Shown here: in pieces, positions 1 to 64,000 of the stretch
How positions within the stretch are numbered: the stretch's first letter is position 1
Layout of the letters: each line of letters starts with the position of its first letter
Made by a program: the position numbers and the translations under genes
Notes under the pieces: generated by a model
What the model saw: the letters and a program-made list of their open reading frames with translations, nothing else
What the model was told of the DNA's origin: nothing
Databases searched by the model: none
NCBI GenBank assembly: GCA_002030045.1
Contig: LQBI01000024.1
Span: 266,848 to 330,847 of the forward strand
DNA from: Candidatus Aegiribacteria sp. MLS_C
GTDB lineage: Bacteria > Fermentibacterota > Fermentibacteria > Fermentibacterales > JCC-6
Direction of reading: 5' to 3'
Length of the DNA: 64,000 nucleotides

Positions 1-902
1 CTGAACCGCCGTCCCGCGTCGAACTCGCTGTACTCCGGCCGCAGTTCGAGACCGCTGGAAGGTATCTCGCCCAGCCCTCGCCAGCGCCTGTCAGTCACCT
101 GAAAAACCTTTTCCATCAAGCCCATGGCCGAGATGTTGCCCGGCCTGGTGACGACCCTGAGGTACTGGTTCTCCACCCTGTTCGTCCCCTTCTCCAGCTG
201 CGCCACGCACATGTGTATCCCCTCCAGCAGGTCCAGCGGTTCAAAACCTGTCACGACAATGGGCACTCCGTACCTTTCCGTTATGGGTTCGTACTCCCTG
301 TAACCCATCACGGCACAGACGTGGCCCGCCGCCAGAAAACCGTCGACATTGCACTCAGGGCTCGCAAGGATGGCCTCCATCGCCGGCGGAACCAGAACAT
401 GTGACACGAGAAGCGTGAAATTCCGCAGGCCCAGGCTCCTGGCCTGCAGGACGGCGGCGGCCGTAACCGGAGCCGTCGTCTCAAAACCCACGGCGAAGAA
501 AACCACCTGTTTCCCGGGATCGGAAGCGGCCAGTGTGACGGCGTCCATGGGGGAATAGACCATGCGTACGTCCCCTCCGCCTGCTTTCACGCTGAGCAGG
601 TCGACCTCGCTCCCCGGGACCCTCAGCATATCCCCGAAAGAGCAGAGGGTCACTCCTTCTGTTCCGGCGATGGCGATGGCCTGATCGACCAGTTCGACGG
701 GAGTCACGCAGACCGGGCATCCGGGTCCGTGTATGAGGTTCAGGCCGTCGGGCAGCAGCCGGTCGATACCGTACCTGACTATGGTATGTGTCTGCCCGCC
801 GCATACCTCCATGATGTTCCAGTCACGGGTCACCTTTTCCCTGATCAGACGGGAGAACCGCTCCGCGGCACTGCCGTCGCGGTACTCGGATACGAACTTC
901 AA
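1..902 (-). CDS. hypD: HypD, [NiFe] hydrogenase maturation (3' part cut off)
   Basis: HypD is the iron-sulfur scaffold on which, with HypC, the Fe(CN)2CO group of [NiFe] hydrogenases is assembled. About 300 codons are in the window; family members are about 370 residues, so the cysteine-rich C-terminus with cluster ligands lies beyond the left edge. Visible family signatures are [24 protein letters not shown] and GHVCAVMG. The best start is a TTG at 902-900, overlapping the hypC stop as TTGA and preceded by a GGAGG-type ribosome site inside hypC. The overlap implies translational coupling with its partner HypC. Identity is secure; the start codon is inferred. Confidence 0.93.
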
Positions 903-1168
903 ACCCCCTCCGGTCCTTCCCCCAGTTCCTCCATTCCCATTCGGGATATGGTCTCGAGGTAATCGAAAACCTCGAAGGCCTCCTCCTCGTTAAGCCTGCT
1001 GAGGGCAAAACCGGCATGGACTATCACCCAGTCGCCAACCGCCGGATCCCTTATTCCAGCCAGGTTCACCTCTCTCACAACTCCGCCGAAGCTGACCTTT
1101 CCCGTCGTGAAAAGGGGGTCCTCGTCGGCCGTTATCTCCTCGATCCTTCCCGGAACACCAAGACACAT
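899..1168 (-). CDS. hypC: HypC, hydrogenase assembly chaperone
   Basis: This 89-residue protein has the exact HypC N-terminus MCLGVPGRI, in which Cys2 binds the Fe(CN)2CO unit carried between HypD and the hydrogenase large subunit. The downstream [10 protein letters not shown] segment is also typical. It acts in the cytoplasm in complex with HypD, whose gene overlaps its stop codon by four bases. hypF lies 13 bases upstream on the same strand. Length is normal for the family. There is only one HypC-type chaperone here and one hydrogenase large subunit, so it probably serves that enzyme. Confidence 0.95.
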
Positions 1169-1181
1169 GGGTCCACTCCGT

Positions 1182-3434
1182 TCAGTTATCGCTCGAAGAG
1201 CGAAGGGCGGCCATGACCTGGCCGGGGGCCACTCCCCCGTCGTTTGCGGGGAGCCTCGAATGGAAAACCGGAACGAAGCCCTTCCTCTCCAGCGCGCTGC
1301 AGCAGTTCTCCAGCAGCAGGTCGTTCTGGAAGCATCCTCCAGTCAGGGCGACCTTCTCCTCCCCGGCCCGCTGGGCCACTGCCACCACCACCGCAGCAAG
1401 GGCACTGTGAAACTTAGCCGATATCGTGCCCGGTCTCAAGCCCCCGTGTATATCGTCCAGAATTCCCAGGACCGCAGGTTCCCAGTCCACCACAAGGAGT
1501 TCGCCGTCCTCGGCCAGGCGGAAGGGGTAGGCTTCCTCCGGACAGTCTTTCTCCGCGCAGTGCTGGAGCGCCATGGCCGCCTGGGCCTCGAACTCCGTCT
1601 TCTGGTGAAGGTCGAGAAGGGAAGCCACCGCGTCGAAAAGCCGGCCGGCACTGGAGGTCAGCGGGGAGTTCAGACCTTTCTCCAGCATTGTTTCCAGGAT
1701 CCCGACCTCCTCGGGGGTGAACGCTCCCTCGGGCATGGAACCGGCCGGGTCACGGAGTAGCACCGACAGCAGGCCCAGGGCGGACCTCCTCGGCTCCCTT
1801 GCCGCCGCATCCCCTCCCGGAAGCGGGAAATGCCTGAAACGGGCGAACCTGGAGGGCTGCTGCCCGTTGAAGATGAAGAATTCCCCTCCCCATACCGTTC
1901 CGTCGCCGCCGTAACCTGTGCCATCCCAGGCCACCCCTGTGAGTGGAGGCTCCACTTCCCTGTCTAGCATGCACGAGTAGACATGCGCGATGTGGTGCTG
2001 TACCCTTACGATCTTCAAACCGGATTCCACGGCCCTCCCGGTGGAGAGGTAGTCGGGGTGCATATCGCATGCGACCGCCCGGGGGGCTGCCCTGTAAAGG
2101 TCCTCGATACCGCTCCTGACATCGTCGAAGGCCGCCATGGCCTGAGGGGTCTCCAGATCCCCTATATGCTGACTTACAAATACGTTGTCCCCCACGGAAA
2201 GGGCCAGCGTGTTCTTCAGGTGCGCACCCGTGGCCAGCACTGATGCGCCTCCCCTGGTCCGAAGAGGGAGGGGTGCGTACCCTCTTGCCCTCCTGAGCAT
2301 CATCGGCTCTCCCCTGAACAGCCTCACTATGGAATCGTCCACATGGCGAAGGATGGGCCGGTCGTGCACCAGGAAGAGGTCGGCGATGCCGCGAAGCCTT
2401 ACCAGCGCCTCCCTTTCGTCTGTGCAAATGGGCTCATCGGAGATGTTGCCGCTGGTGGCGACGACCGGAAGGCCTATCTCACTCATGAGGAGGAAATGCA
2501 GGGGCGTGTAGGGCAGCATGACTCCGAACTCCGGATTCCCCGGTGCCACCAGTTCCGATATGCCGGATTCGGTCTCCCTCCTTTCAAGCAGCACTATGGG
2601 CGCCTGGGGGGACCGCAGGAGGGCTTCCTCCCCGGAGGACAGCCTGCATGCCGATCTGACCGAAGGAAGGTCCGGGAACATCATCGCGAAGGGTTTCTTC
2701 ATCCTTCCCTTGCGCTTCCTGAGCCGAAGAAGGGGAGGTTCCATGTCGGACCTGGCCATCAGGTGAAAGCCCCCGAGACCCTTCACGGCCACTATGCTGC
2801 CTTCAAGGATTGCGTGGGCCGCGCACAGGAGGGCATCGTCCCTCTCTGCCAGGATCTCTCCGTCAGCGTCCCATAACTCCAGCTGAGGCCCGCACTCAGG
2901 GCACGCGTTGGGCTGGGCGTGGAAACGCCTGTCCATCGGGTCCTCGTATTCCCTTCTGCATTCCGGGCACATTCTGAAACGGGCCATTGTGGTGGAGGGT
3001 CTGTCGTAGGGTACGGAGCGGATGATGGAATACCTCGGGCCGCAGTTGGTGCAGTTGGTGAAGGGATATCTGAATCTCCTGTCATCGGGGTCCAGCACTT
3101 CCCTCATGCATTCGTCGCATGTGGCGATGTCAGGCAGGACCAGGGTCTCGACCTTGCCCCGGGAGCTGGTCCTTATCTCGAACCCCGAGCCTCCTTCCAG
3201 CGGCAGCTCACGTTCTTCGATCCCGTGGATGATGGACATTGGAGGCTTTCCGGTCCTAAGGCCCAGAAGGAACCTCTCCAGGAAGCTGTCGGAACCTTCT
3301 ACCTCGACCTCCACACCGCCGGAGGTGTTAGAGACCCAGCCGGCGAGGCCCAGTCCCGTCGCGAGACGGTACACAAAGGGACGGAAGCCCACACCCTGGA
3401 CAGCTCCGACTATCTCCAGCCTTACTCTGCGCAT
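1182..3434 (-). CDS. hypF: HypF, carbamoyltransferase for hydrogenase CN ligands
   Basis: HypF converts carbamoyl phosphate to a carbamoyl adenylate and passes the carbamoyl group to HypE for cyanide ligand synthesis. The 750-residue protein has the full architecture: an acylphosphatase domain (about residues 3-90, GAVQGVGFRPFVYR), two zinc-finger pairs (about 107-180, CDECMREV, CTNCGP, CPECRREY, CPECGP), a YrdC-like domain (about 200-380), and a Kae1-like carbamoyltransferase domain with VQHHIAHVYSC and ALTGGCFQNDLL. It is divergent from hypA-hypB, with about 116 bases between the starts. hypE, its partner, is not in the window and may lie beyond hypD. Confidence 0.97.
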   Translation of the reverse strand: MRRVRLEIVGAVQGVGFRPFVYRLATGLGLAGWVSNTSGGVEVEVEGSDSFLERFLLGLRTGKPPMSIIHGIEERELPLEGGSGFEIRTSSRGKVETLVLPDIATCDECMREVLDPDDRRFRYPFTNCTNCGPRYSIIRSVPYDRPSTTMARFRMCPECRREYEDPMDRRFHAQPNACPECGPQLELWDADGEILAERDDALLCAAHAILEGSIVAVKGLGGFHLMARSDMEPPLLRLRKRKGRMKKPFAMMFPDLPSVRSACRLSSGEEALLRSPQAPIVLLERRETESGISELVAPGNPEFGVMLPYTPLHFLLMSEIGLPVVATSGNISDEPICTDEREALVRLRGIADLFLVHDRPILRHVDDSIVRLFRGEPMMLRRARGYAPLPLRTRGGASVLATGAHLKNTLALSVGDNVFVSQHIGDLETPQAMAAFDDVRSGIEDLYRAAPRAVACDMHPDYLSTGRAVESGLKIVRVQHHIAHVYSCMLDREVEPPLTGVAWDGTGYGGDGTVWGGEFFIFNGQQPSRFARFRHFPLPGGDAAAREPRRSALGLLSVLLRDPAGSMPEGAFTPEEVGILETMLEKGLNSPLTSSAGRLFDAVASLLDLHQKTEFEAQAAMALQHCAEKDCPEEAYPFRLAEDGELLVVDWEPAVLGILDDIHGGLRPGTISAKFHSALAAVVVAVAQRAGEEKVALTGGCFQNDLLLENCCSALERKGFVPVFHSRLPANDGGVAPGQVMAALRSSSDN

Positions 3435-3465
3435 CTTCGTCTCTCCGGAACCGGAAGTACCGTTA

Positions 3466-3493
3466 TTGACATAGTTTTCGAAGGTTATATTCT
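3466..3493 (+). promoter_or_regulatory. Predicted sigma70-type promoter for hypA-hypB
   Basis: TTGACA (3466-3471) and TATTCT (3488-3493) are separated by 16 bases in the hypF/hypA divergent region, about 57 bases upstream of the hypA GTG start. The -35 hexamer is a perfect match and the -10 matches 4 of 6. Prediction only. Confidence 0.5.
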
Positions 3494-3550
3494 ACCACTC
3501 TGAACTCCACGGGACCACATTCGTTCCCGCCGGTGAAAGGACGGCTCCCA

Positions 3551-3898
3551 GTGCACGAGATGTCGATGGCAAAGGACATGACCAGAATAATAGGCAGGAC
3601 CCTGGGCAGGAAGGTGAACCTGGAGAGGGTCAACGTAACCGTCGGACCGCTGTCCGGCATCAGCCCCGAATCTCTGCGCTTCTGCTTCACGGAGATAGCC
3701 CGCATGGAGGGGTTCGGAGAACCGGAACTGGTGATAACCACCACGGAGGCCAGAATGGTATGTCTCGAATGCGGCCACGAGTACAGCGCGTCGGACTTCT
3801 ACCAGTGCTGTCCCGTGTGCGGTTCCATCAGCAGGCGGATACTGTCGGGCAGGGAGTTAACGGTCGACAGCGTGGAGATAGAGGATTCCGCGGAATAA
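3551..3898 (+). CDS. hypA: HypA, nickel insertion protein
   Basis: HypA is the zinc-containing nickel metallochaperone that works with HypB to insert Ni into the hydrogenase large subunit. I place the start at GTG 3551, giving (M/V)HEMSMAKDM, because HypA needs His2 as a nickel ligand and an AAAGGA ribosome site lies about 9 bases upstream; the 115-residue product matches the family. A structural zinc site is visible as CLECG followed by CCPVCG. A longer reading from 3533 would bury His2 and is less likely. hypB follows 17 bases downstream on the same strand. Confidence 0.93.
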   Translation: MHEMSMAKDMTRIIGRTLGRKVNLERVNVTVGPLSGISPESLRFCFTEIARMEGFGEPELVITTTEARMVCLECGHEYSASDFYQCCPVCGSISRRILSGRELTVDSVEIEDSAE

Positions 3899-3915
3899 CC
3901 GATTGGACGGCGAAT

Positions 3916-4581
3916 ATGTACGATAATGATGCCGACAGGAGGATAGACATCTCCGAACCGGTGATGAGCAGGAACGATCGATTCGCGGCAGAAAACAGGA
4001 AGTTCCTCACGGACAGGAACATATACACACTGAACCTGATAAGTTCACCCGGAGCGGGAAAGACGACGGTGCTGGAGGTAATGGCACGTTTCTTCGGCCC
4101 CGGAATGGCGGTGATAGAGGGTGACGTGCAGACCAGGCGTGATGCCGAGAGGATCGAAAGGGCGGGATGCAGGGCCTGGCAGATAGAGACGGGAGGCGCA
4201 TGCCACCTTGACGCACAGGCGGTCGGAAATGCCCTTGAACACATGGAAATGGAAGACGGGACCGTCAGGCTGCTGGCCATCGAGAACGTGGGCAACCTCA
4301 TATGCCCCTCCGGCTACTTCCTGGGAGAGGACATGAGGATAGGTCTCCTCTCCATTCCCGAGGGTGACGACAAGGTGCTCAAGTACCCTAGCCTCTTCAG
4401 CACGGTGGACGTCCTGCTGATCAACAAGATGGACCTCGTACCTCATCTCGACTTCGACGTGGACAGGGTCGTGGAGGAGTGCAGGAGCCTCAATCCGGAC
4501 GTGACCGTGTTCACGGTCTCCGCAAGGACCGGAGAGGGAATGGAGGAGTTCTGCGGCTTCGTGGAGTCGAACATTTCCTGA
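3916..4581 (+). CDS. hypB: HypB, nickel-delivery GTPase
   Basis: HypB is the SIMIBI-class GTPase that drives nickel transfer with HypA. The 221-residue protein shows the P-loop SSPGAGKTT near residues 43-51, the switch segment IEGDVQTRRDAERI and the guanine-specificity motif NKMDL. It lacks the His-rich nickel-storage stretch seen in some bacterial HypB proteins, like the short archaeal-type versions. The start at ATG 3916 was chosen because a longer in-frame reading would overlap hypA out of frame. hypA and hypB form a two-gene unit ending only 36 bases from the convergent glycyl radical enzyme gene. Confidence 0.95.
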   Translation: MYDNDADRRIDISEPVMSRNDRFAAENRKFLTDRNIYTLNLISSPGAGKTTVLEVMARFFGPGMAVIEGDVQTRRDAERIERAGCRAWQIETGGACHLDAQAVGNALEHMEMEDGTVRLLAIENVGNLICPSGYFLGEDMRIGLLSIPEGDDKVLKYPSLFSTVDVLLINKMDLVPHLDFDVDRVVEECRSLNPDVTVFTVSARTGEGMEEFCGFVESNIS

Positions 4582-4617
4582 GGACCCTTCCCGCGAACCG
4601 ATCGACCCTGTGCGTGG

Positions 4618-6972
4618 TCAGCCGCCGTGGGCGGTCCTCCTCATTATCTCGTCCTGAAGCTCCCTGGTGAGATCGCAGAAGTAGTCGCTGTAACCGGCGA
4701 CTCTCACTATCAGGCTGCCGTAATCCTCCGGGGCGTTCTGTGCTGCGAGGAGGGTCTCCCTGTCCACGACGTTGAGCTGGACATGGTGACCGCCCAGCCT
4801 GAAGTAGGTCCTGATCAGGGCCGCCAGCTTCGATCGCTCCTCATCGGTCTCCAGCATTCCCGGAAGGAACTTCTGATTGAGAAGGGTCCCGCCGGTCCTG
4901 GAATGGTCAAGCCTGGAGGCGGAGAGCAGGACCGCCGTAGGACCGTTCCTGTCGGTTCCCTGCACGGGGGATATGCCTTCAGAGAGCGGTCTTCCCGCCC
5001 TCCTTCCATCGGGAGTGGCTCCGGTCACGCTTCCGAAGTACACATGGACGGTAGTCGGAAGGAAGTTGATATGGTATTCCCCTCCCCTTCCGTTGGGTCT
5101 TCCGTCGACGGCGGCCAGACAGATGTCCTGTACGGGGCGGATGAAACGGTCCACCCCGGGATCGTCGTTACCGTACCTCGGAGTCCTGTTCCAGAGCATC
5201 TGCCTGGTGGCCTCCCTTCCCCGGAAATCACATGAGATGCTTTCCAGGAGCTGCTTCATGGTCATTGTGCCGCCCGGGGCGAACACATGATGCTCCACTG
5301 CCGATATGCTGTCCAGAAGAGTTCCCAGACCTACGAACTGTATATATGTGGTGTTGTACCTGGCCCCTCCCTGGTGATAGTCCAGCCCCCTGTCGATGCA
5401 GTCTTCTATCAGCAGCGACAGGAATGGAGCCGGCATCTCCGCAGCGTAGAGGTTCTCGATGTAGTCGTTCCCCTTCATCTTTATGTCCGCAAAATGCCTG
5501 ACCTGTTCCTCGAAAGCCTTCAGGAGACCATCAACGCTCGCAAATCCAACGGGATCGGCAGTGGGTTTCCCCAGCATTCTTCCAGTGGAAGGGTCCCTTC
5601 CGGAATCAAGTGTGATCTCCAGTATCTTCACGAGGTTGAAATAGCCCGACAGGTTGTAGTTCTCCATGCCGAAGACCCCCACCTCCACGCATCCGCTGGA
5701 TCCCCCCAGGAGAGCGTCGGAGAGGCTCTTGCCCTGGTTCAGGAGTTCCTTCAGTATCATGTCCGCGTTGAATATGGAGGGCTGTCCGAAACCCGCCTTC
5801 ACCATCTCCAGGGCCCTGTCCAGGAAGGCCGGTTCCGTAGCCTCCCCTATCTGCACCGAGAGGCTGGGCTGCAGAAGGCGCATCTCCTGTGCCACGTCCA
5901 CTATCAGGTAGGACAGCTCGCTGACTCCGCTGGAACCGTCGGGCGCCAGGCCTCCGGTGTTTATCTGGGCGAAATCCGTGTAGGTGCTGCTTTCCATTGC
6001 CGTGACACCGACCTTGGGCGGGGCCGGCTGGTTGTTGAACTTGATCCAGAGGCACTGCAGGAGTTCCCTTGCCGTTTCCGGAGTAAGGATGCCCTTCTGC
6101 AGGTCCCTGAGGTAAAAGGGCAGGAGATGCTGGTCCAGCTTTCCCGGACTGAAGGAATCCCAGGGATTCAGCTCGGTGGTCACTCCCAGGTGGACGAACC
6201 AGTAGTACTGTACGGCTTCCCGGAAGGTGGATGGTGCGTTCCTGGGCACCCTGGAGCAGACCGAGGAGATCTGCAGGAGTTCCAGCCTCCGTGCGGGATC
6301 GGGTTCCGAGTGGGAGAGCTGGAGGGCTTTCAGGGAGTACCTTTCGGCGAACAGCATCAGGCTCTCGGCGCACATGTCCATGGCCGTCAGCTGAAGCCTT
6401 CTCTTCCTGTCGCCGCCTGCCTCCTCCATGGCTCGGGCTATGCTCCTCCTGATATCCTCCATGCCCATGCTGTATATGCTGCCGCCGAGGACGGTATGAC
6501 CGGGGGACCTCTGCTCCATGAACTCCGTGAAGACACCGGCTCCGTAGCATTCGAGCCATTCGCTGCTCATGCCTTCGAAGATCCTGTCCCGCATGGAGAT
6601 TCCCTTCCAGAAGGGAATGATCCTGTCCCTGAATACTTCCATCGTCTCCCGGCTTACCCGGTACGGTATCTTCTTCCTCGTGTCCAGGAGTTCCAGGTCG
6701 GCCATGGAGTGACAGCAGAGTTCCGGATAAGTTGGCACGGACTTGGGACATATGCCCTTCTCCCCCACGATCAGTTCATGGTCCCCGATGTAGAGAAACC
6801 TGCTGTCCAGGAGGTGGTGGAAGACCTTCGCCCTGGCCAGCGGAGGAGGGAGATCACGGGCGCACGGCTTGCGGTAGAAGTCGGTGACCAGCACCGCCCT
6901 CTCCGGAGATATGAAGGCTGATGTCTCTATACTCTCATCCCTGAGCCTCTTCACTCGATCCGACATCGGCAT
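4618..6972 (-). CDS. Glycyl radical enzyme, hydroxyproline-dehydratase-like clade
   Basis: This 784-residue enzyme of the pyruvate formate-lyase/diol dehydratase superfamily has a single catalytic cysteine motif GSSGCVEVG (Cys428, Glu430) and the glycyl radical loop VRVAGYSDYF with Gly760. A Cys-Glu pair, rather than the Cys-Cys of pyruvate formate-lyase, points to an eliminase or dehydratase. The segment after the cysteine (GVFGMENYNLSGY) recalls trans-4-hydroxyproline dehydratases from memory, but a Val replaces the usual Thr after GCVE, so the substrate is open. Its activase gene ends exactly where this gene begins, so the two are coupled. It sits inside the hydrogenase maturation cluster, an unexpected neighbourhood. 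No downstream pathway genes for hydroxyproline, choline or glycerol are visible. A second ATG six bases in could also be the start. Confidence 0.9.
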   Translation of the reverse strand: MPMSDRVKRLRDESIETSAFISPERAVLVTDFYRKPCARDLPPPLARAKVFHHLLDSRFLYIGDHELIVGEKGICPKSVPTYPELCCHSMADLELLDTRKKIPYRVSRETMEVFRDRIIPFWKGISMRDRIFEGMSSEWLECYGAGVFTEFMEQRSPGHTVLGGSIYSMGMEDIRRSIARAMEEAGGDRKRRLQLTAMDMCAESLMLFAERYSLKALQLSHSEPDPARRLELLQISSVCSRVPRNAPSTFREAVQYYWFVHLGVTTELNPWDSFSPGKLDQHLLPFYLRDLQKGILTPETARELLQCLWIKFNNQPAPPKVGVTAMESSTYTDFAQINTGGLAPDGSSGVSELSYLIVDVAQEMRLLQPSLSVQIGEATEPAFLDRALEMVKAGFGQPSIFNADMILKELLNQGKSLSDALLGGSSGCVEVGVFGMENYNLSGYFNLVKILEITLDSGRDPSTGRMLGKPTADPVGFASVDGLLKAFEEQVRHFADIKMKGNDYIENLYAAEMPAPFLSLLIEDCIDRGLDYHQGGARYNTTYIQFVGLGTLLDSISAVEHHVFAPGGTMTMKQLLESISCDFRGREATRQMLWNRTPRYGNDDPGVDRFIRPVQDICLAAVDGRPNGRGGEYHINFLPTTVHVYFGSVTGATPDGRRAGRPLSEGISPVQGTDRNGPTAVLLSASRLDHSRTGGTLLNQKFLPGMLETDEERSKLAALIRTYFRLGGHHVQLNVVDRETLLAAQNAPEDYGSLIVRVAGYSDYFCDLTRELQDEIMRRTAHGG

Positions 6973-7890
6973 TCAGTTCCCCCTGGCCGTGAGGACTCCG
7001 GCTTCCCTCAGGAAATCCAGGGCACGAATGATGCCAAGTCCCTCATCCGGATCAGGTCCTTCCGGAGGTGGGAGGCCCAGACGGGAATACTTGTCCCTCC
7101 ATGACGAATGGTAGGGCAGAAGCTGCAGGTCCGGCATCAGCGGAAGTCCAAGAAGGAATTCCGCAACCAGCTGCAGGTTCCTTTCGGTATCGGTAATTCC
7201 TGGAATCACGGGCATTCTCAGTATGAATGCCGAGCCGCTTCCGGCCAGCAGGCGGATGTTGTCGAGCACCCTCGACGCATCCCCGCCGGTATAGTGCAGC
7301 ATCTCCCCGTCGTCGACCAGCTTGATGTCACAGAGCATCAGGTCCGCCAGGCGTGACACCCTCATGAACACTTCCTCGGGCGCGCAGCAGGACGTATCCA
7401 CCGCCGTGTGTATGCCCCTGTCCCTGCATTCGACCAGTATTTCCTCCAGGAAGTCGGCCTGCAGTAGAGGCTCCCCTCCCGAGAAGGTCACGCCCCCTCC
7501 TGAGGTTCCGTAGAACGGAATATCCCTTTCGACCAGGTCCATCACTTCGGTCGGAGTGGCGTCCATGCCTGCGATCTCCCTTGCGGCAGCCGGGCAGCCT
7601 TCCACGCAGATGCCGCAGAGATCACACCTTTCCATGCATATCCTGGACGGATCCTTCGGATCTATGGCTCCGGATGGACAGACGGAAGCGCAGTTCCCGC
7701 ACCCTATGCACCTGGAAGCCATGAACACCATCTGGGGAACTGAGAGAATACCCTCAGGGTTGTGACACCAGTGGCACGAAAGCGGGCAGCCCTTGAGGAA
7801 GACCGTGGTCCTGATCCCGGGACCGTCGTGTACGGAGTACCTCTTGAACTGGAAGACTCTAGCTTTCATCGAGCCGGTAGATTTCCTCAA
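6973..7890 (-). CDS. Glycyl radical enzyme activase (radical SAM)
   Basis: This activase installs the glycyl radical in the adjacent enzyme using S-adenosylmethionine and a [4Fe-4S] cluster. The radical SAM motif is CPLSCHWC (Cys35, Cys39, Cys42; C-x3-C-x2-C). A two-cluster ferredoxin insert follows (CIGCGNCASVCP and CDLCGICVEGCP), as in activases of the diol dehydratase and decarboxylase type and unlike the short PflA. Further family signs are YSVHDGPGIRTTVF and FSGGEPLLQ. I use the TTG at 7890 because an AGGAGG site lies five bases upstream; an in-frame ATG seven codons later is the alternative. The stop abuts the start of the glycyl radical enzyme. Confidence 0.93.
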   Translation of the reverse strand: MRKSTGSMKARVFQFKRYSVHDGPGIRTTVFLKGCPLSCHWCHNPEGILSVPQMVFMASRCIGCGNCASVCPSGAIDPKDPSRICMERCDLCGICVEGCPAAAREIAGMDATPTEVMDLVERDIPFYGTSGGGVTFSGGEPLLQADFLEEILVECRDRGIHTAVDTSCCAPEEVFMRVSRLADLMLCDIKLVDDGEMLHYTGGDASRVLDNIRLLAGSGSAFILRMPVIPGITDTERNLQLVAEFLLGLPLMPDLQLLPYHSSWRDKYSRLGLPPPEGPDPDEGLGIIRALDFLREAGVLTARGN

Positions 7891-7923
7891 ATGATCCTCC
7901 TGAACGAAGATTTAGAGGGAATA

Positions 7924-8469
7924 CTATTCGGAACTCTTCCCGGGCCTGGTCCTCTCCATGCGACAGAGCGAGGCGAGCCTTTCGGAAACTGTATCCAGCA
8001 GTCCCTCGAGCTTCGGTGACAGCGGCGCTCCCAGATCGAGGCAGGCGGGTTGGACGGCCAGCAGGAAGACCTCCGCTCCTGTCTCCTGTCGTATCCTGTC
8101 CATGACTAGAGCGGGTGAGAGCGTGTGCGTAGTAAAACCCGTGCTTTCCAGGAGGTCCTGCCTGCGAAGGAGTTCCAGGGTTCCGATATCCCTGTCGAGG
8201 TGCACCGCGTCGATGATGACCACCGTGTCCGGCTGCAACCTCGATACCTTTCCTATGTAGTTCTCCGGGACCGTACCGGCATCCACGGCATCAAGTCCGA
8301 AGCCCGCGAGCCTTTCCGCCAGACAGGGTCCGATACCGTCATCACCCCGGAGAACGTTGCCTACCCCCATGAAAACGATCCTGCCGCGCAGGGCATCGGT
8401 CAGCAGTTCCTCAAATTCCCCGGGGGGACCGCTTTCGGTTATCTGGTCCAATGTAACCGCTTCAGACAA
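7924..8469 (-). CDS. hycI: HycI-type hydrogenase maturation protease
   Basis: This M52-family endopeptidase removes the C-terminal tail of the hydrogenase large subunit after nickel insertion. Signatures are VGNVLRGDDGIGP near residue 36, AGTVPENYIGK, IIDAVHL and THTLSP; the order and the LLAVQP segment resemble E. coli HycI, which processes a group 4 hydrogenase. The large subunit at 14956-16140 has a 35-residue tail after its last metal-binding motif and is the obvious substrate. The 5' end is uncertain: the listed start is a TTG at 8469. The N-terminal extension before the VGN motif looks real. Confidence 0.9.
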   Translation of the reverse strand: MSEAVTLDQITESGPPGEFEELLTDALRGRIVFMGVGNVLRGDDGIGPCLAERLAGFGLDAVDAGTVPENYIGKVSRLQPDTVVIIDAVHLDRDIGTLELLRRQDLLESTGFTTHTLSPALVMDRIRQETGAEVFLLAVQPACLDLGAPLSPKLEGLLDTVSERLASLCRMERTRPGKSSE

Positions 8470-8545
8470 TTCCGCCTGCGGGGCACTGAATCACTGTGAC
8501 CCGGACCCTGCTTCATCTTAAAAGGTGAAGATGGCTGTATCCGGC

Positions 8546-9160
8546 CTATTCCTCGTAGGTGGCGGTCTTGCGGCGGCATTCTGCGCAGAGGATCTTGACC
8601 CTGTCCGACCGGCCTTTGTCGGCGAGGACAGCCTGGATGTTGTCGTCCGCCAGTCCCAGTTCCCTGAGCCTGGTCAAGTAGAGCGTGGGATTCGAGAAGG
8701 AAAGCTCGCCAAGCTTCTCGGCGATCCAGATAAGATGATCCCTGGTGGCGATGACATCGCCGCATACCTCACAGAGCTGAAGCTCCTTCTCTATGGTTTC
8801 GAAGGCCTTGCTCCTGTCGAAGTAGGAGAGTTCCCACTTGTTGCCGAGGACTATGGCCTTGTCCCCCGGGTCCCTTATGCAGGAATCCTGGCAGACTCCG
8901 CAGAAAATGCAGTCGTCCGTGTAGTGGATCATGACCCTCATGGGGACATCACCATCCAGCCTGTCCTCGTGCGCGATGGCGCCAGAAGGACATGCCTCCT
9001 CGCATGCGAGACAGCCCAGGCATTTGTCCTGGTCGAACTCCGGCTGGCCCCGGAAGTTGGGGTGAGGAACGTGGGGTTCGGCGGGGAAACTAGATGTGTA
9101 CGGCCCTTTTACGAGGGCCTTTATCGCTTCTGCAAGTTCTCTTACCTTTGGATACTTCAT
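8546..9160 (-). CDS. NuoI/MbhN-like two-cluster ferredoxin subunit
   Basis: This 204-residue peripheral subunit probably carries electrons from external ferredoxin to the hydrogenase small subunit. Two [4Fe-4S] motifs are present: CLGCLACEEAC (Cys47/50/53/57) and CIFCGVCQDSC (Cys84/87/90/94). A second paired-cysteine element, C130-x2-C133 and C192-x2-C195, looks like a zinc ribbon, as in formate hydrogenlyase HycF/HyfH-type proteins. It lies after mrpG, far from the other hydrogenase subunits but in the same operon direction, 12 bases from mrpG. It is the subunit equivalent to MbhN of membrane-bound hydrogenase. Confidence 0.9.
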   Translation of the reverse strand: MKYPKVRELAEAIKALVKGPYTSSFPAEPHVPHPNFRGQPEFDQDKCLGCLACEEACPSGAIAHEDRLDGDVPMRVMIHYTDDCIFCGVCQDSCIRDPGDKAIVLGNKWELSYFDRSKAFETIEKELQLCEVCGDVIATRDHLIWIAEKLGELSFSNPTLYLTRLRELGLADDNIQAVLADKGRSDRVKILCAECRRKTATYEE

Positions 9161-9172
9161 ATTCCCATCCGC

Positions 9173-9511
9173 CTAGGCTTCGCCCTCTTTGTCCTCAGCG
9201 TAGCTGTCCACGACGCTCCTGTCCCACAGCTTTATACCCGCTCTGTGGGCTCCGCGGGAAACGGCATGGGCAGCAACCGGAGAGGCCAGGACGAGGAAAA
9301 CGATGGCTATCAGAGCCTTGAAACCCGTTTCAGTGAAACCTCCGGAAACCAGGAAGGTACCGAATAGAATACCGCAGGTACCCAGGGTAACGCATTTTGT
9401 TGCCGCCTGAAGACGGTTGTAGACATCGGGCAGCCTGACCAGTCCAAGGCAGCCGAGAACGTCGAAACCGAGCCCCAGTCCAATGAAGATCATACCTATT
9501 GTATCAATCAT
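9173..9511 (-). CDS. mrpG: Mrp antiporter subunit G (MbhC-like)
   Basis: This 112-residue membrane protein with three predicted helices is a small subunit of Mrp Na+/H+ antiporters and of Mbh-type hydrogenases. The signature GLVRLPDVYNRLQAATK is clear. The start is ATG 9511, with an AAGGAAG site eight bases upstream, inside the end of mrpF. It forms the end of the mrpA'BCDEFG series, whose gene order equals that of canonical mrp operons. Confidence 0.92.
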   Translation of the reverse strand: MIDTIGMIFIGLGLGFDVLGCLGLVRLPDVYNRLQAATKCVTLGTCGILFGTFLVSGGFTETGFKALIAIVFLVLASPVAAHAVSRGAHRAGIKLWDRSVVDSYAEDKEGEA

Positions 9512-9875
9512 CAAAGCTTCTTCCTTCCAGGTACTTGGAAAGCGCCAGCGTTCCGATGAAGCTCTGAAGTCCCCAGGCTATACCTATGTCTATATACCAG
9601 GAACGTCCGGTGGCGATGCTCAGCACCGCACACAGACCGACTATCAGTATTCCGAAGATGTCTATCGCAACTATCCTGTCCGCTGCAGTGGGGCCCCTCA
9701 GCACACGGAAGAGGACCAGGAGCGAGGAGAGTATCAGGATGTAGACGACCCTTCCCACGAATCCTATGTGCTCCGGGTTCTGCCGGAAGAAGATACTCCT
9801 GAAGGGAAGTACGATTATGAGGATTATCAGTCCCAGAAGCACCACTGCGCCGGCGATCCATCTGAGTCGTTTCAT
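9504..9875 (-). CDS. mrpF: Mrp antiporter subunit F (MbhB-like)
   Basis: This 123-residue protein has three hydrophobic helices and the MrpF motif RVLRGPTAADRIVAID. Its ATG overlaps the mrpE stop as ATGA, so translation is likely coupled. Such subunits take part in sodium or proton translocation at the junction between antiporter and hydrogenase modules. Confidence 0.92.
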   Translation of the reverse strand: MKRLRWIAGAVVLLGLIILIIVLPFRSIFFRQNPEHIGFVGRVVYILILSSLLVLFRVLRGPTAADRIVAIDIFGILIVGLCAVLSIATGRSWYIDIGIAWGLQSFIGTLALSKYLEGRSFDD

Positions 9876-10387
9876 TGTTCTACCGCGTCTTCTTCGAATA
9901 TCTTCCTGAGCATCGGTTCGAACCTGCTCCCTATCTCCCTGTAGGTGGTCTCCGGATCGGTCCCGACAACGTTGATCCAGTGGATGTAGAGAACTCCGTC
10001 GTCCCTGTTGATGTCAACGGTAAGGGTTCCAGGAGTGAGGGTTATCGAGTTGGCCAGGAAGGTCAGGCCGGTATCAGACCTGAGCCTGGTCCTGAGCCTG
10101 ACTATGCCCGGTCTGATAGGCATTTCCGGATGTATGACCCTGTAGGCAACGTCGAAGTTGGCCTTGATGAGCTCCCATGCAAAGACCGGCACGTACCAGA
10201 ACACGAAGTAGAATATCCGTATCGGATTGAAGAGCATGTGCGGCCTGGTCAGGAACATGGATCCCATCACCAGCGCCACCACCATCGACACCGCAGCTCC
10301 CGCTATGAGATGCTGTATGTCCGGTACCCATGTCAGTATGCACCAGACAACGAAGGAGAAGATGAACATCAGTCCTCTGCTCTTCAT
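9872..10387 (-). CDS. mrpE: Mrp antiporter subunit E (MbhA-like)
   Basis: MrpE-family protein of 171 residues: two N-terminal membrane helices and a cytoplasmic domain with the typical segment ANSITLTPGTLTVDI. The start at ATG 10387 was chosen because GGAGGG lies eight bases upstream; a longer reading starting in mrpD adds only a few residues. It is part of the ion-translocating module of the hydrogenase complex. Confidence 0.92.
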   Translation of the reverse strand: MKSRGLMFIFSFVVWCILTWVPDIQHLIAGAAVSMVVALVMGSMFLTRPHMLFNPIRIFYFVFWYVPVFAWELIKANFDVAYRVIHPEMPIRPGIVRLRTRLRSDTGLTFLANSITLTPGTLTVDINRDDGVLYIHWINVVGTDPETTYREIGSRFEPMLRKIFEEDAVEQ

Positions 10388-10388
10388 G

Positions 10389-11888
10389 TCACATCCCTCC
10401 ATTTTCGGCAAGCACCCTCACCGCAGGCGATAACAGCACGTCCCTGACCTGGGGTACCAGCAGCAGGCCGCCGAATATGCACATGAGGGCCAGGATTATC
10501 AGCGGTATCCGCATCAGGGCGGGCACTTCCCTGATGTCCCTGAACTTCTCCCTCAACTCCCCGAGGAACGCGAAACGGGTTACCTTCAGGACGTAGGCGA
10601 TGGTCACGATGCTCATCAGGACTGCCCATGCCGCCAGCTTCATGTGATGGGCCTGTACAGCGGCCACTATAATGACGAGCTTGCTCCAGAAACCGGCGAA
10701 GGGGGGTATTCCGGCAAGGGACATGGCCCCGGCAAGCGTGGATCCGCTGGTCACGGGCATCTTCCTGGCGAGACCGCCCATCTCCTTCATGTTCCTGGTC
10801 CCGGTGGCGTATTCGACCGCTCCCGAATCCAGGAACAGCAGCGACTTGAACATCGAATGGTTGAACAGGTGGAAAAGGGCTCCCATGATACCGAGAGGGG
10901 TCCCTATTCCGAAGCCCAGCATGATGTATCCAACCTGGCTTATGGAACTGTACGCGAGAAGACGCTTCATATCCCACTGCCGAAGGGCGACCAGCGCTCC
11001 CACTCCCATGGATATCGCCGCCAGGACCAGCAGGATGATCGAAACCTGGCGGGGAAACCCGAATACGGTGATGAAAACCCGTGCTATGGCGTAAACCCCG
11101 AGTGCCTTGATAAGGACTCCCGAGAGCATGGCGGAGATCGGTGCGGGGGCTGATGGGTGGGCATCAGGCAGCCAGGCATGGAACGGCACAATCGCCGCCT
11201 TGAGCCCGAATCCGGCCAGGAACAGACCGAAGACGAGGTATATCAGCGCCGGCTGGACGGACCATTCAGACAGGACGGTTTTCATGTCCCCCATGTTGAG
11301 CGTACCCGTGGCGCTGTAGAGGAAGATGATACCGAGGAGGATCAGCAGGGAGGCGACCCCTCCCATCACGGCGTACTTGAATGACGCCTCCAGCTCCCTC
11401 TTGCCCGTACCGAAGCCTACCAGGGCATAGCTAGCTATGGAGGCGACCTCCACGAAGACGAAGAGGTTGAACATGTCTCCCGTCACCAGTACGCCGTTCA
11501 TTCCGGCCAGCATAAGCAGGAACAGGGTGTGGAACTGCCACTTGTCCGTGTAGCGGGTCATGTAACTTACGGAGTAGACCGCCACCAGGAAGGCTACGAA
11601 GTTGACTATGAGCAGCATGAAGATGGTGAAACCGTCCACCACCATCTGTATGCCGACGATCCTTCCCATCACCTCCTGGAATCCGCCCCAGTTGCCCACG
11701 TTGAGCACCAGCACGGTCCTTTCCGCCTGCATCCTTACGAGAAAGAAGACGGAGAGGACGAAACCGGAAAAGGATGACATCACTCCAAGGATGTCGGGAA
11801 TACCCCTGACCCTCTTCAGAAGGGCGGTAAGGAATGCGCCGGCCAGTGGGACGGCAACAAAGAGAGGTACTATGCTTTCACTGATCAT
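10389..11888 (-). CDS. mrpD: Mrp antiporter subunit D (MbhH-like)
   Basis: This 499-residue polytopic protein belongs to the NuoL/M/N-MrpD antiporter family, with about 14 membrane helices. GDMFNLFVFVE in an early helix carries the conserved glutamate, and KAAIVPFHAWLPDAHPSAP the conserved lysine region of the proton or sodium channel. It is the main translocating subunit. The stop lies one base before the mrpE start codon region. A second antiporter-like subunit is encoded at 13268-14959, giving two half-channels of this type. Confidence 0.93.
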   Translation of the reverse strand: MISESIVPLFVAVPLAGAFLTALLKRVRGIPDILGVMSSFSGFVLSVFFLVRMQAERTVLVLNVGNWGGFQEVMGRIVGIQMVVDGFTIFMLLIVNFVAFLVAVYSVSYMTRYTDKWQFHTLFLLMLAGMNGVLVTGDMFNLFVFVEVASIASYALVGFGTGKRELEASFKYAVMGGVASLLILLGIIFLYSATGTLNMGDMKTVLSEWSVQPALIYLVFGLFLAGFGLKAAIVPFHAWLPDAHPSAPAPISAMLSGVLIKALGVYAIARVFITVFGFPRQVSIILLVLAAISMGVGALVALRQWDMKRLLAYSSISQVGYIMLGFGIGTPLGIMGALFHLFNHSMFKSLLFLDSGAVEYATGTRNMKEMGGLARKMPVTSGSTLAGAMSLAGIPPFAGFWSKLVIIVAAVQAHHMKLAAWAVLMSIVTIAYVLKVTRFAFLGELREKFRDIREVPALMRIPLIILALMCIFGGLLLVPQVRDVLLSPAVRVLAENGGM

Positions 11889-11904
11889 AATGCTATAAAC
11901 CCCG

Positions 11905-12258
11905 TCATCCTCTTAATTCCCGCATCCTGGTTATGTCGAAGGTCCCGTACTTCCCGTAGAGCCTGATGGCCAGAGCTATCATGAATGCGGTGGTTGCCAG
12001 TCCGATGACTATCGACGTCAGCACCAGGGCATGGGGGAGCGGGTCCACCATGGACTGGGGAGCTATATGCTCGGTGGTCGAGAAGATGGCCGCCCTCCCT
12101 CCGGCCTTGTAGGCCACCAGGATGAGGAACAGGTTGACCGCGTACTCGGCTATCACGACACCCAGTATTATCTTGATGATGTTCCTCTTGGAGAGGACCG
12201 CATAGATACCGATGCAGAACAGTATCAGGCAGAGTATGTACGGCATGTGCGCGTTCAT
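11905..12258 (-). CDS. mrpC: Mrp antiporter subunit C (NuoK/MbhG-like)
   Basis: This 117-residue protein with three helices is the NuoK homologue of the Mrp module. The typical PHALVLTSIVIGLATTA segment is present near residues 75-91. Its ATG overlaps the mrpB stop (ATGA). It should contribute the central channel glutamate of the NuoK-like half. Confidence 0.92.
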   Translation of the reverse strand: MNAHMPYILCLILFCIGIYAVLSKRNIIKIILGVVIAEYAVNLFLILVAYKAGGRAAIFSTTEHIAPQSMVDPLPHALVLTSIVIGLATTAFMIALAIRLYGKYGTFDITRMRELRG

Positions 12259-12713
12259 TGCTTACTCTCCGATTCGAACTTCTGCAGCACTATGAGAGTG
12301 AGGAAGATACCGAAGAGGCCGGCGCCCACCTTCAGGCTGATGGCGATGTTCTCCAGCGGGATGATGCCAGCACTGACCAGCCCACCGGGCTCACCGTCGG
12401 GATGAAGGAAGTTGTCGAAGAACCCTCCGTACTGCAGACCGATAAGGGCGAGGGCCAGGAACATCAAGGCGCCCAGCGCTTCCACTACCCCTGTGCTCTC
12501 CTTCGAGAATATCCCTGCGGAAACCTTTCCGCCGAATGCAAGGTCAAGGTTGATGAACGAAAGGGCGATTATGACCCCTCCGGCGAACCCTCCGCCGGGA
12601 GTGAGGTGTCCATGCAGTATGATGTATATTCCGTATAGGAATATCAGGCCGACGGTCAGTCTGGTGACCGTCTTGACGATCAGGGACATTCCGTGCTCGT
12701 GTTCTTTACTCAT
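12255..12713 (-). CDS. mrpB: Mrp antiporter subunit B (MbhF-like)
   Basis: MrpB-family membrane protein of 152 residues with the hallmark HGHLTPGGGFAGGV. Four hydrophobic helices are apparent. The start overlaps the end of the preceding gene by eight bases and has an AGGAG site within it. It belongs to the ion-pumping module. Confidence 0.93.
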   Translation of the reverse strand: MSKEHEHGMSLIVKTVTRLTVGLIFLYGIYIILHGHLTPGGGFAGGVIIALSFINLDLAFGGKVSAGIFSKESTGVVEALGALMFLALALIGLQYGGFFDNFLHPDGEPGGLVSAGIIPLENIAISLKVGAGLFGIFLTLIVLQKFESESKQ

Positions 12714-13254
12714 GGTTCTCCTGTAGATCTTCCTCTTTTGTCCTGCCCCTGCTTCTCATGACCGTTAGCACTCCTACGACCGCGGTGAAGAGCACCGTGG
12801 CCTCTCCGAGTGTGTCGTAAGCCCTGTAGTCGAGTATGACGGATGTCACCACGTTCGTGGCTCCCGTGCCGGCAACTGCGTTCAGGGGATAGAACTCGGA
12901 AACCGTCATGAGAGGCTCACCGAAGGGATTGAGCCCTCCGTCGAAGGTCAGTATGCCCGCGACAACGGCCAAACCGAGGAACAGCACTGCCATGAAACCT
13001 CCGAAGGGCCTGCTGCTGCAGGGTTTCGTCGCGATGTCCCTGTGAAGGGTCGCCCTGATAAGCAGGATGACCGCGGCTATTTCGACCACTATCTGCGTTA
13101 TCGCCACGTCCGGGGCCTTCAGGAGTAGGAAGATGATGGAAAGCCCAAGGCCGACTATGCCCACCGCCACGACGGCGGAAAGAAGATTCCTGACCTCTAT
13201 CGCAATTATCGCTCCGGCGATCATCAGCCCCAGAAGCACGTATAGTTCTATCAT
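12706..13254 (-). CDS. MrpA C-terminal-type subunit (MbhD+MbhE fusion)
   Basis: This 182-residue protein equals the C-terminal part of MrpA: a DUF4040/MbhD segment (LLKAPDVAITQIVVE) followed by an MbhE segment (SVILDYRAYDTLGEATVLF). In canonical Mrp, MrpA also has a long NuoL-like N-terminal half; here that half is absent from this gene and a separate NuoL-like gene lies 13 bases upstream. In Pyrococcus-type Mbh the D and E parts are separate proteins, so this arrangement is intermediate. Confidence 0.88.
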   Translation of the reverse strand: MIELYVLLGLMIAGAIIAIEVRNLLSAVVAVGIVGLGLSIIFLLLKAPDVAITQIVVEIAAVILLIRATLHRDIATKPCSSRPFGGFMAVLFLGLAVVAGILTFDGGLNPFGEPLMTVSEFYPLNAVAGTGATNVVTSVILDYRAYDTLGEATVLFTAVVGVLTVMRSRGRTKEEDLQENHE

Positions 13255-13267
13255 ATTCCTAACCCAA

Positions 13268-14959
13268 TCAGATCAGAACGATGCACAGCACCGCCAGGCC
13301 TATCACGAACCAAAGGAGGTACCTGGACAGTATACCGTTGTGCATGAAGGAGAAAACGATCCCGAAACCGGCCGCTATCTTCTGCAGGACCTCGTAGAGG
13401 TCGAACAGCTTCTTCTCCGCCAGCCGGTATATGACCTTCAGGATGCCGATTTCCCTTATCGTCCTGTAGAAGTCCACTCCCGAGACCCTCATGTCCGGGT
13501 TCTTCTCCAGGGTTTCCCCTCCGATGAAAGGTGCCACGATCCTGGCTTTTCTGATGGAGCCCGAGAGGTATATGAGGTATCCTATCACCAGACCTGCCAG
13601 CAGCACCAGTGTCGCCGGTCCCGACTGCCATATGCCCGGCATGTGGAGCTCTCCTCCGACGCCGGGTCTGAAGTAATCGGCGAAGGGGATCTTCCATGCG
13701 ATCACGCCGAGGCCGATGCAGAGAAGTGAAAGGACGGCCAGTGGAAGGATCGTGAAGAAGCCGGTCTTCTCCCTGCTTTCGATCACCTCCCTTGATATCT
13801 GCGAGGGCTGCCCGAGGAAGACGCTGTGCACGAGTTTCATGAAACTCGCCAGTGTGAGGGCGCTACCCAGCATGGCGGCTACCAGCCACACCACCCACAG
13901 AGTACCTCCTCCGGATATCACTCCCTGGTACAGCATCCATTTTGATGCGAAACCGTTGAAGGGCGGTACTCCGGATATGGAGAGCGAGGCTATCAGGAAC
14001 GCGGCGAACACCATGGGCATGGCCTTCACGAGACCGCCAAGCCTGGCAAGGTCGGAGGTACCCGTCCTTCTCTCAACCTCCCCGCCGGCCAGGAACAGGC
14101 TGGACTTGTATATGGTGTTGTTGAACATGTGGAACAGCGCACCCGCGATGCCCACCGGGTTCCCGGTCCCGATGCCCAGTACCATGTAACCGACCTGGCT
14201 CACGGCGTGGTAACCGAGGAGGCGCTTGAGATCGTGCTGGACCAGCGCCATCATCACCGCCGCCATGATCGTTACGCTTCCCAGCGCCATGAGTACGGTG
14301 TTCATGGCAGGCGTCATCACGAAAACCTCGAGGGTCACCCTGGCCAGGAAGTAGATCCCCAGCAGCTTGTCGAGGGATGCCGGAAGGAATGCGGTTACCG
14401 GAACAGGTGCATCCCTTGCGGTATCCGGAAGCCATGTATGGAACGGCATCGCCCCTGCCTTCGCGAAGGCCGCGGACGCCAGGCACAGATAGGCTATTAC
14501 CGAACCGGTGGTGTCGAGCTGGATGCCCATTCCGGCGAAGGGAAGCCTGAGGAAGCCGGGCAGTCCGGTGGAACCGTACCTGATGCTCCAGATAAGTACT
14601 ATCCCCAGAAGCAGAAGCACGTCTGTTCCACCTATGATGGCAAGCGACTTCCTGGCTGACTCGGGAGTGCCCTCCTCCCTGCCGAATCCGATGAGGAGAT
14701 AGAGCATGAGACCCAGGAATCCCCACAGTACAAGGAGCAGAAGGAAGTTGGCCGAGAACAGGATCCCGAGGGTGGCCAGGAAGGTGGCCAGGATGTAGAT
14801 GTAATACCTCCAGAGACCCTTCCTCCCGCTCATGTGCCTGAAGGAGTACACAACCGTGAATACGAAGAACATTGCGGCGAAAACGGCGCAGACAACTGAC
14901 AGAGGGGTGCTTGCGAAGTAGCCGCCGGGGTTCTTCAGAGCATCGATCAGGTACTTCAT
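13268..14959 (-). CDS. NuoL-like ion-pumping subunit with C-terminal lateral helix
   Basis: This 563-residue polytopic protein belongs to the NuoL/HyfB/MbxH'-type family. GAMPFHTWLPDTARDAP carries the conserved charged channel region, and VQHDLKRLLGYHAVSQVGY is the second lysine helix. The last about 60 residues hold a long amphipathic stretch (FDLYEVLQKIAAGFG) and a final membrane helix, like the lateral helix of NuoL or the separate MbhI protein. Its ATG overlaps the stop of the large subunit gene. With mrpD it gives two antiporter-type channels, as in Mbx, although the catalytic subunit is of hydrogenase type. Confidence 0.9.
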   Translation of the reverse strand: MKYLIDALKNPGGYFASTPLSVVCAVFAAMFFVFTVVYSFRHMSGRKGLWRYYIYILATFLATLGILFSANFLLLLVLWGFLGLMLYLLIGFGREEGTPESARKSLAIIGGTDVLLLLGIVLIWSIRYGSTGLPGFLRLPFAGMGIQLDTTGSVIAYLCLASAAFAKAGAMPFHTWLPDTARDAPVPVTAFLPASLDKLLGIYFLARVTLEVFVMTPAMNTVLMALGSVTIMAAVMMALVQHDLKRLLGYHAVSQVGYMVLGIGTGNPVGIAGALFHMFNNTIYKSSLFLAGGEVERRTGTSDLARLGGLVKAMPMVFAAFLIASLSISGVPPFNGFASKWMLYQGVISGGGTLWVVWLVAAMLGSALTLASFMKLVHSVFLGQPSQISREVIESREKTGFFTILPLAVLSLLCIGLGVIAWKIPFADYFRPGVGGELHMPGIWQSGPATLVLLAGLVIGYLIYLSGSIRKARIVAPFIGGETLEKNPDMRVSGVDFYRTIREIGILKVIYRLAEKKLFDLYEVLQKIAAGFGIVFSFMHNGILSRYLLWFVIGLAVLCIVLI

Positions 14960-16140
14960 CTGACCCCCATCCTCCGTTTTATCCTATCGGTCTTCTCCCT
15001 GCTGAGCTGGATGAGGTCCTTGCCGCCGTAGAGAATCCTGCCCCCCGTGTCCTTGACCGCTATCCTCTCGGTGCAGCAGTAGCATGGATCAATGGCGGCC
15101 AGGATTATCGTGGCATCGGATATGGTCTCACCCTGTACCGTAGCCTTGTAAGTGGGGAGGTTCATGAAGGTCGGAGCCCTCACCTTGTGCCTGACCGGCC
15201 TGTTGGTCCCGTCGCTCTTGACGTAGTGGAAGGTCTCGCCCCTGGGGGCCTCTATATGGCCTATGCCTTCGCCCGGAGGGACGTCCTTGATGTTGGCGTC
15301 TATCTCTCCTCCGGGAAGATGCTCGAGGCAGAACCTCATGATCTTCGCGGACTCGAACATCTCCAGGATCCTCACCACTGCCTTGTCGAAAACGTCACCG
15401 TTGCTGGTGACGATCATGTCCCACTCCATCTCCTGGTAGGCACCGTAGGGCGAATCCTTCCTCACGTCACGGGCGACACCGGAAGCCCGGGAGGTGGGAC
15501 CAAGGGCGCTGAAATCTATGGCTTCCTGGTAGGTCATCACGCCCACCCCCTTGAGCCTGGCGTGCAGCACCGGATCGTCAAGGACAGCTTTCTTCAGCAT
15601 GTCCAGCGTGGGCAGGATGGATTCGATCTTCCTGATACATATGGGGATGTCCTCCGGCTTGATATCCCTTCTGACCCCCCCGGGCTTGAACATGGCGTAG
15701 TTGTTCCTGTTGCCGGACAGGATCTCCATCACGTCGAGGATCTCCTCCCTCAGCTTCCAGGCCCACATGTAAACCGTGTTGTAGCCCAGGAAATGCCCGG
15801 CCAGACCCAGCCAGAGCAGATGGGAATGGATCCGCTCGCCCTCGGCGATGATGGTTCTGATGTACTTGGCGCGAATGGGCACTTCCATGGGGAAGACGTC
15901 CTCGACCGCCCTGGTATACGCGAAGGGATGGCTTGTGGAACAGATGCCGCATATCCTCTCGACGACGAACGTGCTGTTCTCGAATGTCTTCATCTCGGAG
16001 AGCTTCTCGATGCCCCTGTGGTTGTATCCTATTCGGACGTCTATGTCGACGACGGTCTCACCCTCGACCGTCAGGGTGAAGAGCTCGGGTTCCTCCTGAA
16101 GAGGATGGTACGGGCCGATGGGAATTATCGTCCTGCCCAT
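14956..16140 (-). CDS. [NiFe] hydrogenase large (catalytic) subunit, group 4
   Basis: The 394-residue NuoD/EchE/MbhL-type subunit keeps both nickel-binding cysteine pairs: RICGICS (Cys64, Cys67) and DPCYCCTER (Cys353, Cys356; an extra Cys355 lies between). This shows a true hydrogenase rather than a Mbx/complex I-type subunit, which lack them. A 35-residue tail follows Arg359 and would be cut off by the HycI-like protease at 7924-8469. The start at ATG 16140 has a GGGGAG site six bases upstream. It is predicted to reduce protons or oxidise H2 on the cytoplasmic side of the membrane arm. Confidence 0.96.
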   Translation of the reverse strand: MGRTIIPIGPYHPLQEEPELFTLTVEGETVVDIDVRIGYNHRGIEKLSEMKTFENSTFVVERICGICSTSHPFAYTRAVEDVFPMEVPIRAKYIRTIIAEGERIHSHLLWLGLAGHFLGYNTVYMWAWKLREEILDVMEILSGNRNNYAMFKPGGVRRDIKPEDIPICIRKIESILPTLDMLKKAVLDDPVLHARLKGVGVMTYQEAIDFSALGPTSRASGVARDVRKDSPYGAYQEMEWDMIVTSNGDVFDKAVVRILEMFESAKIMRFCLEHLPGGEIDANIKDVPPGEGIGHIEAPRGETFHYVKSDGTNRPVRHKVRAPTFMNLPTYKATVQGETISDATIILAAIDPCYCCTERIAVKDTGGRILYGGKDLIQLSREKTDRIKRRMGVR

Positions 16141-16141
16141 G

Positions 16142-16615
16142 TCAGACTCCCCTTGTCCTGTCGGCCTTCTCGTCCCACTCCTCATAGTCCTGACGGAGCG
16201 GATAGACACCTTCCGGCCAGTTGTCCGCCAGGAGCAGTCTCCTGGGGTCGGGATGACCGGTGAAGGTGATCCCGAGAAGTTCGCTCATCTCCCTCTCGAT
16301 CCAGTTGAGGGCCTCGATGTCCTTTCCCAGCGAATCCATTACCGGATGCTCCCTGTCGATCAGCACCCTCAGAGAGATGAGGAGGTTTATGTCCTCGACG
16401 ATGAAATGGTAGAGGATCTCGATGTTGGGCGGCATGTCGGTCCCGGACGCTATGTTGAACCTTGCGCCCAGGTTCCTGAACAGGTACGTTCCGATCCTTA
16501 CCATCGATTCCGGCCTTACGGTGATGTAGACCCTGGAATGCGACTTGTCGTAGAGGTCCAGTATATCCTCGTGGAAACGGCTTGTGAAATCCAGAAGTAC
16601 TTCTTCTCTTGTCAT
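16142..16615 (-). CDS. NuoC/MbhK-like hydrogenase subunit
   Basis: This 157-residue protein matches the 30-kDa subunit (NuoC) family: WIEREMSELLGITFTGHPD followed by LLLADNWPEGVYPLRQDY. It is a structural subunit next to the large subunit in group 4 hydrogenases. Its ATG overlaps the stop of the small subunit gene (ATGA), and its stop lies one base from the large subunit start. Confidence 0.93.
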   Translation of the reverse strand: MTREEVLLDFTSRFHEDILDLYDKSHSRVYITVRPESMVRIGTYLFRNLGARFNIASGTDMPPNIEILYHFIVEDINLLISLRVLIDREHPVMDSLGKDIEALNWIEREMSELLGITFTGHPDPRRLLLADNWPEGVYPLRQDYEEWDEKADRTRGV

Positions 16616-17037
16616 TGGGAGCCGCCCACCCTTTCGATAAGTTTCACGACGCCGGCAATTATCGCTTCGGGCTTTGGAGGACAGCCGGGAATGTAGACAT
16701 CCACCGGAATTATCTGGTCAAGGGGCTGCGGGCAATTGTAACTGTCCTTGAAGATCCCCCTGGACGCCGCGCAGGTGCCTATGGCGACCACGAGACAGGG
16801 TTTTGGAACCTGTTCCCACAGGGCCTTCAATCTCTCCACCGACATCCTGTTGCCGGAACCGGTTACCAGCAGTACGTCCGCATGCTTGATGCTCCCCGCA
16901 AGCAGCATGCCGAACCTTTCTATGTCGAACCTGGGGGTAAGACAGTCCAGCGTCTCGATATCGCAGTTGTTGCAGCTTCCCGTCGAGAGGTGGAAGACCC
17001 AGGGGGATTTCAGGAGCGCTTTAAGCTTCAGGCTCAT
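16612..17037 (-). CDS. [NiFe] hydrogenase small subunit (NuoB/EchC/MbhJ-like)
   Basis: This 141-residue subunit carries the proximal [4Fe-4S] cluster that feeds electrons to the NiFe site. Motifs are STGSCNNCDIE (Cys22, Cys25), VAIGTCAASRG and VYIPGCPPKPEAI, all typical of the NuoB-like small subunits. It lies between the NuoH-like and NuoC-like genes, the usual group 4 order. Length is normal for the soluble, non-exported form without a signal peptide. Confidence 0.95.
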   Translation of the reverse strand: MSLKLKALLKSPWVFHLSTGSCNNCDIETLDCLTPRFDIERFGMLLAGSIKHADVLLVTGSGNRMSVERLKALWEQVPKPCLVVAIGTCAASRGIFKDSYNCPQPLDQIIPVDVYIPGCPPKPEAIIAGVVKLIERVGGSQ

Positions 17038-17057
17038 GACGGTGCAGCCTTACCCTT

Positions 17058-17969
17058 CTATATGCCATTCAACGCCAGCACGACGGCGGCTGTTGCCAGG
17101 ACCGTCATCGGTCCCCAGAAGAACCTGACGGCCTGGTCGATACGGACCCTGGGATTCGTGTTGCGTATAACCGTTATCAGGGCTACGATCCCGACGTATT
17201 CCAATAAGGTCCAGAGGATGTTGATCCCGTTCAGACGCATTCCACCGAAGAACAGGATGATCAGGAAGAAAGGAAGCGTGAACAGGAGCATGTTCTTCAT
17301 CAGCCTGAAGACTGCCAGGCCCGGTCCGGAGTATTCCACCAGCGGCCCTTCCACTATCTCGGTCTCGGCCTCCGGTATGTCGAAGGGGACCAGGGCCAGT
17401 TTGGCCTGGACGCACAGCAGCGCGACTATCAGTGCGATTATACCTGACAGGTGGCCGGCAGTTATGCCGTCTGACTGATTCTCTATTATTCCACTGATGC
17501 TCAGGTCTCCCGCCCATATCACAGGTACCAGAGTAGCAAGGATGAACGGAAGCTCGTAGGCCATCACCAGCTTCATCTCCCTGGAGGCGCCCAGGCTCGC
17601 CAGCGGGTTCCTCGAGGCGAAGCCCCCCAGTATGATGCTCAGGGAAGGTACAGTGAGCAGGTAGATGGCAACGATCCAGTCACCCATGAAGCCGCCTTCG
17701 AAGAACTGGTTGACCCAGAAAAGAGTTGCCGCCGCCACGACTCCGGCGAGACCTATGACCGGTGCCATCAGGAAGGTCCCCCTGGATGCCCCCGCGGGGA
17801 TTACCGTCTCCTTTCCAAGCAGCTTGACGATATCAATGAAGGGCTGAAGGAACGGGGGGCCGACCCTGTACTGCACTCTGGCGGTAACCTTCCTGTCGAT
17901 CCAGCTGGTGACCAGGCCCAGGGCCGCGGTGGCTGCGAAACCGAACACGATGAGGTATACGAAAGTCAT
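17058..17969 (-). CDS. NuoH/MbhM-like membrane subunit
   Basis: The 303-residue polytopic protein anchors the hydrogenase module to the membrane and forms the NuoH-like quinone-cavity homologue. Family signatures are RKVTARVQYRVGPP near residue 25, LGASREMKLVMAYELP and VPFDIPEAETEIVEGP. Start ATG 17969 has AGGAG six bases upstream and overlaps the preceding ferredoxin gene stop as ATGA. Longer in-frame readings upstream cover the ferredoxin gene in another frame and are not real. Confidence 0.94.
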   Translation of the reverse strand: MTFVYLIVFGFAATAALGLVTSWIDRKVTARVQYRVGPPFLQPFIDIVKLLGKETVIPAGASRGTFLMAPVIGLAGVVAAATLFWVNQFFEGGFMGDWIVAIYLLTVPSLSIILGGFASRNPLASLGASREMKLVMAYELPFILATLVPVIWAGDLSISGIIENQSDGITAGHLSGIIALIVALLCVQAKLALVPFDIPEAETEIVEGPLVEYSGPGLAVFRLMKNMLLFTLPFFLIILFFGGMRLNGINILWTLLEYVGIVALITVIRNTNPRVRIDQAVRFFWGPMTVLATAAVVLALNGI

Positions 17970-18508
17970 GCCCTGCTCCTGTCCCAGTGGGTCGAGTGGA
18001 CCACGAGCCGGTTGCCCAGATGGAAGATGTTCTCTCCCTCCATGTCCTCGTCGGCGAGCGCCAGGGCTCCGTAGGGACAGGTGGGGATGCAGGTGTAGTC
18101 TCCGCGGTCCTGGCAGTAGTCGCATATGTTGGACATCCTGGGAAGTATCTCGGGGTATATCGTACCGTAGGGGCAGGCGTGGGAACAGGACCTGCACGCC
18201 ACGCATCTGACCGTGTGCCTCACCAGGGTTCCGTCCTCCTTCTTCTCCAGGGCATCCTTCGGACAGGCGTTGACGCAATGAGGTTCCTCGCACTGTCTGC
18301 ATACGAGGGCGTAGGTGGCCAGCTCGATGAGAGAGATGACCCCGTTGTTCCAGGGATGGTAGAAGTAGCTGCACTTGATAACGCATTCCTCGCACACCTC
18401 TGAACTGCATATGTCCAGATCAATGAACAGCTTCTTTCCGCTCTCCTTCTTCCCCACTGCGTCGATGTCGCCGTGAAGCTGGTCGATGGTGGTCCTGTTC
18501 ATTTCCAT
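17966..18508 (-). CDS. HycB/CooF-like polyferredoxin
   Basis: This 180-residue soluble protein has cysteine motifs for about four [4Fe-4S] clusters: CSSEVCEECVIKC, CRQCEEPHCVNACP, CVACRSCSHACPYG and CDYCQ with CIPTCPYG. It resembles the electron-transfer subunits of formate hydrogenlyase and CO-induced hydrogenase. It is a third iron-sulfur entry protein in this operon, placed between the flavoprotein and the membrane subunit genes, and could wire the flavin module to the hydrogenase. Which donor it meets is inference. Confidence 0.9.
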   Translation of the reverse strand: MEMNRTTIDQLHGDIDAVGKKESGKKLFIDLDICSSEVCEECVIKCSYFYHPWNNGVISLIELATYALVCRQCEEPHCVNACPKDALEKKEDGTLVRHTVRCVACRSCSHACPYGTIYPEILPRMSNICDYCQDRGDYTCIPTCPYGALALADEDMEGENIFHLGNRLVVHSTHWDRSRA

Positions 18509-18515
18509 GGCAGCC

Positions 18516-19331
18516 CTATTCCCAGATGCCGGGATAATCCCGGATCATGTCGTACGTGAAGACCGGTCCGTCCTTGCAGCAGTAGTAGGGGCCAATCCTG
18601 CAGTGTCCGCACTTGCCGAAACCGCAGGACATGTTCTTCTCCATCGAGAGATAAATGTTCCTGTCCTTGATCCCGAGTTCCTGAAGCTTGAAAGTGGCGA
18701 ACTTCATCATTATGGGTGGGCCGCAGACGATAGCCCTGGCTCTCGAGAAATCCACGTCGATGTCGTTCATTATGGTCGTCACGACTCCCACCGGGCCGTT
18801 CCAGGTATCGTCGCACTGGTCGACGGTGAGTTTCATGTCGAGGTCCTTACGGTCCATCCAGCTCTCCAGTTCCTTTCTGTAGAGCATCTCTTCGGGATTC
18901 CTGCAGCCTCCCCTGTAGACCAGCTTCGATATCTGGTCCCTCATATTGAAAAGACCGTACATGAGCGTTCTTATCGGCGCCAGGCCGACGCCTCCGCCTA
19001 CGACCACGATATCCTGACCGATGAACTTCGTAAGAGGGTAGCCCTTGCCGAGGGGACCCCTGAGACCCACTGTGTCACCGGGTTCCAGTTCGTGTATCGC
19101 ATCGGTCACTCTGCCCACCCTGACTATGGTTATCTCCATGGTCTCGGTGTTCTGTGAATCCGAAGAGGGAGTGAACGGGGCCTCACCTACTCCCGGGACC
19201 GAGAACTCCATGAACTGTCCGGGTTTGAATGCTATCTTTTCTTTGGGCTTGAGAAGGAAAGTTTTGATGGTGGGCGTCTCTGTGGTAACTTTAAGGACCT
19301 CGGTTTCGATGGAACTGTACGGATTCTTCAT
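18516..19331 (-). CDS. HydG/AsrB-like FAD/NAD(P)-binding subunit
   Basis: This 271-residue ferredoxin reductase-like flavoprotein is of the kind found as the gamma subunit of archaeal sulfhydrogenase or subunit B of anaerobic sulfite reductase. The flavin region contains GVGEAPFTPSS, the pyridine-nucleotide region VVVGGGVGLAPIRT, and a C-terminal [2Fe-2S] site is formed by MSCGFGKCGHC plus a later CC pair. It should exchange hydride with NAD(P)H. Its start codon directly follows the stop of the HydB-like gene, and both lie ahead of the hydrogenase genes in one operon. Confidence 0.9.
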   Translation of the reverse strand: MKNPYSSIETEVLKVTTETPTIKTFLLKPKEKIAFKPGQFMEFSVPGVGEAPFTPSSDSQNTETMEITIVRVGRVTDAIHELEPGDTVGLRGPLGKGYPLTKFIGQDIVVVGGGVGLAPIRTLMYGLFNMRDQISKLVYRGGCRNPEEMLYRKELESWMDRKDLDMKLTVDQCDDTWNGPVGVVTTIMNDIDVDFSRARAIVCGPPIMMKFATFKLQELGIKDRNIYLSMEKNMSCGFGKCGHCRIGPYYCCKDGPVFTYDMIRDYPGIWE

Positions 19332-20354
19332 CTATACTTCCAGTCTTGCCAGGACTTCCCTGATGTCGATCTTCCCGGGACAGGCGGCAATGCATCTCCC
19401 GCAACCGGTGCAGGCTATCTCGCTGGCCACTTCAGGGAAGTAGTTGAACTTCTTGTCGAACCTGTTTCGCAGCCTCATCCAAAGCCTGTCCCTGGGATTC
19501 TCGCCGCCCGCAACCCTGGCGAAGTCATTTATCATGCATGAATCCCATACCCTGTACCGAGCAAGCCTTCCGTCAGCCTTCTGATCGTAGAGCAGGAAGC
19601 AGTGGCAGGTGGGACATATGGTATTGCATGCGCCACACTCGACGCAGTCCCTGGAAGAATCCTTCCAGAGATCGGCCTCCTCGTAATTCTTCTGCATCAC
19701 TCTCTTGAGCCTGTCGACCGAGGGTATCTGCTTCTCCTTGGCGTTCTTCGCTACCCGCTTCCTTATATCGTTCCTGTTCTTCTTCGCTGAATCGGCCAGT
19801 GCCTTGTCCTCTGTCTCACCGAACATGTCCGAATGGCTCTCGACCAGTTTCCTCCCCTTCTCGCTTCCAACGGCCACGATGAAGCCGCCTTCCACGGGGG
19901 AAAGGTTGAGGTCAAACTCGGCCTCGGGCCACGGGTTCAGGTCAAGCGCGGTACAGAAACAGGTATCGCCGACTCCTGTGCAGTCGGCGGATATGATGAG
20001 CCCTTCTTTCCTGTGCCTCATGTAGGTGGGGTCTCCGTACTCCTCGTCCATGAAGACGAAATCCAGGATCCTGAAACCCTTAAGGTCGCAGGCTTTCGCC
20101 CCGACTATGCAGGGCGGCTTGTCCTCATGCGGTACACGGGGGCTGAAACCCTCGGCCACCTTCTCCCTCCCCAGGAAGAAGAACGACTTCAGAGGATCGA
20201 AGGACCTTATCTCACCGATGACGTAATCGGTATCGCCCTCCCGGAGCAGGGAATACCCCGTTCCCTTCCCCATGACCCTGGGAACGTATACGCGATAATC
20301 CGCCCTGAGGGATTCCAGAAGACGATCGAGATCGATTCGTTTTAGAAAAATCAT
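19332..20354 (-). CDS. HydB/AsrA-like iron-sulfur subunit
   Basis: This 340-residue protein matches the beta subunit of sulfhydrogenase or subunit A of anaerobic sulfite reductase: a long N-terminal domain (IVGAKACDLKG, TCFCTALDLNP) and two C-terminal [4Fe-4S] motifs, CVECGACNTICPTCHC and CTGCGRCIAACPGK (starting at about Cys315). It would pass electrons between the flavoprotein and other Fe-S proteins. I use the ATG at 20354; longer readings run through sequence without family similarity and across the predicted promoter. No good Shine-Dalgarno is visible, which fits a leaderless or nearly leaderless message. Confidence 0.9.
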   Translation of the reverse strand: MIFLKRIDLDRLLESLRADYRVYVPRVMGKGTGYSLLREGDTDYVIGEIRSFDPLKSFFFLGREKVAEGFSPRVPHEDKPPCIVGAKACDLKGFRILDFVFMDEEYGDPTYMRHRKEGLIISADCTGVGDTCFCTALDLNPWPEAEFDLNLSPVEGGFIVAVGSEKGRKLVESHSDMFGETEDKALADSAKKNRNDIRKRVAKNAKEKQIPSVDRLKRVMQKNYEEADLWKDSSRDCVECGACNTICPTCHCFLLYDQKADGRLARYRVWDSCMINDFARVAGGENPRDRLWMRLRNRFDKKFNYFPEVASEIACTGCGRCIAACPGKIDIREVLARLEV

Positions 20355-20360
20355 GGCAAT

Positions 20361-20389
20361 GAAATAGACCGCGTGAAGACCTTTGTCAA
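20361..20389 (-). promoter_or_regulatory. Predicted promoter of the hydrogenase operon
   Basis: On the minus strand TTGACA (20389-20384) and TATTTC (20366-20361) are 17 bases apart. The -35 is perfect; the -10 keeps TAT. The downstream edge lies only six bases before the ATG at 20354, so the transcript would start at or next to the start codon. Confidence 0.5.
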
Positions 20390-20569
20390 GGGGCCTTCCA
20401 GACGTCATTTGATGGGTATTCACGTCGTTTTTCATGACCCTGGGAGCCAACCTGATAACATGTTCCGGAATGTCGCGTCCGGCCCCTTCAGTATTATTTC
20501 CAGGCGTTTCGGGAAAAATCCGGGCTTGCTGCACTGGAATGGTGCCGTCTGTCAAATTCGAGATGACCT

Positions 20570-20622
20570 GGTCCCGGTCTTTTTTAGTGAATCCCGAGGC
20601 CGCACGTATTCGGACCGGGACC
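20570..20622. repeat. 10-bp perfect inverted repeat
   Basis: GGTCCCGGTC at 20570-20579 pairs with GACCGGGACC at 20613-20622 across a 33-base spacer that begins with a T run. Role unknown; it could be an operator or part of a transcript structure upstream of the hydrogenase operon. Confidence 0.6.
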
Positions 20623-20910
20623 GGTAACGAGCTTAATGGAACAGAAGGTATTCACTCATGAGAGACATGGTTTGCTGAGCCGATCTGTCATTCATCCCTG
20701 CCATTCTCATGACAGTGACCGTCATGGGGAACTGATACGGGGAGTATCCTCCCAGGATAGCGTGGTCCCCGGTGGAGCAGGTCCTGCCGGTCTCCCTGGA
20801 AGACAGCCTTGTTTTGTGGCGTGAGCACGGGGGGCAGCATCAACCTGGCCAGGGGGAAGACCTCCTCTCCCGCCTTCTATCCGGATGGAAGTCATGCCGT
20901 GTCCCATCCT

Positions 20911-20985
20911 GGTGCCGGGCCTGGAAAAAGGGACATTCCCGGATTGAGATTCCTTGATGATGTCTCATTTTCCAGGCCCGGCACC
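20911..20985. repeat. 18-bp perfect inverted repeat spanning the slt stop codon
   Basis: The arms at 20911-20928 and 20968-20985 are exact reverse complements, with a 39-base spacer. The right arm codes the last residues of the Slt-type protein, and its stop codon lies at the arm edge. Within the spacer a small GGGA-CAT-TCCC hairpin, followed on the minus strand by five T, may act as a terminator. Confidence 0.7.
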
Positions 20986-23166
20986 ATAAAGAGACATGTA
21001 GATAACGTACGCGTGGTTGACGTTCTGGGTGTAGGCCCTTGTTTCATTGAAGGTTATCAGTGAGAAGAACTCTTCGGTCCCCATGTCCCCGGCGCCCCAG
21101 TGCAGAGCGTTGTGAGGTCCTCCGTTGTAAGCTGCGGCGGTGAACACAGGATCGCCTCCGAAACCCCTGCTTATGCCGGATATGTAGGTTATTCCGTAAT
21201 GTATGGACATCTCGGGATCGTACAGCCTGTCCGGTGAGTAGTCGTCCCATCCGTTCTCTAGCGCCACATACTCCGAGGTGCTGGGGATCATCTGAATAAG
21301 ACCCCTTGCACCAGCCACCGAGTAGGTCCACGGCTGGAACATGCTCTCGTTCCTTATGACCGCCCATGCGAAAAGAGGGTCCAGACCGCAGGTCTCGCCA
21401 GCCGGAACAACGAACTCCGGCCATGCCATCTGGTATCGCAGCATCCAGAGCTCCCTGGGCCTGTCGTTCTCGTCATCCGAGAGGTCCCACATGTTGTAGC
21501 CCGAGATAGGTCTCCGTTCCCAGACGCTGTTGTCAAGGTAGAAGGGAGCAAGGTACTGCGGTCCTCCCACCTTTTCCTCACCGGCCCTGAACTCAGCGTC
21601 GGCATAGCTCCTCAGACCTGCCTCCTGCAGGAATAGACCCCTCAGGGTCTCTTCCGGAGGTTCCACGGGAGAAAGACCGTGTCTCATCATCCAGTCCTCG
21701 AGAGGTTCCTCGGTAAAAACAGGTTCCCATGGGGGAATCCCAAGGAACTCCCTTGCGAAACGGGCGGGAAGACTGAAGGGAGCTGACACCGTGAGATCCT
21801 CGAGAATCCTTCTGCCATCCGGGTTGCCCTCAGAGTAGAGAAGCCTTCCCATCCAGTACCTTGCGGAGGAAAGGTAGACGCTTGCGGTCCATCTTGAGAT
21901 GAAAGCCTCGAGTTCGGAGACCGCCGCGGAGATGTCACCCGATTTCATGAGCGAGAAACAGAGGTAGAAATGGGAATCGTCGGCGGTGACGTTCCCCGGA
22001 TACTTCTCCAGGGTCATCCTGAACCATGGGACAGCCCTTTCCCATAGCCTGTTCTCGGCCAGCATGTTTCCTATGTACCAGGGTAGATTACCGATCCGTG
22101 CATGTTCCGGGAACCGCTCCCCGTACTCGAGCAGAGTCCCCAGTCCCTCCTCCGGTCTTCCGATGCGCCCCAGGTTCCTGCCGAGATTTATCAGTGCATC
22201 CGGGCAGTCCTCGCCCTCCGGCCACCTCGCGAGATACTCTCTCAGCATGTCAACCGCCGTATCATAGAAACCGAGCCTGTCCCTGGTCCTGGCGGCAAGA
22301 TACCACAGATGCGGGTCGGGGTTCTCGGAATTGACAGCGACATCGTAAAGCTCGTTCCAGAGACCTCCGGAATAGAAGTCGTCGGCGAGGGAAGCTCCCA
22401 GCCATGCGGTCTCGAGTATCTCTTCCCTCAGAATGTCGTAGGCTGCGGCATGGACCGGGGCTGCAGGCCACAGGCCGAATGACCTGAGGAACTGGTCTCT
22501 GTATCCGGCGAGGCCATGCTGCATCATCCATGATGCACGGTAATGGCAGAGGAGCGACAACATTTCGTCGTTCCCGGATCCCTCCGCATTCCTGAACACC
22601 GAATCGGCGGCGTCAGCCATGCCCTCACCCAGAAGTGACCTGTACAGGAGGATCGTTCTTCTGTCGGCCGCTTTGCCGGATAGAACGGAAGGCACCGGTT
22701 CCAGGGCCTCAAGCGCTCCCCGTGTATCGCCGGCGGCAAGCAGGGTGTCAGCCAGGACCAGATGGAGGTATTCCGGCAGAACGCAACCGTTCCTGGACAG
22801 GTACGACCTGAGAGCAGGTACGATCCGATATCCTCCGATCTCCAGGGCCCTGTACGGAGCCAGTGAGTCGGGGGTCTCGAGCAGGAGCTGGGCTGTGACA
22901 AGGTTCATCTCTCGGGAAGCGTCAGCGGCTTTTCGGGCCAGCTCGCATCTGATACCGTCCTGCAGGGGTCTGAGGAGAGCGGCTCTGACGTATTCTTCCC
23001 GGGCTTCATTCCCTAGACCGCAGGCCAGGAGAGAATCGCCCCTGGCCTCCGCCAGAAGGCTCCTCTCGGTGGAGGAAAGCGTTTCGTCGGGCTGCACCGT
23101 CCTGCAGCCCGCAAGGGCCAGCAGAAGGAAAAGGGGCTTGAGCAGCCTACTTCCTGTACTTGGCAA
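20965..23166 (-). CDS. Slt-type lytic transglycosylase, lipoprotein
   Basis: This periplasmic murein-cleaving enzyme has a lipoprotein signal (basic residues, LFLLLALAG, Cys21), a long helical superhelix of TPR-like repeats (about 40-500) as in Slt70, and a C-terminal SLT domain with the catalytic glutamate in IRNESMF (Glu607), AGARGLIQMIPSTS and AAAYNGGP. The start is inferred: TTG 23166 gives a good signal peptide and has GGAA seven bases upstream; no ATG is suitable. It overlaps the preceding TPR gene by 20 bases. Product length about 733 residues, slightly longer than E. coli Slt70. Confidence 0.88.
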   Translation of the reverse strand: MPSTGSRLLKPLFLLLALAGCRTVQPDETLSSTERSLLAEARGDSLLACGLGNEAREEYVRAALLRPLQDGIRCELARKAADASREMNLVTAQLLLETPDSLAPYRALEIGGYRIVPALRSYLSRNGCVLPEYLHLVLADTLLAAGDTRGALEALEPVPSVLSGKAADRRTILLYRSLLGEGMADAADSVFRNAEGSGNDEMLSLLCHYRASWMMQHGLAGYRDQFLRSFGLWPAAPVHAAAYDILREEILETAWLGASLADDFYSGGLWNELYDVAVNSENPDPHLWYLAARTRDRLGFYDTAVDMLREYLARWPEGEDCPDALINLGRNLGRIGRPEEGLGTLLEYGERFPEHARIGNLPWYIGNMLAENRLWERAVPWFRMTLEKYPGNVTADDSHFYLCFSLMKSGDISAAVSELEAFISRWTASVYLSSARYWMGRLLYSEGNPDGRRILEDLTVSAPFSLPARFAREFLGIPPWEPVFTEEPLEDWMMRHGLSPVEPPEETLRGLFLQEAGLRSYADAEFRAGEEKVGGPQYLAPFYLDNSVWERRPISGYNMWDLSDDENDRPRELWMLRYQMAWPEFVVPAGETCGLDPLFAWAVIRNESMFQPWTYSVAGARGLIQMIPSTSEYVALENGWDDYSPDRLYDPEMSIHYGITYISGISRGFGGDPVFTAAAYNGGPHNALHWGAGDMGTEEFFSLITFNETRAYTQNVNHAYVIYMSLYGAGPGK

Positions 23167-24361
23167 GTTCCTGTTCCAGTTCGGGATGGCCCGGTGCGGT
23201 CTGCTGTGCCCTCTCCAGCAGCTCCAGGGCCTTTGCATGGTTTTCCTGTGCTGCGTATGCCCGGCTGAGGGCGATCATCACTCCCGTGGAAGACCCCGAA
23301 CCCTCCTCGAGATAATTCTGCAGGAAGTCGATACCGTCCTCGGGCCGGCCGGTGATGACCATCAGGGTTCCGAGACCCGAGATCGCCGGTTCCAGTTTCG
23401 GATCCAACTCCAGGGCTTTCCTGAAGTGTTCCTCCGCCTCCTTCAGGTTGCCCCTGGAGGCCTCTATATGTGCCATGTTGGCCAGCAGTTCCGGACTTTC
23501 GGGACTCAGTTCCAGGGCTTCCCGGAGGTCTGACATGGCCTGACCGTACTCCGCGTTGTTGAAGTGAACGATGGCCCTGCGGTTAAGATCACGGACCCTG
23601 TTGTCCTGTACCTCCACCGAATGCAGTGCCAGGAGTTCCTTCATCTTCTCCAGTTCTCCCGTCTGGGAACTGGCCGTTTCGGCCACCTTCTCATGAATGG
23701 CCGAGACTTCCCTGGCGGTCTCGGTCTTTATCTCCTCAAGAGTGGATTCGATGGCTTCTCTGGCCTTGTCCATCTTTCCCGAAATATCCCTGAGATCGCC
23801 GGAGAGCGTTCCGATGCTGTCGGATATGGCCTTGCTTCGGTTTCCCTCGGTTTCGACCACGATGCGGGAGATGGTCTCCTCCAGTGACTTGGAGGACTCG
23901 GATACCATGACCGAGATGTCGCTGAGAGAGGAACTGAAGAGTTCTCTGCCCACCGAGTCCTCGGGACCGTCCGCCAGAGCTTTCAGCAATTTGACCTCTG
24001 ATTCGCCCAGGTCCTTCCGAAGACCCGCGAGTTCCTCCCTGAGTTCGTCCAGTTTGACGATCATCCCCTCTGTCTGATCCGAAACCCGCGGGGACACGGG
24101 AGATTCGGGACCAGCCTCGGCGGCGGCCTGGGGCAAGGGAGCTCCGGAGATACTCGAAAGAAGCTCGTTCGACCTGGCCAGCTCGGAGGTTACGGCCTTG
24201 AAGTTACCTTCAAGAAGCTCCGACAGACCTTTCTCCAGGCTCTCCAAGCGCTTGTCGACCTTGAGCACCGATTCGTTGAGCTTGATGACCAACCGGCCTA
24301 TTCCCTGTACAAGCTCCTGCATAGAGATATCACTAGTGCCATTCTCCGGCTTGTCGCTCAT
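23147..24361 (-). CDS. Coiled-coil and TPR protein
   Basis: This 404-residue protein has no signal peptide. Residues about 15-270 are a charged, heptad-rich region with repeated Leu/Glu/Lys patterns, suggesting coiled coils and possible self-association. Residues about 270-400 form roughly three to four TPR units (AIVHFNNAEYGQAMSDLREA, HFRKALELDP, ALELLERAQQ). No enzyme motif is visible. Its ATG overlaps the stop of the large solenoid gene and its end overlaps slt, so the three are probably co-translated. Role inferred only from context: scaffold for an envelope or cell-wall function. Confidence 0.85.
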   Translation of the reverse strand: MSDKPENGTSDISMQELVQGIGRLVIKLNESVLKVDKRLESLEKGLSELLEGNFKAVTSELARSNELLSSISGAPLPQAAAEAGPESPVSPRVSDQTEGMIVKLDELREELAGLRKDLGESEVKLLKALADGPEDSVGRELFSSSLSDISVMVSESSKSLEETISRIVVETEGNRSKAISDSIGTLSGDLRDISGKMDKAREAIESTLEEIKTETAREVSAIHEKVAETASSQTGELEKMKELLALHSVEVQDNRVRDLNRRAIVHFNNAEYGQAMSDLREALELSPESPELLANMAHIEASRGNLKEAEEHFRKALELDPKLEPAISGLGTLMVITGRPEDGIDFLQNYLEEGSGSSTGVMIALSRAYAAQENHAKALELLERAQQTAPGHPELEQELAKYRK

Positions 24362-27300
24362 TTCTCACCTTCTATTCCCATGTCGACGCTGAGCCCTGAT
24401 ATCGTGTCCAGCCTGTCGGGGTCATATTCCCTGGTGTCCCTGGAAAGAATTCCGGCTGTTTCCGGGTACCTTCCGGCCAGGAATCGTTTCAGAGCCGACC
24501 TCTCTAGCGAGGCCCCTGACTGTTCCAGTGCCCAGTACAGCCGCTTCAGGGATTCCCCGCTGGAATTCTCCCTGAAATCGGCCATCCAGGTGTGGATCGC
24601 CTGCTGCCTGTAGCCCATGTTCCAGAGCGCCAGCGCCCTGGTATCGGAAACGGCATGCGACCTGTCCTTCCCGTCATTCAGGATCTCCAGCGCCTGCCCC
24701 GGTCTGCCTGTGATTATCAGGTCGAAGGCTGTTGACGGATCTCCCGATACTTCATCCCTGTCAAAGGCGGCCGACCTGGTACGATGCAGTTCCTCCCTCA
24801 CCATGGACAGAGCTTCATCGCTGCCGGAAACCCTGGCTATCTCGGAAGCTTCCACCAGCATTCCCGCCGACAGCAGGACATCCACCATGCTCTTCATCTC
24901 GTCCGTCGACAGCTGGTCCTCCTCCTTCATCCCGCGATAGTTCTCGAGGAGCTTCACCGCAAGCTCCCTGCGAAGATCCATCTCGTCCCTGGGGAACAGC
25001 TGACCATCCTCCGCCAGCTGGAACAGTCTGCGTATACCCTGGCCTGAATGGAGGACAGCGGGTGCCATTGCCCTCAATTCATCCCTGTCGATATTGGAGT
25101 AGTCGTCGGGAAGCAGCCGTTCCATGGCCTCGGAGATGACCTTTTCGACCCTCACGGAGTTCCAGAACCTTATCCTGTCGGCAGAACCCTTCTCCACCGA
25201 ATCGAGGAGCTTCATGGATGCCCTTGTCCTCCAGGGCTCCTCACCCCCGGAAGCCAGCAGGCATAGAAGGTCCTCTCCCCTCCCGGCGAACGGGGTCTCG
25301 AGGACTTTCTCGGAAAGCAGTAGAAGCGGTTCGCCGTCAGACCCGGGCGACCAGGCCTCGATCCCCGACTCCAGCAGGGCCTCGTTCAGCGGCAGGGTGA
25401 GGTCGACGTTATCCTGGAGTATCCTGGCGAACTCTTCCCCGTCACCAGCTGCCAGTGCGCAGACCGCCCGCGAAGCCGGACCCATCCTGTGGAATTCCTG
25501 GAGGAGTCCCTCCTGAACCAGTTCAGGTTCCAGCAGGACAGCACTGGTAACGAGGCCGTCCGTATCAGCCTGTACACGGTGACGGGAAGCGATCCGGGCG
25601 GCGTAGATGTAGGCCTGTCCGGAGGATTTCTCGGCAGCCATGGCGGAGGCCATTCCTACCACTTCCTCCGCAGCCTCGGCGTTTATCTCAAGCATCACCG
25701 CCGAGTACCTCTGGAATCTGTCGAAATCCCCCCTGAGACCCGCGGTCCTGGTCAGGGAATGGACCAGATGGTACTCTCCCGGGTTTTCTTCCACCATCTC
25801 CTCCAGGAGTTCCAGCACTCCATCCTCCTCGAGAACGGGATCCAGCACCGCCGACACTTCCTCGAAGTTCTTCTCTGTCCTGTGGGAACGGGCTATGAGC
25901 TTCCTTATCTTCGTCCCGTTGGCCGGTGACTTGGGCAGTATGAACTCGAGAACGTTCCTGGCCATTGCAGAGGACCAGGGCCGGACCACCGGCTTCTCCA
26001 GCAGTTCCAAAGCCATGCTGTAGTTGTCCCTGACGGTTTCGGCACAGGCTTCCGCAACGCTCTCGATGAGCGGTTCTCCTATGCTGCCGCTTTCGAACGA
26101 GGATCCCGCCAGCACGACCCTTTTCCTTGAAATGAGGTAACGGAACCTGAACTGGGCAACCTCAGCCGGCTTGTCCCATTTCAGTGAAGTGGCCAGAGCA
26201 ACCTTCCATTCCTCGTCACCGCCGATCTTCTGCAATATGGAAGAGACGGTCTCGGCCGCGGGTCCCTCGGAAACCCTTGAAAGGATTGCCTTGAGGTCCA
26301 GCTGGGCCCTTTGTTCGACGGGCATGGTATCTATCCTGCGTACAATGTCGGCCTGGAGCTCCGGATCCTCCATCGCGAGAGCCATGTAGGAGTTCGCCTG
26401 CTCCGCGTTGTCCTCCCTGAGGCAGACCATGGCCACAATGAATGCCTGCCAGGGTGAGGATGGCGAGAAACCCGAGCCAACTATGTCAGCCACCGTGCCG
26501 ATCTGCACGTCCTCCCTCGACAGCAGCTGCTGTCCCTCCGGAACAGGGGTCCTGCCCCTGAGAAGCAGCCTGAACCAGTCGTCAGCCGCCTCCATCTCCC
26601 TCTCCGACCTGAGCCTGAAGATAGCCCTGGCCTCCCTGAGGTCCGGATACTTCTCCACCTGCTTGTCCATAGCGTCCAGTACGGCGGAGGCATCGGCGCA
26701 GAACTTCCTGTCCCTCTTCCTGGAAAGCAGCTCCAGTGTAGCTATGGCCTTTGCCTGCTTGCCGGTCTCCAGGAGGACCGCCGCCAGCAGGGTCAGCACC
26801 TGCGCGTTGTTCCTGTCCCTGGAAATCAGCGTCTGAACATGCTCGAACACCCAGGAAGGGTCCGCGTCTATCACCGGCACCAGAGAGAAGACGGCGTCAT
26901 CGATCTCGCCGTTCTCGGAAAGGAAATGCGCAAGCTTCATGGCTATGCTGCCGGCCGAGTCTCCGGTCTTCTCGATGATTCGACCGCATACCTCGAGGAG
27001 CCTGGAAGGCTCCGCATCACCGGCTTCGAAAGCCTTCTCCACTGCTTCTATGGCATCTTCCAGTCTGCCCTTCTCCAGGTTCATCTGCGCCGCCAGGAGC
27101 TGAGGCGCCGCACCGCTGTCCGGATGAGCCACCAGATCCTCGATGGCGGATTCCAGCTCCTCCCTGTCCAGGCTCTTGCTGTAGATGCTCTCCAGGGTCT
27201 TCGATGCGGCGTCGGTCTTGCCAGCAGCGGTGTACATCTCCGCCAGAAGGGCCGATGACCTGCCCGACCTGTCAACCGGTACCATGTACTTCTCTATTAC

Positions 27301-28038
27301 ACCGGCTGCGTCCGTTGCCTCGTCGGCCGAGGGTTCGGATTCGGAAAGCCTGGCGGCGAACTGGAGCGCCTGGTCCATCTTCCCCGTCACCGCCGCTATG
27401 CCCATAAGGGGTGTATAGTACAGACTGTCAAGGTCCTTCATCTGGTTGCTGATCCAGAAGGCCAGAAGAGGTATATCCCTGTGGGGGTACTCGACCTCTT
27501 TGCATACCTTCCAGAGGAATTCTATCGCTTCTCCTGTCCTTCTTTCCCTGTGGAGATTGAGGGCCCATTCCACCAGGGACGACTGGTCGGCCTCCGGGTG
27601 GACCGTTCCGTCGAACCGCATGGAACTCTCCATCTTCTCCCTGATGATGTCGAAGAGGCTGTTGACCGTCAGCTCATCGGCCTTGCGAAGGACATCGAGA
27701 GCTCCCCTGAAATCGTGCATGTCCATGTAACTTCGCCATATGACCCTGAGAAGGTCCGTTGACCTGGAGAATTCGCCGAGCCTCCCGATGAGGATGTCCC
27801 TGATGTCCACAGCTACAGGACGATACCGCCTCATGACCTCCTCGGCTATGCTCGAGGCAAGGTTTGGATGCCCTATCTCGAGGAGCATCTCCACCAGCTC
27901 GACGGCGACATCGCTCTCTTCCAGGAGGATGTCCTTCTCCTCCTTGACGGTGGAGGAAACCTTGTTGACACTACCCTCTTCGGCGAACTTCCGGATCTTC
28001 TTCAGTGTCTTTCGCGGGCCGGATTCAAAAAGCGCCAT
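24358..28038 (-). CDS. Very large helical-repeat (TPR-like) protein
   Basis: This protein of about 1226 residues has no clear signal peptide or membrane helix and is built almost wholly of amphipathic helix pairs of TPR or HEAT-like character (for example AGKTDAASKTLESIYSKS and GKQAKAIATLELLSRK). I do not recognise a named family. Start ATG 28038 was preferred to a GTG three codons upstream because AGGTGA lies at suitable distance. Its gene follows mltD by 13 bases and precedes the coiled-coil TPR gene with a four-base overlap. It is likely a cytoplasmic scaffold, but its localisation is not shown by the sequence. Confidence 0.85.
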   Translation of the reverse strand: MALFESGPRKTLKKIRKFAEEGSVNKVSSTVKEEKDILLEESDVAVELVEMLLEIGHPNLASSIAEEVMRRYRPVAVDIRDILIGRLGEFSRSTDLLRVIWRSYMDMHDFRGALDVLRKADELTVNSLFDIIREKMESSMRFDGTVHPEADQSSLVEWALNLHRERRTGEAIEFLWKVCKEVEYPHRDIPLLAFWISNQMKDLDSLYYTPLMGIAAVTGKMDQALQFAARLSESEPSADEATDAAGVIEKYMVPVDRSGRSSALLAEMYTAAGKTDAASKTLESIYSKSLDREELESAIEDLVAHPDSGAAPQLLAAQMNLEKGRLEDAIEAVEKAFEAGDAEPSRLLEVCGRIIEKTGDSAGSIAMKLAHFLSENGEIDDAVFSLVPVIDADPSWVFEHVQTLISRDRNNAQVLTLLAAVLLETGKQAKAIATLELLSRKRDRKFCADASAVLDAMDKQVEKYPDLREARAIFRLRSEREMEAADDWFRLLLRGRTPVPEGQQLLSREDVQIGTVADIVGSGFSPSSPWQAFIVAMVCLREDNAEQANSYMALAMEDPELQADIVRRIDTMPVEQRAQLDLKAILSRVSEGPAAETVSSILQKIGGDEEWKVALATSLKWDKPAEVAQFRFRYLISRKRVVLAGSSFESGSIGEPLIESVAEACAETVRDNYSMALELLEKPVVRPWSSAMARNVLEFILPKSPANGTKIRKLIARSHRTEKNFEEVSAVLDPVLEEDGVLELLEEMVEENPGEYHLVHSLTRTAGLRGDFDRFQRYSAVMLEINAEAAEEVVGMASAMAAEKSSGQAYIYAARIASRHRVQADTDGLVTSAVLLEPELVQEGLLQEFHRMGPASRAVCALAAGDGEEFARILQDNVDLTLPLNEALLESGIEAWSPGSDGEPLLLLSEKVLETPFAGRGEDLLCLLASGGEEPWRTRASMKLLDSVEKGSADRIRFWNSVRVEKVISEAMERLLPDDYSNIDRDELRAMAPAVLHSGQGIRRLFQLAEDGQLFPRDEMDLRRELAVKLLENYRGMKEEDQLSTDEMKSMVDVLLSAGMLVEASEIARVSGSDEALSMVREELHRTRSAAFDRDEVSGDPSTAFDLIITGRPGQALEILNDGKDRSHAVSDTRALALWNMGYRQQAIHTWMADFRENSSGESLKRLYWALEQSGASLERSALKRFLAGRYPETAGILSRDTREYDPDRLDTISGLSVDMGIEGEK

Positions 28039-28051
28039 TGTGGTCACTCAC

Positions 28052-29464
28052 CTACTCAGGAATGATTACCAGGACTTCACCGAGGGACAGGAAGCTGTTC
28101 TCGAGGGAATTCAGGTACATGATCTGCTCTATCGAGACCCCGTACCTCATAGCCAGGTCCCATAACGTATCACCCTCGACAACGGTATGCGTTATCCTTC
28201 CACCTCCGGATACTATATTTATTTCATTTTCCGTGGGAAGGGCCGGAGCCTCGGGTTCGATCGTCCCACCGCTCACCCCGGTCCGCCTGAGGAGCAGGAC
28301 ATCACCGGGGAAGATAGGTTCATCAGGTGACATCTCGTTCCACTGGGCCACCTCGCGGGAACTGGCCCCGACGGTGGCAGCGATCTCGCTCAGTGTATCC
28401 CCCATCCTTACCGTGTACCTCACGAACTGGGGGTTCTCCGCGTAACCCGCGTTCACCGGTTCCCTCTGGCTCTCAGGAATAGCGATATAGGTGCCCGGCT
28501 GGAGGGATCCCGCAGGATTCATGCCCATCAGAACCTGGGCAGAGACACCGAGCGCGGCGGCTATGCCCTCCCAGCTGTCGCCTTCCCTGACCAGGTATCT
28601 GCGGGGGTCCATTGACCATGCGGCGTTGAATGCCTCCCCCGCGTACTCTATCGGGACCACGACCTCCCAGGCGTCCTTCTCGGAAGGCGTCCTCTCCAGC
28701 AGGTAGGACCTGTTCAGTTCCATGAGGTGATCGATGTTCATTCCCGTCTCAACCGCAAGCAGCCTGAGATCGAAATCCCCGGGGACCCAGATCACTGCAA
28801 GTCTCCCGGCATCCAGTTCAACCTGAACGTAGGCCTCGGCGGCGGAAGCGAACCTGGGAACGAAGGCATCGGTCTCCCCGGGAAGCTCGATCTCGCCGAA
28901 AGTGTTGCCCCCCTGCCTGAGACCGGCCTGGACCCTGCCCGGACCGCAGTTGTAGGCGGCTATTGCAAGCGACCAGTCGTCGAAGATACTGTACAGATGT
29001 CTGAGATAGCGTGCCGCTGCCCTGGTGGAAGCGACCCATGAGTACCTCTCGTCCACCGTGTCGTTGATCTCCAGCCCCAGCTCCCTTCCGGTGGTCGGCA
29101 TGAACTGCCAGGGTCCAGCGGCTCCCATTCGGGAATAGCATCCTACGCTGAAGTTGCTCTCGATCCAGACAAGGGCGGCGATTTCCATGGGTACGCCCTC
29201 GCTGCTGAGTATCTGCTCGACCAGGTCCTTTATCTCCCCGCTTCCGGGGAACTGTTCAGGCCGGTAACTGATATCACTGATCTGCGCCAGCGATGCCGGA
29301 ATGTCAGTGGATGGAGCCTCGAAGGTTTCGGGGACGCTTCCCTGTATGACGGGCAATACCATCAGGTCCACGGACTCAGGCGTGTCCTCTCCGGCCTGGC
29401 GGTGGTCGAGGCTCGTCATCCTCGCTCCCGAACAGGCCGACAGGGTCAGACTTGACCAGAGCAC
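28052..29464 (-). CDS. MltD-like lytic transglycosylase with three LysM domains
   Basis: This exported peptidoglycan-cleaving enzyme has a lipobox-like LTLSAC at the N-terminus, an SLT catalytic domain (about 85-230) with WIESNFSVGC, GAAGPWQFMPTTG and AAYNCGPGR, then three LysM carbohydrate-binding modules (about 285-330, 345-395, 420-470: LVREGDSWEGIA, TVRMGDTLSEIA, TVVEGDTLWDLA). The listed GTG start leaves a signal peptide without basic residues; upstream in-frame codons encode Arg-rich sequence but no standard start codon, so the 5' end is uncertain. It is divergent from asd with only 42 bases between the starts. Confidence 0.9.
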   Translation of the reverse strand: MLWSSLTLSACSGARMTSLDHRQAGEDTPESVDLMVLPVIQGSVPETFEAPSTDIPASLAQISDISYRPEQFPGSGEIKDLVEQILSSEGVPMEIAALVWIESNFSVGCYSRMGAAGPWQFMPTTGRELGLEINDTVDERYSWVASTRAAARYLRHLYSIFDDWSLAIAAYNCGPGRVQAGLRQGGNTFGEIELPGETDAFVPRFASAAEAYVQVELDAGRLAVIWVPGDFDLRLLAVETGMNIDHLMELNRSYLLERTPSEKDAWEVVVPIEYAGEAFNAAWSMDPRRYLVREGDSWEGIAAALGVSAQVLMGMNPAGSLQPGTYIAIPESQREPVNAGYAENPQFVRYTVRMGDTLSEIAATVGASSREVAQWNEMSPDEPIFPGDVLLLRRTGVSGGTIEPEAPALPTENEINIVSGGGRITHTVVEGDTLWDLAMRYGVSIEQIMYLNSLENSFLSLGEVLVIIPE

Positions 29465-29479
29465 GGCTGTAAATATGTA
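29452..29479 (+). promoter_or_regulatory. Possible promoter for asd
   Basis: TTGACC (29452-29457), 16-base spacer, TATGTA (29474-29479), followed by a strong GGAGG site at 29495 and the TTG start of asd at 29507. The -35 lies inside the start of the divergent mltD gene. Confidence 0.35.
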
Positions 29480-29506
29480 TCGGGTTATACGAACGGAGGT
29501 GTCCGC

Positions 29507-30490
29507 TTGGTTACCGCAGGTGTAGTTGGTGCCACCGGTCTCGTCGGCGAGACAATGATAGAGATTATTCAGGATCGCTCCTTTCCCGTGAGCAGTTTCC
29601 GCGCGTTCGCCTCAGAAAGGTCGGAAGGGCAGAAGGTACGCTTCCTGGGCGCGGAGTACCCGGTTGAAATAATAACACCCGAGACTTTGTGCAAGGGAAT
29701 GCTGCTCTTCGGAGCCACCTCGGCAGATGTGGCGAGGATGTGGGTCCCGGCATGCAGACGGTCGGGTGCGATTATCATCGACAATTCCTCGGCGTTCCGA
29801 ATGGACCCCTCGGTCCCCCTGGTGGTGCCGGAGGTCAACGGCCACCATCTCGACGGTACGGAAGACCTGATCGCAAATCCCAACTGTTCGACGATACAGC
29901 TGGTCGTGACCCTCGGACCCCTTTCGGAAATGGGAAGGATGCAGTGGGTGAGCGTTGCGACCTACCAGGCGGTATCAGGTGCGGGAAGGGAAGCCCTTGA
30001 CGAGCTTTCAATGCAGCAGAGAGGACACGTTGCCCCCGAGGGAAGTGTAAGGCTCCATGAAAACGTGGTCACCAGCATCGGCGATCCGGCTTCTGACGGG
30101 TACTGCGAAGAAGAGGTGAAGCTGATGAAGGAGACATGCAAGATCATGGGTATTGAGATCCCGATCTACGCCTCCACGGCCAGGGTCCCCGTCAGGACCG
30201 GACACACCGAGGCGGTGACCGTCAGGTTCGATGAACCTGTGGATGCACGGAAGGCGGCGGATATTCTGAGGAGCGCTCCCGGTCTGACGCTTTCCGAACA
30301 CGGGGCGGCCCCCCTGGATTCCGAGGGAACAGACTCCGTCATAGTGGACAGGCTGAGGGTCAATCCGGCTGACAGCCGGGCTCTCCAGTTCTGGGTCATA
30401 GCTGACAATCTCAGGAAGGGGGCGGCACTCAACGCTGTCCAGATAGCGGAGGTATGGCTGGCGGCGGCGGAAAAAGGCGGCCGCCGGTAA
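29507..30490 (+). CDS. asd: Aspartate-semialdehyde dehydrogenase
   Basis: This 327-residue enzyme reduces aspartyl phosphate to aspartate semialdehyde with NADPH, for lysine/diaminopimelate, threonine and methionine synthesis. The Rossmann motif VGATGLVGE opens the protein. The catalytic cysteine is in ANPNCSTIQ (Cys127) and the active-site His in RVPVRTGHTEAV (about 235). It starts with TTG and has GGAGG seven bases upstream. It stands alone on the plus strand between two minus-strand operons. Confidence 0.95.
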   Translation: MVTAGVVGATGLVGETMIEIIQDRSFPVSSFRAFASERSEGQKVRFLGAEYPVEIITPETLCKGMLLFGATSADVARMWVPACRRSGAIIIDNSSAFRMDPSVPLVVPEVNGHHLDGTEDLIANPNCSTIQLVVTLGPLSEMGRMQWVSVATYQAVSGAGREALDELSMQQRGHVAPEGSVRLHENVVTSIGDPASDGYCEEEVKLMKETCKIMGIEIPIYASTARVPVRTGHTEAVTVRFDEPVDARKAADILRSAPGLTLSEHGAAPLDSEGTDSVIVDRLRVNPADSRALQFWVIADNLRKGAALNAVQIAEVWLAAAEKGGRR

Positions 30491-30505
30491 TCCGTCAGCC
30501 GCCTT
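30474..30505. terminator. Possible hairpin at the end of asd
   Basis: AAGGCGGC (30474-30481) pairs with GCCGCCTT (30498-30505) around the asd stop codon. It lies between convergent genes and could stop transcription both ways, but has no real T run. Confidence 0.3.
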
Positions 30506-30527
30506 CGAGAAGCATGGCCCTCCTGTA

Positions 30528-31265
30528 CTAGATATCCACGTCCATATCGTCGAAATCGAACTCGTCGTCGAGGTCCTGGCTCAGGTCCTCCAGCTCTGCG
30601 TTGCATTCCTCACAGACCACGAGATGAGGCGGATTGATGTGTCCGCACTTGGGGCACCTGTTCACCTCTGTGTCCTCCCCGACGTCCTCGAGTTCCATAT
30701 CAAGGCTCTCGGCCTGGGCGGCGGGTTCCTCCTCGATCAGTTCGGTCTCGTCTATGTCCAGGACCTCGGCGGGTTCGGTATCGGCCATGGACCCGATCGA
30801 TTCGTCCATGCCCGGCACTCCGGCTGAAGTTGCATGGTCTACGTCGCTCAGGACTCCGTTCAGGTCGTTCAGCTCCTTCCGAAGCTTGTCCAGCTCGCTG
30901 GAGGTCTTGTCCCGCTCGGTCTCGGCAGTGTTCAGTTCTCTCTTGAACTCGTCATTGTCGTGATTGAACTCTCCGAGCTTTGCCCTTATCTGGAGTTCGT
31001 CCACCTGGTCCGACTGCTGGGTGAAAGTTTTCTCCTTCTGGCTGATCTGCTGAGCCAGTTCCTTCGCCTTTGTCTCCAGAGAACCCCGCTGCTCGTTGAT
31101 CTTCTCGAGTACCGACTGAAGCTTGGTGCTGTAGTCCTCGCGGATCTTCTTGTACACCCTGGTGTTGGTATCTGGTTTCATGTTCTCGAGGTTGTTCAAC
31201 CGGCCCACCAGTTCTTCCCTGCGGTCAAGCAGATCAAGAATCTTCTTCTCGAGTACCTCTGCCAT
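30528..31265 (-). CDS. Coiled-coil protein with C-terminal zinc ribbon
   Basis: This is a 245-residue cytoplasmic protein. Residues about 5-130 are heptad-rich coiled coil (with KELAQQISQKEKTF), 130-200 a highly acidic linker, and near 205-225 a zinc ribbon formed by CPKCG and CEEC. The tail is again very acidic. It resembles in outline the CT398/zinc-ribbon coiled-coil proteins of unknown function but I cannot assign a family. An AGGAGGAG site precedes its ATG. It precedes holA by 67 bases on the same strand. Confidence 0.75.
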   Translation of the reverse strand: MAEVLEKKILDLLDRREELVGRLNNLENMKPDTNTRVYKKIREDYSTKLQSVLEKINEQRGSLETKAKELAQQISQKEKTFTQQSDQVDELQIRAKLGEFNHDNDEFKRELNTAETERDKTSSELDKLRKELNDLNGVLSDVDHATSAGVPGMDESIGSMADTEPAEVLDIDETELIEEEPAAQAESLDMELEDVGEDTEVNRCPKCGHINPPHLVVCEECNAELEDLSQDLDDEFDFDDMDVDI

Positions 31266-31332
31266 GCTCTCCTCCTAGGCTTTGATTGCGGGTAGGTCGC
31301 ATTCGGTTCTCTGATACAACCTCAATTGTCAT

Positions 31333-32331
31333 TTATCGAGAAGCACTTGTCAAGGCGAAGATGAGTCCAGCCATGACCACTGTCACATCGCCGCCGGTTT
31401 TCAGCTCGTAGTCCGCCCGGGCAAAGGCCTCCGCAGCTTCCGCGATACTGTTTCGACGCAGGCTGTCTGCATAACCGATCAGTCTGTCCAGCAGAGGGAA
31501 TCTCGCTCCTGTTGCGGCGGTCACTTCCCTCTTGCCGCCCCCTCTGTCAAGTACATCGGCAGCCGCTACTACCTTCTGCCAGGTGCTGTGGAGGTATCCG
31601 ACGACGGCTATGGGTTCCTCTCCCTGTGATATCAGTCTGGCGGCGCAGTCAAGTGCGCCGTTCCTTATTCCTCCGAAGACCAGGTCTCCCAGCTGGAAGA
31701 TGTCCGCCCCACCCCTGCCGGAGAGGACCTCTCTGACTCCCCTTCCGTTGACCATACTGCCTCCGCCGTGGTAGATGGCAAGCCTGGTCAATGCATCTGC
31801 CAGCCTCTGAAGGCTTCTTCCGGAGTACTGTGCCAGAAGACCGGAGGCCTCCCTGTCCAGCCTTATTCCCTCCTCCGAGGAGATCCTGGAGATCCAGCCC
31901 GGGATCTCCTTCTCGAATGGCTCGTAGCATATGTAGAACGGTACCAGACTCTCCAGTTTCCTCAGAACGGAGGATTCCCTGGGAACGGCTCCGGAGGTCA
32001 GAAGAACGGCGGAATCCTGTATCCCCTTCCTGATGGACTCCATCAGTTCCTCCATGGAGGCTTTCCCAAGCTTCTGCGCCTGGGATATCATCAGGAGATG
32101 TCCGCTGAAGAAGAGCGACCCCTCCTGCAGCATCCTCTTGAGGTCTCCCGTTTCCAGCTCGCCTGCGTCCCGTCTCAGAACGTCAAAGCCAAGGCCGCTC
32201 CTGTACCTTCCCACTGCAGCTTCCTGAAGACGGCCTGACTGGTAGAGATCCGGTCCTGCGGCAACCAGTACCGTGCCGGCTCCGGAGGAAGATATCAGAT
32301 GTTCCATCTCGCGATAGCTGCGCACCTTCAT
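31333..32331 (-). CDS. holA: DNA polymerase III delta subunit
   Basis: HolA is the clamp-loader subunit that opens the sliding clamp. The 332-residue protein has the divergent AAA+-like layout of the family: N-terminal VLVAAGPDLYQSGRL, central SLFFSGHLLMISQAQKL, RSLQRLADALTRLAIYHGG, IFQLGDLVFGG and a C-terminal helical collar with AVVGYLHSTWQKV. Length matches. The weakly conserved family makes the call slightly less secure than others. It is divergent from the PpiD-like gene with 95 bases between. Confidence 0.85.
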   Translation of the reverse strand: MKVRSYREMEHLISSSGAGTVLVAAGPDLYQSGRLQEAAVGRYRSGLGFDVLRRDAGELETGDLKRMLQEGSLFFSGHLLMISQAQKLGKASMEELMESIRKGIQDSAVLLTSGAVPRESSVLRKLESLVPFYICYEPFEKEIPGWISRISSEEGIRLDREASGLLAQYSGRSLQRLADALTRLAIYHGGGSMVNGRGVREVLSGRGGADIFQLGDLVFGGIRNGALDCAARLISQGEEPIAVVGYLHSTWQKVVAAADVLDRGGGKREVTAATGARFPLLDRLIGYADSLRRNSIAEAAEAFARADYELKTGGDVTVVMAGLIFALTSASR

Positions 32332-32426
32332 GGCCGGCTCACACCTGTGCCTTCAGACCTTGCATAATACCTTGGAGGTGAGTATTTTTGCCTCTCAAAA
32401 TTCCAATCCAGTTCTGAGGGAGAAAC

Positions 32427-34301
32427 ATGCTAACCTGGCTAAGAGACAACGCAAAGATATTCCTTATCGCGACCATTGTCATATTCGTCGCCCTGATCTT
32501 CCTGCAGTGGGGAATGGGCGAGGAAGGGGGGCTGCCCCGGAACCCCTACCAGAGACCCGTGGCCACTGTGGACGGCAAGAAGATCATGCCCGACCAGTAC
32601 CAGGAGGCTCTCCAGTCAATGGGGGACCGGTATCGCAGGGTCCTTGAGAGCAGCAACAACCCCGACCCGGAAGCAATGATGATGCTCATGGGTCAACGGC
32701 TCTCCGAGGAGGCGTTCCAGGAGCTCATCGATGCTGAGCTCCAGAGCATATACCTGAGGAAGCACAATTGGGATCAGTTCACGCTGGAGCAGGCCGAGGA
32801 ACTCCTGGTGGCACAGATCGGCATGCAGGACCTGGACGACATCGATCCTGCGGACTACCTCGACATGATACGCGACGAACAGCCGGGAGTCTTCCAGCAG
32901 TACCTCTACCAATCCTACGTCAGCGGCAATTCAATGCTCTTCCCAATGGCCGTGGGAATGGTCAGCATGGCCAGTCTCAACGAGGTCAGGTACATGGAGA
33001 TGGAGACGCAGGCCCTCATCACCGCAAGGTACATGATCATCGACTCCATCCCGCCGGAACCCGATGAGAACTACCTCAGGGAGTTCTTCCGGGAGCATCC
33101 GGAGGAATTCAGCAATACGGCCGGATCCATTCTGCGTTACGTAACCGTTCAGGTACCGCCCAGGCAGGAGGACATGCAGACGGCCCTCGAACGTCTCGAT
33201 TCACTTGCATTCGCCTCTTCCGGGATCTCCTTCACTTCCACCAGGACCCAGCTGGCGCAGGCCTTCGGCGACACAATGGACCTCCAGCCGGGGCAGAGGA
33301 CCGATCCATTCATGGGCATGTACTCCGGCAATCCATCCATAAGCGGATACCATGTCATGATGCTTGACTCCGTTCATCATTACAGGGACACTCTCACAGG
33401 CGCGGAAGGTTCCTATATGCTGGATACGCTATTCCTTCGCGACTGGGAGGTACCGGTCTTCCCCGGCTACTCCACAATAAGGAACATGAAATGGGACCTT
33501 GAGTCCGGCATGGAGGCAATGCTCTCAGAATCGATCCCGGAGATACCCGATACCATGGTTATCCTGGATTTCGGGGATATGCTGGTTGGCGAGGACACTC
33601 CGACGGGAGAGGAGATACCTGAGGAGATGGTGGTCTTCGCCTCGGATACCATGTGGAACGATCAGTTCGGACCCGTCTTCTACCGGCCCTCCTTCCGGGG
33701 AGGGTATCCCGCATTCACAATAGTGAGACGACTGGAGTTCTTCGAGGCCGATACGCTGGACTACGAAGAGGCACTGGCCTCGGGCCAGCTCATGGAGACC
33801 GCCTACCACCACCTCATGCGCGAAGCCGCGCTTGAAAGGGCCGAAGCGATGCTGGCCAGGATCAGGGATACAGGCATGAACCTTGCTGCATTCGCGGAGG
33901 CTGAATCCATAGAGGTCTATACCACTTCACCCTTCACCGCCTCGGAGATCAGGACCAACGCAAGGACTGATCCTCGGGCCTCAGGCGGCATCATGCACTG
34001 CGAAGAATTCGCAATGGCCGCCATGACAGCGCCCGAGTTCCGGGTGATCGGTCCCTTCTTCACCGGACCCGACTGCATTCTGGCCGAAGTACTGTCCAAG
34101 CAGCTGTCCTCCGAGAACCCGGACATGCAGTCCATAGTCTACATCTCCACCCAGTACGGCCACCAGCAGCTGGCTTCGGAGCAGATACTCGAGAGACTGA
34201 GGAAGGATTACGAGGTCCGGGATCTGAGGGATGAGTGGACCGAGTACCTTGAGTCCATGGAAGACTCCATCAGGACGGAGCAGGAGCAGCTGGAGGAGTA
34301 G
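32427..34301 (+). CDS. PpiD/SurA-like membrane-anchored chaperone
   Basis: The 624-residue protein has one N-terminal membrane helix (about 10-28, FLIATIVIFVALIFLQWG) with the rest outside the cytoplasm. Next comes a SurA_N-like segment (RPVATVDGKKIMPDQYQEAL) typical of PpiD. A normal parvulin domain is not evident; regions around 215-330 and 410-470 (GPVFYRPSFRGGYPAFTIV) may be degenerate versions. Likely a periplasmic folding factor rather than an active isomerase. GGGAG lies just before the ATG. Its stop is only two bases from the convergent btuC stop. Confidence 0.8.
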   Translation: MLTWLRDNAKIFLIATIVIFVALIFLQWGMGEEGGLPRNPYQRPVATVDGKKIMPDQYQEALQSMGDRYRRVLESSNNPDPEAMMMLMGQRLSEEAFQELIDAELQSIYLRKHNWDQFTLEQAEELLVAQIGMQDLDDIDPADYLDMIRDEQPGVFQQYLYQSYVSGNSMLFPMAVGMVSMASLNEVRYMEMETQALITARYMIIDSIPPEPDENYLREFFREHPEEFSNTAGSILRYVTVQVPPRQEDMQTALERLDSLAFASSGISFTSTRTQLAQAFGDTMDLQPGQRTDPFMGMYSGNPSISGYHVMMLDSVHHYRDTLTGAEGSYMLDTLFLRDWEVPVFPGYSTIRNMKWDLESGMEAMLSESIPEIPDTMVILDFGDMLVGEDTPTGEEIPEEMVVFASDTMWNDQFGPVFYRPSFRGGYPAFTIVRRLEFFEADTLDYEEALASGQLMETAYHHLMREAALERAEAMLARIRDTGMNLAAFAEAESIEVYTTSPFTASEIRTNARTDPRASGGIMHCEEFAMAAMTAPEFRVIGPFFTGPDCILAEVLSKQLSSENPDMQSIVYISTQYGHQQLASEQILERLRKDYEVRDLRDEWTEYLESMEDSIRTEQEQLEE

Positions 34302-34303
34302 GC

Positions 34304-35284
34304 TCAGCCATCCTCCACGTGTCGTCCTGATCTGAGGAGCAGGACCAGGAAGAAGGGGCCTCCCGTGAGGGACATCACTATACCGATCGGAAGCTCTGCG
34401 GGACTCGCCACGACCCTTGACATCGAATCGGCCAGCACCACCAGCAGCATACCCCCGAGTGCAGAGGCAGGAACCAGGTACCTGTAGTCCGAACCGGCGA
34501 ACCTCCTCATGATATGGGGTACCATCAGTCCGACGAAGCCTATGGGACCGGCCGCGCCTACGGTCGAACCGGCCAGGACGGCGGCCGAAGCCAGCAGCAG
34601 GTTCCGCTCCCTGTAGACATGGACGCCCCTGGAGTGGGCTATGTCGTCGCCCTGGGATATCTGGTTCATGACTCCCGTCCTCAGTTCTACCGCAGCCACT
34701 CCGGCAAGGACCACCGGAAGCAGGAACAGGGGTTTGCTCCATCCTATCACGGAAAGATCCCCCATCATCCAACGCACGATCTCCAGTACTCTGGACGCAT
34801 CGCTGAAATACTCGAAAAGGAGGAGTACCGAGGCACCCACCAGGTTCATCGTCACTCCGGCTAGTATCAGGCTTGAACCCCGGTCATTCCGCCCCGCCCT
34901 GCTGGCCAGAGTGTAGACGAGCGTCACCGCGAGAAGAGCCCCCAGTGTCCCCAAGGCGACCATGCCAAGCACCGGCAGGACCAGACCTGAGACTATGACC
35001 GACCCGGCAACTACTCCGGCCCCGGCGGATATGCCCAGGGTATACGGCGTAGCGAGATCGTTCCTCAGGATGGACTGCAGAACGCAACCCGAGACAGAGA
35101 GAGCGGCCCCGGTCAGCAGTGCGAGTACCAGTCTCGGCAGTCGCAGCCCGGTGACCACCCAGCCGGGAGGGTCGGACATCGGTCCCGACAGCAGCGATAT
35201 GAAGGATGCGACAGCGATCATCGCCGCAAGAAGAGCCCAGAACCCGGCGGAAGGACCGCGCCCCGCCCTCCGTCTCATCCTCAC
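34304..35284 (-). CDS. btuC: FecCD/BtuC-family ABC importer permease
   Basis: This inner-membrane permease for cobalamin or iron chelates has about ten hydrophobic helices. Family signatures are LRLPRLVLALLTGAALSVSG, GISAGAGVVAG and GPIGFVGLMVPHIMRR. The GTG at 35284 overlaps the btuD stop as GTGA; an ATG six bases later is the alternative. Substrate cannot be told from sequence alone; genes for the ATPase and binding protein lie directly upstream. No riboswitch was seen in the cluster. Confidence 0.88.
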   Translation of the reverse strand: MRMRRRAGRGPSAGFWALLAAMIAVASFISLLSGPMSDPPGWVVTGLRLPRLVLALLTGAALSVSGCVLQSILRNDLATPYTLGISAGAGVVAGSVIVSGLVLPVLGMVALGTLGALLAVTLVYTLASRAGRNDRGSSLILAGVTMNLVGASVLLLFEYFSDASRVLEIVRWMMGDLSVIGWSKPLFLLPVVLAGVAAVELRTGVMNQISQGDDIAHSRGVHVYRERNLLLASAAVLAGSTVGAAGPIGFVGLMVPHIMRRFAGSDYRYLVPASALGGMLLVVLADSMSRVVASPAELPIGIVMSLTGGPFFLVLLLRSGRHVEDG

Positions 35285-36054
35285 GGTCCCGGCACCACGA
35301 CCCATGAATCGGTCATTCCGTCGTGAAGCACGGTCAGGTCAACCTGGAACACTTCCGACAGTATCCCGGCGGTGAAAACCTCCTTCGGGGATCCGAAGGC
35401 CGCGGACCTGCCTCCGGAGAGAAGCAGCACTGAATCCATGTACCTTCCGGCCAGTGCTACTTCATGCGTACTCACGACCACCGCTATACCGTTGCCCGAT
35501 AATTTCCTGAGAAGCTTCCACATGCTCAGTTGATGCCTGAAGTCCAGGGAGGACCCGGGTTCGTCCAGCAGCAGGAGCCTCGGTTCCTGCGCGAGAGCCG
35601 AAGCCAGCATCACCAGCCGCTTCTCTCCTCCCGACAGGTTCGAGAATGACCTTTCCCTAAGATGCCACGTATCGGTCTCCTCCATGCAGAGCCTGGCGGT
35701 TTCCAGGTCCTCCCGCGAGTCCATGGACCATCCCCTCCTGTAGGGGTGCCGTCCAAGGAGAACCGTCTCGAATACGGAGAGCCGAGAGGATGGATTGAAA
35801 TTCTGGGGAAGGTAGGAGACCAGCCGGGCCATCCTGCTCCTGGGAATGGAAGCGATGTCCTCTCCGCAGAGGGTTATAGCTCCCTCCATCCTCACTCCCA
35901 GTCCGATGACGCTCCTGAGCAGCGTGCTCTTGCCTGCGCCGTTTGGACCTATCAGGCCGCATATCTCTCCGGGCATAACGGAAATATCGATCCCCCTCAG
36001 CACGTTGAGGTCATTGTATCCTGCCCTGACGCCGGTCATGCTCAGAGCAGACAT
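35281..36054 (-). CDS. btuD: ABC importer ATPase (BtuD/FecE-like)
   Basis: This 257-residue ATPase for the importer has Walker A GPNGAGKST (about 36-44), a Q-loop region VSYLPQNF, the signature NLSGGEKRLV, Walker B RLLLLDEPGSSLD and the H-loop STHEVALA. It is of the type that energises cobalamin, siderophore and heme import. The gene overlaps btuF by 13 bases. Confidence 0.92.
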   Translation of the reverse strand: MSALSMTGVRAGYNDLNVLRGIDISVMPGEICGLIGPNGAGKSTLLRSVIGLGVRMEGAITLCGEDIASIPRSRMARLVSYLPQNFNPSSRLSVFETVLLGRHPYRRGWSMDSREDLETARLCMEETDTWHLRERSFSNLSGGEKRLVMLASALAQEPRLLLLDEPGSSLDFRHQLSMWKLLRKLSGNGIAVVVSTHEVALAGRYMDSVLLLSGGRSAAFGSPKEVFTAGILSEVFQVDLTVLHDGMTDSWVVVPGP

Positions 36055-36884
36055 GAACAGATATCCTCCGCTATGCTCTCCAGCCTTCCTCCGGGAACCA
36101 TCATGTAAGGTTCGAATATGCAGTGTATCCTGCTCTCATGGAAACCGAGACCCTCCCAGAATGCCCTCTCGCGGTGCCTGGTACCCTCCGGGTCCCGTCC
36201 GCCGGGGAAGAGGAGTATGACATGGTCCGGACCGAGGCTGACCGCCCCCTCCGCCGAGACCATCGGCCATGCTCCGGATCCCGGAGCCGATATCCTGCAC
36301 CCCAGTCTCTCCAGTATGTCGGCGAAATAGGTCCCTCCCCCGGCCACCGTCATGCTGGATGATCCATACTCGTGGTAGATCACGACCAGGACATCAAGAG
36401 GAACCACTTCGGACAGTTCCAGTCTCAGTGAATCAAGGGTTGTTTCCAGATCGCTCCTGAACTCGGCCGCTCGCGCGCCGTACCTCGCGTCCAGGGAATC
36501 AAGCGCGGCAAAAACCCCTTCGAGGGAATCGAAACCGTAGCTGTAGCACGGGATCCCCAGGTCCTCCGCCAGCTCCCTCAGTACGGGGCTGTCTCCGGAC
36601 ATGTGTATGGATGTGGGCGAAAGTGCCGCAATGCTCTCCAGCGAGGGATCGAGATACCCTCCGACATTCGGGATCCCGGCCACCTCGGGAGGCCAGTCGG
36701 AGTACCTGTCAACACCTGCGATCCTCTCGCCCAGTCCGCACCGGAACATTATCTCTACCAGCGAGGGACCCAGGACCACGAACCTGCTGTCGAAGGTGGA
36801 GGCATCTCCTCCTCCGCAGCAGCACAGAATCATGATGCCCATTACCAGCAGCGGCGGTGCGGCCTTCGCCAGCCTCACTCCCAT
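36042..36884 (-). CDS. btuF: Periplasmic binding lipoprotein (BtuF-like)
   Basis: This 280-residue metal-chelate binding protein has a lipoprotein-type N-terminus (IMILCCC) and the type III fold segments SLVEIMFRCGLGERIAGVDR, GGYLDPSLESIAALSPT and YFADILERLGCRI. It probably captures cobamides or ferric chelates for BtuCD. Its start lies inside the end of the sigma-factor gene, so importer expression appears tied to the dnaK-rpoD series. Substrate unproven. Confidence 0.85.
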   Translation of the reverse strand: MGVRLAKAAPPLLVMGIMILCCCGGGDASTFDSRFVVLGPSLVEIMFRCGLGERIAGVDRYSDWPPEVAGIPNVGGYLDPSLESIAALSPTSIHMSGDSPVLRELAEDLGIPCYSYGFDSLEGVFAALDSLDARYGARAAEFRSDLETTLDSLRLELSEVVPLDVLVVIYHEYGSSSMTVAGGGTYFADILERLGCRISAPGSGAWPMVSAEGAVSLGPDHVILLFPGGRDPEGTRHRERAFWEGLGFHESRIHCIFEPYMMVPGGRLESIAEDICSCLL

Positions 36885-38194
36885 TCCCCCATCTCCGACA
36901 GCAGACCATGGTTCCTGAGCTTGATAAGCGCCCTCGCCTCTATCTGCCTGACCCTCTCCCTGCTTATTCCCATGGCCCTTCCCAGCTGTGCAAGGGTACA
37001 GGGCTCGTTGTCAAGCAGACCGAAACGGAGGGTTATTATTGTTTTCTCCCTGTCGGACAATGACTCCAGTGCCGTCTCTATCCTGGTCCTGAGGTCAAGG
37101 TCCGCAGCCAGACTGTCGGGAGGCTTGAGCCTGCCCTCCAGGTAATCCGCTATCGTCGCGTCGCTGTCGGTCCCCGTGCGGTCAAGCGAGAGGGGAGGCG
37201 CCGTGGAGAGGTATATCTCCTCAATCTCCTCCCTTCCCATCCCCATGTATGATGCCAGTTCCTCTATAGTGGGTTCCCTCCCGAATTCGGTGGCGTAGTC
37301 TCTAACGAACCTTCTGATTGCTGAGTTTTCGCTCTGCATTCGTACCGGAAGCCTCACCAGCCTTCCGTGGCGGATTATCGATTTCATTATGTGCTGCCGG
37401 ATCCACCATACTGAGAAGGTGGATAGCTTGCATCCCCTTTCGGGATCGAAACGCCTCACCGCCTCCATGAGACCCTGGCATCCCTCCTGCACCAGGTCCA
37501 TCTCCTCCATCACGTCGAAGGGGTTGAACCTCTTCACTATCGTCAGCACAAGCGCCAGATTGGCCTCCACGAACCTCTCCACCAGGTCCCTCATACTGAA
37601 CAGGGCCTCATCGAACCTCTTCGCGGCGTCCGAGAGCTTCAGGAGACCGGTACCGGCGGTGACCTCGATCAGGTCCAGCATATTGCTCACCGAGCTCACC
37701 CAGGGCTGCAGCATGAATGCCCTGTAGTTTCGTTCAGCCACTTTCGCGCCTATGTCATCCAGTTCAGTGGCCAGGAGATCGAGGACCTCCGAATCGATGC
37801 CGGACTCGGAGAGCATCCGGTTCCTGACGGCGATAAGCTCCCTGCAGCGGTCGAGACAGGAGAAGAGGTCCCTTCCCATCTCCTCCACCATGTGCCACAG
37901 AAGGTGCAGTCCCCTGACGGCTTCCCTGTTCAGGTAAGGGCCGTCGAGAGAGCGGAGGAGTCCCGCGAGTTCGGATCTCCTGGACTCCGGCATCATGCCC
38001 CGGTCAAGGTTCCAGAAGCCACCGTCCAGCATCGTCCTTTCCGGTATGCCGCCATCGGCCATCTCCTCCAGCGGTCCCATGATCATCCTGCGACCCTGCG
38101 GGACCGACATGATGGACTCCAGCATCACTGTCCTGAGCCTCCCGTACTCCTGAAGCAGTTCCTCCTCCTCCGCCGGCTCCATGGGTTGCACCAC
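36875..38194 (-). CDS. RpoD-like sigma70-family factor
   Basis: The 439-residue sigma factor lies directly after dnaG, the classic rpoD location. Region 2 is clear (VEANLALVLTIVKRF, DLVQEGCQGLMEAV, LSTFSVWWIRQHIMKSI), as are region 3 (RLPVRM, EPTIEELASYMG) and region 4 (ESLSDREKTIITLRFGLL, MGISRERVRQIEARAL). Residues 1-190 replace the usual region 1.1/1.2 and non-conserved region; the DPVRMYxREMG signature is not visible. The residue equal to Thr440 of E. coli sigma70, which helps read the -10 element, is Met270, while Gln267 is kept. The start is a GTG; an ATG four codons later is possible. Either the primary sigma factor of a divergent lineage or a close relative. Confidence 0.88.
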   Translation of the reverse strand: MVQPMEPAEEEELLQEYGRLRTVMLESIMSVPQGRRMIMGPLEEMADGGIPERTMLDGGFWNLDRGMMPESRRSELAGLLRSLDGPYLNREAVRGLHLLWHMVEEMGRDLFSCLDRCRELIAVRNRMLSESGIDSEVLDLLATELDDIGAKVAERNYRAFMLQPWVSSVSNMLDLIEVTAGTGLLKLSDAAKRFDEALFSMRDLVERFVEANLALVLTIVKRFNPFDVMEEMDLVQEGCQGLMEAVRRFDPERGCKLSTFSVWWIRQHIMKSIIRHGRLVRLPVRMQSENSAIRRFVRDYATEFGREPTIEELASYMGMGREEIEEIYLSTAPPLSLDRTGTDSDATIADYLEGRLKPPDSLAADLDLRTRIETALESLSDREKTIITLRFGLLDNEPCTLAQLGRAMGISRERVRQIEARALIKLRNHGLLSEMGEWE

Positions 38195-38267
38195 ATTCAG
38201 CTGGCGGTAGAAGATAGTGCTGGAGGAGCAGTCCCTTCCGGATCCCTGTCCCGGTATGTCGACCTCC

Positions 38268-39998
38268 CTACATGTTCAGCAGACGGCCTTCGATCTCAGC
38301 TATCCTTCTCCTGATATCCTCCGGGTTTTCGTCCTCGCCGGACCTCAGCAGTGACCTGAGATGCTTCCTCTCCCTCTGCAACCTGAACTTATCCAGGGCT
38401 TTCATGATGCGGTCCCTGTCCTCCGACTCGGTCCGCTGGAAATGCACGGACATGATCATCGCGCAGACCTTTTTCTCCTCGTCCTCGAGCGAAGATATGC
38501 TGAACTCGGAAAGACCCTCCTTCGACTGCCGTTTCATCTGCTCGAGGATGGACGCCGCGACATCGCTTCGCAGGTCATCGGCCTGGACGTAATCTATCAG
38601 AGGATCGGCAAGACCGTCGGGAGACATGAGCAGTCCGGCCAGTAAGCTGCGGTCCCAGGGACTTATCAGCGTTCCTCCGTCACCCTGTACCGCTCGGCGC
38701 CTCTCCCCCGTGTTCTCCTCTTCCATCTCGCTGCGGATCGTCTCGATCGAGTACCCCGTCTCCTCCGAAACGACCTTCATGAGTGTCTCTCTGATGACAG
38801 GCTCGGTAGCCTTCGAAGCCACGGAGGCAAGCCTCTGGACTACCCGCACCTTTCGCTGCGTACCCTGCACCGATGACCATCCACCGAGCAGACCCAGAGC
38901 GTACCTTATGGGGTCCCCGGCTGCAGAGACGAGTTCGAGGACCGCCTCATCCGGTCTGTCCCTGAGGTAGTCGTCAGGGTCCTGACGGTCCGGGAGGGCC
39001 ATGATCCTGGGAAGGTAACCCTCTTCCAGCAGTACTTCCGCCGCCCTGACCGCCGCTCTCTGTCCCGCCGGGTCCCCGTCGTAGCAGATGTAGATCGAGG
39101 AGGCCATACCCCCTATCTGCCTTGCCTGGGAAGGCGTAAGAGCGGTACCGCAGGTGGCTACTGCGCAATCGAATCCCTTCTCGACGAACCTGGCGTGATC
39201 AAAGTAACCCTCCACGAGTATGACCATGTCCAGGTCACGAGAGGCGGAAGCAGCCTCCCTGTAGCCGTAGAGGTGGTTGCCCTTGCTGTATATCGGGGAA
39301 TCCGGCCCGTTGAGGTACTTCGGTTTCCGGCTGTCAGCGCTTCCCAGCAGCCTTCCGCCGAAGCTTATCACCCTGCCGCGCCTGTCGCATATGGGGAACA
39401 GTATCCTGTTCCTGAACCTGTCGTAGACCCCGCTTCCCCGGGTGGACCTCAGGGACACGCCGGCCTCTATGAGCTGGCTGTCCGAATAGCCCCTGCCCTG
39501 AAGATACGGACTGAGTTCGCTTCCCTCAGGGGCCCATCCTACGCCCAGCTTTCTGATGGTCCCCTCGGAGATGGACCTGGAGGCCAGGTAGTCCAGCGCC
39601 CGCCGGCCCTCGCCGGCAGCGAGCCTTCCCCTGTAGAAGCCGTGGGATTCGGCAAGGATCTCCCTGAACACATCGGTCCTCGAGCCGTCCCTGCCCGTCT
39701 TCTCGAGAGGGACACCGGCCTCCGCCGCCAGCTCCTCCACCGCCTCGGTGAAGGAGAAGTTCAGGTAGTTCATAAGGAACGAGAAAACGTCTCCTCCTGC
39801 GCCGCAACCGAAGCAGTGGTACATCTGCCGGTCGGGAGATACGAAAAAGGAAGGGGTCTTCTCTTTGTGGAAAGGACATAGACCCTTGATGCTGCGGCCT
39901 GCCCTTCTGAGAATCACGTACCTCCCGATGACGGAGACAATATCGGTGGCGGCTCGCACCCTTTCTATGGACCTCTCCGAATAGCAGCCGCCGGCCAT
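38268..39998 (-). CDS. dnaG: DNA primase
   Basis: DnaG makes RNA primers at the replication fork. The 576-residue protein has the CHC2 zinc finger (CPFHKEKTPSF, YHCFGCGAGG), the catalytic core (YLNGPDSPIYSKG), a TOPRIM domain with ILVEGYFDHARF and CYDGDPAGQRAA, and a shorter C-terminal helicase-binding region (450-576). The TOPRIM EGY motif has Phe-Asp in place of the common Met-Asp. The ATG shares one base with the mutS2 stop. Followed by the sigma factor gene after 73 bases. Confidence 0.97.
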   Translation of the reverse strand: MAGGCYSERSIERVRAATDIVSVIGRYVILRRAGRSIKGLCPFHKEKTPSFFVSPDRQMYHCFGCGAGGDVFSFLMNYLNFSFTEAVEELAAEAGVPLEKTGRDGSRTDVFREILAESHGFYRGRLAAGEGRRALDYLASRSISEGTIRKLGVGWAPEGSELSPYLQGRGYSDSQLIEAGVSLRSTRGSGVYDRFRNRILFPICDRRGRVISFGGRLLGSADSRKPKYLNGPDSPIYSKGNHLYGYREAASASRDLDMVILVEGYFDHARFVEKGFDCAVATCGTALTPSQARQIGGMASSIYICYDGDPAGQRAAVRAAEVLLEEGYLPRIMALPDRQDPDDYLRDRPDEAVLELVSAAGDPIRYALGLLGGWSSVQGTQRKVRVVQRLASVASKATEPVIRETLMKVVSEETGYSIETIRSEMEEENTGERRRAVQGDGGTLISPWDRSLLAGLLMSPDGLADPLIDYVQADDLRSDVAASILEQMKRQSKEGLSEFSISSLEDEEKKVCAMIMSVHFQRTESEDRDRIMKALDKFRLQRERKHLRSLLRSGEDENPEDIRRRIAEIEGRLLNM

Positions 39999-42331
39999 CA
40001 GACCTTGCCGCCCCCCCGTCCCGGATAGATTATTGTCACGCCGATCCCGCCCTCCGACGGGAGCCCCGGTCTGAAGCTCCCTATCCTTCTGTCACTGCGG
40101 ACGCTGTCTATGACGGCTTTCATCAGGATGCCCTTGCCCTTCCCGTGTATCACCCTGATGAAGGGTATTCCCGCTGCCAGACCTTCCTCGACGGCCCTGT
40201 CCAGCTCCACCAGTGCCTCGTCTGCCGAAAGCCCCCTCAGGTCCAGTTCAGTCTCGGCGTCCACGGGGCAGCTCCATCCCGCCGAAGGGGGCTTCTCATC
40301 AGGAGGCTCGACCCGGGTCACCTGGTCGGTGGATTTCCTCAACCTGAGATTGCCCATGGTTACGGTCACATGATCCTCGCCCACCTCTTCAATCCTCCCC
40401 GGGCCGCTCCATCCGATCACGCCCACCCAGTCACCCTCTCTAAGGCCTTCAGCTGACTCCTCGCCGCGGCACCCGTTCCAGCCGGGGGTTTCCATCCTTG
40501 CGGATATCTCCCTTATCTTCTCCCTCAGCTGCTTCCTCTCCTCGCGGGATTCCGTCCTGGCAAGCCGGCCGAGGAGTGAATCCGCCCTGGAGTTGATGTC
40601 CCTTCCCAGACCGGCCAGTTCTTCGATCATCCTGTCCCGGTTCTTCTGGAACTCCCTCTTCTCCTCCTCCAGTTCCCTTACCCTTCTCGCTACCTGTTCC
40701 CTGCTCCTCTCGGTCTCCTCCTGAAGCAGCTCAATCCCTTCGCAGAGTTCCTTCCTGGCGGATGTGACCTCCTCCAGCAACCTGTCGAGCCTGAAGGAGT
40801 CACCGGCGAGTTCCTGGGCTCTGGAGAGGACCTCCACCGGGAATTCCATCCTTCTCGCTATCTCAAGAGTGAAGGATGAACCGGGCATCCCTGCAACGAA
40901 GGTGTAGTCCGGCTCCAGCGTCTCCTTCCGGAAGTTCATGCTGCCGCTGTAGAACCCTTCCCTGCCCTGGGCCAGGCTCTTCAGCTGTCCCTGGTGCGTG
41001 GTCACGATCACCCTGCACCCCGAACCTGCCAATCTCTCCAGCACTGATGCGGCCAGCGCAGCTCCTGTAAGCGGGTCAGTTCCAGCAGAAGGCTCGTCTA
41101 TCAGGGCCAGGGAACCGTCGCCAGGAGCCCTCATCATCTCCAGCTGTTCCTGGAGCCTGGCGGAATAGGTGCTCTGGTGCTGGAAGATGGACTGCTGATC
41201 GCCTATCGAGACGTGTAGCCTCCCGAAGAACGGCATCGAGGAGCCGGGACCGGCCAGGCATCCCAATCCCGAATGGGCGCATGCGACGGAGAGCCCGACG
41301 GACTTCAGCAGAACGCTCTTCCCGCCGGCATTGGGTCCGCTGACGATAAGCACTCTCCAATCCTCGGGGAGTTCTATTGTATTCCTCACCATCTCGTCGC
41401 TCCGTATCAGCGGATGCCCAAGGTCCCTCAGGCAGAGTCTGCCCTCCTCGGGGAACACCGAACCGGTCCGCTGATGGTAGACGGCGCGGGCGTATACGGC
41501 ATCGAGCCCGGCAACCGCGTCGACGGATCCCAGAACCAAGGGCAGGACCCGCCTGAGGTCCATCGTGGCTTCCCTCAGTATCCTCCGTCTCTCGTAGTCC
41601 AGATCGAGGGAGGCTTCCCTGAGCGCATTACCGTCCTCGACAAGCTCCGCCGGTTCGATGAATACCGTCTCACCGCTCTCGGACCTGTCATGGACGATCC
41701 CCCGTACGTCGCCCTTCCTGGAGGAGACCACCGGGAGGACGTACCTTCCGTCCCTTATGGTAGGCGGCATGTCACGAAGGACACCGCCCCCGGAGAGCGA
41801 TGAGGATATTCTGCCTATCCTGCTGGACAGCTTCCTCTTCAGGTCCTCCACCCGCCGCGTGAGACGTTCGTACTCCCTGGTGGCCGCGGGTGAGAGTTCC
41901 CCGTCGGGCGTCGTCAGGGATACCAGGTGCGTTCCGATGCCGGGAACCACGGAAACCCGCTCCAGGTATCCGGCCAGACCTGAAAGGTCTCCCGTCTCCT
42001 CTGATCTGGCCGCCAGCAGGTCAGCGAAGGAACGCTGCAGTGAGAGAGCTTCGCCGGCGTCACGCAGCTGACGGGGTTCCAGGACCAGCGCTCCGTCCTC
42101 CAGCTGGTCACATATTCCGATCAATTCGTCCAGACCCGCTGCGGGGACACCCATGCCGAGGGATATCAGTGAAACGGCATCCAGGGTCTCCCGGGCCAGT
42201 TCAGAGGAGCGCTCACGGGTCCATCCCGGTTCCAGGGCCATGACCCTTGACCTTCCAGCGTGGCTATGGGTTCCGGCAGCCACGCTCTCCAGAACCTTCC
42301 CGAATTCCAGTCTGCCTGTGGACGAGTCCAT
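39998..42331 (-). CDS. mutS2: MutS2, ribosome-rescue/anti-recombination ATPase
   Basis: This 777-residue MutS2-type ATPase lacks the MutS mismatch-recognition domain and has a C-terminal Smr endonuclease-like domain (LDLRGLSADEAL, VIHGKGKGILM). Walker A is VSGPNAGGKSVLL (about 334-346), Walker B SLALIDEPSAGTD, and a long coiled coil with a KOW-like segment (GDWVGVIGWSGPGRI) precedes Smr. Family members act on collided ribosomes and suppress recombination. dnaJ lies 21 bases upstream, dnaG overlaps downstream. Confidence 0.95.
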   Translation of the reverse strand: MDSSTGRLEFGKVLESVAAGTHSHAGRSRVMALEPGWTRERSSELARETLDAVSLISLGMGVPAAGLDELIGICDQLEDGALVLEPRQLRDAGEALSLQRSFADLLAARSEETGDLSGLAGYLERVSVVPGIGTHLVSLTTPDGELSPAATREYERLTRRVEDLKRKLSSRIGRISSSLSGGGVLRDMPPTIRDGRYVLPVVSSRKGDVRGIVHDRSESGETVFIEPAELVEDGNALREASLDLDYERRRILREATMDLRRVLPLVLGSVDAVAGLDAVYARAVYHQRTGSVFPEEGRLCLRDLGHPLIRSDEMVRNTIELPEDWRVLIVSGPNAGGKSVLLKSVGLSVACAHSGLGCLAGPGSSMPFFGRLHVSIGDQQSIFQHQSTYSARLQEQLEMMRAPGDGSLALIDEPSAGTDPLTGAALAASVLERLAGSGCRVIVTTHQGQLKSLAQGREGFYSGSMNFRKETLEPDYTFVAGMPGSSFTLEIARRMEFPVEVLSRAQELAGDSFRLDRLLEEVTSARKELCEGIELLQEETERSREQVARRVRELEEEKREFQKNRDRMIEELAGLGRDINSRADSLLGRLARTESREERKQLREKIREISARMETPGWNGCRGEESAEGLREGDWVGVIGWSGPGRIEEVGEDHVTVTMGNLRLRKSTDQVTRVEPPDEKPPSAGWSCPVDAETELDLRGLSADEALVELDRAVEEGLAAGIPFIRVIHGKGKGILMKAVIDSVRSDRRIGSFRPGLPSEGGIGVTIIYPGRGGGKV

Positions 42332-42352
42332 TGATTCCGATCCTTTGGAACG

Positions 42353-43414
42353 CTAGACGGGTTTGAAACTGTCCGAGTCTGCAAGTTCCTTCAGGATGGC
42401 CTTCTCCTTCCTGCTCAGCTTCTTCGGAACGTACACGTCGGCTATGACGACTATGTCACCCCTGCCCAGCCCCTTTAGCTTCCGGATCCCCTTCCTCTTC
42501 ATGACCAGTCTCTCTCCGGGCTGCACACCCGATGGCAGGTCAACGCCTATGGCTTCGTCCTCTACCGCGGGAACAGTGATGCTGGTCCCGAGAGCGGCCT
42601 CGGGAAAAGAGATCCTCGTCCTGTAGACGAGATCGTACCCGTCCCTCTGGAAACCTCCGTAGTCGACCCTGGCGACCCTTATCAGCAGGTCGCCTGCGGG
42701 ACCGTCGTCCGGAGGCAGGTTTCCCTGACCCCTGAGCCTTATGTAGTGTCCTTCGGATATCCCAGCGGGGAGGTCAACGGATATCCTTCTCTCCCTCGGT
42801 TCCAGTCTCGATCCTCCACAGACAGGGCATGGCTTCTCCGGAATGCTGCCCCTGCCGCCGCAATCGGGACATACCGTCACCGTCTGCATGGTTCCCAGCA
42901 GCGTCCTCCTGACAGTTCTGATCCTGCCCTGCCCGCCGCATCTCGCGCAGGTGGTGAGGCCGTGGTCGGGATGGGCTCCGGAACCTCCGCAGGTGCTGCA
43001 GTGCTCGAGCCTCCTGACCTTGATCTCCCGTGTGCTTCCTGCGACGATCTCCCGCAGTTCGAGTTCCACGTCGATGACTATGTCCTCTCCCACCGAAGAG
43101 AAGTTCTCCGACCTGCGAAAACCGAATATCTCCTGGAAAGCCCTCAGAGCATCATCCATTCCGAACCCGCCGAAGAAATCGGACATGTCGGGCATGCCGT
43201 CGGCTGATCCGGTCATGTCGTAACGTCTTCTCTTGTCCGGATCGCTGAGAATCTCGTAAGCCTGGGTGATCTCCTTGAACTTCTCTTCCGCGTCCCTGTC
43301 GCCGGGATTGCGGTCCGGGTGGTACTGCAGCGCAAGCCGCCTGTAGGCGCTCTTTATCGCCGCATGGTCATCGTCCCTGCTAACGCCGAGGACCTGGTAG
43401 GGATCGTGGTTCAT
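42353..43414 (-). CDS. dnaJ: DnaJ co-chaperone
   Basis: DnaJ stimulates DnaK ATPase and delivers substrates. The J domain (about 4-68) has YHPDRNPGD with the HPD motif, followed by a short Gly/Phe/Asp-rich linker, four zinc-finger repeats (CSTCGGSG, CARCGGQG, CPDCGGRG, CPVCGGSR), and the C-terminal substrate-binding domains. ATG 43414 was chosen because it gives the usual MNHDPYQVLGV N-terminus; a TTG three codons earlier is possible. It follows dnaK after 154 bases. Confidence 0.96.
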   Translation of the reverse strand: MNHDPYQVLGVSRDDDHAAIKSAYRRLALQYHPDRNPGDRDAEEKFKEITQAYEILSDPDKRRRYDMTGSADGMPDMSDFFGGFGMDDALRAFQEIFGFRRSENFSSVGEDIVIDVELELREIVAGSTREIKVRRLEHCSTCGGSGAHPDHGLTTCARCGGQGRIRTVRRTLLGTMQTVTVCPDCGGRGSIPEKPCPVCGGSRLEPRERRISVDLPAGISEGHYIRLRGQGNLPPDDGPAGDLLIRVARVDYGGFQRDGYDLVYRTRISFPEAALGTSITVPAVEDEAIGVDLPSGVQPGERLVMKRKGIRKLKGLGRGDIVVIADVYVPKKLSRKEKAILKELADSDSFKPV

Positions 43415-43568
43415 CTTCTCCAATCAGGATACCTATCCATCATCGAACGATGTATACGGTACTACGTCTGCGGCGTACCTTTTTCGGCCTCACCGCCGTT
43501 CCGAAGCAGGAATATAGCACACGCGGATATTGAGTGGGCATCGACGGGGATCGCGTCCGGGCTGGAGC

Positions 43569-45425
43569 CTATTCCTCGGAGACATCCAGGGTGGCAATGC
43601 CACCGCTGCTGTCCTCCTCTTCCATGGAGTCCACCATGTTGAGGATGTTCCTCACGGTGTGCATCACCATCGATATTTCCTTCATGGCCCCTTCGACGGC
43701 GTCTATGCTGCTTCCGTCCCTGGCCGTCCTGAGTTCCTGGAGGGCGGCCTCCAGCTCTCCGGTGGAATCGGCATCCAGACGGTCCCGGCTCGAATTGAGG
43801 AGCTTTGACGCTTCATAGATGGACTGGTCGGCTATGTTGCGGACCTCTATGAGCTTGATCCTGTCACGATCGGTCTCCCTGTTCTGTCTCGCATCCTGAA
43901 TGAGTCTTCTGATGTCCTCGTCGCTGAGGCCTCCGCTGGGGTTCACCTTCATCTCCTGATGCTTGCCCGTCACAGCATCTTTCGCGTTCACGAACAGAAT
44001 GCCGTTTGCGTCTATTGAAAACGAGACCTCTATCCTTGGCACGCCCCTCGGCGCGGGACTGATACCCACAAGTTCGAAACGGGCCAGGCTCCTGTTCTCC
44101 TCGGCCAGCGTACGCTCTCCCTGGAGGACATGGATGCCTACCACCTGCTGGTTGTCCACCGCGGTGGTGAACATCTTGCTGCGCTTGATTGGAAGGGGAC
44201 TGTTCTTCTCTATGATGGGAGCCATGATCCCCCCCAGTGTCTCCACTCCCAGCGTGAGGGAAGTCACGTCGAGAAGGACCAGGTCCTTCCTCTGTCCGGA
44301 CACCACGGATCCTGCTATCGCAGCGCCCATTGCCACAACCTCGTCGGGATTGACGCTGTGGACAGGTTCCTGGTGGAAGGTCTCCTCGACCAGCTTCCTG
44401 ACAAGCGGTATCCTGGTGGAGCCTCCCACCAGGACTACGGTCTCCAGGTCGTCGTGAGTAAGACCGGCATCCTCCATGACCTGTTCGCAGAGAGGTTTCG
44501 TGCTCTCTACCAGGTCCCTTACGAGTCCTTCGAAGAGACCCCTGGTTATAGACATCTCCAGGTGTACCGGACCGATGTCGCTGGAGGCTATGAAGGGCAG
44601 GTTTATGGAGGTCTCCAGGGCCGTGGAAAGCTCACACTTGGCTCTCTCGGCAGCCTCCCTGACGCGCTGAGGGGCAACAGGGTCATCGGAGAGGTCTATA
44701 CCTTTGGAACGTTTGAATTCGTTCATTATCCAATCCACGAGACGCGCATCGAAATCGTCCCCGCCCAGCTGGGTGTTTCCGGTGGTGGCCTTCACCTCGA
44801 ATATTCCGTTCACCACCTGGAGGATGCTTATGTCGAAAGTCCCTCCGCCGAAATCGAATACGGCTATCTTCCGGCGCTCCACGGCGTCGGTGAATGCCAG
44901 CGCGGCTGCGGTGGGCTCGTTGAGCACCCTCTTGACGTTGAGACCGGCGATGGTGCATGCGGCCTTGGTCGCCTTGCGCTGTATCTCGTTGAAATGGGCC
45001 GGAACGGTCACGACTACGTCTGTCACCTCCTCGCCCAGGAACTCCTCTGCGCGATACTTCATCTTCTGCAGGATCATCGAGGATATCTCCTGGGGGGTGA
45101 AGGTCCTCCCGTCGCTGATCCTGACCACCGCATCGCCCTTGTCGTTGGGGATTATGTCGTAGGATACATTGAAGGTCTCCTTCTCCAGCTCCTCGTACTT
45201 CCTTCCCATGAGCCTCTTGATGCTGGTGACGGTGTCCTTCGGATTTGTTATGGCCTGCCGTTTGGCCACGATTCCGACGAGCCTGTCACCGGCGGGGGTG
45301 AAGGCCACGACTGAAGGCATTACCCTGGGTCCCTCGCCGGTCTGTATGACCACTGCATTTCCACCCTCGGATATCGCCATGCATGAATTAGTCGTTCCAA
45401 GGTCGATGCCTATCGTGCAGCCCAA
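43569..45425 (-). CDS. dnaK: DnaK (Hsp70)
   Basis: This 618-residue Hsp70 chaperone has IGIDLGTTNSCMA (ATP-binding phosphate loop), AVFDFGGGTFDIS, VVLVGGSTRIPLV and a standard substrate-binding domain followed by a helical lid. The acidic EEVD-like end is not present, as in bacteria; the tail is SSGGIATLDVSEE. The start codon is TTG with GGAGGG just upstream, an unusual choice for so highly expressed a gene. grpE and hrcA are not in the window. A structured leader and a strong promoter lie upstream. Confidence 0.97.
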   Translation of the reverse strand: MGCTIGIDLGTTNSCMAISEGGNAVVIQTGEGPRVMPSVVAFTPAGDRLVGIVAKRQAITNPKDTVTSIKRLMGRKYEELEKETFNVSYDIIPNDKGDAVVRISDGRTFTPQEISSMILQKMKYRAEEFLGEEVTDVVVTVPAHFNEIQRKATKAACTIAGLNVKRVLNEPTAAALAFTDAVERRKIAVFDFGGGTFDISILQVVNGIFEVKATTGNTQLGGDDFDARLVDWIMNEFKRSKGIDLSDDPVAPQRVREAAERAKCELSTALETSINLPFIASSDIGPVHLEMSITRGLFEGLVRDLVESTKPLCEQVMEDAGLTHDDLETVVLVGGSTRIPLVRKLVEETFHQEPVHSVNPDEVVAMGAAIAGSVVSGQRKDLVLLDVTSLTLGVETLGGIMAPIIEKNSPLPIKRSKMFTTAVDNQQVVGIHVLQGERTLAEENRSLARFELVGISPAPRGVPRIEVSFSIDANGILFVNAKDAVTGKHQEMKVNPSGGLSDEDIRRLIQDARQNRETDRDRIKLIEVRNIADQSIYEASKLLNSSRDRLDADSTGELEAALQELRTARDGSSIDAVEGAMKEISMVMHTVRNILNMVDSMEEEDSSGGIATLDVSEE

Positions 45426-45456
45426 GGTCCCTCCTTACAAATGATCAGGGTATCGT

Positions 45457-45516
45457 CTTCCCATGGAGGACTCCGTTCCCTTTCCCTGCAGACGGAGTAT
45501 TGATAATCCATGGAAG
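45457..45516 (-). promoter_or_regulatory. Nested hairpin in the dnaK leader
   Basis: Inner arms ACTCCGT (45470-45476) and ACGGAGT (45492-45498) form a 7-bp stem with a 15-base loop. Outer arms at 45457-45467 and 45507-45516 pair over about ten bases with one bulged base. It sits between the promoter and the ribosome site of dnaK. It may be an RNA thermometer or protein-binding site; function not shown. Confidence 0.5.
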
Positions 45517-45548
45517 CGGTAAATCCAACAGGCCGTCGAACAGGGGTT

Positions 45549-45577
45549 ACTGTACCCCAATGACATGCTATTGTCAA
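45549..45577 (-). promoter_or_regulatory. dnaK: Predicted dnaK promoter
   Basis: Minus-strand TTGACA (45577-45572), 17-base spacer, TACAGT (45554-45549). The -10 lies inside the imperfect palindrome GGGGTTACTGTACCCC, a possible operator. No CIRCE element is seen. Confidence 0.6.
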
Positions 45578-45607
45578 CTCTTGGGACCAATAGGTGAATA
45601 AAAAACT

Positions 45608-46657
45608 TCACGTCCGATCCATGCCCGTCACGACCGCCCCTACGGAATCCCTGTCAGGCGAATGGATGATGCCCTTCTCACAGACCAGGGCGGTGATGAG
45701 AGCAGCGGGGGTGACGTCGAAGGCCGGATTGTACACTCCAACTCCGGCGGGCAGGATTCGCATGTTGCCCGTCACGGCCAGTTCCTCCCTTCCCCTCTGC
45801 TCGATCACTATTTCCTCTCCGGAAGCAGTCGACATATCGAAGGTCGATACGGGAGCAACAACGTAGAAGGGTACTCCGTGAGCCTTCGCGGCAAGGGCGA
45901 GGGAATACGTACCGATCTTGTTGGCCGCGTCGCCGCTGGCGGCTACCCTGTCACTTCCAACGATTACGGCGTCCACAGAACCCGTTCTCAGGAGGGATGC
46001 CGCAGCGGAGTCGGGCATTACGACGACCGGAATGCCGGCCCTGTCCAGTTCCCATGAAGTGAGCCGCGCCCCCTGCAGCAGGGGTCTCGTCTCGTCAGCG
46101 TAGACCCTGTCGAGGATACCCCTATCCCGGGCTTCGTAGATGACGGCCAGGGCCGTGCCCAGTCCGGCGGTCGCCAGTCCTCCGGCGTTGCAGTGGGTGA
46201 GGACAGTCGATCCCGGCTTCAGGAGGTCCGCGCCGAACCTGCCCATGGCCCTGCTTGCAGCCAGGTCGTCCTCCCTCATGGCGTCGGCGGACCGAAGAAG
46301 GGCATTCTCGAGACCCTCTACGGACTTCCACTCCTCGAACACCCTCCGCTGAGCGTCTATGGAATGGAAGAGGTTCACCGCCGTAGGCCTGGTGGCGGCC
46401 AGGATGTCCAGCCTGCGTCGGAAACCTTCCTCGAATCCCGCCCCGCGGGGTGCGTTCATCGCCGCGAGCACGCACCCGTAAGCGGCCGCTATGCCTATGG
46501 CTGGAGCGCCCCTTACGGCCAGGGTCCTTATGGCATCGGCCAGGGTCTCCACATCGGTGCAGTCGATATAGTCCTCCGATGCCGGCAGACGCCTCTGGTC
46601 AAGCAGCCTCAGCGATCCGCCCGTCCATTCAAGCGTAGGCAGGGGTTCCAGGTTCAG
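45608..46657 (-). CDS. mtnA: Methylthioribose-1-phosphate isomerase
   Basis: MtnA isomerises 5-methylthioribose 1-phosphate to the ribulose form in methionine salvage. Signatures are VRGAPAIGIAAAYG, LTHCNAGGLATAGLG (catalytic Cys), ADETRPLLQGARLT, GSDRVAASGDAANKIGT (catalytic Asp) and VPFYVVAPVSTFD. The conserved N-terminus (EWTGGSLRLLDQRRLP) is reached only by a CTG start at 46657, which overlaps the coaC stop as CTGA; no ATG, GTG or TTG is in frame between the far-upstream reading and the conserved core. The resulting 349 residues match the family. No other methionine salvage gene is visible here. Confidence 0.92.
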   Translation of the reverse strand: MNLEPLPTLEWTGGSLRLLDQRRLPASEDYIDCTDVETLADAIRTLAVRGAPAIGIAAAYGCVLAAMNAPRGAGFEEGFRRRLDILAATRPTAVNLFHSIDAQRRVFEEWKSVEGLENALLRSADAMREDDLAASRAMGRFGADLLKPGSTVLTHCNAGGLATAGLGTALAVIYEARDRGILDRVYADETRPLLQGARLTSWELDRAGIPVVVMPDSAAASLLRTGSVDAVIVGSDRVAASGDAANKIGTYSLALAAKAHGVPFYVVAPVSTFDMSTASGEEIVIEQRGREELAVTGNMRILPAGVGVYNPAFDVTPAALITALVCEKGIIHSPDRDSVGAVVTGMDRT

Positions 46658-47202
46658 GCCCCCCCGCCCAGCACCTCGAGACAGATGTCCATTATACCTT
46701 CCGGTTCCATGAGCCTTCCCGGCCCCTCGGTACCACAGGCCAGGCCCCCGGTCACAGGTCCGGCCATTGTTACCCCCCTGTCCTTCAGTCTCAGCACGTT
46801 GTCGACCGTGGCGGGATTCCTCCACATCCTGCTGTTCATGGATGGAGCCATGACCACAGGGGCCTCACAGGCAAGGTAGGCCGCCGACAGCAGGTCGTCG
46901 GCAAGCCCCCAGGCTGCCCTGGCCATGAAGTCCGCGGTGGCCGGGGCGACTATCATGAGCGCCAGGTCTTCGGTAAGGGCTATGTGAGGGACCGGATCGT
47001 CCGGCTGGCTGGTAAAAAGGGAAGTATAGACCGGTCTGCCGGTGACACAGGCAAGCTGGGTGGCAGTTACGAATCTGGTACCGGCCTCTGTGAGGACGCC
47101 GTCGACATGCAGTCCCCGCTTCCTGAGCAGTGAAGCCAGTGCTACACCCTTGAAGGCCGCCGCACTGCCGGTTATTCCCAGCAGTATCCTTTCACTTGCC
47201 AT
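46654..47202 (-). CDS. coaC: Stand-alone phosphopantothenoylcysteine decarboxylase domain
   Basis: This 182-residue HFCD-family flavoprotein decarboxylates 4'-phosphopantothenoylcysteine in coenzyme A synthesis. FMN-binding and catalytic motifs are GITGSAAAFKG, APATADFMARAAWG, MAPSMNSRMW and GLACGTEGPGRL. In most bacteria this domain is fused to the synthetase CoaB; here the protein ends after the CoaC domain and mtnA follows. Start ATG 47202, inside the end of coaX with AAAGG upstream. The missing synthetase must be elsewhere. Other HFCD flavoproteins remain possible, but the coaX neighbour supports coaC. Confidence 0.85.
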   Translation of the reverse strand: MASERILLGITGSAAAFKGVALASLLRKRGLHVDGVLTEAGTRFVTATQLACVTGRPVYTSLFTSQPDDPVPHIALTEDLALMIVAPATADFMARAAWGLADDLLSAAYLACEAPVVMAPSMNSRMWRNPATVDNVLRLKDRGVTMAGPVTGGLACGTEGPGRLMEPEGIMDICLEVLGGGA

Positions 47203-47956
47203 CTCCGTACCTTTCACCTATTTCGTCAATTCCTATCAGTGTCAGTTCCGGGCATACCTTGAGATCGCTCTCGCATTCGTCGGCGATACCCCTGGCCCAG
47301 CCGCCCGTGGCCCACAGGACCGGTTCGGCCTCCATCTCCAGCCGGAGCCTTCGGATGGTGTAGTCCGCAGCACCCACGGCTCCGAGAAGTACTCCCGAAC
47401 GTATGGCCCCGGCGGTGCTCCTGCCCGTGGCTTTAAGAGGGAACTCCAGATCGACGGGGTTCAGCTTCTCCGCCTTCTTGAAGAGTTCGGCGGCGGCCGT
47501 GCCCACTCCGGGGGCTATGGCGCCTCCCACATAGGCGCCGTCGGCACCTATCACGTCGAAGGTCGTGGCTGTGCCGAAGTCCACTACTATCGCCGGCAGT
47601 GGACCCATCTTGGAGGCGCCTGCCGCGTTGGCGAGCCTGTCGGCTCCCAGTTCGTGCGGGTAGTCGTACTCTATCCTGATGCCGGCGGTCATCGTCGTCA
47701 CCTCCACAGGATCTACGCCCATGTACCTCCTTGAGAGATCGACCACAGAATGCCTCACCTGGGGTACGACAGTGGCGAAGGCTACTGATCCGGGTGTACA
47801 GTCGCGGAAGGGATCCAGAAGTGTCCTGAGTATCACCCACAGATCGTCGGTGGTCCAGTGAAGCGTGGTTATCCTCCACTGGTCCCGGAGTTCTCCATTC
47901 TGGAAGACGCCCACCGCCGTCTTCGTGTTCCCTATGTCAAGTACCAGCCTTTTCAT
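47192..47956 (-). CDS. coaX: Type III pantothenate kinase
   Basis: CoaX phosphorylates pantothenate, the first step of coenzyme A synthesis. The 254-residue protein begins MKRLVLDIGNTKTAVG, the acetate/sugar kinase-like phosphate-1 motif with the catalytic Asp, and continues with GADRLANAAGA, VVDFGTATTFDVI and GGAIAPGVGTAAAELF. The ATG overlaps the nadC stop (ATGA). The stand-alone coaC overlaps the end, linking steps 1 and 3 of the pathway. Confidence 0.95.
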   Translation of the reverse strand: MKRLVLDIGNTKTAVGVFQNGELRDQWRITTLHWTTDDLWVILRTLLDPFRDCTPGSVAFATVVPQVRHSVVDLSRRYMGVDPVEVTTMTAGIRIEYDYPHELGADRLANAAGASKMGPLPAIVVDFGTATTFDVIGADGAYVGGAIAPGVGTAAAELFKKAEKLNPVDLEFPLKATGRSTAGAIRSGVLLGAVGAADYTIRRLRLEMEAEPVLWATGGWARGIADECESDLKVCPELTLIGIDEIGERYGDGK

Positions 47957-48831
47957 GCTCGCTCCCAGTCAAGACCGATGTCTGCGGAGCGGGCCGAGTG
48001 GGTCAGCGCTCCGCAGGATATGCCGTCCACTCCTGTTTCCGCATACTGCCGAATGTTGTCCAGGGTTATTCCTCCGGAAGCCTCCAGGTATACTCCGGTT
48101 CCCGCACAGATACCGACCGCCTCCCTGAGTTCCGAAACGTCCATGTTGTCAAGAAGGATACGATCGGGCTTCTCATCGAGAACTCGCCTCAGCTGAGGAA
48201 TGCTGTCCACCTCGATCTCCACAGGCAGCTGTTTCCGCCTGAGCCTTTCCATGACAGTTCCCAGATGGTCGGCTCCTCCAAGGACCGCCAGATGGTTGTC
48301 CTTGATCATGGCCATTCCGGAAAGGTCCATCCTGTGGTTGACCCCGCCCCCCATCCTGACGGCATACTTCTCCAGAGCCCTGAGACAGGGAGTGGTCTTC
48401 CTGGTGTCCAGGACCTCCACTCCGGTACCCGTCACCGCATCTACGTACATGCGCGTCAGTGAGGCTATTCCACTCAGCCTGCACAGCAGGTTCAGGCCCA
48501 CCCTCTCCCCCCGCAGCAAGATGTGGGCGGGACCCGTCACCGTACCGATGGCCCTGCCTCCTTCGACCCTCTTACCTTCGGGGATCAACTGCCGGAATGC
48601 CACCTCGTCGTCGCCCGGTCCCCGTGACAGAAACTCGAAGGCCTTTTCAAGCAGGAACCAGCCCGCCACGACCGTGGGTTCCCTGGCGGATACACTGCAT
48701 ACGCTGGTCCGGAAGGCTGCGGGACCCAGAGCTGACGTTGCCGGATCGTCGAACGCCCTGTCCTCCTCCAGGGCCTGCCTGACCACGAGTTCGCCGGCTG
48801 ACTCCGGATCGGACCAGTCAATGGCGGACAT
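47953..48831 (-). CDS. nadC: Nicotinate-nucleotide pyrophosphorylase (carboxylating)
   Basis: NadC makes nicotinate mononucleotide from quinolinate and PRPP. The 292-residue enzyme shows LLCRLSGIASLT, VLDTRKTTPCLRALEKYAV, RMGGGVNHRMDLSG, IKDNHL, VEIEVDS and EASGGITLDNIRQYA, all standard. The ATG at 48831 shares one base with the amidohydrolase stop (TGATG) and has GGAG five bases upstream. It is part of a cofactor-synthesis operon with coaX and coaC. Confidence 0.96.
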   Translation of the reverse strand: MSAIDWSDPESAGELVVRQALEEDRAFDDPATSALGPAAFRTSVCSVSAREPTVVAGWFLLEKAFEFLSRGPGDDEVAFRQLIPEGKRVEGGRAIGTVTGPAHILLRGERVGLNLLCRLSGIASLTRMYVDAVTGTGVEVLDTRKTTPCLRALEKYAVRMGGGVNHRMDLSGMAMIKDNHLAVLGGADHLGTVMERLRRKQLPVEIEVDSIPQLRRVLDEKPDRILLDNMDVSELREAVGICAGTGVYLEASGGITLDNIRQYAETGVDGISCGALTHSARSADIGLDWERA

Positions 48832-50288
48832 CATAGCTCCTGAAGCACCTGAACCTTCTCGTGGACGACTTTTCCCTTGTAAATCGTTCCCACTACTTCC
48901 AGCTCGCTCCATGGCGTGGTGTAAGGGTTACCTGAAAGAACGGCCAGGTCCGCAGTCCTTTCGGGCCTGAGGCTTCCGGCTACCTCGCGGAAACCGCATA
49001 CTGAAGCGGCTTCCAGTGTATACGCGTACAATGCCTCGTCAACCGTCAACCGCTGTTCCGGGTCCGGATGCTCCGTGGCCCCCGAAAGACCGGCCAGCGG
49101 ACCGAAGGGCATGCCGTCGCTGCCGAAGGCTATTCTGAAGTCAGCGTCCACCAACGTCCTGAATGGACTGAGCCCCCTGCCGGCCTCCCTGCCCAGCTTC
49201 TGCTGGTACAATCCTCCCTCCATCTGCCACCTGGAAACGAAATTCGGCTGCATGACGAAGAGATGGACCTCGGAATCCCAGCTGCCGGGCCAGCATGCCT
49301 TGAGTTCCTCAGCATGCTCGACCCTGATGCCGGTGGTCAACCTGCCGCCTCTTGAGGCCAGGAAACGCCCGCTGACGCGGTCAAGCAGTTCCAGCGCCCT
49401 GCCTCCGATGGCATGGAAATTGGGGACCAGCTTGAGGCTCTCGGAGAGTTCCAGCGCTTCCATGACCTCGTCTTCGGACATAATGGGTTCGACTTCGGTA
49501 CCGTCGGAATACGGAACCTTCATCGCAGCGGTGGCCGCACCTATGGAGCCGTCAAGGAAGAACTTCAGTCCCGAAGCCTCCTTCAGGGCCGAGCCGCGGG
49601 GGTCTTCGAGGACCTCCCTTCCGTAGAGGCACACTGATGTCCTCAGGCCGGGCTTGCTGTCCCTGAGGACCTTGGCTGTCATGTAGCTCTCGTAGGTGAA
49701 CACGGAAGTCACTCCAGCCTCCTGCGCCATCCTGACAGCGTTCCGGCAGGCCTGCCTGAGGAGCCTGGGCTCCGGAGGGAAGAGCTTCTCGAGGTCGAAT
49801 ATCACGCCTTCGTGAATCAGGCCTGTAGAGCGGTCCAGGCCGGGAGCGTCCCCGGGAAGCTGTTCAAGTATCCTGGAGTTAACCAGGGCGGCATGACCGC
49901 AGACGCGTTTCAGTATGACAGGTCGGCCGGCGGAGACCCCGTCCAGTTCTTCGAGTGACGGGAGCCTCCGGTCTTCCCAGGTGCTCTCGTCGAATCCGAA
50001 ACCTCTAAGGACCTCTCCGGTCCTTTCCGAATCCTTCTCCCTGGCGACGATGTCCAGCAGACCGCGGGGGGATGCCGCGCCGCCAAGATCGACCAGAATG
50101 GTCTCCAGGCCACTCCAGACGAAGTGACAGTGAGCGTCGACGAATGCCGGGACGACGAAAAGATCGGACCTGATCTCGGGGGCATCCTCGATCTCTTCTA
50201 TACTGCCTTCCGCGATATAGATGCGGGTAGGACCCAGAGGAGGTCTTCCCGGTCCGACCCAGACTCCGCCGCATTCGATTATTCTCAT
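48831..50288 (-). CDS. YtcJ-like metal-dependent amidohydrolase
   Basis: This 485-residue member of the amidohydrolase_3 family has the metal-binding VDAHCHFVWSG near residue 50, ILKRVCGHAALVNS, LKFFLDGSIGAATA, RVEHAEEL and a late Asp in IAFGSDGMPFGP. The C-terminal beta-sandwich segment (RTADLAVLSGNPY) is typical. Substrate is unknown; YtcJ-type enzymes hydrolyse varied amides. It starts within the GGDEF gene stop (ATGA) and overlaps nadC, so it may be expressed with NAD and CoA synthesis genes. Confidence 0.88.
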   Translation of the reverse strand: MRIIECGGVWVGPGRPPLGPTRIYIAEGSIEEIEDAPEIRSDLFVVPAFVDAHCHFVWSGLETILVDLGGAASPRGLLDIVAREKDSERTGEVLRGFGFDESTWEDRRLPSLEELDGVSAGRPVILKRVCGHAALVNSRILEQLPGDAPGLDRSTGLIHEGVIFDLEKLFPPEPRLLRQACRNAVRMAQEAGVTSVFTYESYMTAKVLRDSKPGLRTSVCLYGREVLEDPRGSALKEASGLKFFLDGSIGAATAAMKVPYSDGTEVEPIMSEDEVMEALELSESLKLVPNFHAIGGRALELLDRVSGRFLASRGGRLTTGIRVEHAEELKACWPGSWDSEVHLFVMQPNFVSRWQMEGGLYQQKLGREAGRGLSPFRTLVDADFRIAFGSDGMPFGPLAGLSGATEHPDPEQRLTVDEALYAYTLEAASVCGFREVAGSLRPERTADLAVLSGNPYTTPWSELEVVGTIYKGKVVHEKVQVLQEL

Positions 50289-51172
50289 TTACCCTTGTCC
50301 TTCAGGTGATTGAACATGAGTTCAAGTGTTTCAGGCCTCACCTCAAAGCTGAAGAAAGTCTTGTCCACCCTTCGCTCAACGCTGGTCACTCTGCCAGTTA
50401 TCTCTGCGGTGACGTAACCCCCGTCCGGAGCCCTTCCCTCCGCTATCTCACGAACACCCCTGGAGGGATCCGAAATCTCCCTCGCCTCTATCTCGGTCAT
50501 CTCCTGCCTGTGCCGGAACCACCTGGTGAGGATTATGTAGCTGCCCTCGCTGATGGACGACGGTGCCGGAAATGTCACCTCCAGGGTAACCTTGCCGTCA
50601 TTTCCACTGCCGTCAGGGCTGTAGATGCAGACCCGGTTCCTGCCCTCGTTCTTGGCCTGGTAGAGAGCCTGGTCCGCCGCCACCAGCAGCTCGCTTCCCT
50701 CCACGGAGGGAAAGCTGCTCACACCTACGGAGACGGATATTATCAATGGCACCGGCGCCGCTTCCGGCTGCTCCTGGTGACTGCCCTCCACCGGCGAGTT
50801 GTATACCAGTAACCTTATCCTCTCAGCGGTCATGGATGCCTCGTCGGGCGTGGCGTTGGGAAGGAGCACGGTTATCTCCTCCCCGCCGTACCTGTACGCT
50901 TCGCCCCTGTACATCACAGCCTGTCGTATCAGGCCGGACACGTGTCTGAGAACCCGGTCACCGGTGCTGTGTCCCCACTTGTCGTTGAACTTCTTGAAAT
51001 GGTCTATGTCCAGCATAAGGGCTGCCATGGGAAGCGCCTCACCCCCCATCCTCCTGAGAAGGAGCGGAAGCGACCGGTCGAGCGCCTTCCTTGGGGGTAT
51101 GCCGGTGACGGCATCGAGTTCGCCCCTCCATGGAAACGCTGTCTCTGGATCGAAGAACCCAGCTAACGACAT
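50285..51172 (-). CDS. GGDEF-domain protein (probable diguanylate cyclase)
   Basis: This 295-residue protein has no membrane helix. Residues about 18-190 form a GGDEF domain with LMLDIDHFKKFND (metal/substrate binding), RYGGEEI as the active-site loop (GGEE at 96-99) and YQAKNEGRNRV. The usual RxxD inhibitory site just upstream is MYRG, so product inhibition is probably absent. Residues about 200-295 are a beta-rich tail domain I do not recognise. ATG 51172 was chosen for its GGGAGG site; an upstream ATG lacks one. It heads the amidohydrolase-nadC-coaX-coaC-mtnA operon. Confidence 0.87.
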   Translation of the reverse strand: MSLAGFFDPETAFPWRGELDAVTGIPPRKALDRSLPLLLRRMGGEALPMAALMLDIDHFKKFNDKWGHSTGDRVLRHVSGLIRQAVMYRGEAYRYGGEEITVLLPNATPDEASMTAERIRLLVYNSPVEGSHQEQPEAAPVPLIISVSVGVSSFPSVEGSELLVAADQALYQAKNEGRNRVCIYSPDGSGNDGKVTLEVTFPAPSSISEGSYIILTRWFRHRQEMTEIEAREISDPSRGVREIAEGRAPDGGYVTAEITGRVTSVERRVDKTFFSFEVRPETLELMFNHLKDKGK

Positions 51173-51292
51173 TCCCAGACCTCCCGGTTTGGTCAATAAT
51201 AACATGAAATCGACGAAATGGAAGCGCTCGCATTGACGCGGGACCTGTATCAGTGCAGACTATTCATTGTGTATTCTAATGGAGGATCAAAG

Positions 51293-51769
51293 ATGTCCGG
51301 CATCGGTTTCGGGTTGCTAGCCGCGACCTTTACTGTAATTCTGTGCGCGTGTTCCTGGTCAGGAGATCAGAGGGATGTCCTGAATGCTTTTCAAAGGGTA
51401 TCGGGCATCCTTGAGGCGGGTGAATGGGAGACCGCCATCGAGGAAGGACTGGACGCCGGTACCGGCAGGTTCCTTGATTCCCTCTCCGAGGACCTCTCAG
51501 GGCGAGGACTGGAGGGTTACGGATCGGCCTCCGAGGTCCTTCAGGTCTTTTACCGGGAATACGTTGACTTCGACGGGGAAGTTACTATGATTTTCATTGA
51601 TGGCAGCGCTGCGGAGATCACCGTCACACCGATTGATGACGGTTCTTATTCTGCAGCCGCCCCCAGTCAGTACACAATGGTCCTCGAGGAGGGCGAGTGG
51701 ATGATGGACCTGTCCGAAGTTTTCAGGGCAGGCATGGAAGCCGACCTTCGGGGTTCTTACATCCGCTAG
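51293..51769 (+). CDS. Small lipoprotein, unknown function
   Basis: This 158-residue protein has a signal ending in ILCAC, suggesting lipid attachment. The mature part mixes helices (SGILEAGEWETAIEEGL) and strands (EVTMIFIDGSAAEITVTPID, MVLEEGEWMMDLSEVF), resembling in outline the NTF2-like DUF4878-type lipoproteins. Start ATG 51293 has GGAGG seven bases upstream. It is followed 79 bases later by the repeat lipoprotein on the same strand. I do not recognise a family. Confidence 0.75.
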   Translation: MSGIGFGLLAATFTVILCACSWSGDQRDVLNAFQRVSGILEAGEWETAIEEGLDAGTGRFLDSLSEDLSGRGLEGYGSASEVLQVFYREYVDFDGEVTMIFIDGSAAEITVTPIDDGSYSAAAPSQYTMVLEEGEWMMDLSEVFRAGMEADLRGSYIR

Positions 51770-51848
51770 CCGGGGATTTTCTGCACTGAATGCCGTCACT
51801 TTGCCGTACCGGTTCGGGAAACCGGAGAACAAGAAGAGAGGGAATTTG

Positions 51849-52853
51849 ATGAAAAGACTGGCAATACTCTTCGGTATGCTGGCCATCGCCCTGTTCACCG
51901 CATGCGGTGATCAGGCCCAGGAGGGTGACACCACCACCGACCAGGGTACCGATGAAACCGAGCTTGCTGAGGTCACCATAATCAACGGCCTCGAGGCCTT
52001 CGACATCCATGACATCTATATCGACCCCTCGGACGAGCCATGGGGCGAAGACCGCCTGGGTGCGGAGGAGATCCTTGAACCCGGTGGATCCTTCACCGTC
52101 GAGATCGAACAGGGCACCTGGGACATACAGATAATCGACGAGGACGAAGACACATACACCCTCTGGCAGGTCGAGGTCGGTCCCGACGGCCACGAGTGGA
52201 ACGTGACCCTTGACGACATCGACAGCGACTGGGGCACCGACGAGGTATTGGAGCCCAGGATCATCGAGGTCGGCGATGGAGAAGCCTGGATCTCGATAGT
52301 CAACGATCTGGGCGGTTACGACATATTCTACGTCTACATCTCCCCAACTGATTCCGAGGACTGGGGCGAGGACTGGCTCGGTTCCGAGGTCCTTCTTCAG
52401 GGAGACGAACTCATTGTCCACCTTGATCCCGGCACGTACGACATACAGATCGAGGACGTGGACGGGGACACCTACACCATGTGGGAACTCGACGTCAACG
52501 ATACCGGATACCAGTGGGTCGTCACCCTCGACGATCTCGACATGAACACCGACGAGTCAATGGGCGCCGTCGTCCTGGAAAGCGGAGAGGGCAGCGCCCC
52601 CGTTACCATCGTGAACGACCTGGGCTCATGGGACATCTACTATGTGTACGTCGATCCTTCCGATTCCCCATGGGGTGACGACAGGCTCGGTGCCGACATT
52701 CTCTCCACCGAGAGCCAGATCACCGTATGGGTCGATCCCGGCACCTACGACATGAAAGTGGAGGACGAGGACGGCGACACCTACACCCTCTGGGGCGTCG
52801 AGGTCGGCGAGGCAGGCTACACATGGAACGTAACGCTGGCTGACATGGACTGA
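51849..52853 (+). CDS. Asp-rich lipoprotein with three tandem repeats
   Basis: This 334-residue secreted protein has a basic start (MKRLAIL) and lipobox LFTAC with Cys19. After a short Thr/Asp-rich linker come three repeats of about 84 residues at 42-125, 148-231 and 252-334. Each has V-x-I-x-N-xL near its start, then IY/VY-x-x-P-x-D, WG-x-D-x-LG, PGTYD-type and DGDTYT-type motifs. The DxDxDT segments (DEDEDTYT, DVDGDTYT, DEDGDTYT) resemble calcium-binding loops. The protein is very acidic. No catalytic motif is visible. Surface-exposed binding or matrix protein is a reasonable guess only. Start ATG 51849 has AGAGGG upstream. Confidence 0.82.
   Translation: MKRLAILFGMLAIALFTACGDQAQEGDTTTDQGTDETELAEVTIINGLEAFDIHDIYIDPSDEPWGEDRLGAEEILEPGGSFTVEIEQGTWDIQIIDEDEDTYTLWQVEVGPDGHEWNVTLDDIDSDWGTDEVLEPRIIEVGDGEAWISIVNDLGGYDIFYVYISPTDSEDWGEDWLGSEVLLQGDELIVHLDPGTYDIQIEDVDGDTYTMWELDVNDTGYQWVVTLDDLDMNTDESMGAVVLESGEGSAPVTIVNDLGSWDIYYVYVDPSDSPWGDDRLGADILSTESQITVWVDPGTYDMKVEDEDGDTYTLWGVEVGEAGYTWNVTLADMD
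51972..52850 (+). repeat. Three in-frame tandem protein repeats
   Basis: Units at 51972-52223, 52290-52541 and 52602-52850 (period about 312-318 bases) code the repeated domains of the lipoprotein. Similarity is obvious at protein level; the third and first units are closest at the SD-x-PWG-x-DRLGA segment. Confidence 0.85.
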
Positions 52854-52867
52854 TCCAGCTATTCAAC

Positions 52868-52887
52868 CGATCAGCTGACGCTGATCG
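52868..52887. repeat. Inverted repeat after the repeat-lipoprotein stop
   Basis: CGATCAG and CTGATCG pair across a six-base loop 14 bases after the stop codon. No T run follows. Confidence 0.5.
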
Positions 52888-52907
52888 ATCCTGCTTGTAT
52901 CAGTTTG

Positions 52908-52946
52908 GAAGAAACCCCCGGGCCGGAAAGCCCGGGGGATTTCTTC
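52908..52946 (+). terminator. Terminator of the repeat-lipoprotein gene
   Basis: CCCCCGGGC (52915-52923), six-base loop, GCCCGGGGG (52930-52938), flanked by GAAGAAA on the left and TTTCTTC on the right, which can extend the stem and supplies a weak T tract. Works in principle in both directions. Confidence 0.75.
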
Positions 52947-53031
52947 ATGACGCACGCTTTCCTGCAACCGCTCCATGAAGCGCGGGGGGTCGAGGGTTGT
53001 TCCGTGACCGGCCATGCTGTTCTGGATCAGG

Positions 53032-53051
53032 GCCGATCACACGTGATCGGC
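53032..53051. repeat. 9-bp palindromic repeat
   Basis: GCCGATCAC (53032-53040) and GTGATCGGC (53043-53051) with a two-base centre; a near-perfect palindrome that could be a protein site or part of a hairpin. Confidence 0.5.
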
Positions 53052-53055
53052 TTGA

Positions 53056-53091
53056 AAGAAACCCGTGATCCTTGCGAATCGAGGGTTTCTT
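53056..53091. repeat. 9-bp inverted repeat similar to the terminator at 52908
   Basis: AAGAAACCC (53056-53064) and GGGTTTCTT (53083-53091) with an 18-base loop. The flanks resemble the upstream terminator, followed by TTTCTTCATG in both. Confidence 0.5.
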
Positions 53092-53149
53092 CATGTAGGA
53101 TGCTTATTCCAGTGATACTCCAGATCAGTTCATGTCGCGGAAAACTGCA

Positions 53150-53177
53150 AAGCCCCCGGACGGACGTCCGGGGGCTT
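53150..53177 (-). terminator. rpsD terminator
   Basis: A 12-bp perfect stem (AAGCCCCCGGAC at 53150-53161, GTCCGGGGGCTT at 53166-53177) with a four-base loop, about 20 bases after the rpsD stop. On the minus strand it is followed by a T-rich TTTGCAGTTTT. Confidence 0.8.
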
Positions 53178-53196
53178 CCGTACAGTTAGACGGGTC

Positions 53197-53805
53197 CTAC
53201 TTGGAGTAGAACTCCACCACCATTCGTTCGTCCACGTCCAGGGCAACGTCCTCCCTGGAAGGGAGGGTCTTCATGATTATTCGCCTCGCGGAAGGGTCGA
53301 CATCAAGAAATGAAGGCACTCCGATGCCCGAACCCTCGGTGATGTTGTCCTCGATCACCTTCAGGTTCCTGCTCTTCTCCCTGAGCGAGACGACATCGCC
53401 CGTCTGGACGGAATAGGAGGGAATGTCCACCCTCCTGCCGTTCACGGTCACATGACCGTGGGTGACAAGCTGCCTGGCAGCGGGAATGGACTTCGCGAAG
53501 CCTCCCCTTGCCACTATGTTGTCAAGCCTTCTCTCGATCTGCTGCAGGAGGTTGTGGCCTGTCTCGCCCTTCATGGAGGTCGCCCTGCTGTAGTACCTTC
53601 TGAGCTGCTTCTCCGAAAGACCGTAGTTGAATCTTATCTTCTGCTTCTCAACAAGCTGTAGACGGTAGGTGGAGGCTCTTCTCCTGTGCCACCTTCCGCC
53701 GTGCTCTCCCGGCGGGTTCTGGGTTGCCGGGTCCTTTCTGGTCAGTCCGGGAAGTGATCCCAGGGACCTGATCTTCCTGAGCTTGGGACCGCGATATCTC
53801 GCCAT
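53197..53805 (-). CDS. rpsD: 30S ribosomal protein S4
   Basis: S4 is a primary 16S rRNA-binding protein of the small subunit. The 202-residue protein has MARYRGPKLRKIRSLG at the start and the S4 RNA-binding domain (QIERRLDNIVARGGFAKSI, HGHVTVNGRRVDIPSY). The short zinc-binding cysteine motif of some S4 proteins is absent. A CGGAGG site precedes the ATG. It stands alone here rather than in the rpsM-rpsK-rpsD-rpoA cluster. A promoter and structured leader lie upstream. Confidence 0.97.
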   Translation of the reverse strand: MARYRGPKLRKIRSLGSLPGLTRKDPATQNPPGEHGGRWHRRRASTYRLQLVEKQKIRFNYGLSEKQLRRYYSRATSMKGETGHNLLQQIERRLDNIVARGGFAKSIPAARQLVTHGHVTVNGRRVDIPSYSVQTGDVVSLREKSRNLKVIEDNITEGSGIGVPSFLDVDPSARRIIMKTLPSREDVALDVDERMVVEFYSK

Positions 53806-53856
53806 TCGGTACCTCCGATGCTATGCGCCTCACTTGAATTCGTGGCATGGAGGCAA

Positions 53857-53873
53857 CACCGGACCCTCCGGTG
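53857..53873 (-). promoter_or_regulatory. Hairpin in the rpsD leader
   Basis: CACCGGA (53857-53863) and TCCGGTG (53867-53873) form a 7-bp stem with a three-base loop, within the roughly 115-base untranslated leader of rpsD. S4 often represses its own mRNA through leader structures; whether this one does is inference. Confidence 0.4.
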
Positions 53874-53927
53874 AACCGCTCTTCGACGGCCGCCTGCATG
53901 CTTCGGCGCAATTTGTTACAGGGCTCA

Positions 53928-53957
53928 AATCTACTGCGGTCTGCCTTGAATTGTCAA
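53928..53957 (-). promoter_or_regulatory. rpsD: Predicted rpsD promoter
   Basis: Minus-strand TTGACA (53957-53952), 18-base spacer, TAGATT (53933-53928). Leader of about 115 bases to the ATG at 53805. Confidence 0.6.
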
Positions 53958-53977
53958 CGACAACCTGCGGCGACTGT

Positions 53978-54003
53978 GAGGGGCGCCGGGATCGGCGCCC
54001 CTC
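53978..54003 (-). terminator. GC-rich hairpin after the C25 protease gene
   Basis: GAGGGGCGCC (53978-53987) and GGCGCCCCTC (53994-54003) form a 10-bp stem with a six-base loop, 21 bases after the stop. No T tract follows, so termination activity is likely but unproven. Confidence 0.55.
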
Positions 54004-54024
54004 CAGTCCTCTGCCTGTATCGGT

Positions 54025-56244
54025 CTACCTCACTACCACGCATGAACGGGTGAAGGAATTTCCGTCAGCAGTTAGCCGCATCAGGTATACGCCTCCCGGT
54101 ACCGGTGTACCGTTGCCGTCGGTGCCCGCCCACTCGATGGAATGGGCCCCGGCTGCCTGGCTGCCGGAGACTATGGTCGTTACCCGCCTGCCGGACAGGT
54201 CGTAGACGTCCAGGGACATCTCACCGGCAACGGGCAGGGCGTAGGAAACCGTGGTGGTCGCCGAGAACGGGTTGGGTACGGGGGCCGCAAGGATCAGCGA
54301 GGGCAGCAGTACCCCGCCCTCTGCGACACCGGTGCCCGATACGCTGACGTTGGCCACGTAGGGGTAGCAGTTGTGGGCAGTGGCTGTGACGGTCACCAGC
54401 TCGGTACCGGGGATGGTGGGGATGGTGAGGTTTGCCACGCCTGAACCGTTGGTGTATCCGCTCTCGAGGAAGGTTGTGTCCTGGACTATTCCCACCAGGG
54501 CGCCTTCCACCGGGGAACCGCCGGCGGTGACGGTCACCGACCAGCTGCCGGGGGCTATGGTGGAGGGATGGCTTCCGGAGAGATGCACCAGGGGACCGGT
54601 TGTGCAGTAGATGTCCATCTCCGGGCAGCCGAAGATCATGTGCATGTCGCTGTTGCTTGAGTTGCCGGTGTAGTAGTAGGCCATGATCTTGCCGTAGTCG
54701 AAGGCTTCGAAGTACCCGCGGAACTGGTAGAGGGCCAGGGAGTCCGTCGGTCCCACCGGGCTGCTGGTGGTGGCACCCATGAAACCGATGGCACCCTTCG
54801 GTGAAGCCTCGGTGCCCTCGTTCATCCACGCCTCGCCGAAGCAGGTGGTGCTTCCCTGGAACTCGCCGTTATAGCAGGCTATGGAGCTTATCCAGGAAAG
54901 CCTGCGCCCGTTGGAGAGCGCCGCCACGTCGCCGTTGTCGAATCCTGTGGTGCCCCAGGACTGGGTGCTTCCGTGGCCGATGTAGCTCACCAGGGATGTC
55001 CCGTCGTTGATCTCGTCGGAGATCAGGGCCACCGTGGGCGGAATGCCGCCGTAGGTCGTATTGCTGCAGTACAGGGTTGTCGGCATTCCGTTCGCCTGGA
55101 ATATCTCCGAGTACCTGTAGGACATCCAGGGATCCTGGAAGTCCGTGGAGCCGATGCTTATGGCGTGCTGGAACCAGCTGGGGGAGGGTTCGTATGGATC
55201 GCTCTCGTGGCTCTCGATCTTCCAGGCCTGGTAGGTGAGGTCCGCGGTATCCCCGCAGATCCTGCCGACATGAATGCTGGGATCGTATCCGGTACCTATG
55301 ACGCCATACTGGTTGTCGGCGGCGGTGCCGCTGGAGTAGTACACGGGCATGACATCCTCATCGCCCACCAGCAGCACCCACTCGGGAGGATTCGGCCATG
55401 TGTTGTAGGCGTCCTCTATGTAGTCGTCTATCTCCGCCGCGGTGCTCCCGATGGAGGGGATGACGCCGTAGAAGACCTCCGTACCGGTCTGCTTCTTCCA
55501 GTCGATGAGGTCCTGTACGCAGTCGATGGCGTCCTGAATGCCGATCACCAGGTAGGACCCGTCGATGACGTTCGAACCCGCGACCTCAAAACCCAGGACC
55601 TGCTCGTAGATTGGGATGAAGCTGCGGGTGTGGCCCTGGAAAGGTCTCGGTATCTCATTCTCACCTGTCCCGGAGACCGCCAGCCTCACGGTGACCTCGG
55701 TGTTCAGCACCGTCTCGCCGGTCACGGGATTGTACTGTACCGGTGAGAAGTACACCCAGGCCACCCTGATGTCCCGGAGGATGCTGATCCTGTCCAGAAT
55801 GACCGGCTGTGAAGGATACAGCTCCGAGGTCGAGTAGATGTCCCGGTCGATCCTGTAGGGGGCGGCTCCACCGCTCCTGGTCGGGTACTCCTGGAAGGGC
55901 GGAATGTCAAAGATGCCCAGCGGAGTGGCTTCGGTGGAAACCATCTCTATCGTCACGTCACCGGTGTTGGGTATCAGGACCATTCTCCTTATGACCGGGA
56001 GATCGGGCGACCCCATGGGCATGCCCATTCCCTCGCCGGGTATCCTCATCAGCGTACCCTCGCCGAACTGACCCACCGTCACGGTCTCGGCCGTCAGCGC
56101 CGGAAGGGCGAACCTGACGAGTATTCCTTCGCCGTCGGTCCCGAGATACTCGGCGGGAACCACCTGGTCCTCGGCGCGGTACAGCACCTCGGCGCCGGCC
56201 GCGGCCGTCATGAGAAGGAGCGACAACAGAAAGAGACGATACAT
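54025..56244 (-). CDS. Gingipain-like C25 cysteine protease with FlgD-like tail
   Basis: This 739-residue secreted protease starts with a signal peptide (LFLLSLLLMTAAAGA). The pro-region spans about 20-220, the C25 catalytic fold about 230-580 with YLVIGIQDAIDCVQ, PPEWVLLVGD, SYIGHGS (catalytic His424) and SSIACYNGEF (catalytic Cys457). A beta-sandwich domain follows, then a C-terminal FlgD-Ig-like sorting-type domain (APVPNPFSATTTVSYAL, DVYDLSGRRVTTI, PGGVYLMRL). This C-terminus is of the type used for type IX or related outer-surface secretion in FCB bacteria. Preceded by its own promoter. Confidence 0.92.
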   Translation of the reverse strand: MYRLFLLSLLLMTAAAGAEVLYRAEDQVVPAEYLGTDGEGILVRFALPALTAETVTVGQFGEGTLMRIPGEGMGMPMGSPDLPVIRRMVLIPNTGDVTIEMVSTEATPLGIFDIPPFQEYPTRSGGAAPYRIDRDIYSTSELYPSQPVILDRISILRDIRVAWVYFSPVQYNPVTGETVLNTEVTVRLAVSGTGENEIPRPFQGHTRSFIPIYEQVLGFEVAGSNVIDGSYLVIGIQDAIDCVQDLIDWKKQTGTEVFYGVIPSIGSTAAEIDDYIEDAYNTWPNPPEWVLLVGDEDVMPVYYSSGTAADNQYGVIGTGYDPSIHVGRICGDTADLTYQAWKIESHESDPYEPSPSWFQHAISIGSTDFQDPWMSYRYSEIFQANGMPTTLYCSNTTYGGIPPTVALISDEINDGTSLVSYIGHGSTQSWGTTGFDNGDVAALSNGRRLSWISSIACYNGEFQGSTTCFGEAWMNEGTEASPKGAIGFMGATTSSPVGPTDSLALYQFRGYFEAFDYGKIMAYYYTGNSSNSDMHMIFGCPEMDIYCTTGPLVHLSGSHPSTIAPGSWSVTVTAGGSPVEGALVGIVQDTTFLESGYTNGSGVANLTIPTIPGTELVTVTATAHNCYPYVANVSVSGTGVAEGGVLLPSLILAAPVPNPFSATTTVSYALPVAGEMSLDVYDLSGRRVTTIVSGSQAAGAHSIEWAGTDGNGTPVPGGVYLMRLTADGNSFTRSCVVVR

Positions 56245-56337
56245 TTCAACCTCCAGGGGCTCGTGTTTCCCGAATATCGGAAGAGAAAAGCATGATTCGA
56301 GTCAGTTACTGCAAACAGGTCCTTGTAGGAATATTGG

Positions 56338-56366
56338 TTAATAGTCCTCCGAGGAGACCAAGTCAA
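56338..56366 (-). promoter_or_regulatory. Predicted promoter of the C25 protease gene
   Basis: Minus-strand TTGACT (56366-56361), 17-base spacer, TATTAA (56343-56338), about 94 bases before the ATG at 56244. Confidence 0.5.
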
Positions 56367-56384
56367 GTTGACAATCTGATGAAG

Positions 56385-56416
56385 GGGCCCGAGGATCATC
56401 GCATGTCCTCGAGCCC
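56385..56416 (-). terminator. Hairpin after the HD-domain gene
   Basis: Arms at 56385-56395 and 56406-56416 pair over 11 bases with one mismatch and a ten-base loop, 22 bases after the HD gene stop. No T run follows. Confidence 0.45.
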
Positions 56417-56438
56417 GGCTTCTCCAGTGCGGAAGGGA

Positions 56439-57002
56439 TCAGATTATCAGCTGACCCTTCTCCAGCATCACCATGGGGTTGAAGGTTGCGAAGTCCGCCT
56501 GGTGGATCAGAACCGTCTCCACCCTCTGGGGTCTCCCCTCCCCCTCCTTTGCGTGGCAGCCGATCATGTTGATTACCGCCAGGGGGAGATCGAACTTGGC
56601 CGCCAGGATGGCACCGGAGATGGGGTGCCTGGCGTGCATCCCGTGCGAGCTCTTCCTGTACCCGGAATCGGTTTTCTCTATCTCCAGTAGCTTCCCGACA
56701 TCGTGGAGGAGGCCTCCCACCACCAGCAGGTCGTGATCGATGCTGAACGGGAGTTCCTCGTTCCTCTCCAGCGCCTCGGCAAGACCCAGGGCTCCCTCGG
56801 TGACGGCCTTCGTATGCTGTATCAGATCGATACCCCGGGTCTCCGTCAGCAGCGTGAAGGGTATCCTGTCCAGTTCCTCCGGTTGCCAGCCCCCCTCCTC
56901 GGCGGCGGCGACCCATACGTCCACGGTCTTCTTCCTGAGCCAGGGATCGCCGATTCTGGCCAGCTGGTCCCTGAAGAGAGCCTCGATCCTGCTTCTCATC
57001 AT
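56439..57002 (-). CDS. HD-domain hydrolase-like protein
   Basis: This 187-residue cytoplasmic protein has an HD metal-binding core: IQHTKAVTEG (first His), VVGGLLHDVGKLLEI (the HD pair), HGMHARHPISGAILA and INMIGCHAKEG. It resembles HDIG/YqeK-type phosphohydrolases acting on nucleotides, but the substrate is unknown. Two or three adjacent ATG codons compete as start; GGAAGG lies just upstream. It sits after a small secreted protein gene and ahead of the C25 protease. Confidence 0.85.
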   Translation of the reverse strand: MMRSRIEALFRDQLARIGDPWLRKKTVDVWVAAAEEGGWQPEELDRIPFTLLTETRGIDLIQHTKAVTEGALGLAEALERNEELPFSIDHDLLVVGGLLHDVGKLLEIEKTDSGYRKSSHGMHARHPISGAILAAKFDLPLAVINMIGCHAKEGEGRPQRVETVLIHQADFATFNPMVMLEKGQLII

Positions 57003-57024
57003 CAACCCTTCCTTCTTCCTGCAA

Positions 57025-57501
57025 CTACAACTCGGACTGGATCAGCTCCTGGCTGAGTTTCCATCCGTCCCCCTCCAGGACCATGGAGACCGGGAAGGCT
57101 TCGGAATAGTCCTGAACTTCCAGATAAACTACACCGGTGCCTCCCTGCACGTCGCATCCCGATACTACGATGTCCTCCCTCGGGGGCAGCTCGTCCCTGA
57201 TTCCGGGAGAGTTGATCATGGCATCAATGAAATCAGTCGCTGTCCAGTTCATGAGTTCCTGGCCGGTGAGAGGTATCTGGAGTCCCTCGGAGAGTTCTGC
57301 GGCGGCCTGATCCGGCCCCATTCTGACCATCACCAGCATCATGTCGATCATCTCCAGGGAACCGGAGGAGAGGTGGGATTCAACCACAATGGCATCGCCG
57401 TCGTAGAAAGCGTTTATGAGGGCCTCGAAAGCCTCGTCAGGCGATTCCGCCATAGGCAGTCCCGTCAGGACGAGGAGAGAAGCTGAAACGAGGATCTTCA
57501 C
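57025..57501 (-). CDS. Small secreted protein, unknown
   Basis: This 158-residue protein has an N-terminal signal (KILVSASLLVLTGLPMA) and a mature part of alternating helices and strands ending in FPVSMVLEGDGWKLSQELI, a pattern like NTF2/DUF4878-type domains and like the end of the lipoprotein at 51293-51769. Starts with GTG with AAAGGA six bases upstream. Function not assignable; export seems likely. The HD gene follows after 19-22 bases. Confidence 0.75.
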   Translation of the reverse strand: MKILVSASLLVLTGLPMAESPDEAFEALINAFYDGDAIVVESHLSSGSLEMIDMMLVMVRMGPDQAAAELSEGLQIPLTGQELMNWTATDFIDAMINSPGIRDELPPREDIVVSGCDVQGGTGVVYLEVQDYSEAFPVSMVLEGDGWKLSQELIQSEL

Positions 57502-57569
57502 TGGGATTCCTTTCGCCGGGGTTCAGGAACTGTCCAACGACCCCTATAACTCCTGCCGCAGGTTATGTT

Positions 57570-57599
57570 CCCGGCCCGTGCGGCAGGGCACGGGCCGGG
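57570..57599 (-). terminator. 12-bp GC-rich hairpin after the dehydrogenase gene
   Basis: CCCGGCCCGTGC (57570-57581) and GCACGGGCCGGG (57588-57599), six-base loop, 14 bases after the stop of the dehydrogenase gene. No T tract; very stable stem. Confidence 0.6.
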
Positions 57600-57613
57600 A
57601 GGAGAAGCACCCG

Positions 57614-58798
57614 CTACATCGCCGCGATTATCGCGTCGGTTATCTGCTCCGTGCTGGAAGCCCCCTGCCGCAGCACTTCGGGGGATCCCTTCAGCTTCAG
57701 CATGTCGTAGCTGCGGACCCTGCCTTCCTCTATCACACGGGCTACGGCCTTCCTGATCCCGGCTGCCCTGTCCCTCTCGCCTATGTGGTCCAGCATCATG
57801 CAGGCCGAAAGGATCATGGCCATGGGATTGACGATGGATACATCGTACTCGGCGTACTTGGGGGCCGATCCGTGCGTGGGTTCGAACACCGCCACCTCCT
57901 CGCCGATATTGGCGCTGCAGGCGAAGCCCAGTCCTCCCACCAGCCCCGCGAAGCCGTCGGAGACTATGTCGCCGAACATGTTGCCGGACACCACCACTCC
58001 GTAGTCCTCGGGGTTCTTGGTGAGCCACATCATCTGGGCATCTATGTTCGTCTCCCAGAGTTCCACTTCCGGGTACTTCCCGGAGATATTCCTGCCCTCT
58101 TCGGTCATCATTCCGCTGGTCTCGCGGATGACGTTGGGCTTCTCGCAGATGGTGACGCTGCGATAGCCGTACTCCCTGGCATACTCGAAGGCGGCGGTGA
58201 GTATCCTCCTGCACGCATTCCTGGAGAAGATCCTTGTGGAAACCGCCAGGTCCTGCCTGGGAACACGGGAGAAGTTGGCCCTGAACTTTGGATGGCTCAT
58301 CAGCGCGTCGTAAACGCTGTCCGGGGGGGCGGTCCACTCCACTCCGCCGTAGAGACCTTCCGTGTTCTGCCTGAAGACCACCACGTCCACCGGCGGCTCT
58401 TCCACTGTGTCGCCCGGCCCTCTTCGTATGAAGTTCAGGGGATTGCCCCTGAATGCCTTGCAGGGACGTATGCATATGTCCAGGTCGAAGTGCTGCCTCA
58501 TGGCGACTATGGGACTGTAGTAGACCAGTCCCCTGTCCCTCAGGGACGGGTCCAGTTCCGCAAGTGCCTTGTCCTTGGGCTTGGATGTGATCGCGCCGAA
58601 GAGAGCGATCCTGTGTTTCTCGAGCAGGTCCAGCGTCCTGTCGGGTAGCGGGTTCCCCTCCCTCTTCCAGTACTCCCATCCTATGTCGGCATGAACATAA
58701 TCGGCCTTGAACCCGGCCGCCTCCAGAACTCTGAGGGCCTGTTCGAGTACTGCGCCTCCGATGCCGTCACCAGGCATGGTAACTACAGTCCTTGCCAT
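57614..58798 (-). CDS. Isocitrate/isopropylmalate dehydrogenase family enzyme
   Basis: This is a 394-residue beta-decarboxylating dehydrogenase. It has VVTMPGDGIGG, substrate loop FRQNTEGLYGGVEW, catalytic Lys segment CEKPNVIRETSG, metal site GNMFGDIVSDGFAGL and nucleotide region FEPTHGSAPKYAEYD. Whether it is an isocitrate, isopropylmalate or homologous dehydrogenase cannot be fixed by eye; no leu genes or TCA genes are nearby. The HGSAPKYA region favours NAD. ATG 58798 has AAGGGAG five bases upstream. Confidence 0.9.
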   Translation of the reverse strand: MARTVVTMPGDGIGGAVLEQALRVLEAAGFKADYVHADIGWEYWKREGNPLPDRTLDLLEKHRIALFGAITSKPKDKALAELDPSLRDRGLVYYSPIVAMRQHFDLDICIRPCKAFRGNPLNFIRRGPGDTVEEPPVDVVVFRQNTEGLYGGVEWTAPPDSVYDALMSHPKFRANFSRVPRQDLAVSTRIFSRNACRRILTAAFEYAREYGYRSVTICEKPNVIRETSGMMTEEGRNISGKYPEVELWETNIDAQMMWLTKNPEDYGVVVSGNMFGDIVSDGFAGLVGGLGFACSANIGEEVAVFEPTHGSAPKYAEYDVSIVNPMAMILSACMMLDHIGERDRAAGIRKAVARVIEEGRVRSYDMLKLKGSPEVLRQGASSTEQITDAIIAAM

Positions 58799-58878
58799 TA
58801 ATGCTCCCTTCGGTTGTTCTTCGAAAGGTCCCGTCCTTCGAAGGATTCGGCCTTCGGGCGGAGGCACCCTCTTCCGGT

Positions 58879-58898
58879 CCGGGGAAGATAATCCCCGG
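58879..58898 (-). terminator. Hairpin between the tricorn-like and dehydrogenase genes
   Basis: CCGGGGA (58879-58885) and TCCCCGG (58892-58898) with a six-base loop, about 25 bases downstream of the tricorn-like gene stop. No T run. Confidence 0.45.
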
Positions 58899-58922
58899 TC
58901 ATGGGACAGGAAACCCCGTGCC

Positions 58923-61900
58923 TCAGATCATCTCCAGTATCACCTCCGCAGCGGTCTCCAGCTGTCTGTCAATGCCGAGACCCGCATCTTCAGGACCTTC
59001 CACCACTCTGATGTCCGGTTCTACCCCGGTGTTCTCCAGGTTCCGGCCCGTCAGCGTGAACCATCCCGTGGAGGGGACCCTGAAACCGGTACCGTCCACC
59101 AGTGTGACATCGGAGGTCCCGATGACGGCCCCGAACGTGGTCTCGCCGACTACCGGCCCCATCGCCAGCTGTTTCCATCCCGCCGGGAAGATCTCGGCGT
59201 CGGAGTAGCAGCGCTCGTTTACCAGGAGGACCATCGGCTTCTGCCAGACTCCCAGGGGTTCGAATGTAATGTTACCGTACCTGTCGGTGGAGAATGCGTA
59301 CATCGGCCTGGCCAGCTGTCTGATGATGTCATCGTGGGTGCTTCCTCCGCCGTTGCCCCTTATGTCTATTATCAGTCCCTCTCTTTCCATGCCCTCGGCG
59401 AAGAGATCCACCAGGAAGTCCTGAACGCTCCTGTTGCTCATGGAAGGAATATGAAGGTAGCCGACCCTGTCGTCGGTCAGTCTGCTGACCTCCCTCCTGT
59501 TGGCATGGACCCATTCGTCGTAGAGAAGACCCTGCATCTCCCATATGGAGACCGGTTCGATCTTCAGCTCGATCGTGGACCCGTCCCTGACTATTCGGAG
59601 GTCCGTCTCACGGTTCCCTCGCTGGAGCAGTGCCCTGTAGAGATTGTTCTCGGGCCCCACCTGCATCCCTTGTACGGACAGGATGACGTCCCCCGGCTGC
59701 AGTCTTGAATCCTCAAGGTCAGCCGGAGAATACGGGATGACGCTGTCCACCATTATGCCCGGACCGCTCCAGGAATGGTCCGGCATGATCCCCAGCTCTC
59801 CGGAGGAGGGTGAACCGTTCCAGGACCGGGGCCCGTAGATGCCCAGATGGGAGGCGGACAGCTCACCCAGCATCCTCCTGACGACATCGTTGAAATCCTC
59901 GTTGATGATGCATGCCAGGGCCCTGTCGCGGTAGAGGGCCCTGACGGAGTCCCAGTCCACCCGATGCATCTCCGGGTCGTAGAATTCATCTCTGAGCAGT
60001 CTCCAGGCCTCGTCGAACTTCTGGGCCTGGATACCGGGGATGGATCTCCAGACCGGCATGTGCCAGCCCAGGGAACCGCTGACTCCTCCCTCGGAAGTCG
60101 CCTTTCTCACTGAACCGCTGACGGAGATGAAGTAGATGTCCCCCGAATCCATCACCTGGATCTCATGAGGAGTCTCACCGGAGTGAGTGACCCTGTTGAG
60201 CGATTCGCCCCTCCAGTCAACGGTCCAGAGATCCATCCGCCCCTTGTCGTCCCAGCCGGGGAAGGCTATCAGCCGTCCGTCGGGGGAAGCTCCGAAGAAA
60301 TCGTAGTACCCTTCCACGGTGCACAGGGTCTCGGTCCTCCGGGAGAGTTCCTCCCACTGAATATCCACACTGGGGACCGGCTGGTCCAGCAGTTCCTCGC
60401 GGTCGTCGTTCTCCAGGTCCCAGGTCTCCCTGCTGAACCAGACCTGCTTTATGGAGTAGTCCCCGTCGTCGGTCCTGCTGGCGTAGATGAGCCTCCGGCC
60501 GTCCGAGGGCCAGAAGGGCTGGAAGTCGTCGTTGGGATGCCGGCTGATGTTCACGGGATCCCCTCCGCCGGAGGGAACCACGAACACGTCCTCCCTGTGT
60601 GCCAGCACCGGGACGCTGAAGGCCAGCCACCTTCCGTCCGGCGACCAGGAATGGTGCAGTATGTAAGGAGTATCACAGACGGTGATGTCCCGACCGGAAC
60701 CGACATCCACCACGTGAAGCCTGCTGTCACGGTCCAGATAGGAGATCCGGCTGCCGTCGGGAGACCATTTCGGTTCCCTGGCCACATCGGAGGCGGTCCT
60801 GAGGACCGAGTACCCCGGCAGCACGCGGTCCGCCAGGATGGAGTCCTCCGGGGAGGTTCGGCTGAAGGCCAGCTCGATCCTGCCGTCGTGCTCGAGTGTG
60901 AAGGCCAGGGTCCTGCAGTCCGGGCTCCATACCGGGTCCCTGGCCCTGAAGGGACCCGAGTAGATCTCCACCAGGTCTTCTATCTCACCGTCGGAAAGTC
61001 TTCCGGCGAAGATGTCACCGGTACCCACCACGGAAATCTGCACGGAGGAAGAGTCTATGTGGAAACAGTCCGTCGTGAAACCCGTACTCTCCCCGTACTC
61101 CAGGGGGAACGGCACATCCGAGCCGGGTGTCAGGGGTACATCGAACAGCTTGTATGAAGGGATCTCAATTCCCCTGAGAACGCCGCCGAACTCGAACACC
61201 ACCACCGAACCGTCGGCGCTGATGGAGGGGAACGTAATATCGCCATCGGTCAGGAAGGTCCTCTGGACGGATTCGCCGGAAGGGCCGACGCTCCACAGGG
61301 CCCCGTGTCCCGAACCGTCCTCACGGACGAAGAGCACCTCACCGGTCAGGGAGGAGTACATCGGCCACCGGGAATCCAGGTCTGAACCGTCAAGCAGGCT
61401 CCATTCGCCGTATCCGCCGACCCATATCCTCCTGGCGGCTGAACCTCTGTAGTGCTTGCGCCACCATTCGGTGAAACCCCTTTCCACGGCCATGCCGTCC
61501 GGAAGAAGGCAGAGGTTTTCCGCCGTGACCCTTGCCACGGGGCAGGGAGTCCCTCCCGTAACAGGAACGGAGTAAACCCAGGAATCACCCCCCTCCCTGG
61601 AAGTGAGGAAGTATACGCTGTCCGAGGAGGCGTTCCAGCAGAGCGCCAGATCGGTCCCCGCGTGAAAGGTAAGCCTGGTGGACAGGCCTCCACCCGTTTC
61701 GGTGAAATACACATCGCCCCCGCCGGTACGGTCGCTGGTGAAAGCTATGTAACGGCCGTCGGGAGAATGGCAGGGAGAATGCTCGATGCTTTCCCCGGGC
61801 ACTATGCACCGCATAATCCCGCCGGTTACCGGAACGGTCCAGAGATCACCCCTGAAGCAGAAGACCACTTCAGTACCGTCTGGAGATACGGAAGGGTCAC

Positions 61901-61961
61901 GAATATCGGAATGACCGGCCGAAAACACTAAGGCCAGCGCAAGCGCGAGGGGAATAGTCAT
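58923..61961 (-). CDS. Tricorn-like protease, secreted
   Basis: This 1012-residue S41-family protease has tricorn architecture: signal peptide (IPLALALALVFSAG), a long beta-propeller region of PD40/WD40-like repeats (about 20-600, for example SPDGRYIAFTSDRTGGG), a C1 helical domain, a PDZ domain (about 735-800) and a C-terminal serine protease domain. Catalytic residues fit tricorn: His705 in SASHLG, Ser920 in NERCYSDAE and Glu976 in NLENTGVEPD. With a signal peptide it would cut peptides outside the cytoplasm, unlike archaeal cytosolic tricorn. Its ATG overlaps the methyltransferase stop. Confidence 0.93.
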   Translation of the reverse strand: MTIPLALALALVFSAGHSDIRDPSVSPDGTEVVFCFRGDLWTVPVTGGIMRCIVPGESIEHSPCHSPDGRYIAFTSDRTGGGDVYFTETGGGLSTRLTFHAGTDLALCWNASSDSVYFLTSREGGDSWVYSVPVTGGTPCPVARVTAENLCLLPDGMAVERGFTEWWRKHYRGSAARRIWVGGYGEWSLLDGSDLDSRWPMYSSLTGEVLFVREDGSGHGALWSVGPSGESVQRTFLTDGDITFPSISADGSVVVFEFGGVLRGIEIPSYKLFDVPLTPGSDVPFPLEYGESTGFTTDCFHIDSSSVQISVVGTGDIFAGRLSDGEIEDLVEIYSGPFRARDPVWSPDCRTLAFTLEHDGRIELAFSRTSPEDSILADRVLPGYSVLRTASDVAREPKWSPDGSRISYLDRDSRLHVVDVGSGRDITVCDTPYILHHSWSPDGRWLAFSVPVLAHREDVFVVPSGGGDPVNISRHPNDDFQPFWPSDGRRLIYASRTDDGDYSIKQVWFSRETWDLENDDREELLDQPVPSVDIQWEELSRRTETLCTVEGYYDFFGASPDGRLIAFPGWDDKGRMDLWTVDWRGESLNRVTHSGETPHEIQVMDSGDIYFISVSGSVRKATSEGGVSGSLGWHMPVWRSIPGIQAQKFDEAWRLLRDEFYDPEMHRVDWDSVRALYRDRALACIINEDFNDVVRRMLGELSASHLGIYGPRSWNGSPSSGELGIMPDHSWSGPGIMVDSVIPYSPADLEDSRLQPGDVILSVQGMQVGPENNLYRALLQRGNRETDLRIVRDGSTIELKIEPVSIWEMQGLLYDEWVHANRREVSRLTDDRVGYLHIPSMSNRSVQDFLVDLFAEGMEREGLIIDIRGNGGGSTHDDIIRQLARPMYAFSTDRYGNITFEPLGVWQKPMVLLVNERCYSDAEIFPAGWKQLAMGPVVGETTFGAVIGTSDVTLVDGTGFRVPSTGWFTLTGRNLENTGVEPDIRVVEGPEDAGLGIDRQLETAAEVILEMI

Positions 61962-62731
61962 CGAGTGCTCCTTACGGCCCTGACCAGTAATCTGGGTGAG
62001 GATTCGCCGTCCCAGGGGGACATGTCGTAATCACCCCAGACGCTCATTATGCTCATTCCGGAACCCCGCAGGTCTTCCAGGTACTCGCCTGCGGATATGA
62101 GCGCCATCTCGAGCATGAGCCGGGTCCTTCCTCCGGGGGCGATAGTCCCCGTATAGGTCATGTCGAAGTATATTCTGCCTGTGCCCATGAAACCGTCGTC
62201 GAACCTGTGGCTCACCGATTCCACGAGCCTGAGGCATTCATCCCCCTTGCTGAAGCTGTACCTGAGCGTATCGGTCTCGTCTTCCCTGTCGCTGAACTGG
62301 GGACACGTTTCGGAGACGAAAACACCTCCTTCAGCCAGCAGTTCCGATACCCCCCTCAGAACCTCCAGTCTCTCCACGCGATCGAGGATGCAGTGCAGAC
62401 CGTTGTACGGAAAGAGCGCCAGGTCGATGGACCCCATCTTAAGAGGTATTGACTGAGCGGTGGCCCTGAGCCTGGCCACCCTTTCCCCGTCCTCTTCCGA
62501 CCAGCAGTCAAGCATGGCCGCTGAGGGCTCCAGGGCCACGGTGATATCCCGGCCCGAAAGGACGGCTGCCAGTCTTCCGTCACCGGCGCCCAGCTCGAGG
62601 CACCTGCCGGGGTGCCGGCCGCGCAGGTGCCGGTAGAACTCCAGCTCGGCGGTATCCTCGAAGAAGACGTTCCTTTCCTCGAAGCTGAAAAGCGGTCCGT
62701 AATTCTCCCAGAGTTCCAGTTCCTTCTTCAA
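61958..62731 (-). CDS. SAM-dependent methyltransferase, class I
   Basis: This 257-residue protein has the Rossmann motif I CLELGAGDGRLAAVL (about 44-58), motif II ITVALEPS, the post-motif DLALFPYNGLH and ETCPQFSDR. Substrate unknown. TTG start at 62731 with GGAGG four bases upstream. It overlaps the tricorn-like gene by four bases and lies 80 bases after the glycosyltransferase-like gene. Confidence 0.85.
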   Translation of the reverse strand: MKKELELWENYGPLFSFEERNVFFEDTAELEFYRHLRGRHPGRCLELGAGDGRLAAVLSGRDITVALEPSAAMLDCWSEEDGERVARLRATAQSIPLKMGSIDLALFPYNGLHCILDRVERLEVLRGVSELLAEGGVFVSETCPQFSDREDETDTLRYSFSKGDECLRLVESVSHRFDDGFMGTGRIYFDMTYTGTIAPGGRTRLMLEMALISAGEYLEDLRGSGMSIMSVWGDYDMSPWDGESSPRLLVRAVRSTR

Positions 62732-62811
62732 TCCGCCTCCAGAAGGATATTATCGCATGAACGGCCTCGTCGATCCGTATCGGTACGACGGAGAATATAT
62801 GCACAAAACGG

Positions 62812-64000
62812 TCAAGCGGAGTTCGCGGATTCCTCCCGCCATTCCAAGAGCAGCCTCAGGACGAAGAAGGGCTGCACCATCATCAGGTATTTCTCCCAGA
62901 CCTGGAAGGATACCGGCATGAGGAGAAGGAAGGAGGCTGTCATGAGAGTCAGGAGCAGTGCCGGGTCCTTGCTGCCATTACCCGGTTCCATGTCCCTGCG
63001 GAGGAAACCTATGACGGCCGAGAACCCCGCCCATGAAAGTAAGAACTGAATGACGGAGAACAGTGCTCCGGATCCCAGTACCGTCGTGAGGAGCCGGTGG
63101 GCCAGGCCTACTGTGGAGAAATCCGTCTGAAGGACAGTTGCCGCGGAGGGTTCCACCGGAAACAGGAAGCAGCCCAGGGAGAGGAACGCCGCAGGTATAG
63201 CGTTCCATTTCTCGGCGAGCATCCTGCGTGCCATAGGAAGGAGGGGCAAGGCGTAGAACGCCAGGAACATGATGTAGGTGTATAAGAAACCGATCCTGTA
63301 GATACGGCCGTCGTCCACCACCCACAGCCGAAGCCCGGAAGGTGGTGCGGGGCCTCTCCAGACCAGGAGAAGGGCGATCAGCGGAAGGGTCGCCAGGACA
63401 ACGGCTGCAAGCAGCCTGCCTCCCTGGCGTTCCCTCAGACCGCCTTTCATTGTGAGCCAAAGAATGAAGGCGGCGGCGAAGCACAGCGTGTACTGCCTTG
63501 CCAGCAGAGCCAGCGAAAACGATAGGAACAGTAACAGGGGTCTGCGGTCGAGCAGGGCCGTCACCGCCAGGGTGACGGTGAGCAGCTGCGGAATGTCCGT
63601 GAACACATGTACGCTGAGACCTGTCAGATATGGGTTCAGGAACAGCACAAGCATGCCCGTGACCGCGTACTTGAGTCCTCGGGAAACACTGAGGTACAGC
63701 AGGTACAGAAGGACGAGAGTGACGAAGCCCAGGAGCACGCTGAGAATCCTCAGGGTTCCCGGTTCGAAACCGAAAACCCTGCCCCACAGGCCGAACAGGA
63801 TGTGGGAAAGCGGTGCGGTGATCTCGCCGTAGTCCTTCAGGGCGGAAGGGATACTTCCGGTCCCGAAGAACCTCGCCGTTTCAATGAAATGCCCCTCATC
63901 CCCCCTCAGGGGGTACTCGAGGCCCGTCAGTAGCACGAACGCTGTATAGCATAGAAGAAGTAGAACCGGAAGGACCAGCCGGCCGAGGCCTCCGTCAGAA
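62812..64000 (-). CDS. Polytopic glycosyltransferase-like protein (5' end cut off)
   Basis: This open frame runs to the right edge without a start codon, so at least 395 residues are visible. It has about nine hydrophobic helices. Just after the first helix (LPVLLLLCYTAFVLL) is RGDEGHF, an acidic pair at the place where GT-C enzymes such as ALG10 or PMT families bind lipid-linked sugar. The segment SVHVFTDIPQLLTVTLAVT recalls DIE2/ALG10-like proteins. A GT-C glycosyltransferase is a likely but not proven call. The frame is open from 63937 to 64000, so an internal GTG at 63936 is not the true start. Confidence 0.65.
   Translation of the reverse strand, partial: SDGGLGRLVLPVLLLLCYTAFVLLTGLEYPLRGDEGHFIETARFFGTGSIPSALKDYGEITAPLSHILFGLWGRVFGFEPGTLRILSVLLGFVTLVLLYLLYLSVSRGLKYAVTGMLVLFLNPYLTGLSVHVFTDIPQLLTVTLAVTALLDRRPLLLFLSFSLALLARQYTLCFAAAFILWLTMKGGLRERQGGRLLAAVVLATLPLIALLLVWRGPAPPSGLRLWVVDDGRIYRIGFLYTYIMFLAFYALPLLPMARRMLAEKWNAIPAAFLSLGCFLFPVEPSAATVLQTDFSTVGLAHRLLTTVLGSGALFSVIQFLLSWAGFSAVIGFLRRDMEPGNGSKDPALLLTLMTASFLLLMPVSFQVWEKYLMMVQPFFVLRLLLEWREESANSA

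Follow-up and report, generated by a model that had tools for sequence, protein, structure and literature searches.

Group 4 [NiFe] hydrogenases that are linked to Mrp antiporter-like subunits have been partly described in bacteria. In Saganbacteria RX5A, asrA, asrB, cooF and the genes for such a hydrogenase and for Mrp antiporter-like subunits lie in one region; this cluster has relatives in Omnitrophica and Zixibacteria, and an Mbh-like function has been proposed for it (Matheus Carnevali 2019, PMC6349859). Similarly, a 'group 4g, Mrp-linked' [NiFe] hydrogenase is known from Omnitrophota and Cloacimonadota, with ferredoxin inferred as electron donor (PMC8542988).

The stretch of DNA analysed here (64,000 nucleotides, hereafter the window) carries a member of this widespread bacterial kind, in which the loss of a glutamate from one of the two pump proteins is the unexpected part. 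Based on open reading frames, motifs and profile matches, a single minus-strand operon runs from 20354 to 7924 (Table 1), and profile searches and gene order place the NuoB, C, D, H and I core together with the Mrp genes in this one operon. Spacing from asrB through nuoI ranges from -23 to +20 bases, and the nuoD-type (394 aa) and NuoL-like (563 aa) genes overlap by four bases, both frames being open. The start of the AsrA-like gene was set by the length of its homologues. Whereas the Saganbacteria region contains a molybdopterin oxidoreductase, the operon in the window is without one, and the available portions of that account (PMC6349859) do not mention the TMH5 glutamate, the loss of TMH1-2 or the split mrpA order. 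The likeness to the 'group 4g, Mrp-linked' enzymes is drawn from phyla and from the description available, both being Mrp-linked [NiFe] systems and both Omnitrophota and Cloacimonadota occurring among the closest relatives of the operon (best 80 loci).

Table 1. Predicted genes of the operon, with positions in the window
Feature	Position	Strand	Basis
AsrA/HydB/ShyB-like subunit, 340 aa, two [4Fe-4S] motifs	19332..20354	-	NF040829 153 bits, NF040833 142, TIGR02910 126, all below curated cut-offs
AsrB/HydG-like FAD/NAD(P)-binding iron-sulphur subunit	18516..19331	-	TIGR02911 223 bits (below cut-off 288.6); Pfam NAD_binding_1, FAD_binding_6, DHODB_Fe-S_bind
CooF/HycB-like polyferredoxin subunit	17966..18508	-	Pfam Fer4_11; CooF-like label assumed from position
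NuoH/MbhM-like membrane anchor	17058..17969	-	Pfam NADHdh 1.1e-68; best PDB chain MbhM 6cfw_M
NuoB/MbhJ-like small subunit	16612..17037	-	NF005012 130.7 bits, above cut-off 116
NuoC/MbhK-like subunit	16142..16615	-	Pfam Complex1_30kDa
[NiFe] large subunit (NuoD/MbhL-like), four Ni-binding Cys and C-terminal extension	14956..16140	-	motifs, alignment, tree
NuoL/MrpA-N-like antiporter subunit with lateral-helix tail, without TMH1-2, Gly80 (codon GGA) for TMH5 Glu	13268..14959	-	alignments, model
MbhD+MbhE fusion, 182 aa	12706..13254	-	Pfam MbhD (residues 10-68), MbhE (116-175)
MnhB/MbhF-like	12255..12713	-	orthologue and position in loci; label assumed by analogy with Mrp families
MnhC/MbhG-like	11905..12258	-	orthologues and position
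MnhD/MbhH-like second antiporter subunit, TMH5 Glu147 retained	10389..11888	-	alignment, tree
MnhE/MbhA-like	9872..10411	-	orthologues and position
MnhF/MbhB-like	9504..9875	-	orthologues and position
MnhG/MbhC-like	9173..9514	-	orthologues and position
NuoI/HycF-like 2x[4Fe-4S] subunit	8546..9160	-	NF009053 91 bits, below cut-off; motifs
HycI-type maturation protease	7924..8469	-	TIGR00072 above cut-off; Pfam HycI

A preliminary description had pointed to RICGICS and DPCYCCTER in the large subunit, and this is borne out by the alignment, in which Cys64, Cys67, Cys353 and Cys356 correspond to MbhL Cys68, Cys71, Cys374 and Cys377, and Glu17 to MbhL Glu21. Ni ligands are thus present, contrary to complex I, which reduces quinone and has no Ni. 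The top PDB match of the large subunit was MbhL of P. furiosus MBH (6cfw; E=4.9e-89, 302 bits), followed by HycE of formate hydrogenlyase; given this match and a gene order that is repeated in other phyla, the correspondence of the operon is not due to chance. Both Ni motifs were found in 78 of the 80 family ORFs (the best 80 loci of one genome-contig scan, none archaeal by title), with L2 missing in two, and the conservation of L1 is partly by construction since this motif belonged to the search pattern. In a tree of 60 of the 95 gathered rows, the large subunit branched with Ni-binding group 4 enzymes (52 rows, 100/99*), separate from the Hyc/Hyf clade; in addition, nuoC and nuoD are separate genes, unlike the fused NuoC-NuoD of formate hydrogenlyase (4a, Hyc/Hyf). 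The likeness to MBH (4d, Pyrococcus type) extends to the Mrp-type small subunits, whereas MBH has one antiporter subunit instead of two, a separate MbhI and no diaphorase, and its gene order differs from that of the operon.

The two antiporter-like subunits noted earlier are indeed encoded, and, as judged by gene content and order, the membrane genes constitute a full Mrp operon in which the canonical order is kept and mrpA is divided into two genes. The subunit set and the A-B-C-D-E-F-G gene order are akin to those of the Mrp antiporter (6z16, 7qru), in which MrpA is one gene, the TMH5 glutamate is kept and no redox module is present; a stand-alone Mrp operon (L129) has the same order, with A and B joined. 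Of 46 eligible loci, which span many bacterial phyla, 40 have the full run nuoL-DE-B-C-D-E-F-G. Three of the others have no Mrp genes beside the hydrogenase (L082, L086 and L111), one ends after nuoL (L054), one has an odd fused frame (L050) and one is without mnhD (L106), deviations from which we conclude that the Mrp module can come and go. No Mbh was found in plasmid records.

MbhD and MbhE, which together represent MrpA-C (PMC7419157), do share one gene as previously described; the accompanying view that their fusion is a feature closer to Mbx was abandoned. According to the available description of MBS, MbsD is separate and MbsE covers two modules with six TMH (PMC7684303), and in a separate Mbx-type operon of the same genome (C7, L121) MbhD stands without MbhE, which is fused to MnhB; in the operon studied here, by contrast, D and E are joined and MnhB is apart. 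P. furiosus MBS/MBX (6u8y) and the C7 operon resemble it in having two antiporter subunits with a lateral helix on the proximal one, and differ in a large subunit without Ni ligands and in retaining the TMH5 glutamate in both pumps.

A lateral-helix tail on the NuoL-like protein in place of a separate MbhI had likewise been proposed, and both points were upheld. The structure model (mean pLDDT 87; 60-87 in the tail), for which 53 of the 61 listed loci plus the window were aligned, predicts a helix at 446-471, a loop, helices at 505-515 and 521-537 and a helix at 544-562, and no MbhI gene lies in the operon, where the gaps between asrB and nuoI leave no space for one. Using phmmer, residues 10-558 align to 59-613 of MbsH' (6u8y_X), and in Foldseek the Mrp structures (6z16, 7qru) were the top matches, led by MrpA 6z16_A. 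In a tree test of the NuoL-like subunit, a clade with the two MrpA rows alone was rejected (p=0.0055) and MrpA was dismissed as nearest sister; 'split MrpA' therefore denotes layout and homology, with no demonstrated recent descent from MrpA. Spurious frames (L133_742, L131_456 and L131_403) were removed from the antiporter trees; one of these trees left out the rows for complex I of Paenibacillus (618, 539 and 536), which a later tree includes.

The TMH5 glutamate of antiporter-like subunits is called 'strictly conserved' and is thought to be essential across the superfamily. It was present in 35 of 35 comparison antiporter rows, but at the equivalent position 80 of the NuoL-like subunit 57 of 64 rows have Gly, five E, one D and one I. 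These rows cover the window together with all loci among the 80 whose NuoL-like ORF exceeds 520 aa, L086 and L111 counted; long NuoL-like ORFs were listed for 61 loci, with L084 and L106 omitted as divergent. Gly80 was found in all 18 Fermentibacterota loci, a count that includes the window and some genomes of the 64-row set. Lys167, Lys198, His277 and Lys340 are identical in 64/64 rows. As far as the alignment tells, the family has dropped the TMH5 glutamate while the Lys/His axis stays intact, the reverse of the situation in E. coli formate hydrogenlyase. The single antiporter subunit of that enzyme, HycC (7z0s), which also has a TMH15-HL-TMH16 tail, is described as having a broken Glu/Lys pair that retains Glu135 but has Leu208 in place of Lys(TMH7) (PMC9474812). 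In the openly accessible literature (PMC9474812, PMC7419157, PMC7684303 and PMC11228991 included) we found no report of this TMH5 glutamate loss.

The preliminary description had considered the complex an intermediate between Mbh and Mbx. As a statement on architecture this holds: like MBS, the complex has two pumps, of which the proximal one carries an MbsH'-like tail, and it combines them with a Ni subunit. By the kind of tree test used for the large subunit, a relationship between the NuoL-like subunit and MbsH' was neither shown nor rejected (p=0.196). A true evolutionary intermediate is nevertheless highly improbable: in the phylogeny, the large-subunit family lies among Ni-hydrogenases and its union with MBS/Mbx in a single clade was rejected (AU p=1.5e-5, log-likelihood 60 lower; loci sampled bacterial), D is fused to E instead of E to F (MnhB), the gene order is Mrp-like rather than Mbx-like, the same genome has its own Mbx-type operon, and the layout is that of a broad bacterial family described in part before. 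As predicted from its genes, the complex is probably a group 4 [NiFe] hydrogenase of the Mrp-linked type that also carries an NAD(P)H diaphorase module. The genes resembling asrA and asrB point to NAD(P)H as the partner in electron transfer, on the basis of family matches under curated cut-offs. A ferredoxin-coupled Mbh, with AsrA and AsrB serving another enzyme, would agree with the authors of PMC8542988, who in the available text called the relatives Mbh-like and ferredoxin-dependent; it appears unlikely in view of the gene order: asrA-asrB-cooF-nuoH, in which the Asr genes immediately precede cooF, occurs in 51 of the 53 loci that extend far enough to show it, and asrB adjoins cooF in 62/62.

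As to the lost glutamate, the complex might be an ordinary, fully active two-pump Mrp-hydrogenase in which Asp113 of TMH6 replaces it and the mechanism is unchanged. Asp or Glu occupies position 113 in 61/64 rows, and acids at both places, as expected from a hand-over, occur in five (L070, L078, L088, L096 and L100). The TMH6 acid is also found in a Paenibacillus complex I-type NuoL (L133) and in NdhF (6hum_F alignment) and was accordingly rejected as a wholly new feature; because these NuoL-type subunits have the TMH5 glutamate as well, the TMH6 acid alone is no substitute, and such a takeover is possible but doubtful. The loss of the glutamate, and of TMH1-2 in 29/64 rows including the window, would also fit a dead spacer whose lateral helix braces the complex while the MrpD-like subunit does all the pumping, as in MBH, but the invariant Lys/His residues would be needless in a dead channel and make this quite improbable. 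A more far-reaching possibility, less likely than not, is that the redox-proximal pump was re-wired family-wide, so that without the TMH5 glutamate charge could not pass from one pump to the other in the manner of Mrp or MBS. The Glu/Lys switch would then have been disabled beside a [NiFe] site twice independently, formate hydrogenlyase having broken the other half of the pair, here perhaps as a lower gear for electrons at the NAD(P)H level.

From the anatomy of the complex, electrons would pass between NAD(P)H, FAD and the 2Fe-2S centre of the AsrB-like subunit, the AsrA-like and CooF-like subunits, NuoI, NuoB and the NiFe site, in either direction, with H2 being produced or split at the latter. 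By comparison with MBS, MBH and Mrp structures, coupling may proceed from the charge channel of NuoH and a loop of the NuoL-like subunit to the NuoL-like subunit itself, and from there via the MrpD-like subunit to a MrpA-C/BCEFG cation path. In Mrp structures, the Glu(TMH5)/Lys(TMH7) switch at the outer end meets MrpD Lys(TMH12); having lost its glutamate, the switch of the NuoL-like subunit cannot work as usual, and this subunit would be expected to relay strain or protons in another way, or to have reduced pumping. In such a lower gear, electrons from NAD(P)H, although low in energy relative to H2, could still be coupled to an ion gradient in either direction.

How charge is transferred between pump subunits in complex I relatives is an open question, and sister lineages that keep the TMH5 residue (L078, L088, L096 and L100) offer a natural experiment in which one kind of hydrogenase occurs both with the switch and lacking it. 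Moreover, the complex is widespread in uncultured anaerobes, and metabolic models assuming a ferredoxin donor would change if it is NAD(P)H-linked. Profile searches of the operon found no gene for a formate dehydrogenase. A downstream candidate pyruvate formate-lyase was rejected, since the best match of this glycyl-radical enzyme is to trans-4-hydroxy-L-proline dehydratase (1078 bits; cut-off 1100), and it therefore provides no formate link. Genes for hypD, hypF, a hypA-like protein and hycI also lie within the window.

In the NuoL-like subunit of the Mrp-linked [NiFe] hydrogenase encoded in the window, the TMH5 position that is a glutamate in antiporter-like subunits is occupied by a glycine (Gly80, codon GGA). 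This column is agreed by HMMER alignments (MbhH, NdhF, MrpA) and by two MAFFT alignments, the preceding Trp79 serving as anchor. Across 64 family rows (the window and those of the 80 best relative loci with a NuoL-like ORF over 520 aa), glycine is found in 57, glutamate in five, and aspartate and isoleucine in one each; all 18 Fermentibacterota loci, which comprise the window and genomes also included among the 64, carry glycine. Glutamate is present in 35/35 other antiporter-like rows, among them the window's own MnhD, and is retained in the MnhD of the family (51/51). Lys167, Lys198, His277 and Lys340 of the NuoL-like protein are found in all 64 rows, and a TMH6 acid (Asp113), also present in complex I-type NuoL, in 61. 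A passage of PMC9474812 terms the TMH5 glutamate strictly conserved and describes HycC as lacking the partner lysine instead, whereas the window protein has lost the glutamate and kept its Lys/His residues.

On the NuoL-like tree, the rows bearing an acid (relative loci L070, L078, L084, L088, L096 and L100) branch largely close to the base, a weakly supported placement, and about four changes account for the glutamate loss. Because the L084 protein is so divergent, it may have been replaced. In addition, about 50 N-terminal residues, and thus TMH1-2, are missing in 29/64 rows including the window (two changes on the tree). The literature searched yielded no description of the TMH5 glutamate loss in this family. 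The gene cluster is already known in kind, as indicated by parts of PMC6349859 and PMC8542988; the residue loss would be the new element.

Features of the window, of contig C7 from the same genome (2.98 Mb; locus L121) and of two relative loci
Feature	Position	Strand	Content
Hydrogenase operon	20354->7924	minus	asrA-like, asrB-like, cooF-like, nuoH, nuoB, nuoC, nuoD, NuoL-like, MbhD+MbhE, mnhB, mnhC, mnhD, mnhE, mnhF, mnhG, nuoI, hycI
Maturation genes	3-3898		HypD, HypF, HypA-like protein
Glycyl radical pair	4618-7890		trans-4-hydroxy-L-proline dehydratase-like glycyl radical enzyme, activase
Mbx/MBS-type operon	C7 about 18561-29253 (L121:2561-13253)		mnhE, F, G, MbhD, MbhE+MnhB fusion, mnhC, two antiporter subunits, nuoH, nuoB, NuoD, NuoI-GltD-like fusion
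PhoU-domain protein	L038:11176-11799		between nuoD and nuoL
PhoU-domain protein	L061:9166-9783		between nuoD and nuoL

Spacing from asrB to nuoI ranges from -23 to +20 bases, with hycI set off by 76 bases. With NuoL-like equated to MrpA-N and MbhD+MbhE (D+E) to MrpA-C, as stated in a section of PMC7419157, the run from the NuoL-like gene to mnhG is arranged like a stand-alone Mrp operon; a Sphingomonas plasmid Mrp operon reads A(B)-C-D-E-F-G, and a haloarchaeal one also has a free-standing D+E gene (annotated DUF4040, 182 aa). Among the best 80 relatives, the run is complete in 40 of the 46 loci whose sequence continues for 9 kb or more downstream of nuoD, and D+E forms one ORF of at least 150 aa in 59 loci, is split in L062 and is truncated at the contig edge in L087. 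In antiporter trees (98-99% splits), MnhD groups with MrpD/MbhH/MbsH/NuoN and the NuoL-like protein with MrpA/NuoL/HyfD/HycC-type subunits, a half with poorly supported internal branching. A NuoL-like/MbsH' clade was not rejected (p 0.196), and MrpA ranked first in Foldseek. A clade of the NuoL-like protein with MrpA alone was rejected (p 0.0055). The lateral-helix tail noted in the preliminary description is indeed predicted, in the form seen in MbsH' and HycC.

Elsewhere among the relatives, L086 and L111 retain only the NuoL-like gene and L082 and L046 have no antiporter gene nearby. A third antiporter-like subunit (410-467 aa) lies between nuoD and nuoL in L070, L084, L087, L088, L093 and L105, with L077 and L081 likewise listed; it is placed next to HyfD in trees, so that these loci combine a Ni site with three pump subunits, the number found in complex I. 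The PhoU-domain protein was found in the two Omnitrophota-type loci tested, and L055, L076, L079, L080, L081, L083, L086 and L111 have similar-size ORFs at its position.

The same description had read the operon as an intermediate between Mbh and Mbx, a view that neither the catalytic subunit nor the gene fusions support. Against PDB chains, the large subunit scores 302 bits with MbhL, 274 with FHL HycE, then complex I, and far lower with MbsL (170). A tree of 60 rows unites the 44 rows of the window family in a single clade (100/98) nested within Ni-binding hydrogenases (100/99) and sets MbsL, the C7 protein and four further proteins from Fermentibacterota apart in another (100/99); a constrained clade of the window family with the MBS clade was rejected (p 1.5e-5). 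Several long end branches and the small number of references leave the branching among the Ni-hydrogenases poorly supported (MbhL 87/70). The C7 operon follows the true Mbx plan: its NuoD is without Ni ligands, its NuoI is joined to a GltD-like NAD(P)-binding flavoprotein (619 aa), and the best matches of NuoD and the second antiporter subunit are MbsL and MbsH', respectively. There MbhE is joined to MnhB (E+F) and MbhD is separate, in contrast to D+E in the window, so the latter fusion is no Mbx-like trait. The window operon is thus not an Mbh-Mbx intermediate.

The window large subunit runs 35 residues beyond DPCYCCTER, whereas the MBH chain (6cfw_L) stops at the arginine of the equivalent motif; this extension would fit removal by HycI. 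As HypD, HypF and HypA-like genes are present, the NiFe site can be built.

In 51 of the 53 relatives with at least 2.5 kb of sequence upstream of cooF, the asrA/asrB-like genes immediately precede cooF; they are missing in L095 and L096, the latter having a weak molybdopterin-oxidoreductase match in their place (22.1 bits, below the cut-off of 24); L105 and L078 have molybdopterin proteins between asrB and cooF, and the input module is thus swappable. Judged from sequence families (HydB/HydG and AsrB, all matches under curated cut-offs), AsrAB would imply NAD(P)H as electron partner.

For Mrp, a portion of PMC7419157 proposes that the charge of MrpD Lys(TMH12) acts on MrpA Glu(TMH5), the proton then passing to Lys(TMH7); in MBH, MBS and FHL the redox module is at the opposite end, and the HycC pair at the end away from it (parts of PMC9474812 and PMC7419157). 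If the latter arrangement applies, Gly80 would be located at the NuoL/MnhD junction, where charge would be handed over without a glutamate. NAD(P)H (about -320 mV) yields little or no energy for formation of H2 (-414 mV at standard conditions), and we speculate that a weaker coupling would therefore fit.

The glycyl radical pair just downstream of hycI recurs, among the listed relatives, only in L035. Highly divergent NuoD-like proteins of two Fermentibacterota loci (L125, L126), with 0/4 Ni cysteines, sit beside NuoB and two antiporter-like genes and form a long branch adjoining Hyc/Hyf. Near-identical operons (large-subunit identity 74-84%) occur in Omnitrophota, Hydrogenedentota, Nitrospirota and Nitrospinota, with Fermentibacterota also listed (L039-L054 tree region), suggesting recent inter-phylum transfer.

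Follow-up and report, generated by a model that had tools for sequence, protein, structure and literature searches.

Four co-directional genes on the reverse strand fill positions 20965–29464 of the window (the whole 64,000-nucleotide stretch analyzed here), and every one of the four was confirmed as an intact open reading frame. We number them in order of transcription: gene 1 encodes an MltD-like protein, gene 2 a giant solenoid, gene 3 a coiled-coil/TPR protein, and gene 4 an Slt-like protein. Genes 1 and 2 are separated by 13 nt, or by 4 nt if an upstream in-frame GTG is the start of gene 2; genes 2 and 3 share 4 nt (ATGA). The most likely start of gene 4, judged by where its orthologues at relative loci L036 and L039 begin, is a TTG at 23166, which gives a 20-nt overlap with the 3' end of gene 3. 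The start codon of gene 1 is uncertain, as the upstream coding frame is open past 29500. Scans for sigma-70 promoters and terminators gave matches no more frequent than in shuffled sequence. The initial annotation had described four genes that overlap or lie at most 13 bases apart, and the intact frames, their spacing, and their domain matches bear this out.

Features of the four-gene operon and its conserved neighbors
Feature	Position	Strand	Evidence
Gene 1, MltD-like lytic transglycosylase	28052..29464	-	SLT (28913-29197), three LysM, LSAC lipoprotein-type N-terminus
Gene 2, 1226-aa TPR-type alpha-solenoid, predicted cytoplasmic	24358..28038	-	TPR_19 above cut-off; all-helical AF2 model
Gene 2 N-terminal basic amphipathic helix, residues 1-20	27979..28038	-	Amphipathicity and local charge
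Gene 3, 404-aa coiled-coil protein with C-terminal TPR, predicted cytoplasmic	23147..24361	-	TPR_2 3.5e-19
Gene 4, Slt-like lytic transglycosylase lipoprotein (LAGC)	20965..23166	-	TPR superhelix, C-terminal SLT (21082-21393)
asd, aspartate-semialdehyde dehydrogenase, divergent from operon	29507..30490	+	PF02774 1.8e-32; order conserved
Cytoplasmic 245-aa coiled-coil protein bearing a C4 zinc ribbon; acidic tip at the C-terminus is conserved	30528..31265	-	Conserved in 19 loci
holA, DNA polymerase III delta	31333..32331	-	PF21694 7e-8
Membrane-anchored SurA_N/PpiD-like chaperone	32427..34301	+	PF13624 6.9e-14

The two outer genes of the operon look like exported, membrane-anchored lipoproteins with intact catalytic motifs, and lipobox-like N-termini are present in most orthologues of both. 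In gene 1, an SLT domain (PF01464, 3.5e-22) is followed by three LysM repeats (2.5e-32), and the W[IV]E[ST] motif bearing the catalytic Glu is found in 20/20 orthologues. Gene 1 has an SLT domain, LysM repeats, and a lipoprotein N-terminus in common with MltD (family 1D), but MltD carries two LysM repeats rather than three. As its score against the NCBIfam MltD equivalog NF008050 (139 bits) lies below the cut-off of 508, we named it MltD-like and did not file it as MltD. In gene 4, an SLT domain (5.5e-20) lies downstream of TPRs (TPR_16, 6e-11), and an ES..GARGLxQMIP motif is likewise present in all 20 orthologues. Slt70 and the BB0259-type Slt have the helical-repeat superhelix, the C-terminal SLT domain, and the ES and GARGLxQMxP motifs in common with gene 4, which differs from them in being a lipoprotein and in scoring under both NCBIfam cut-offs (76 bits against 536 for the Slt70 equivalog NF008631). 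A BB0259-like role for gene 4 as a flagellar transglycosylase was ruled out by the lack of any YscJ_FliF (FliF) match in the genome. Fermentibacterota genomes encode about 3–4 SLT proteins each, of which genes 1 and 4 make up half or more; this genome's two remaining SLT genes stand in tandem on contig C13 with no scaffold neighbors.

Gene 2 had been described as a solenoid of unknown family. This needs qualifying, since TPR_19 scores 34.3 bits against a Pfam cut-off of 25, but the description still fits most of the protein's length, which has no match. A search by sequence found no known structure for it. An AF2 model of residues 1–1200, computed from a three-sequence alignment, is an all-helical solenoid of ~70 helices (pLDDT 69, pTM 0.37). 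The best Foldseek matches to this model were the IFT-A component TTC21B (4e-11) and Ski3 (1e-9); both (IFT139/TTC21B and Ski3) are generic eukaryotic giant TPR scaffolds that share the general fold over more than 1000 residues, with TM-scores of 0.1–0.2 and no sign of common descent. The protein is probably cytoplasmic: a test based on hydropathy rather than on a trained predictor detected no signal peptide, lipobox, or transmembrane (TM) segment in 21 orthologues. Its net charge is -68, and within this acidic protein the N-terminal helix stands out, with a net charge of +3 to +6 per 18 aa; in nearly all orthologues, residues 1–20 rank near the top of the protein's 18-aa windows for amphipathicity. 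TPR arrays begin with an amphipathic helix in any case, so we treat this segment only as a lead, a possible membrane- or partner-binding element. E. coli MreB binds the membrane via a helix of this basic/amphipathic N-terminal type (PMC3163269).

The AF2 model of gene 3, likewise computed from only three sequences, consists of long helices leading into a TPR domain with pLDDT of about 77–94 over residues 251–400, and Foldseek matched it to consensus TPRs, OGT, PilF, MamA, and NlpI. The same hydropathy test, again not a trained predictor, revealed no signal peptide, lipobox, or TM segment in 20 orthologues, and the gene 3 product is probably cytoplasmic as well.

Gene 2 orthologues, fragments included, were found in 41 of 42 genomes of the same order (the genome itself among them); a single-sequence search detected none in 18 other genomes. 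Over the gene 2 protein, the closest named loci show 71% and 58% identity, and the host belongs to Candidatus Fermentibacteraceae. All 18 relative loci uncut by a contig end have the same four genes in the same order, on the same strand, and with near-zero spacing, and the other two (L052 and L054), which are cut by contig ends, are consistent with this order as far as they extend. Gene 2 identity falls to ~26% among loci that keep the four-gene order; such an arrangement goes well beyond what chance would give. The coiled-coil partner lies directly downstream of gene 2 in every intact Fermentibacterota locus. The co-translation proposed in the initial annotation thus corresponds to a real operon, translationally coupled and conserved across the phylum, and its synteny holds in order and strand wherever a relative's locus is uncut.

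The conserved block extends beyond the operon to asd, the zinc-ribbon gene, holA, and the SurA/PpiD-like gene, which lies beside holA in 18 loci; past these genes, synteny decays. Because these four genes also belong to the block, a conserved neighborhood alone does not prove joint function, but gene overlaps are tightest within the four genes of the operon. An apparent loss of asd in some genomes was rejected as an artefact of long antisense ORFs. The idea that the acidic tip of the zinc-ribbon protein works with a classic EEVD clamp was also dropped, as no clamp residues are evident in gene 3.

We had considered gene 2 a phylum-restricted orphan, a reading overturned when searches with profiles of gene 3 and of the zinc-ribbon protein led to genomes G143 and G144. 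In G143, the gene immediately following that of a 1295-aa TPR protein is a homologue of gene 3 (1e-31), and the vicinity contains no SLT transglycosylase; in G144, which is outside the phylum, a holA-like gene adjoins a zinc-ribbon homologue, also with no transglycosylase. Searching with the 1295-aa protein from G143 and then with a four-member profile yielded giants in 11 genomes from seven other family-level lineages; they measure 1165–1313 aa, the shortest being truncated at a contig end. The initial annotation had suggested profile searches with the 1226-residue protein, and comparison of the giants' profiles traces the family beyond the phylum. In hhalign, the profiles of the outside and Fermentibacterota giants were co-linear over 1084 columns (E 1.1e-21), whereas an unrelated Slt-type TPR superhelix used as a control aligned only locally (E 0.011, 171 columns). 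A profile of the N-terminal 250 residues of gene 2 matched the N-terminus of the outside giants in register with a score of 79.6, against 50.8 or less for other windows. Repeat-protein profile E-values can be inflated, and the outside-giant profile did not reach Fermentibacterota gene 2 at E 1e-30; for these reasons we regard the outside giants as only likely orthologues of gene 2.

A coiled-coil partner lies directly downstream of the outside giant in families f33, f105, f117, and f161, with spacing from a 4-nt overlap to ~33 nt; the f33 partner is cut by a contig end, so that its TPR part is not covered. These partners begin with a Cys motif (CPF...C...C...C) that is absent from gene 3 in Fermentibacterota. 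In f107, f132, and f201, no coiled-coil partner adjoins the giant. The outside giants tested have no export signal, and in none of the 11 genomes, some of whose loci are short, does an SLT-type transglycosylase adjoin the giant. MltD-like loci outside the phylum, searched with the family profiles, contain no gene 2. The initial annotation had let its proposal depend on whether the scaffolds occur without the transglycosylases in most genomes: counted by lineage, they do so outside Fermentibacterota (seven lineages, 11 genomes), whereas inside the phylum no intact locus has an orthologue of gene 2 or gene 3 without both enzymes.

The nearest functional analogue that we found is SgmX of Myxococcus xanthus, a TPR-rich protein of 1060 aa with neither signal peptide nor TM segment, which binds MglA-GTP and the coiled-coil protein FrzS and directs polar localization of PilB, thereby activating type IV pili (PMC7519303, PMC11580455). 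SgmX (with FrzS and MglA) and Bd2492 of Bdellovibrio resemble gene 2 in being very large, TPR-rich, and free of signal peptides and TM segments. A coiled-coil partner is common to SgmX and gene 2, but the two are likened by description and not by sequence, and we do not place gene 2 in the SgmX family. SgmX is shorter than the giants described here, and FrzS carries a receiver domain where gene 3 carries a TPR domain. MglB-type (Robl_LC7) genes, which would be expected for an SgmX-like role, occur in 11/11 genomes with outside giants (7/7 lineages) versus 12/36 controls; with one genome taken per family, Fisher's test gave p 0.0016, although lineages are not independent. In Fermentibacterota, only 6 of 12 genomes tested have Robl_LC7 genes, though gene 2 occurs throughout, which weighs against such a role there. 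By analogy, then, an SgmX-like role is plausible for the outside giants and hypothetical for gene 2 of Fermentibacterota.

We lean, by a modest measure, toward reading genes 2 and 3 as a self-standing cytoplasmic scaffold pair that in one phylum is coupled to two wall hydrolases. The initial annotation had proposed an envelope-remodeling or cell-division assembly of hydrolases and scaffolds. An assembly that holds the enzymes is not borne out, as the scaffolds lack signal peptides and TM segments, the enzymes resemble exported lipoproteins, and the outside giants have no SLT neighbors; for a role in cell division we found no evidence. Scaffolds with no export signal and lipoprotein-like enzymes would thus occupy separate compartments, with no direct contact. 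The pair is probably a separate, undescribed module rather than an enzyme holder, although its translational coupling to the enzymes throughout the phylum looks like more than chance and weighs against a separable module; the giants of f107, f132, and f201, which have no adjoining partner, weigh against the pairing. The divergence of gene 2, in contrast, favors the separate pair, as it covaries with that of a cytoplasmic neighbor, the zinc-ribbon protein, and not with that of the enzymes. From the evidence above we infer the compartments, the pairing of genes 2 and 3, the platform function, and the purpose of the coupling. The gene 2 solenoid would serve as a docking platform, which the coiled coil of gene 3 would oligomerize or extend, and together they would organize an assembly that faces the cytoplasm, with the basic N-terminal helix of gene 2 as a possible link to the inner membrane, working as SgmX and FrzS do. 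The products of genes 1 and 4 would cut peptidoglycan in the periplasm from membrane-anchored positions. In Fermentibacterota, insertion of the pair between the enzyme genes and translation with them may yield proportionate amounts, with scaffolds and enzymes not binding across the membrane.

A bolder and, in our estimate, quite unlikely extension is that the solenoid and its coiled-coil partner form a widespread undescribed system, spanning eight or more family-level lineages, by which membrane machinery is positioned from the cytoplasm, and that in Fermentibacterota two dedicated wall-opening enzymes are hard-wired to it, so that the site of wall cutting is controlled from the inside out. 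Should the pair prove to be a scaffold for polarity or assembly, it would be a first candidate for spatial organization of the envelope in a set of uncultured phyla, and the Fermentibacterota operon would offer a direct genetic handle that links such a scaffold in the cytoplasm with named wall hydrolases. On a modest reading, too, the analysis delineates a conserved pair of proteins that Pfam and NCBIfam register only as generic TPR, and it corrects the obvious guess of scaffolds that hold the enzymes.

That guess, in which the scaffolds directly hold both murein hydrolases in an envelope-remodeling complex like those of NlpI or LbcA, could draw on the co-translation of the four genes and on the TPR adaptors known to control wall hydrolases, as with NlpI-Prc and MltD in E. 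coli (PMC10931528). NlpI-Prc and LbcA-CtpA of P. aeruginosa resemble the operon in that a TPR protein is tied to wall hydrolases, including MltD. However, NlpI and LbcA are envelope lipoproteins (PMC10931528) that serve a protease, NlpI residing in the outer membrane, whereas genes 2 and 3 show no export signal or TM segment in 20–21 orthologues and the operon contains no protease. We rejected direct scaffolding by genes 2 and 3 on compartment grounds and consider it highly improbable. Contact between the compartments could instead be indirect: in a trans-envelope machine, the cytoplasmic pair would act via a putative inner-membrane partner to mark a building site (elongasome, type IV pilus, or other), with the transglycosylases as its dedicated wall openers. 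The strict phylum-wide coupling of all four genes is consistent with this, as are the large share of SLT enzymes that genes 1 and 4 represent, the lack of scaffold neighbors at the other two SLT genes, and the membrane-anchored SurA/PpiD-like gene in the same block. We nonetheless judge such a machine somewhat unlikely, as all 11 outside genomes have the scaffold with no SLT neighbor, a bridging membrane protein was not found, and gene 2 showed no divergence covariation with the two enzymes (partial r 0.24 and -0.52 in an exploratory comparison with no tree-aware null).

The self-standing scaffold pair could also have a cytoplasmic role that has nothing to do with the envelope, perhaps together with the zinc-ribbon protein, its shared transcription with the enzymes being historical. 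The presence of asd and holA in the conserved block would fit such an operon of convenience, as would the pairing of a holA-like gene with a zinc-ribbon homologue in G144. Against it, the genes of the operon overlap more tightly than do the other genes of the block, and we regard this reading as doubtful. The divergence data point in its favor, as the strongest of 28 pairwise covariations was that of gene 2 with the zinc-ribbon protein (partial r 0.78, or 0.76 with genera g4 and g5 removed), although this comparison, too, was exploratory and had no tree-aware null. Within genus, gene 2 covaried with gene 3 at 0.68.

At the start of the MltD-like gene, no ATG, GTG or TTG is placed so as to yield a normal lipoprotein signal peptide; the sole canonical start lies just 10 codons upstream of the cysteine. 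The orthologues in loci L036, L042, L048, L049, L051 and L053 likewise lack a canonical start from codon -70 to -6 while retaining the lipobox, and we suspect that the gene uses a non-canonical start codon.

The zinc-ribbon coiled-coil protein, whose gene adjoins holA in the window, ends in an extreme C-terminus (DEFDFDDMDVDI / DEDFDLIDDDLDL) that is strongly conserved across 19 orthologues and is reminiscent of the acidic tip of SSB. Outside the phylum, in genome G144, a homologue of this protein (1.5e-30) directly follows a gene that we label holA-like from its sequence and position.

The coiled-coil partners of the giant TPR solenoids outside the phylum open with a cysteine motif, CPF followed by more spaced cysteines, to which Pfam gave no match in any of the partners tabulated. 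Two genes downstream from the giant-TPR pair of lineage f117 (genome G292) there is a gene that, by its sequence only, resembles MltG/YceG.

Coordinates of the features described
Feature	Locus	Position	Strand
MltD-like gene, start region	window	29464-29520	-
Zinc-ribbon coiled-coil protein	window	30528-31265	-
holA-like gene with zinc-ribbon homologue following	L092	6990-9068	
Coiled-coil partner, N-terminal Cys motif	L121	12167-13771	
Coiled-coil partner, N-terminal Cys motif	L122	3495-5024	
Coiled-coil partner, N-terminal Cys motif	L109	4044-4880	
Coiled-coil partner, N-terminal Cys motif	L093	8845-10326	
Putative MltG/YceG-like gene	L120	763-1758	
Tandem Slt-like TPR transglycosylases	L059	7494-11968	

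In three other family-level lineages (loci L079, L084 and L085), an MltD-like transglycosylase adjoins a candidate gene for an SppA-like signal peptide peptidase, a likeness read from the N-terminus only. On contig C13 in the host genome, two more Slt-like TPR transglycosylases stand in tandem; CBS-type membrane transporters are encoded near them, as is something purH-like, and several relatives carry paired SLT genes at similar spacing.
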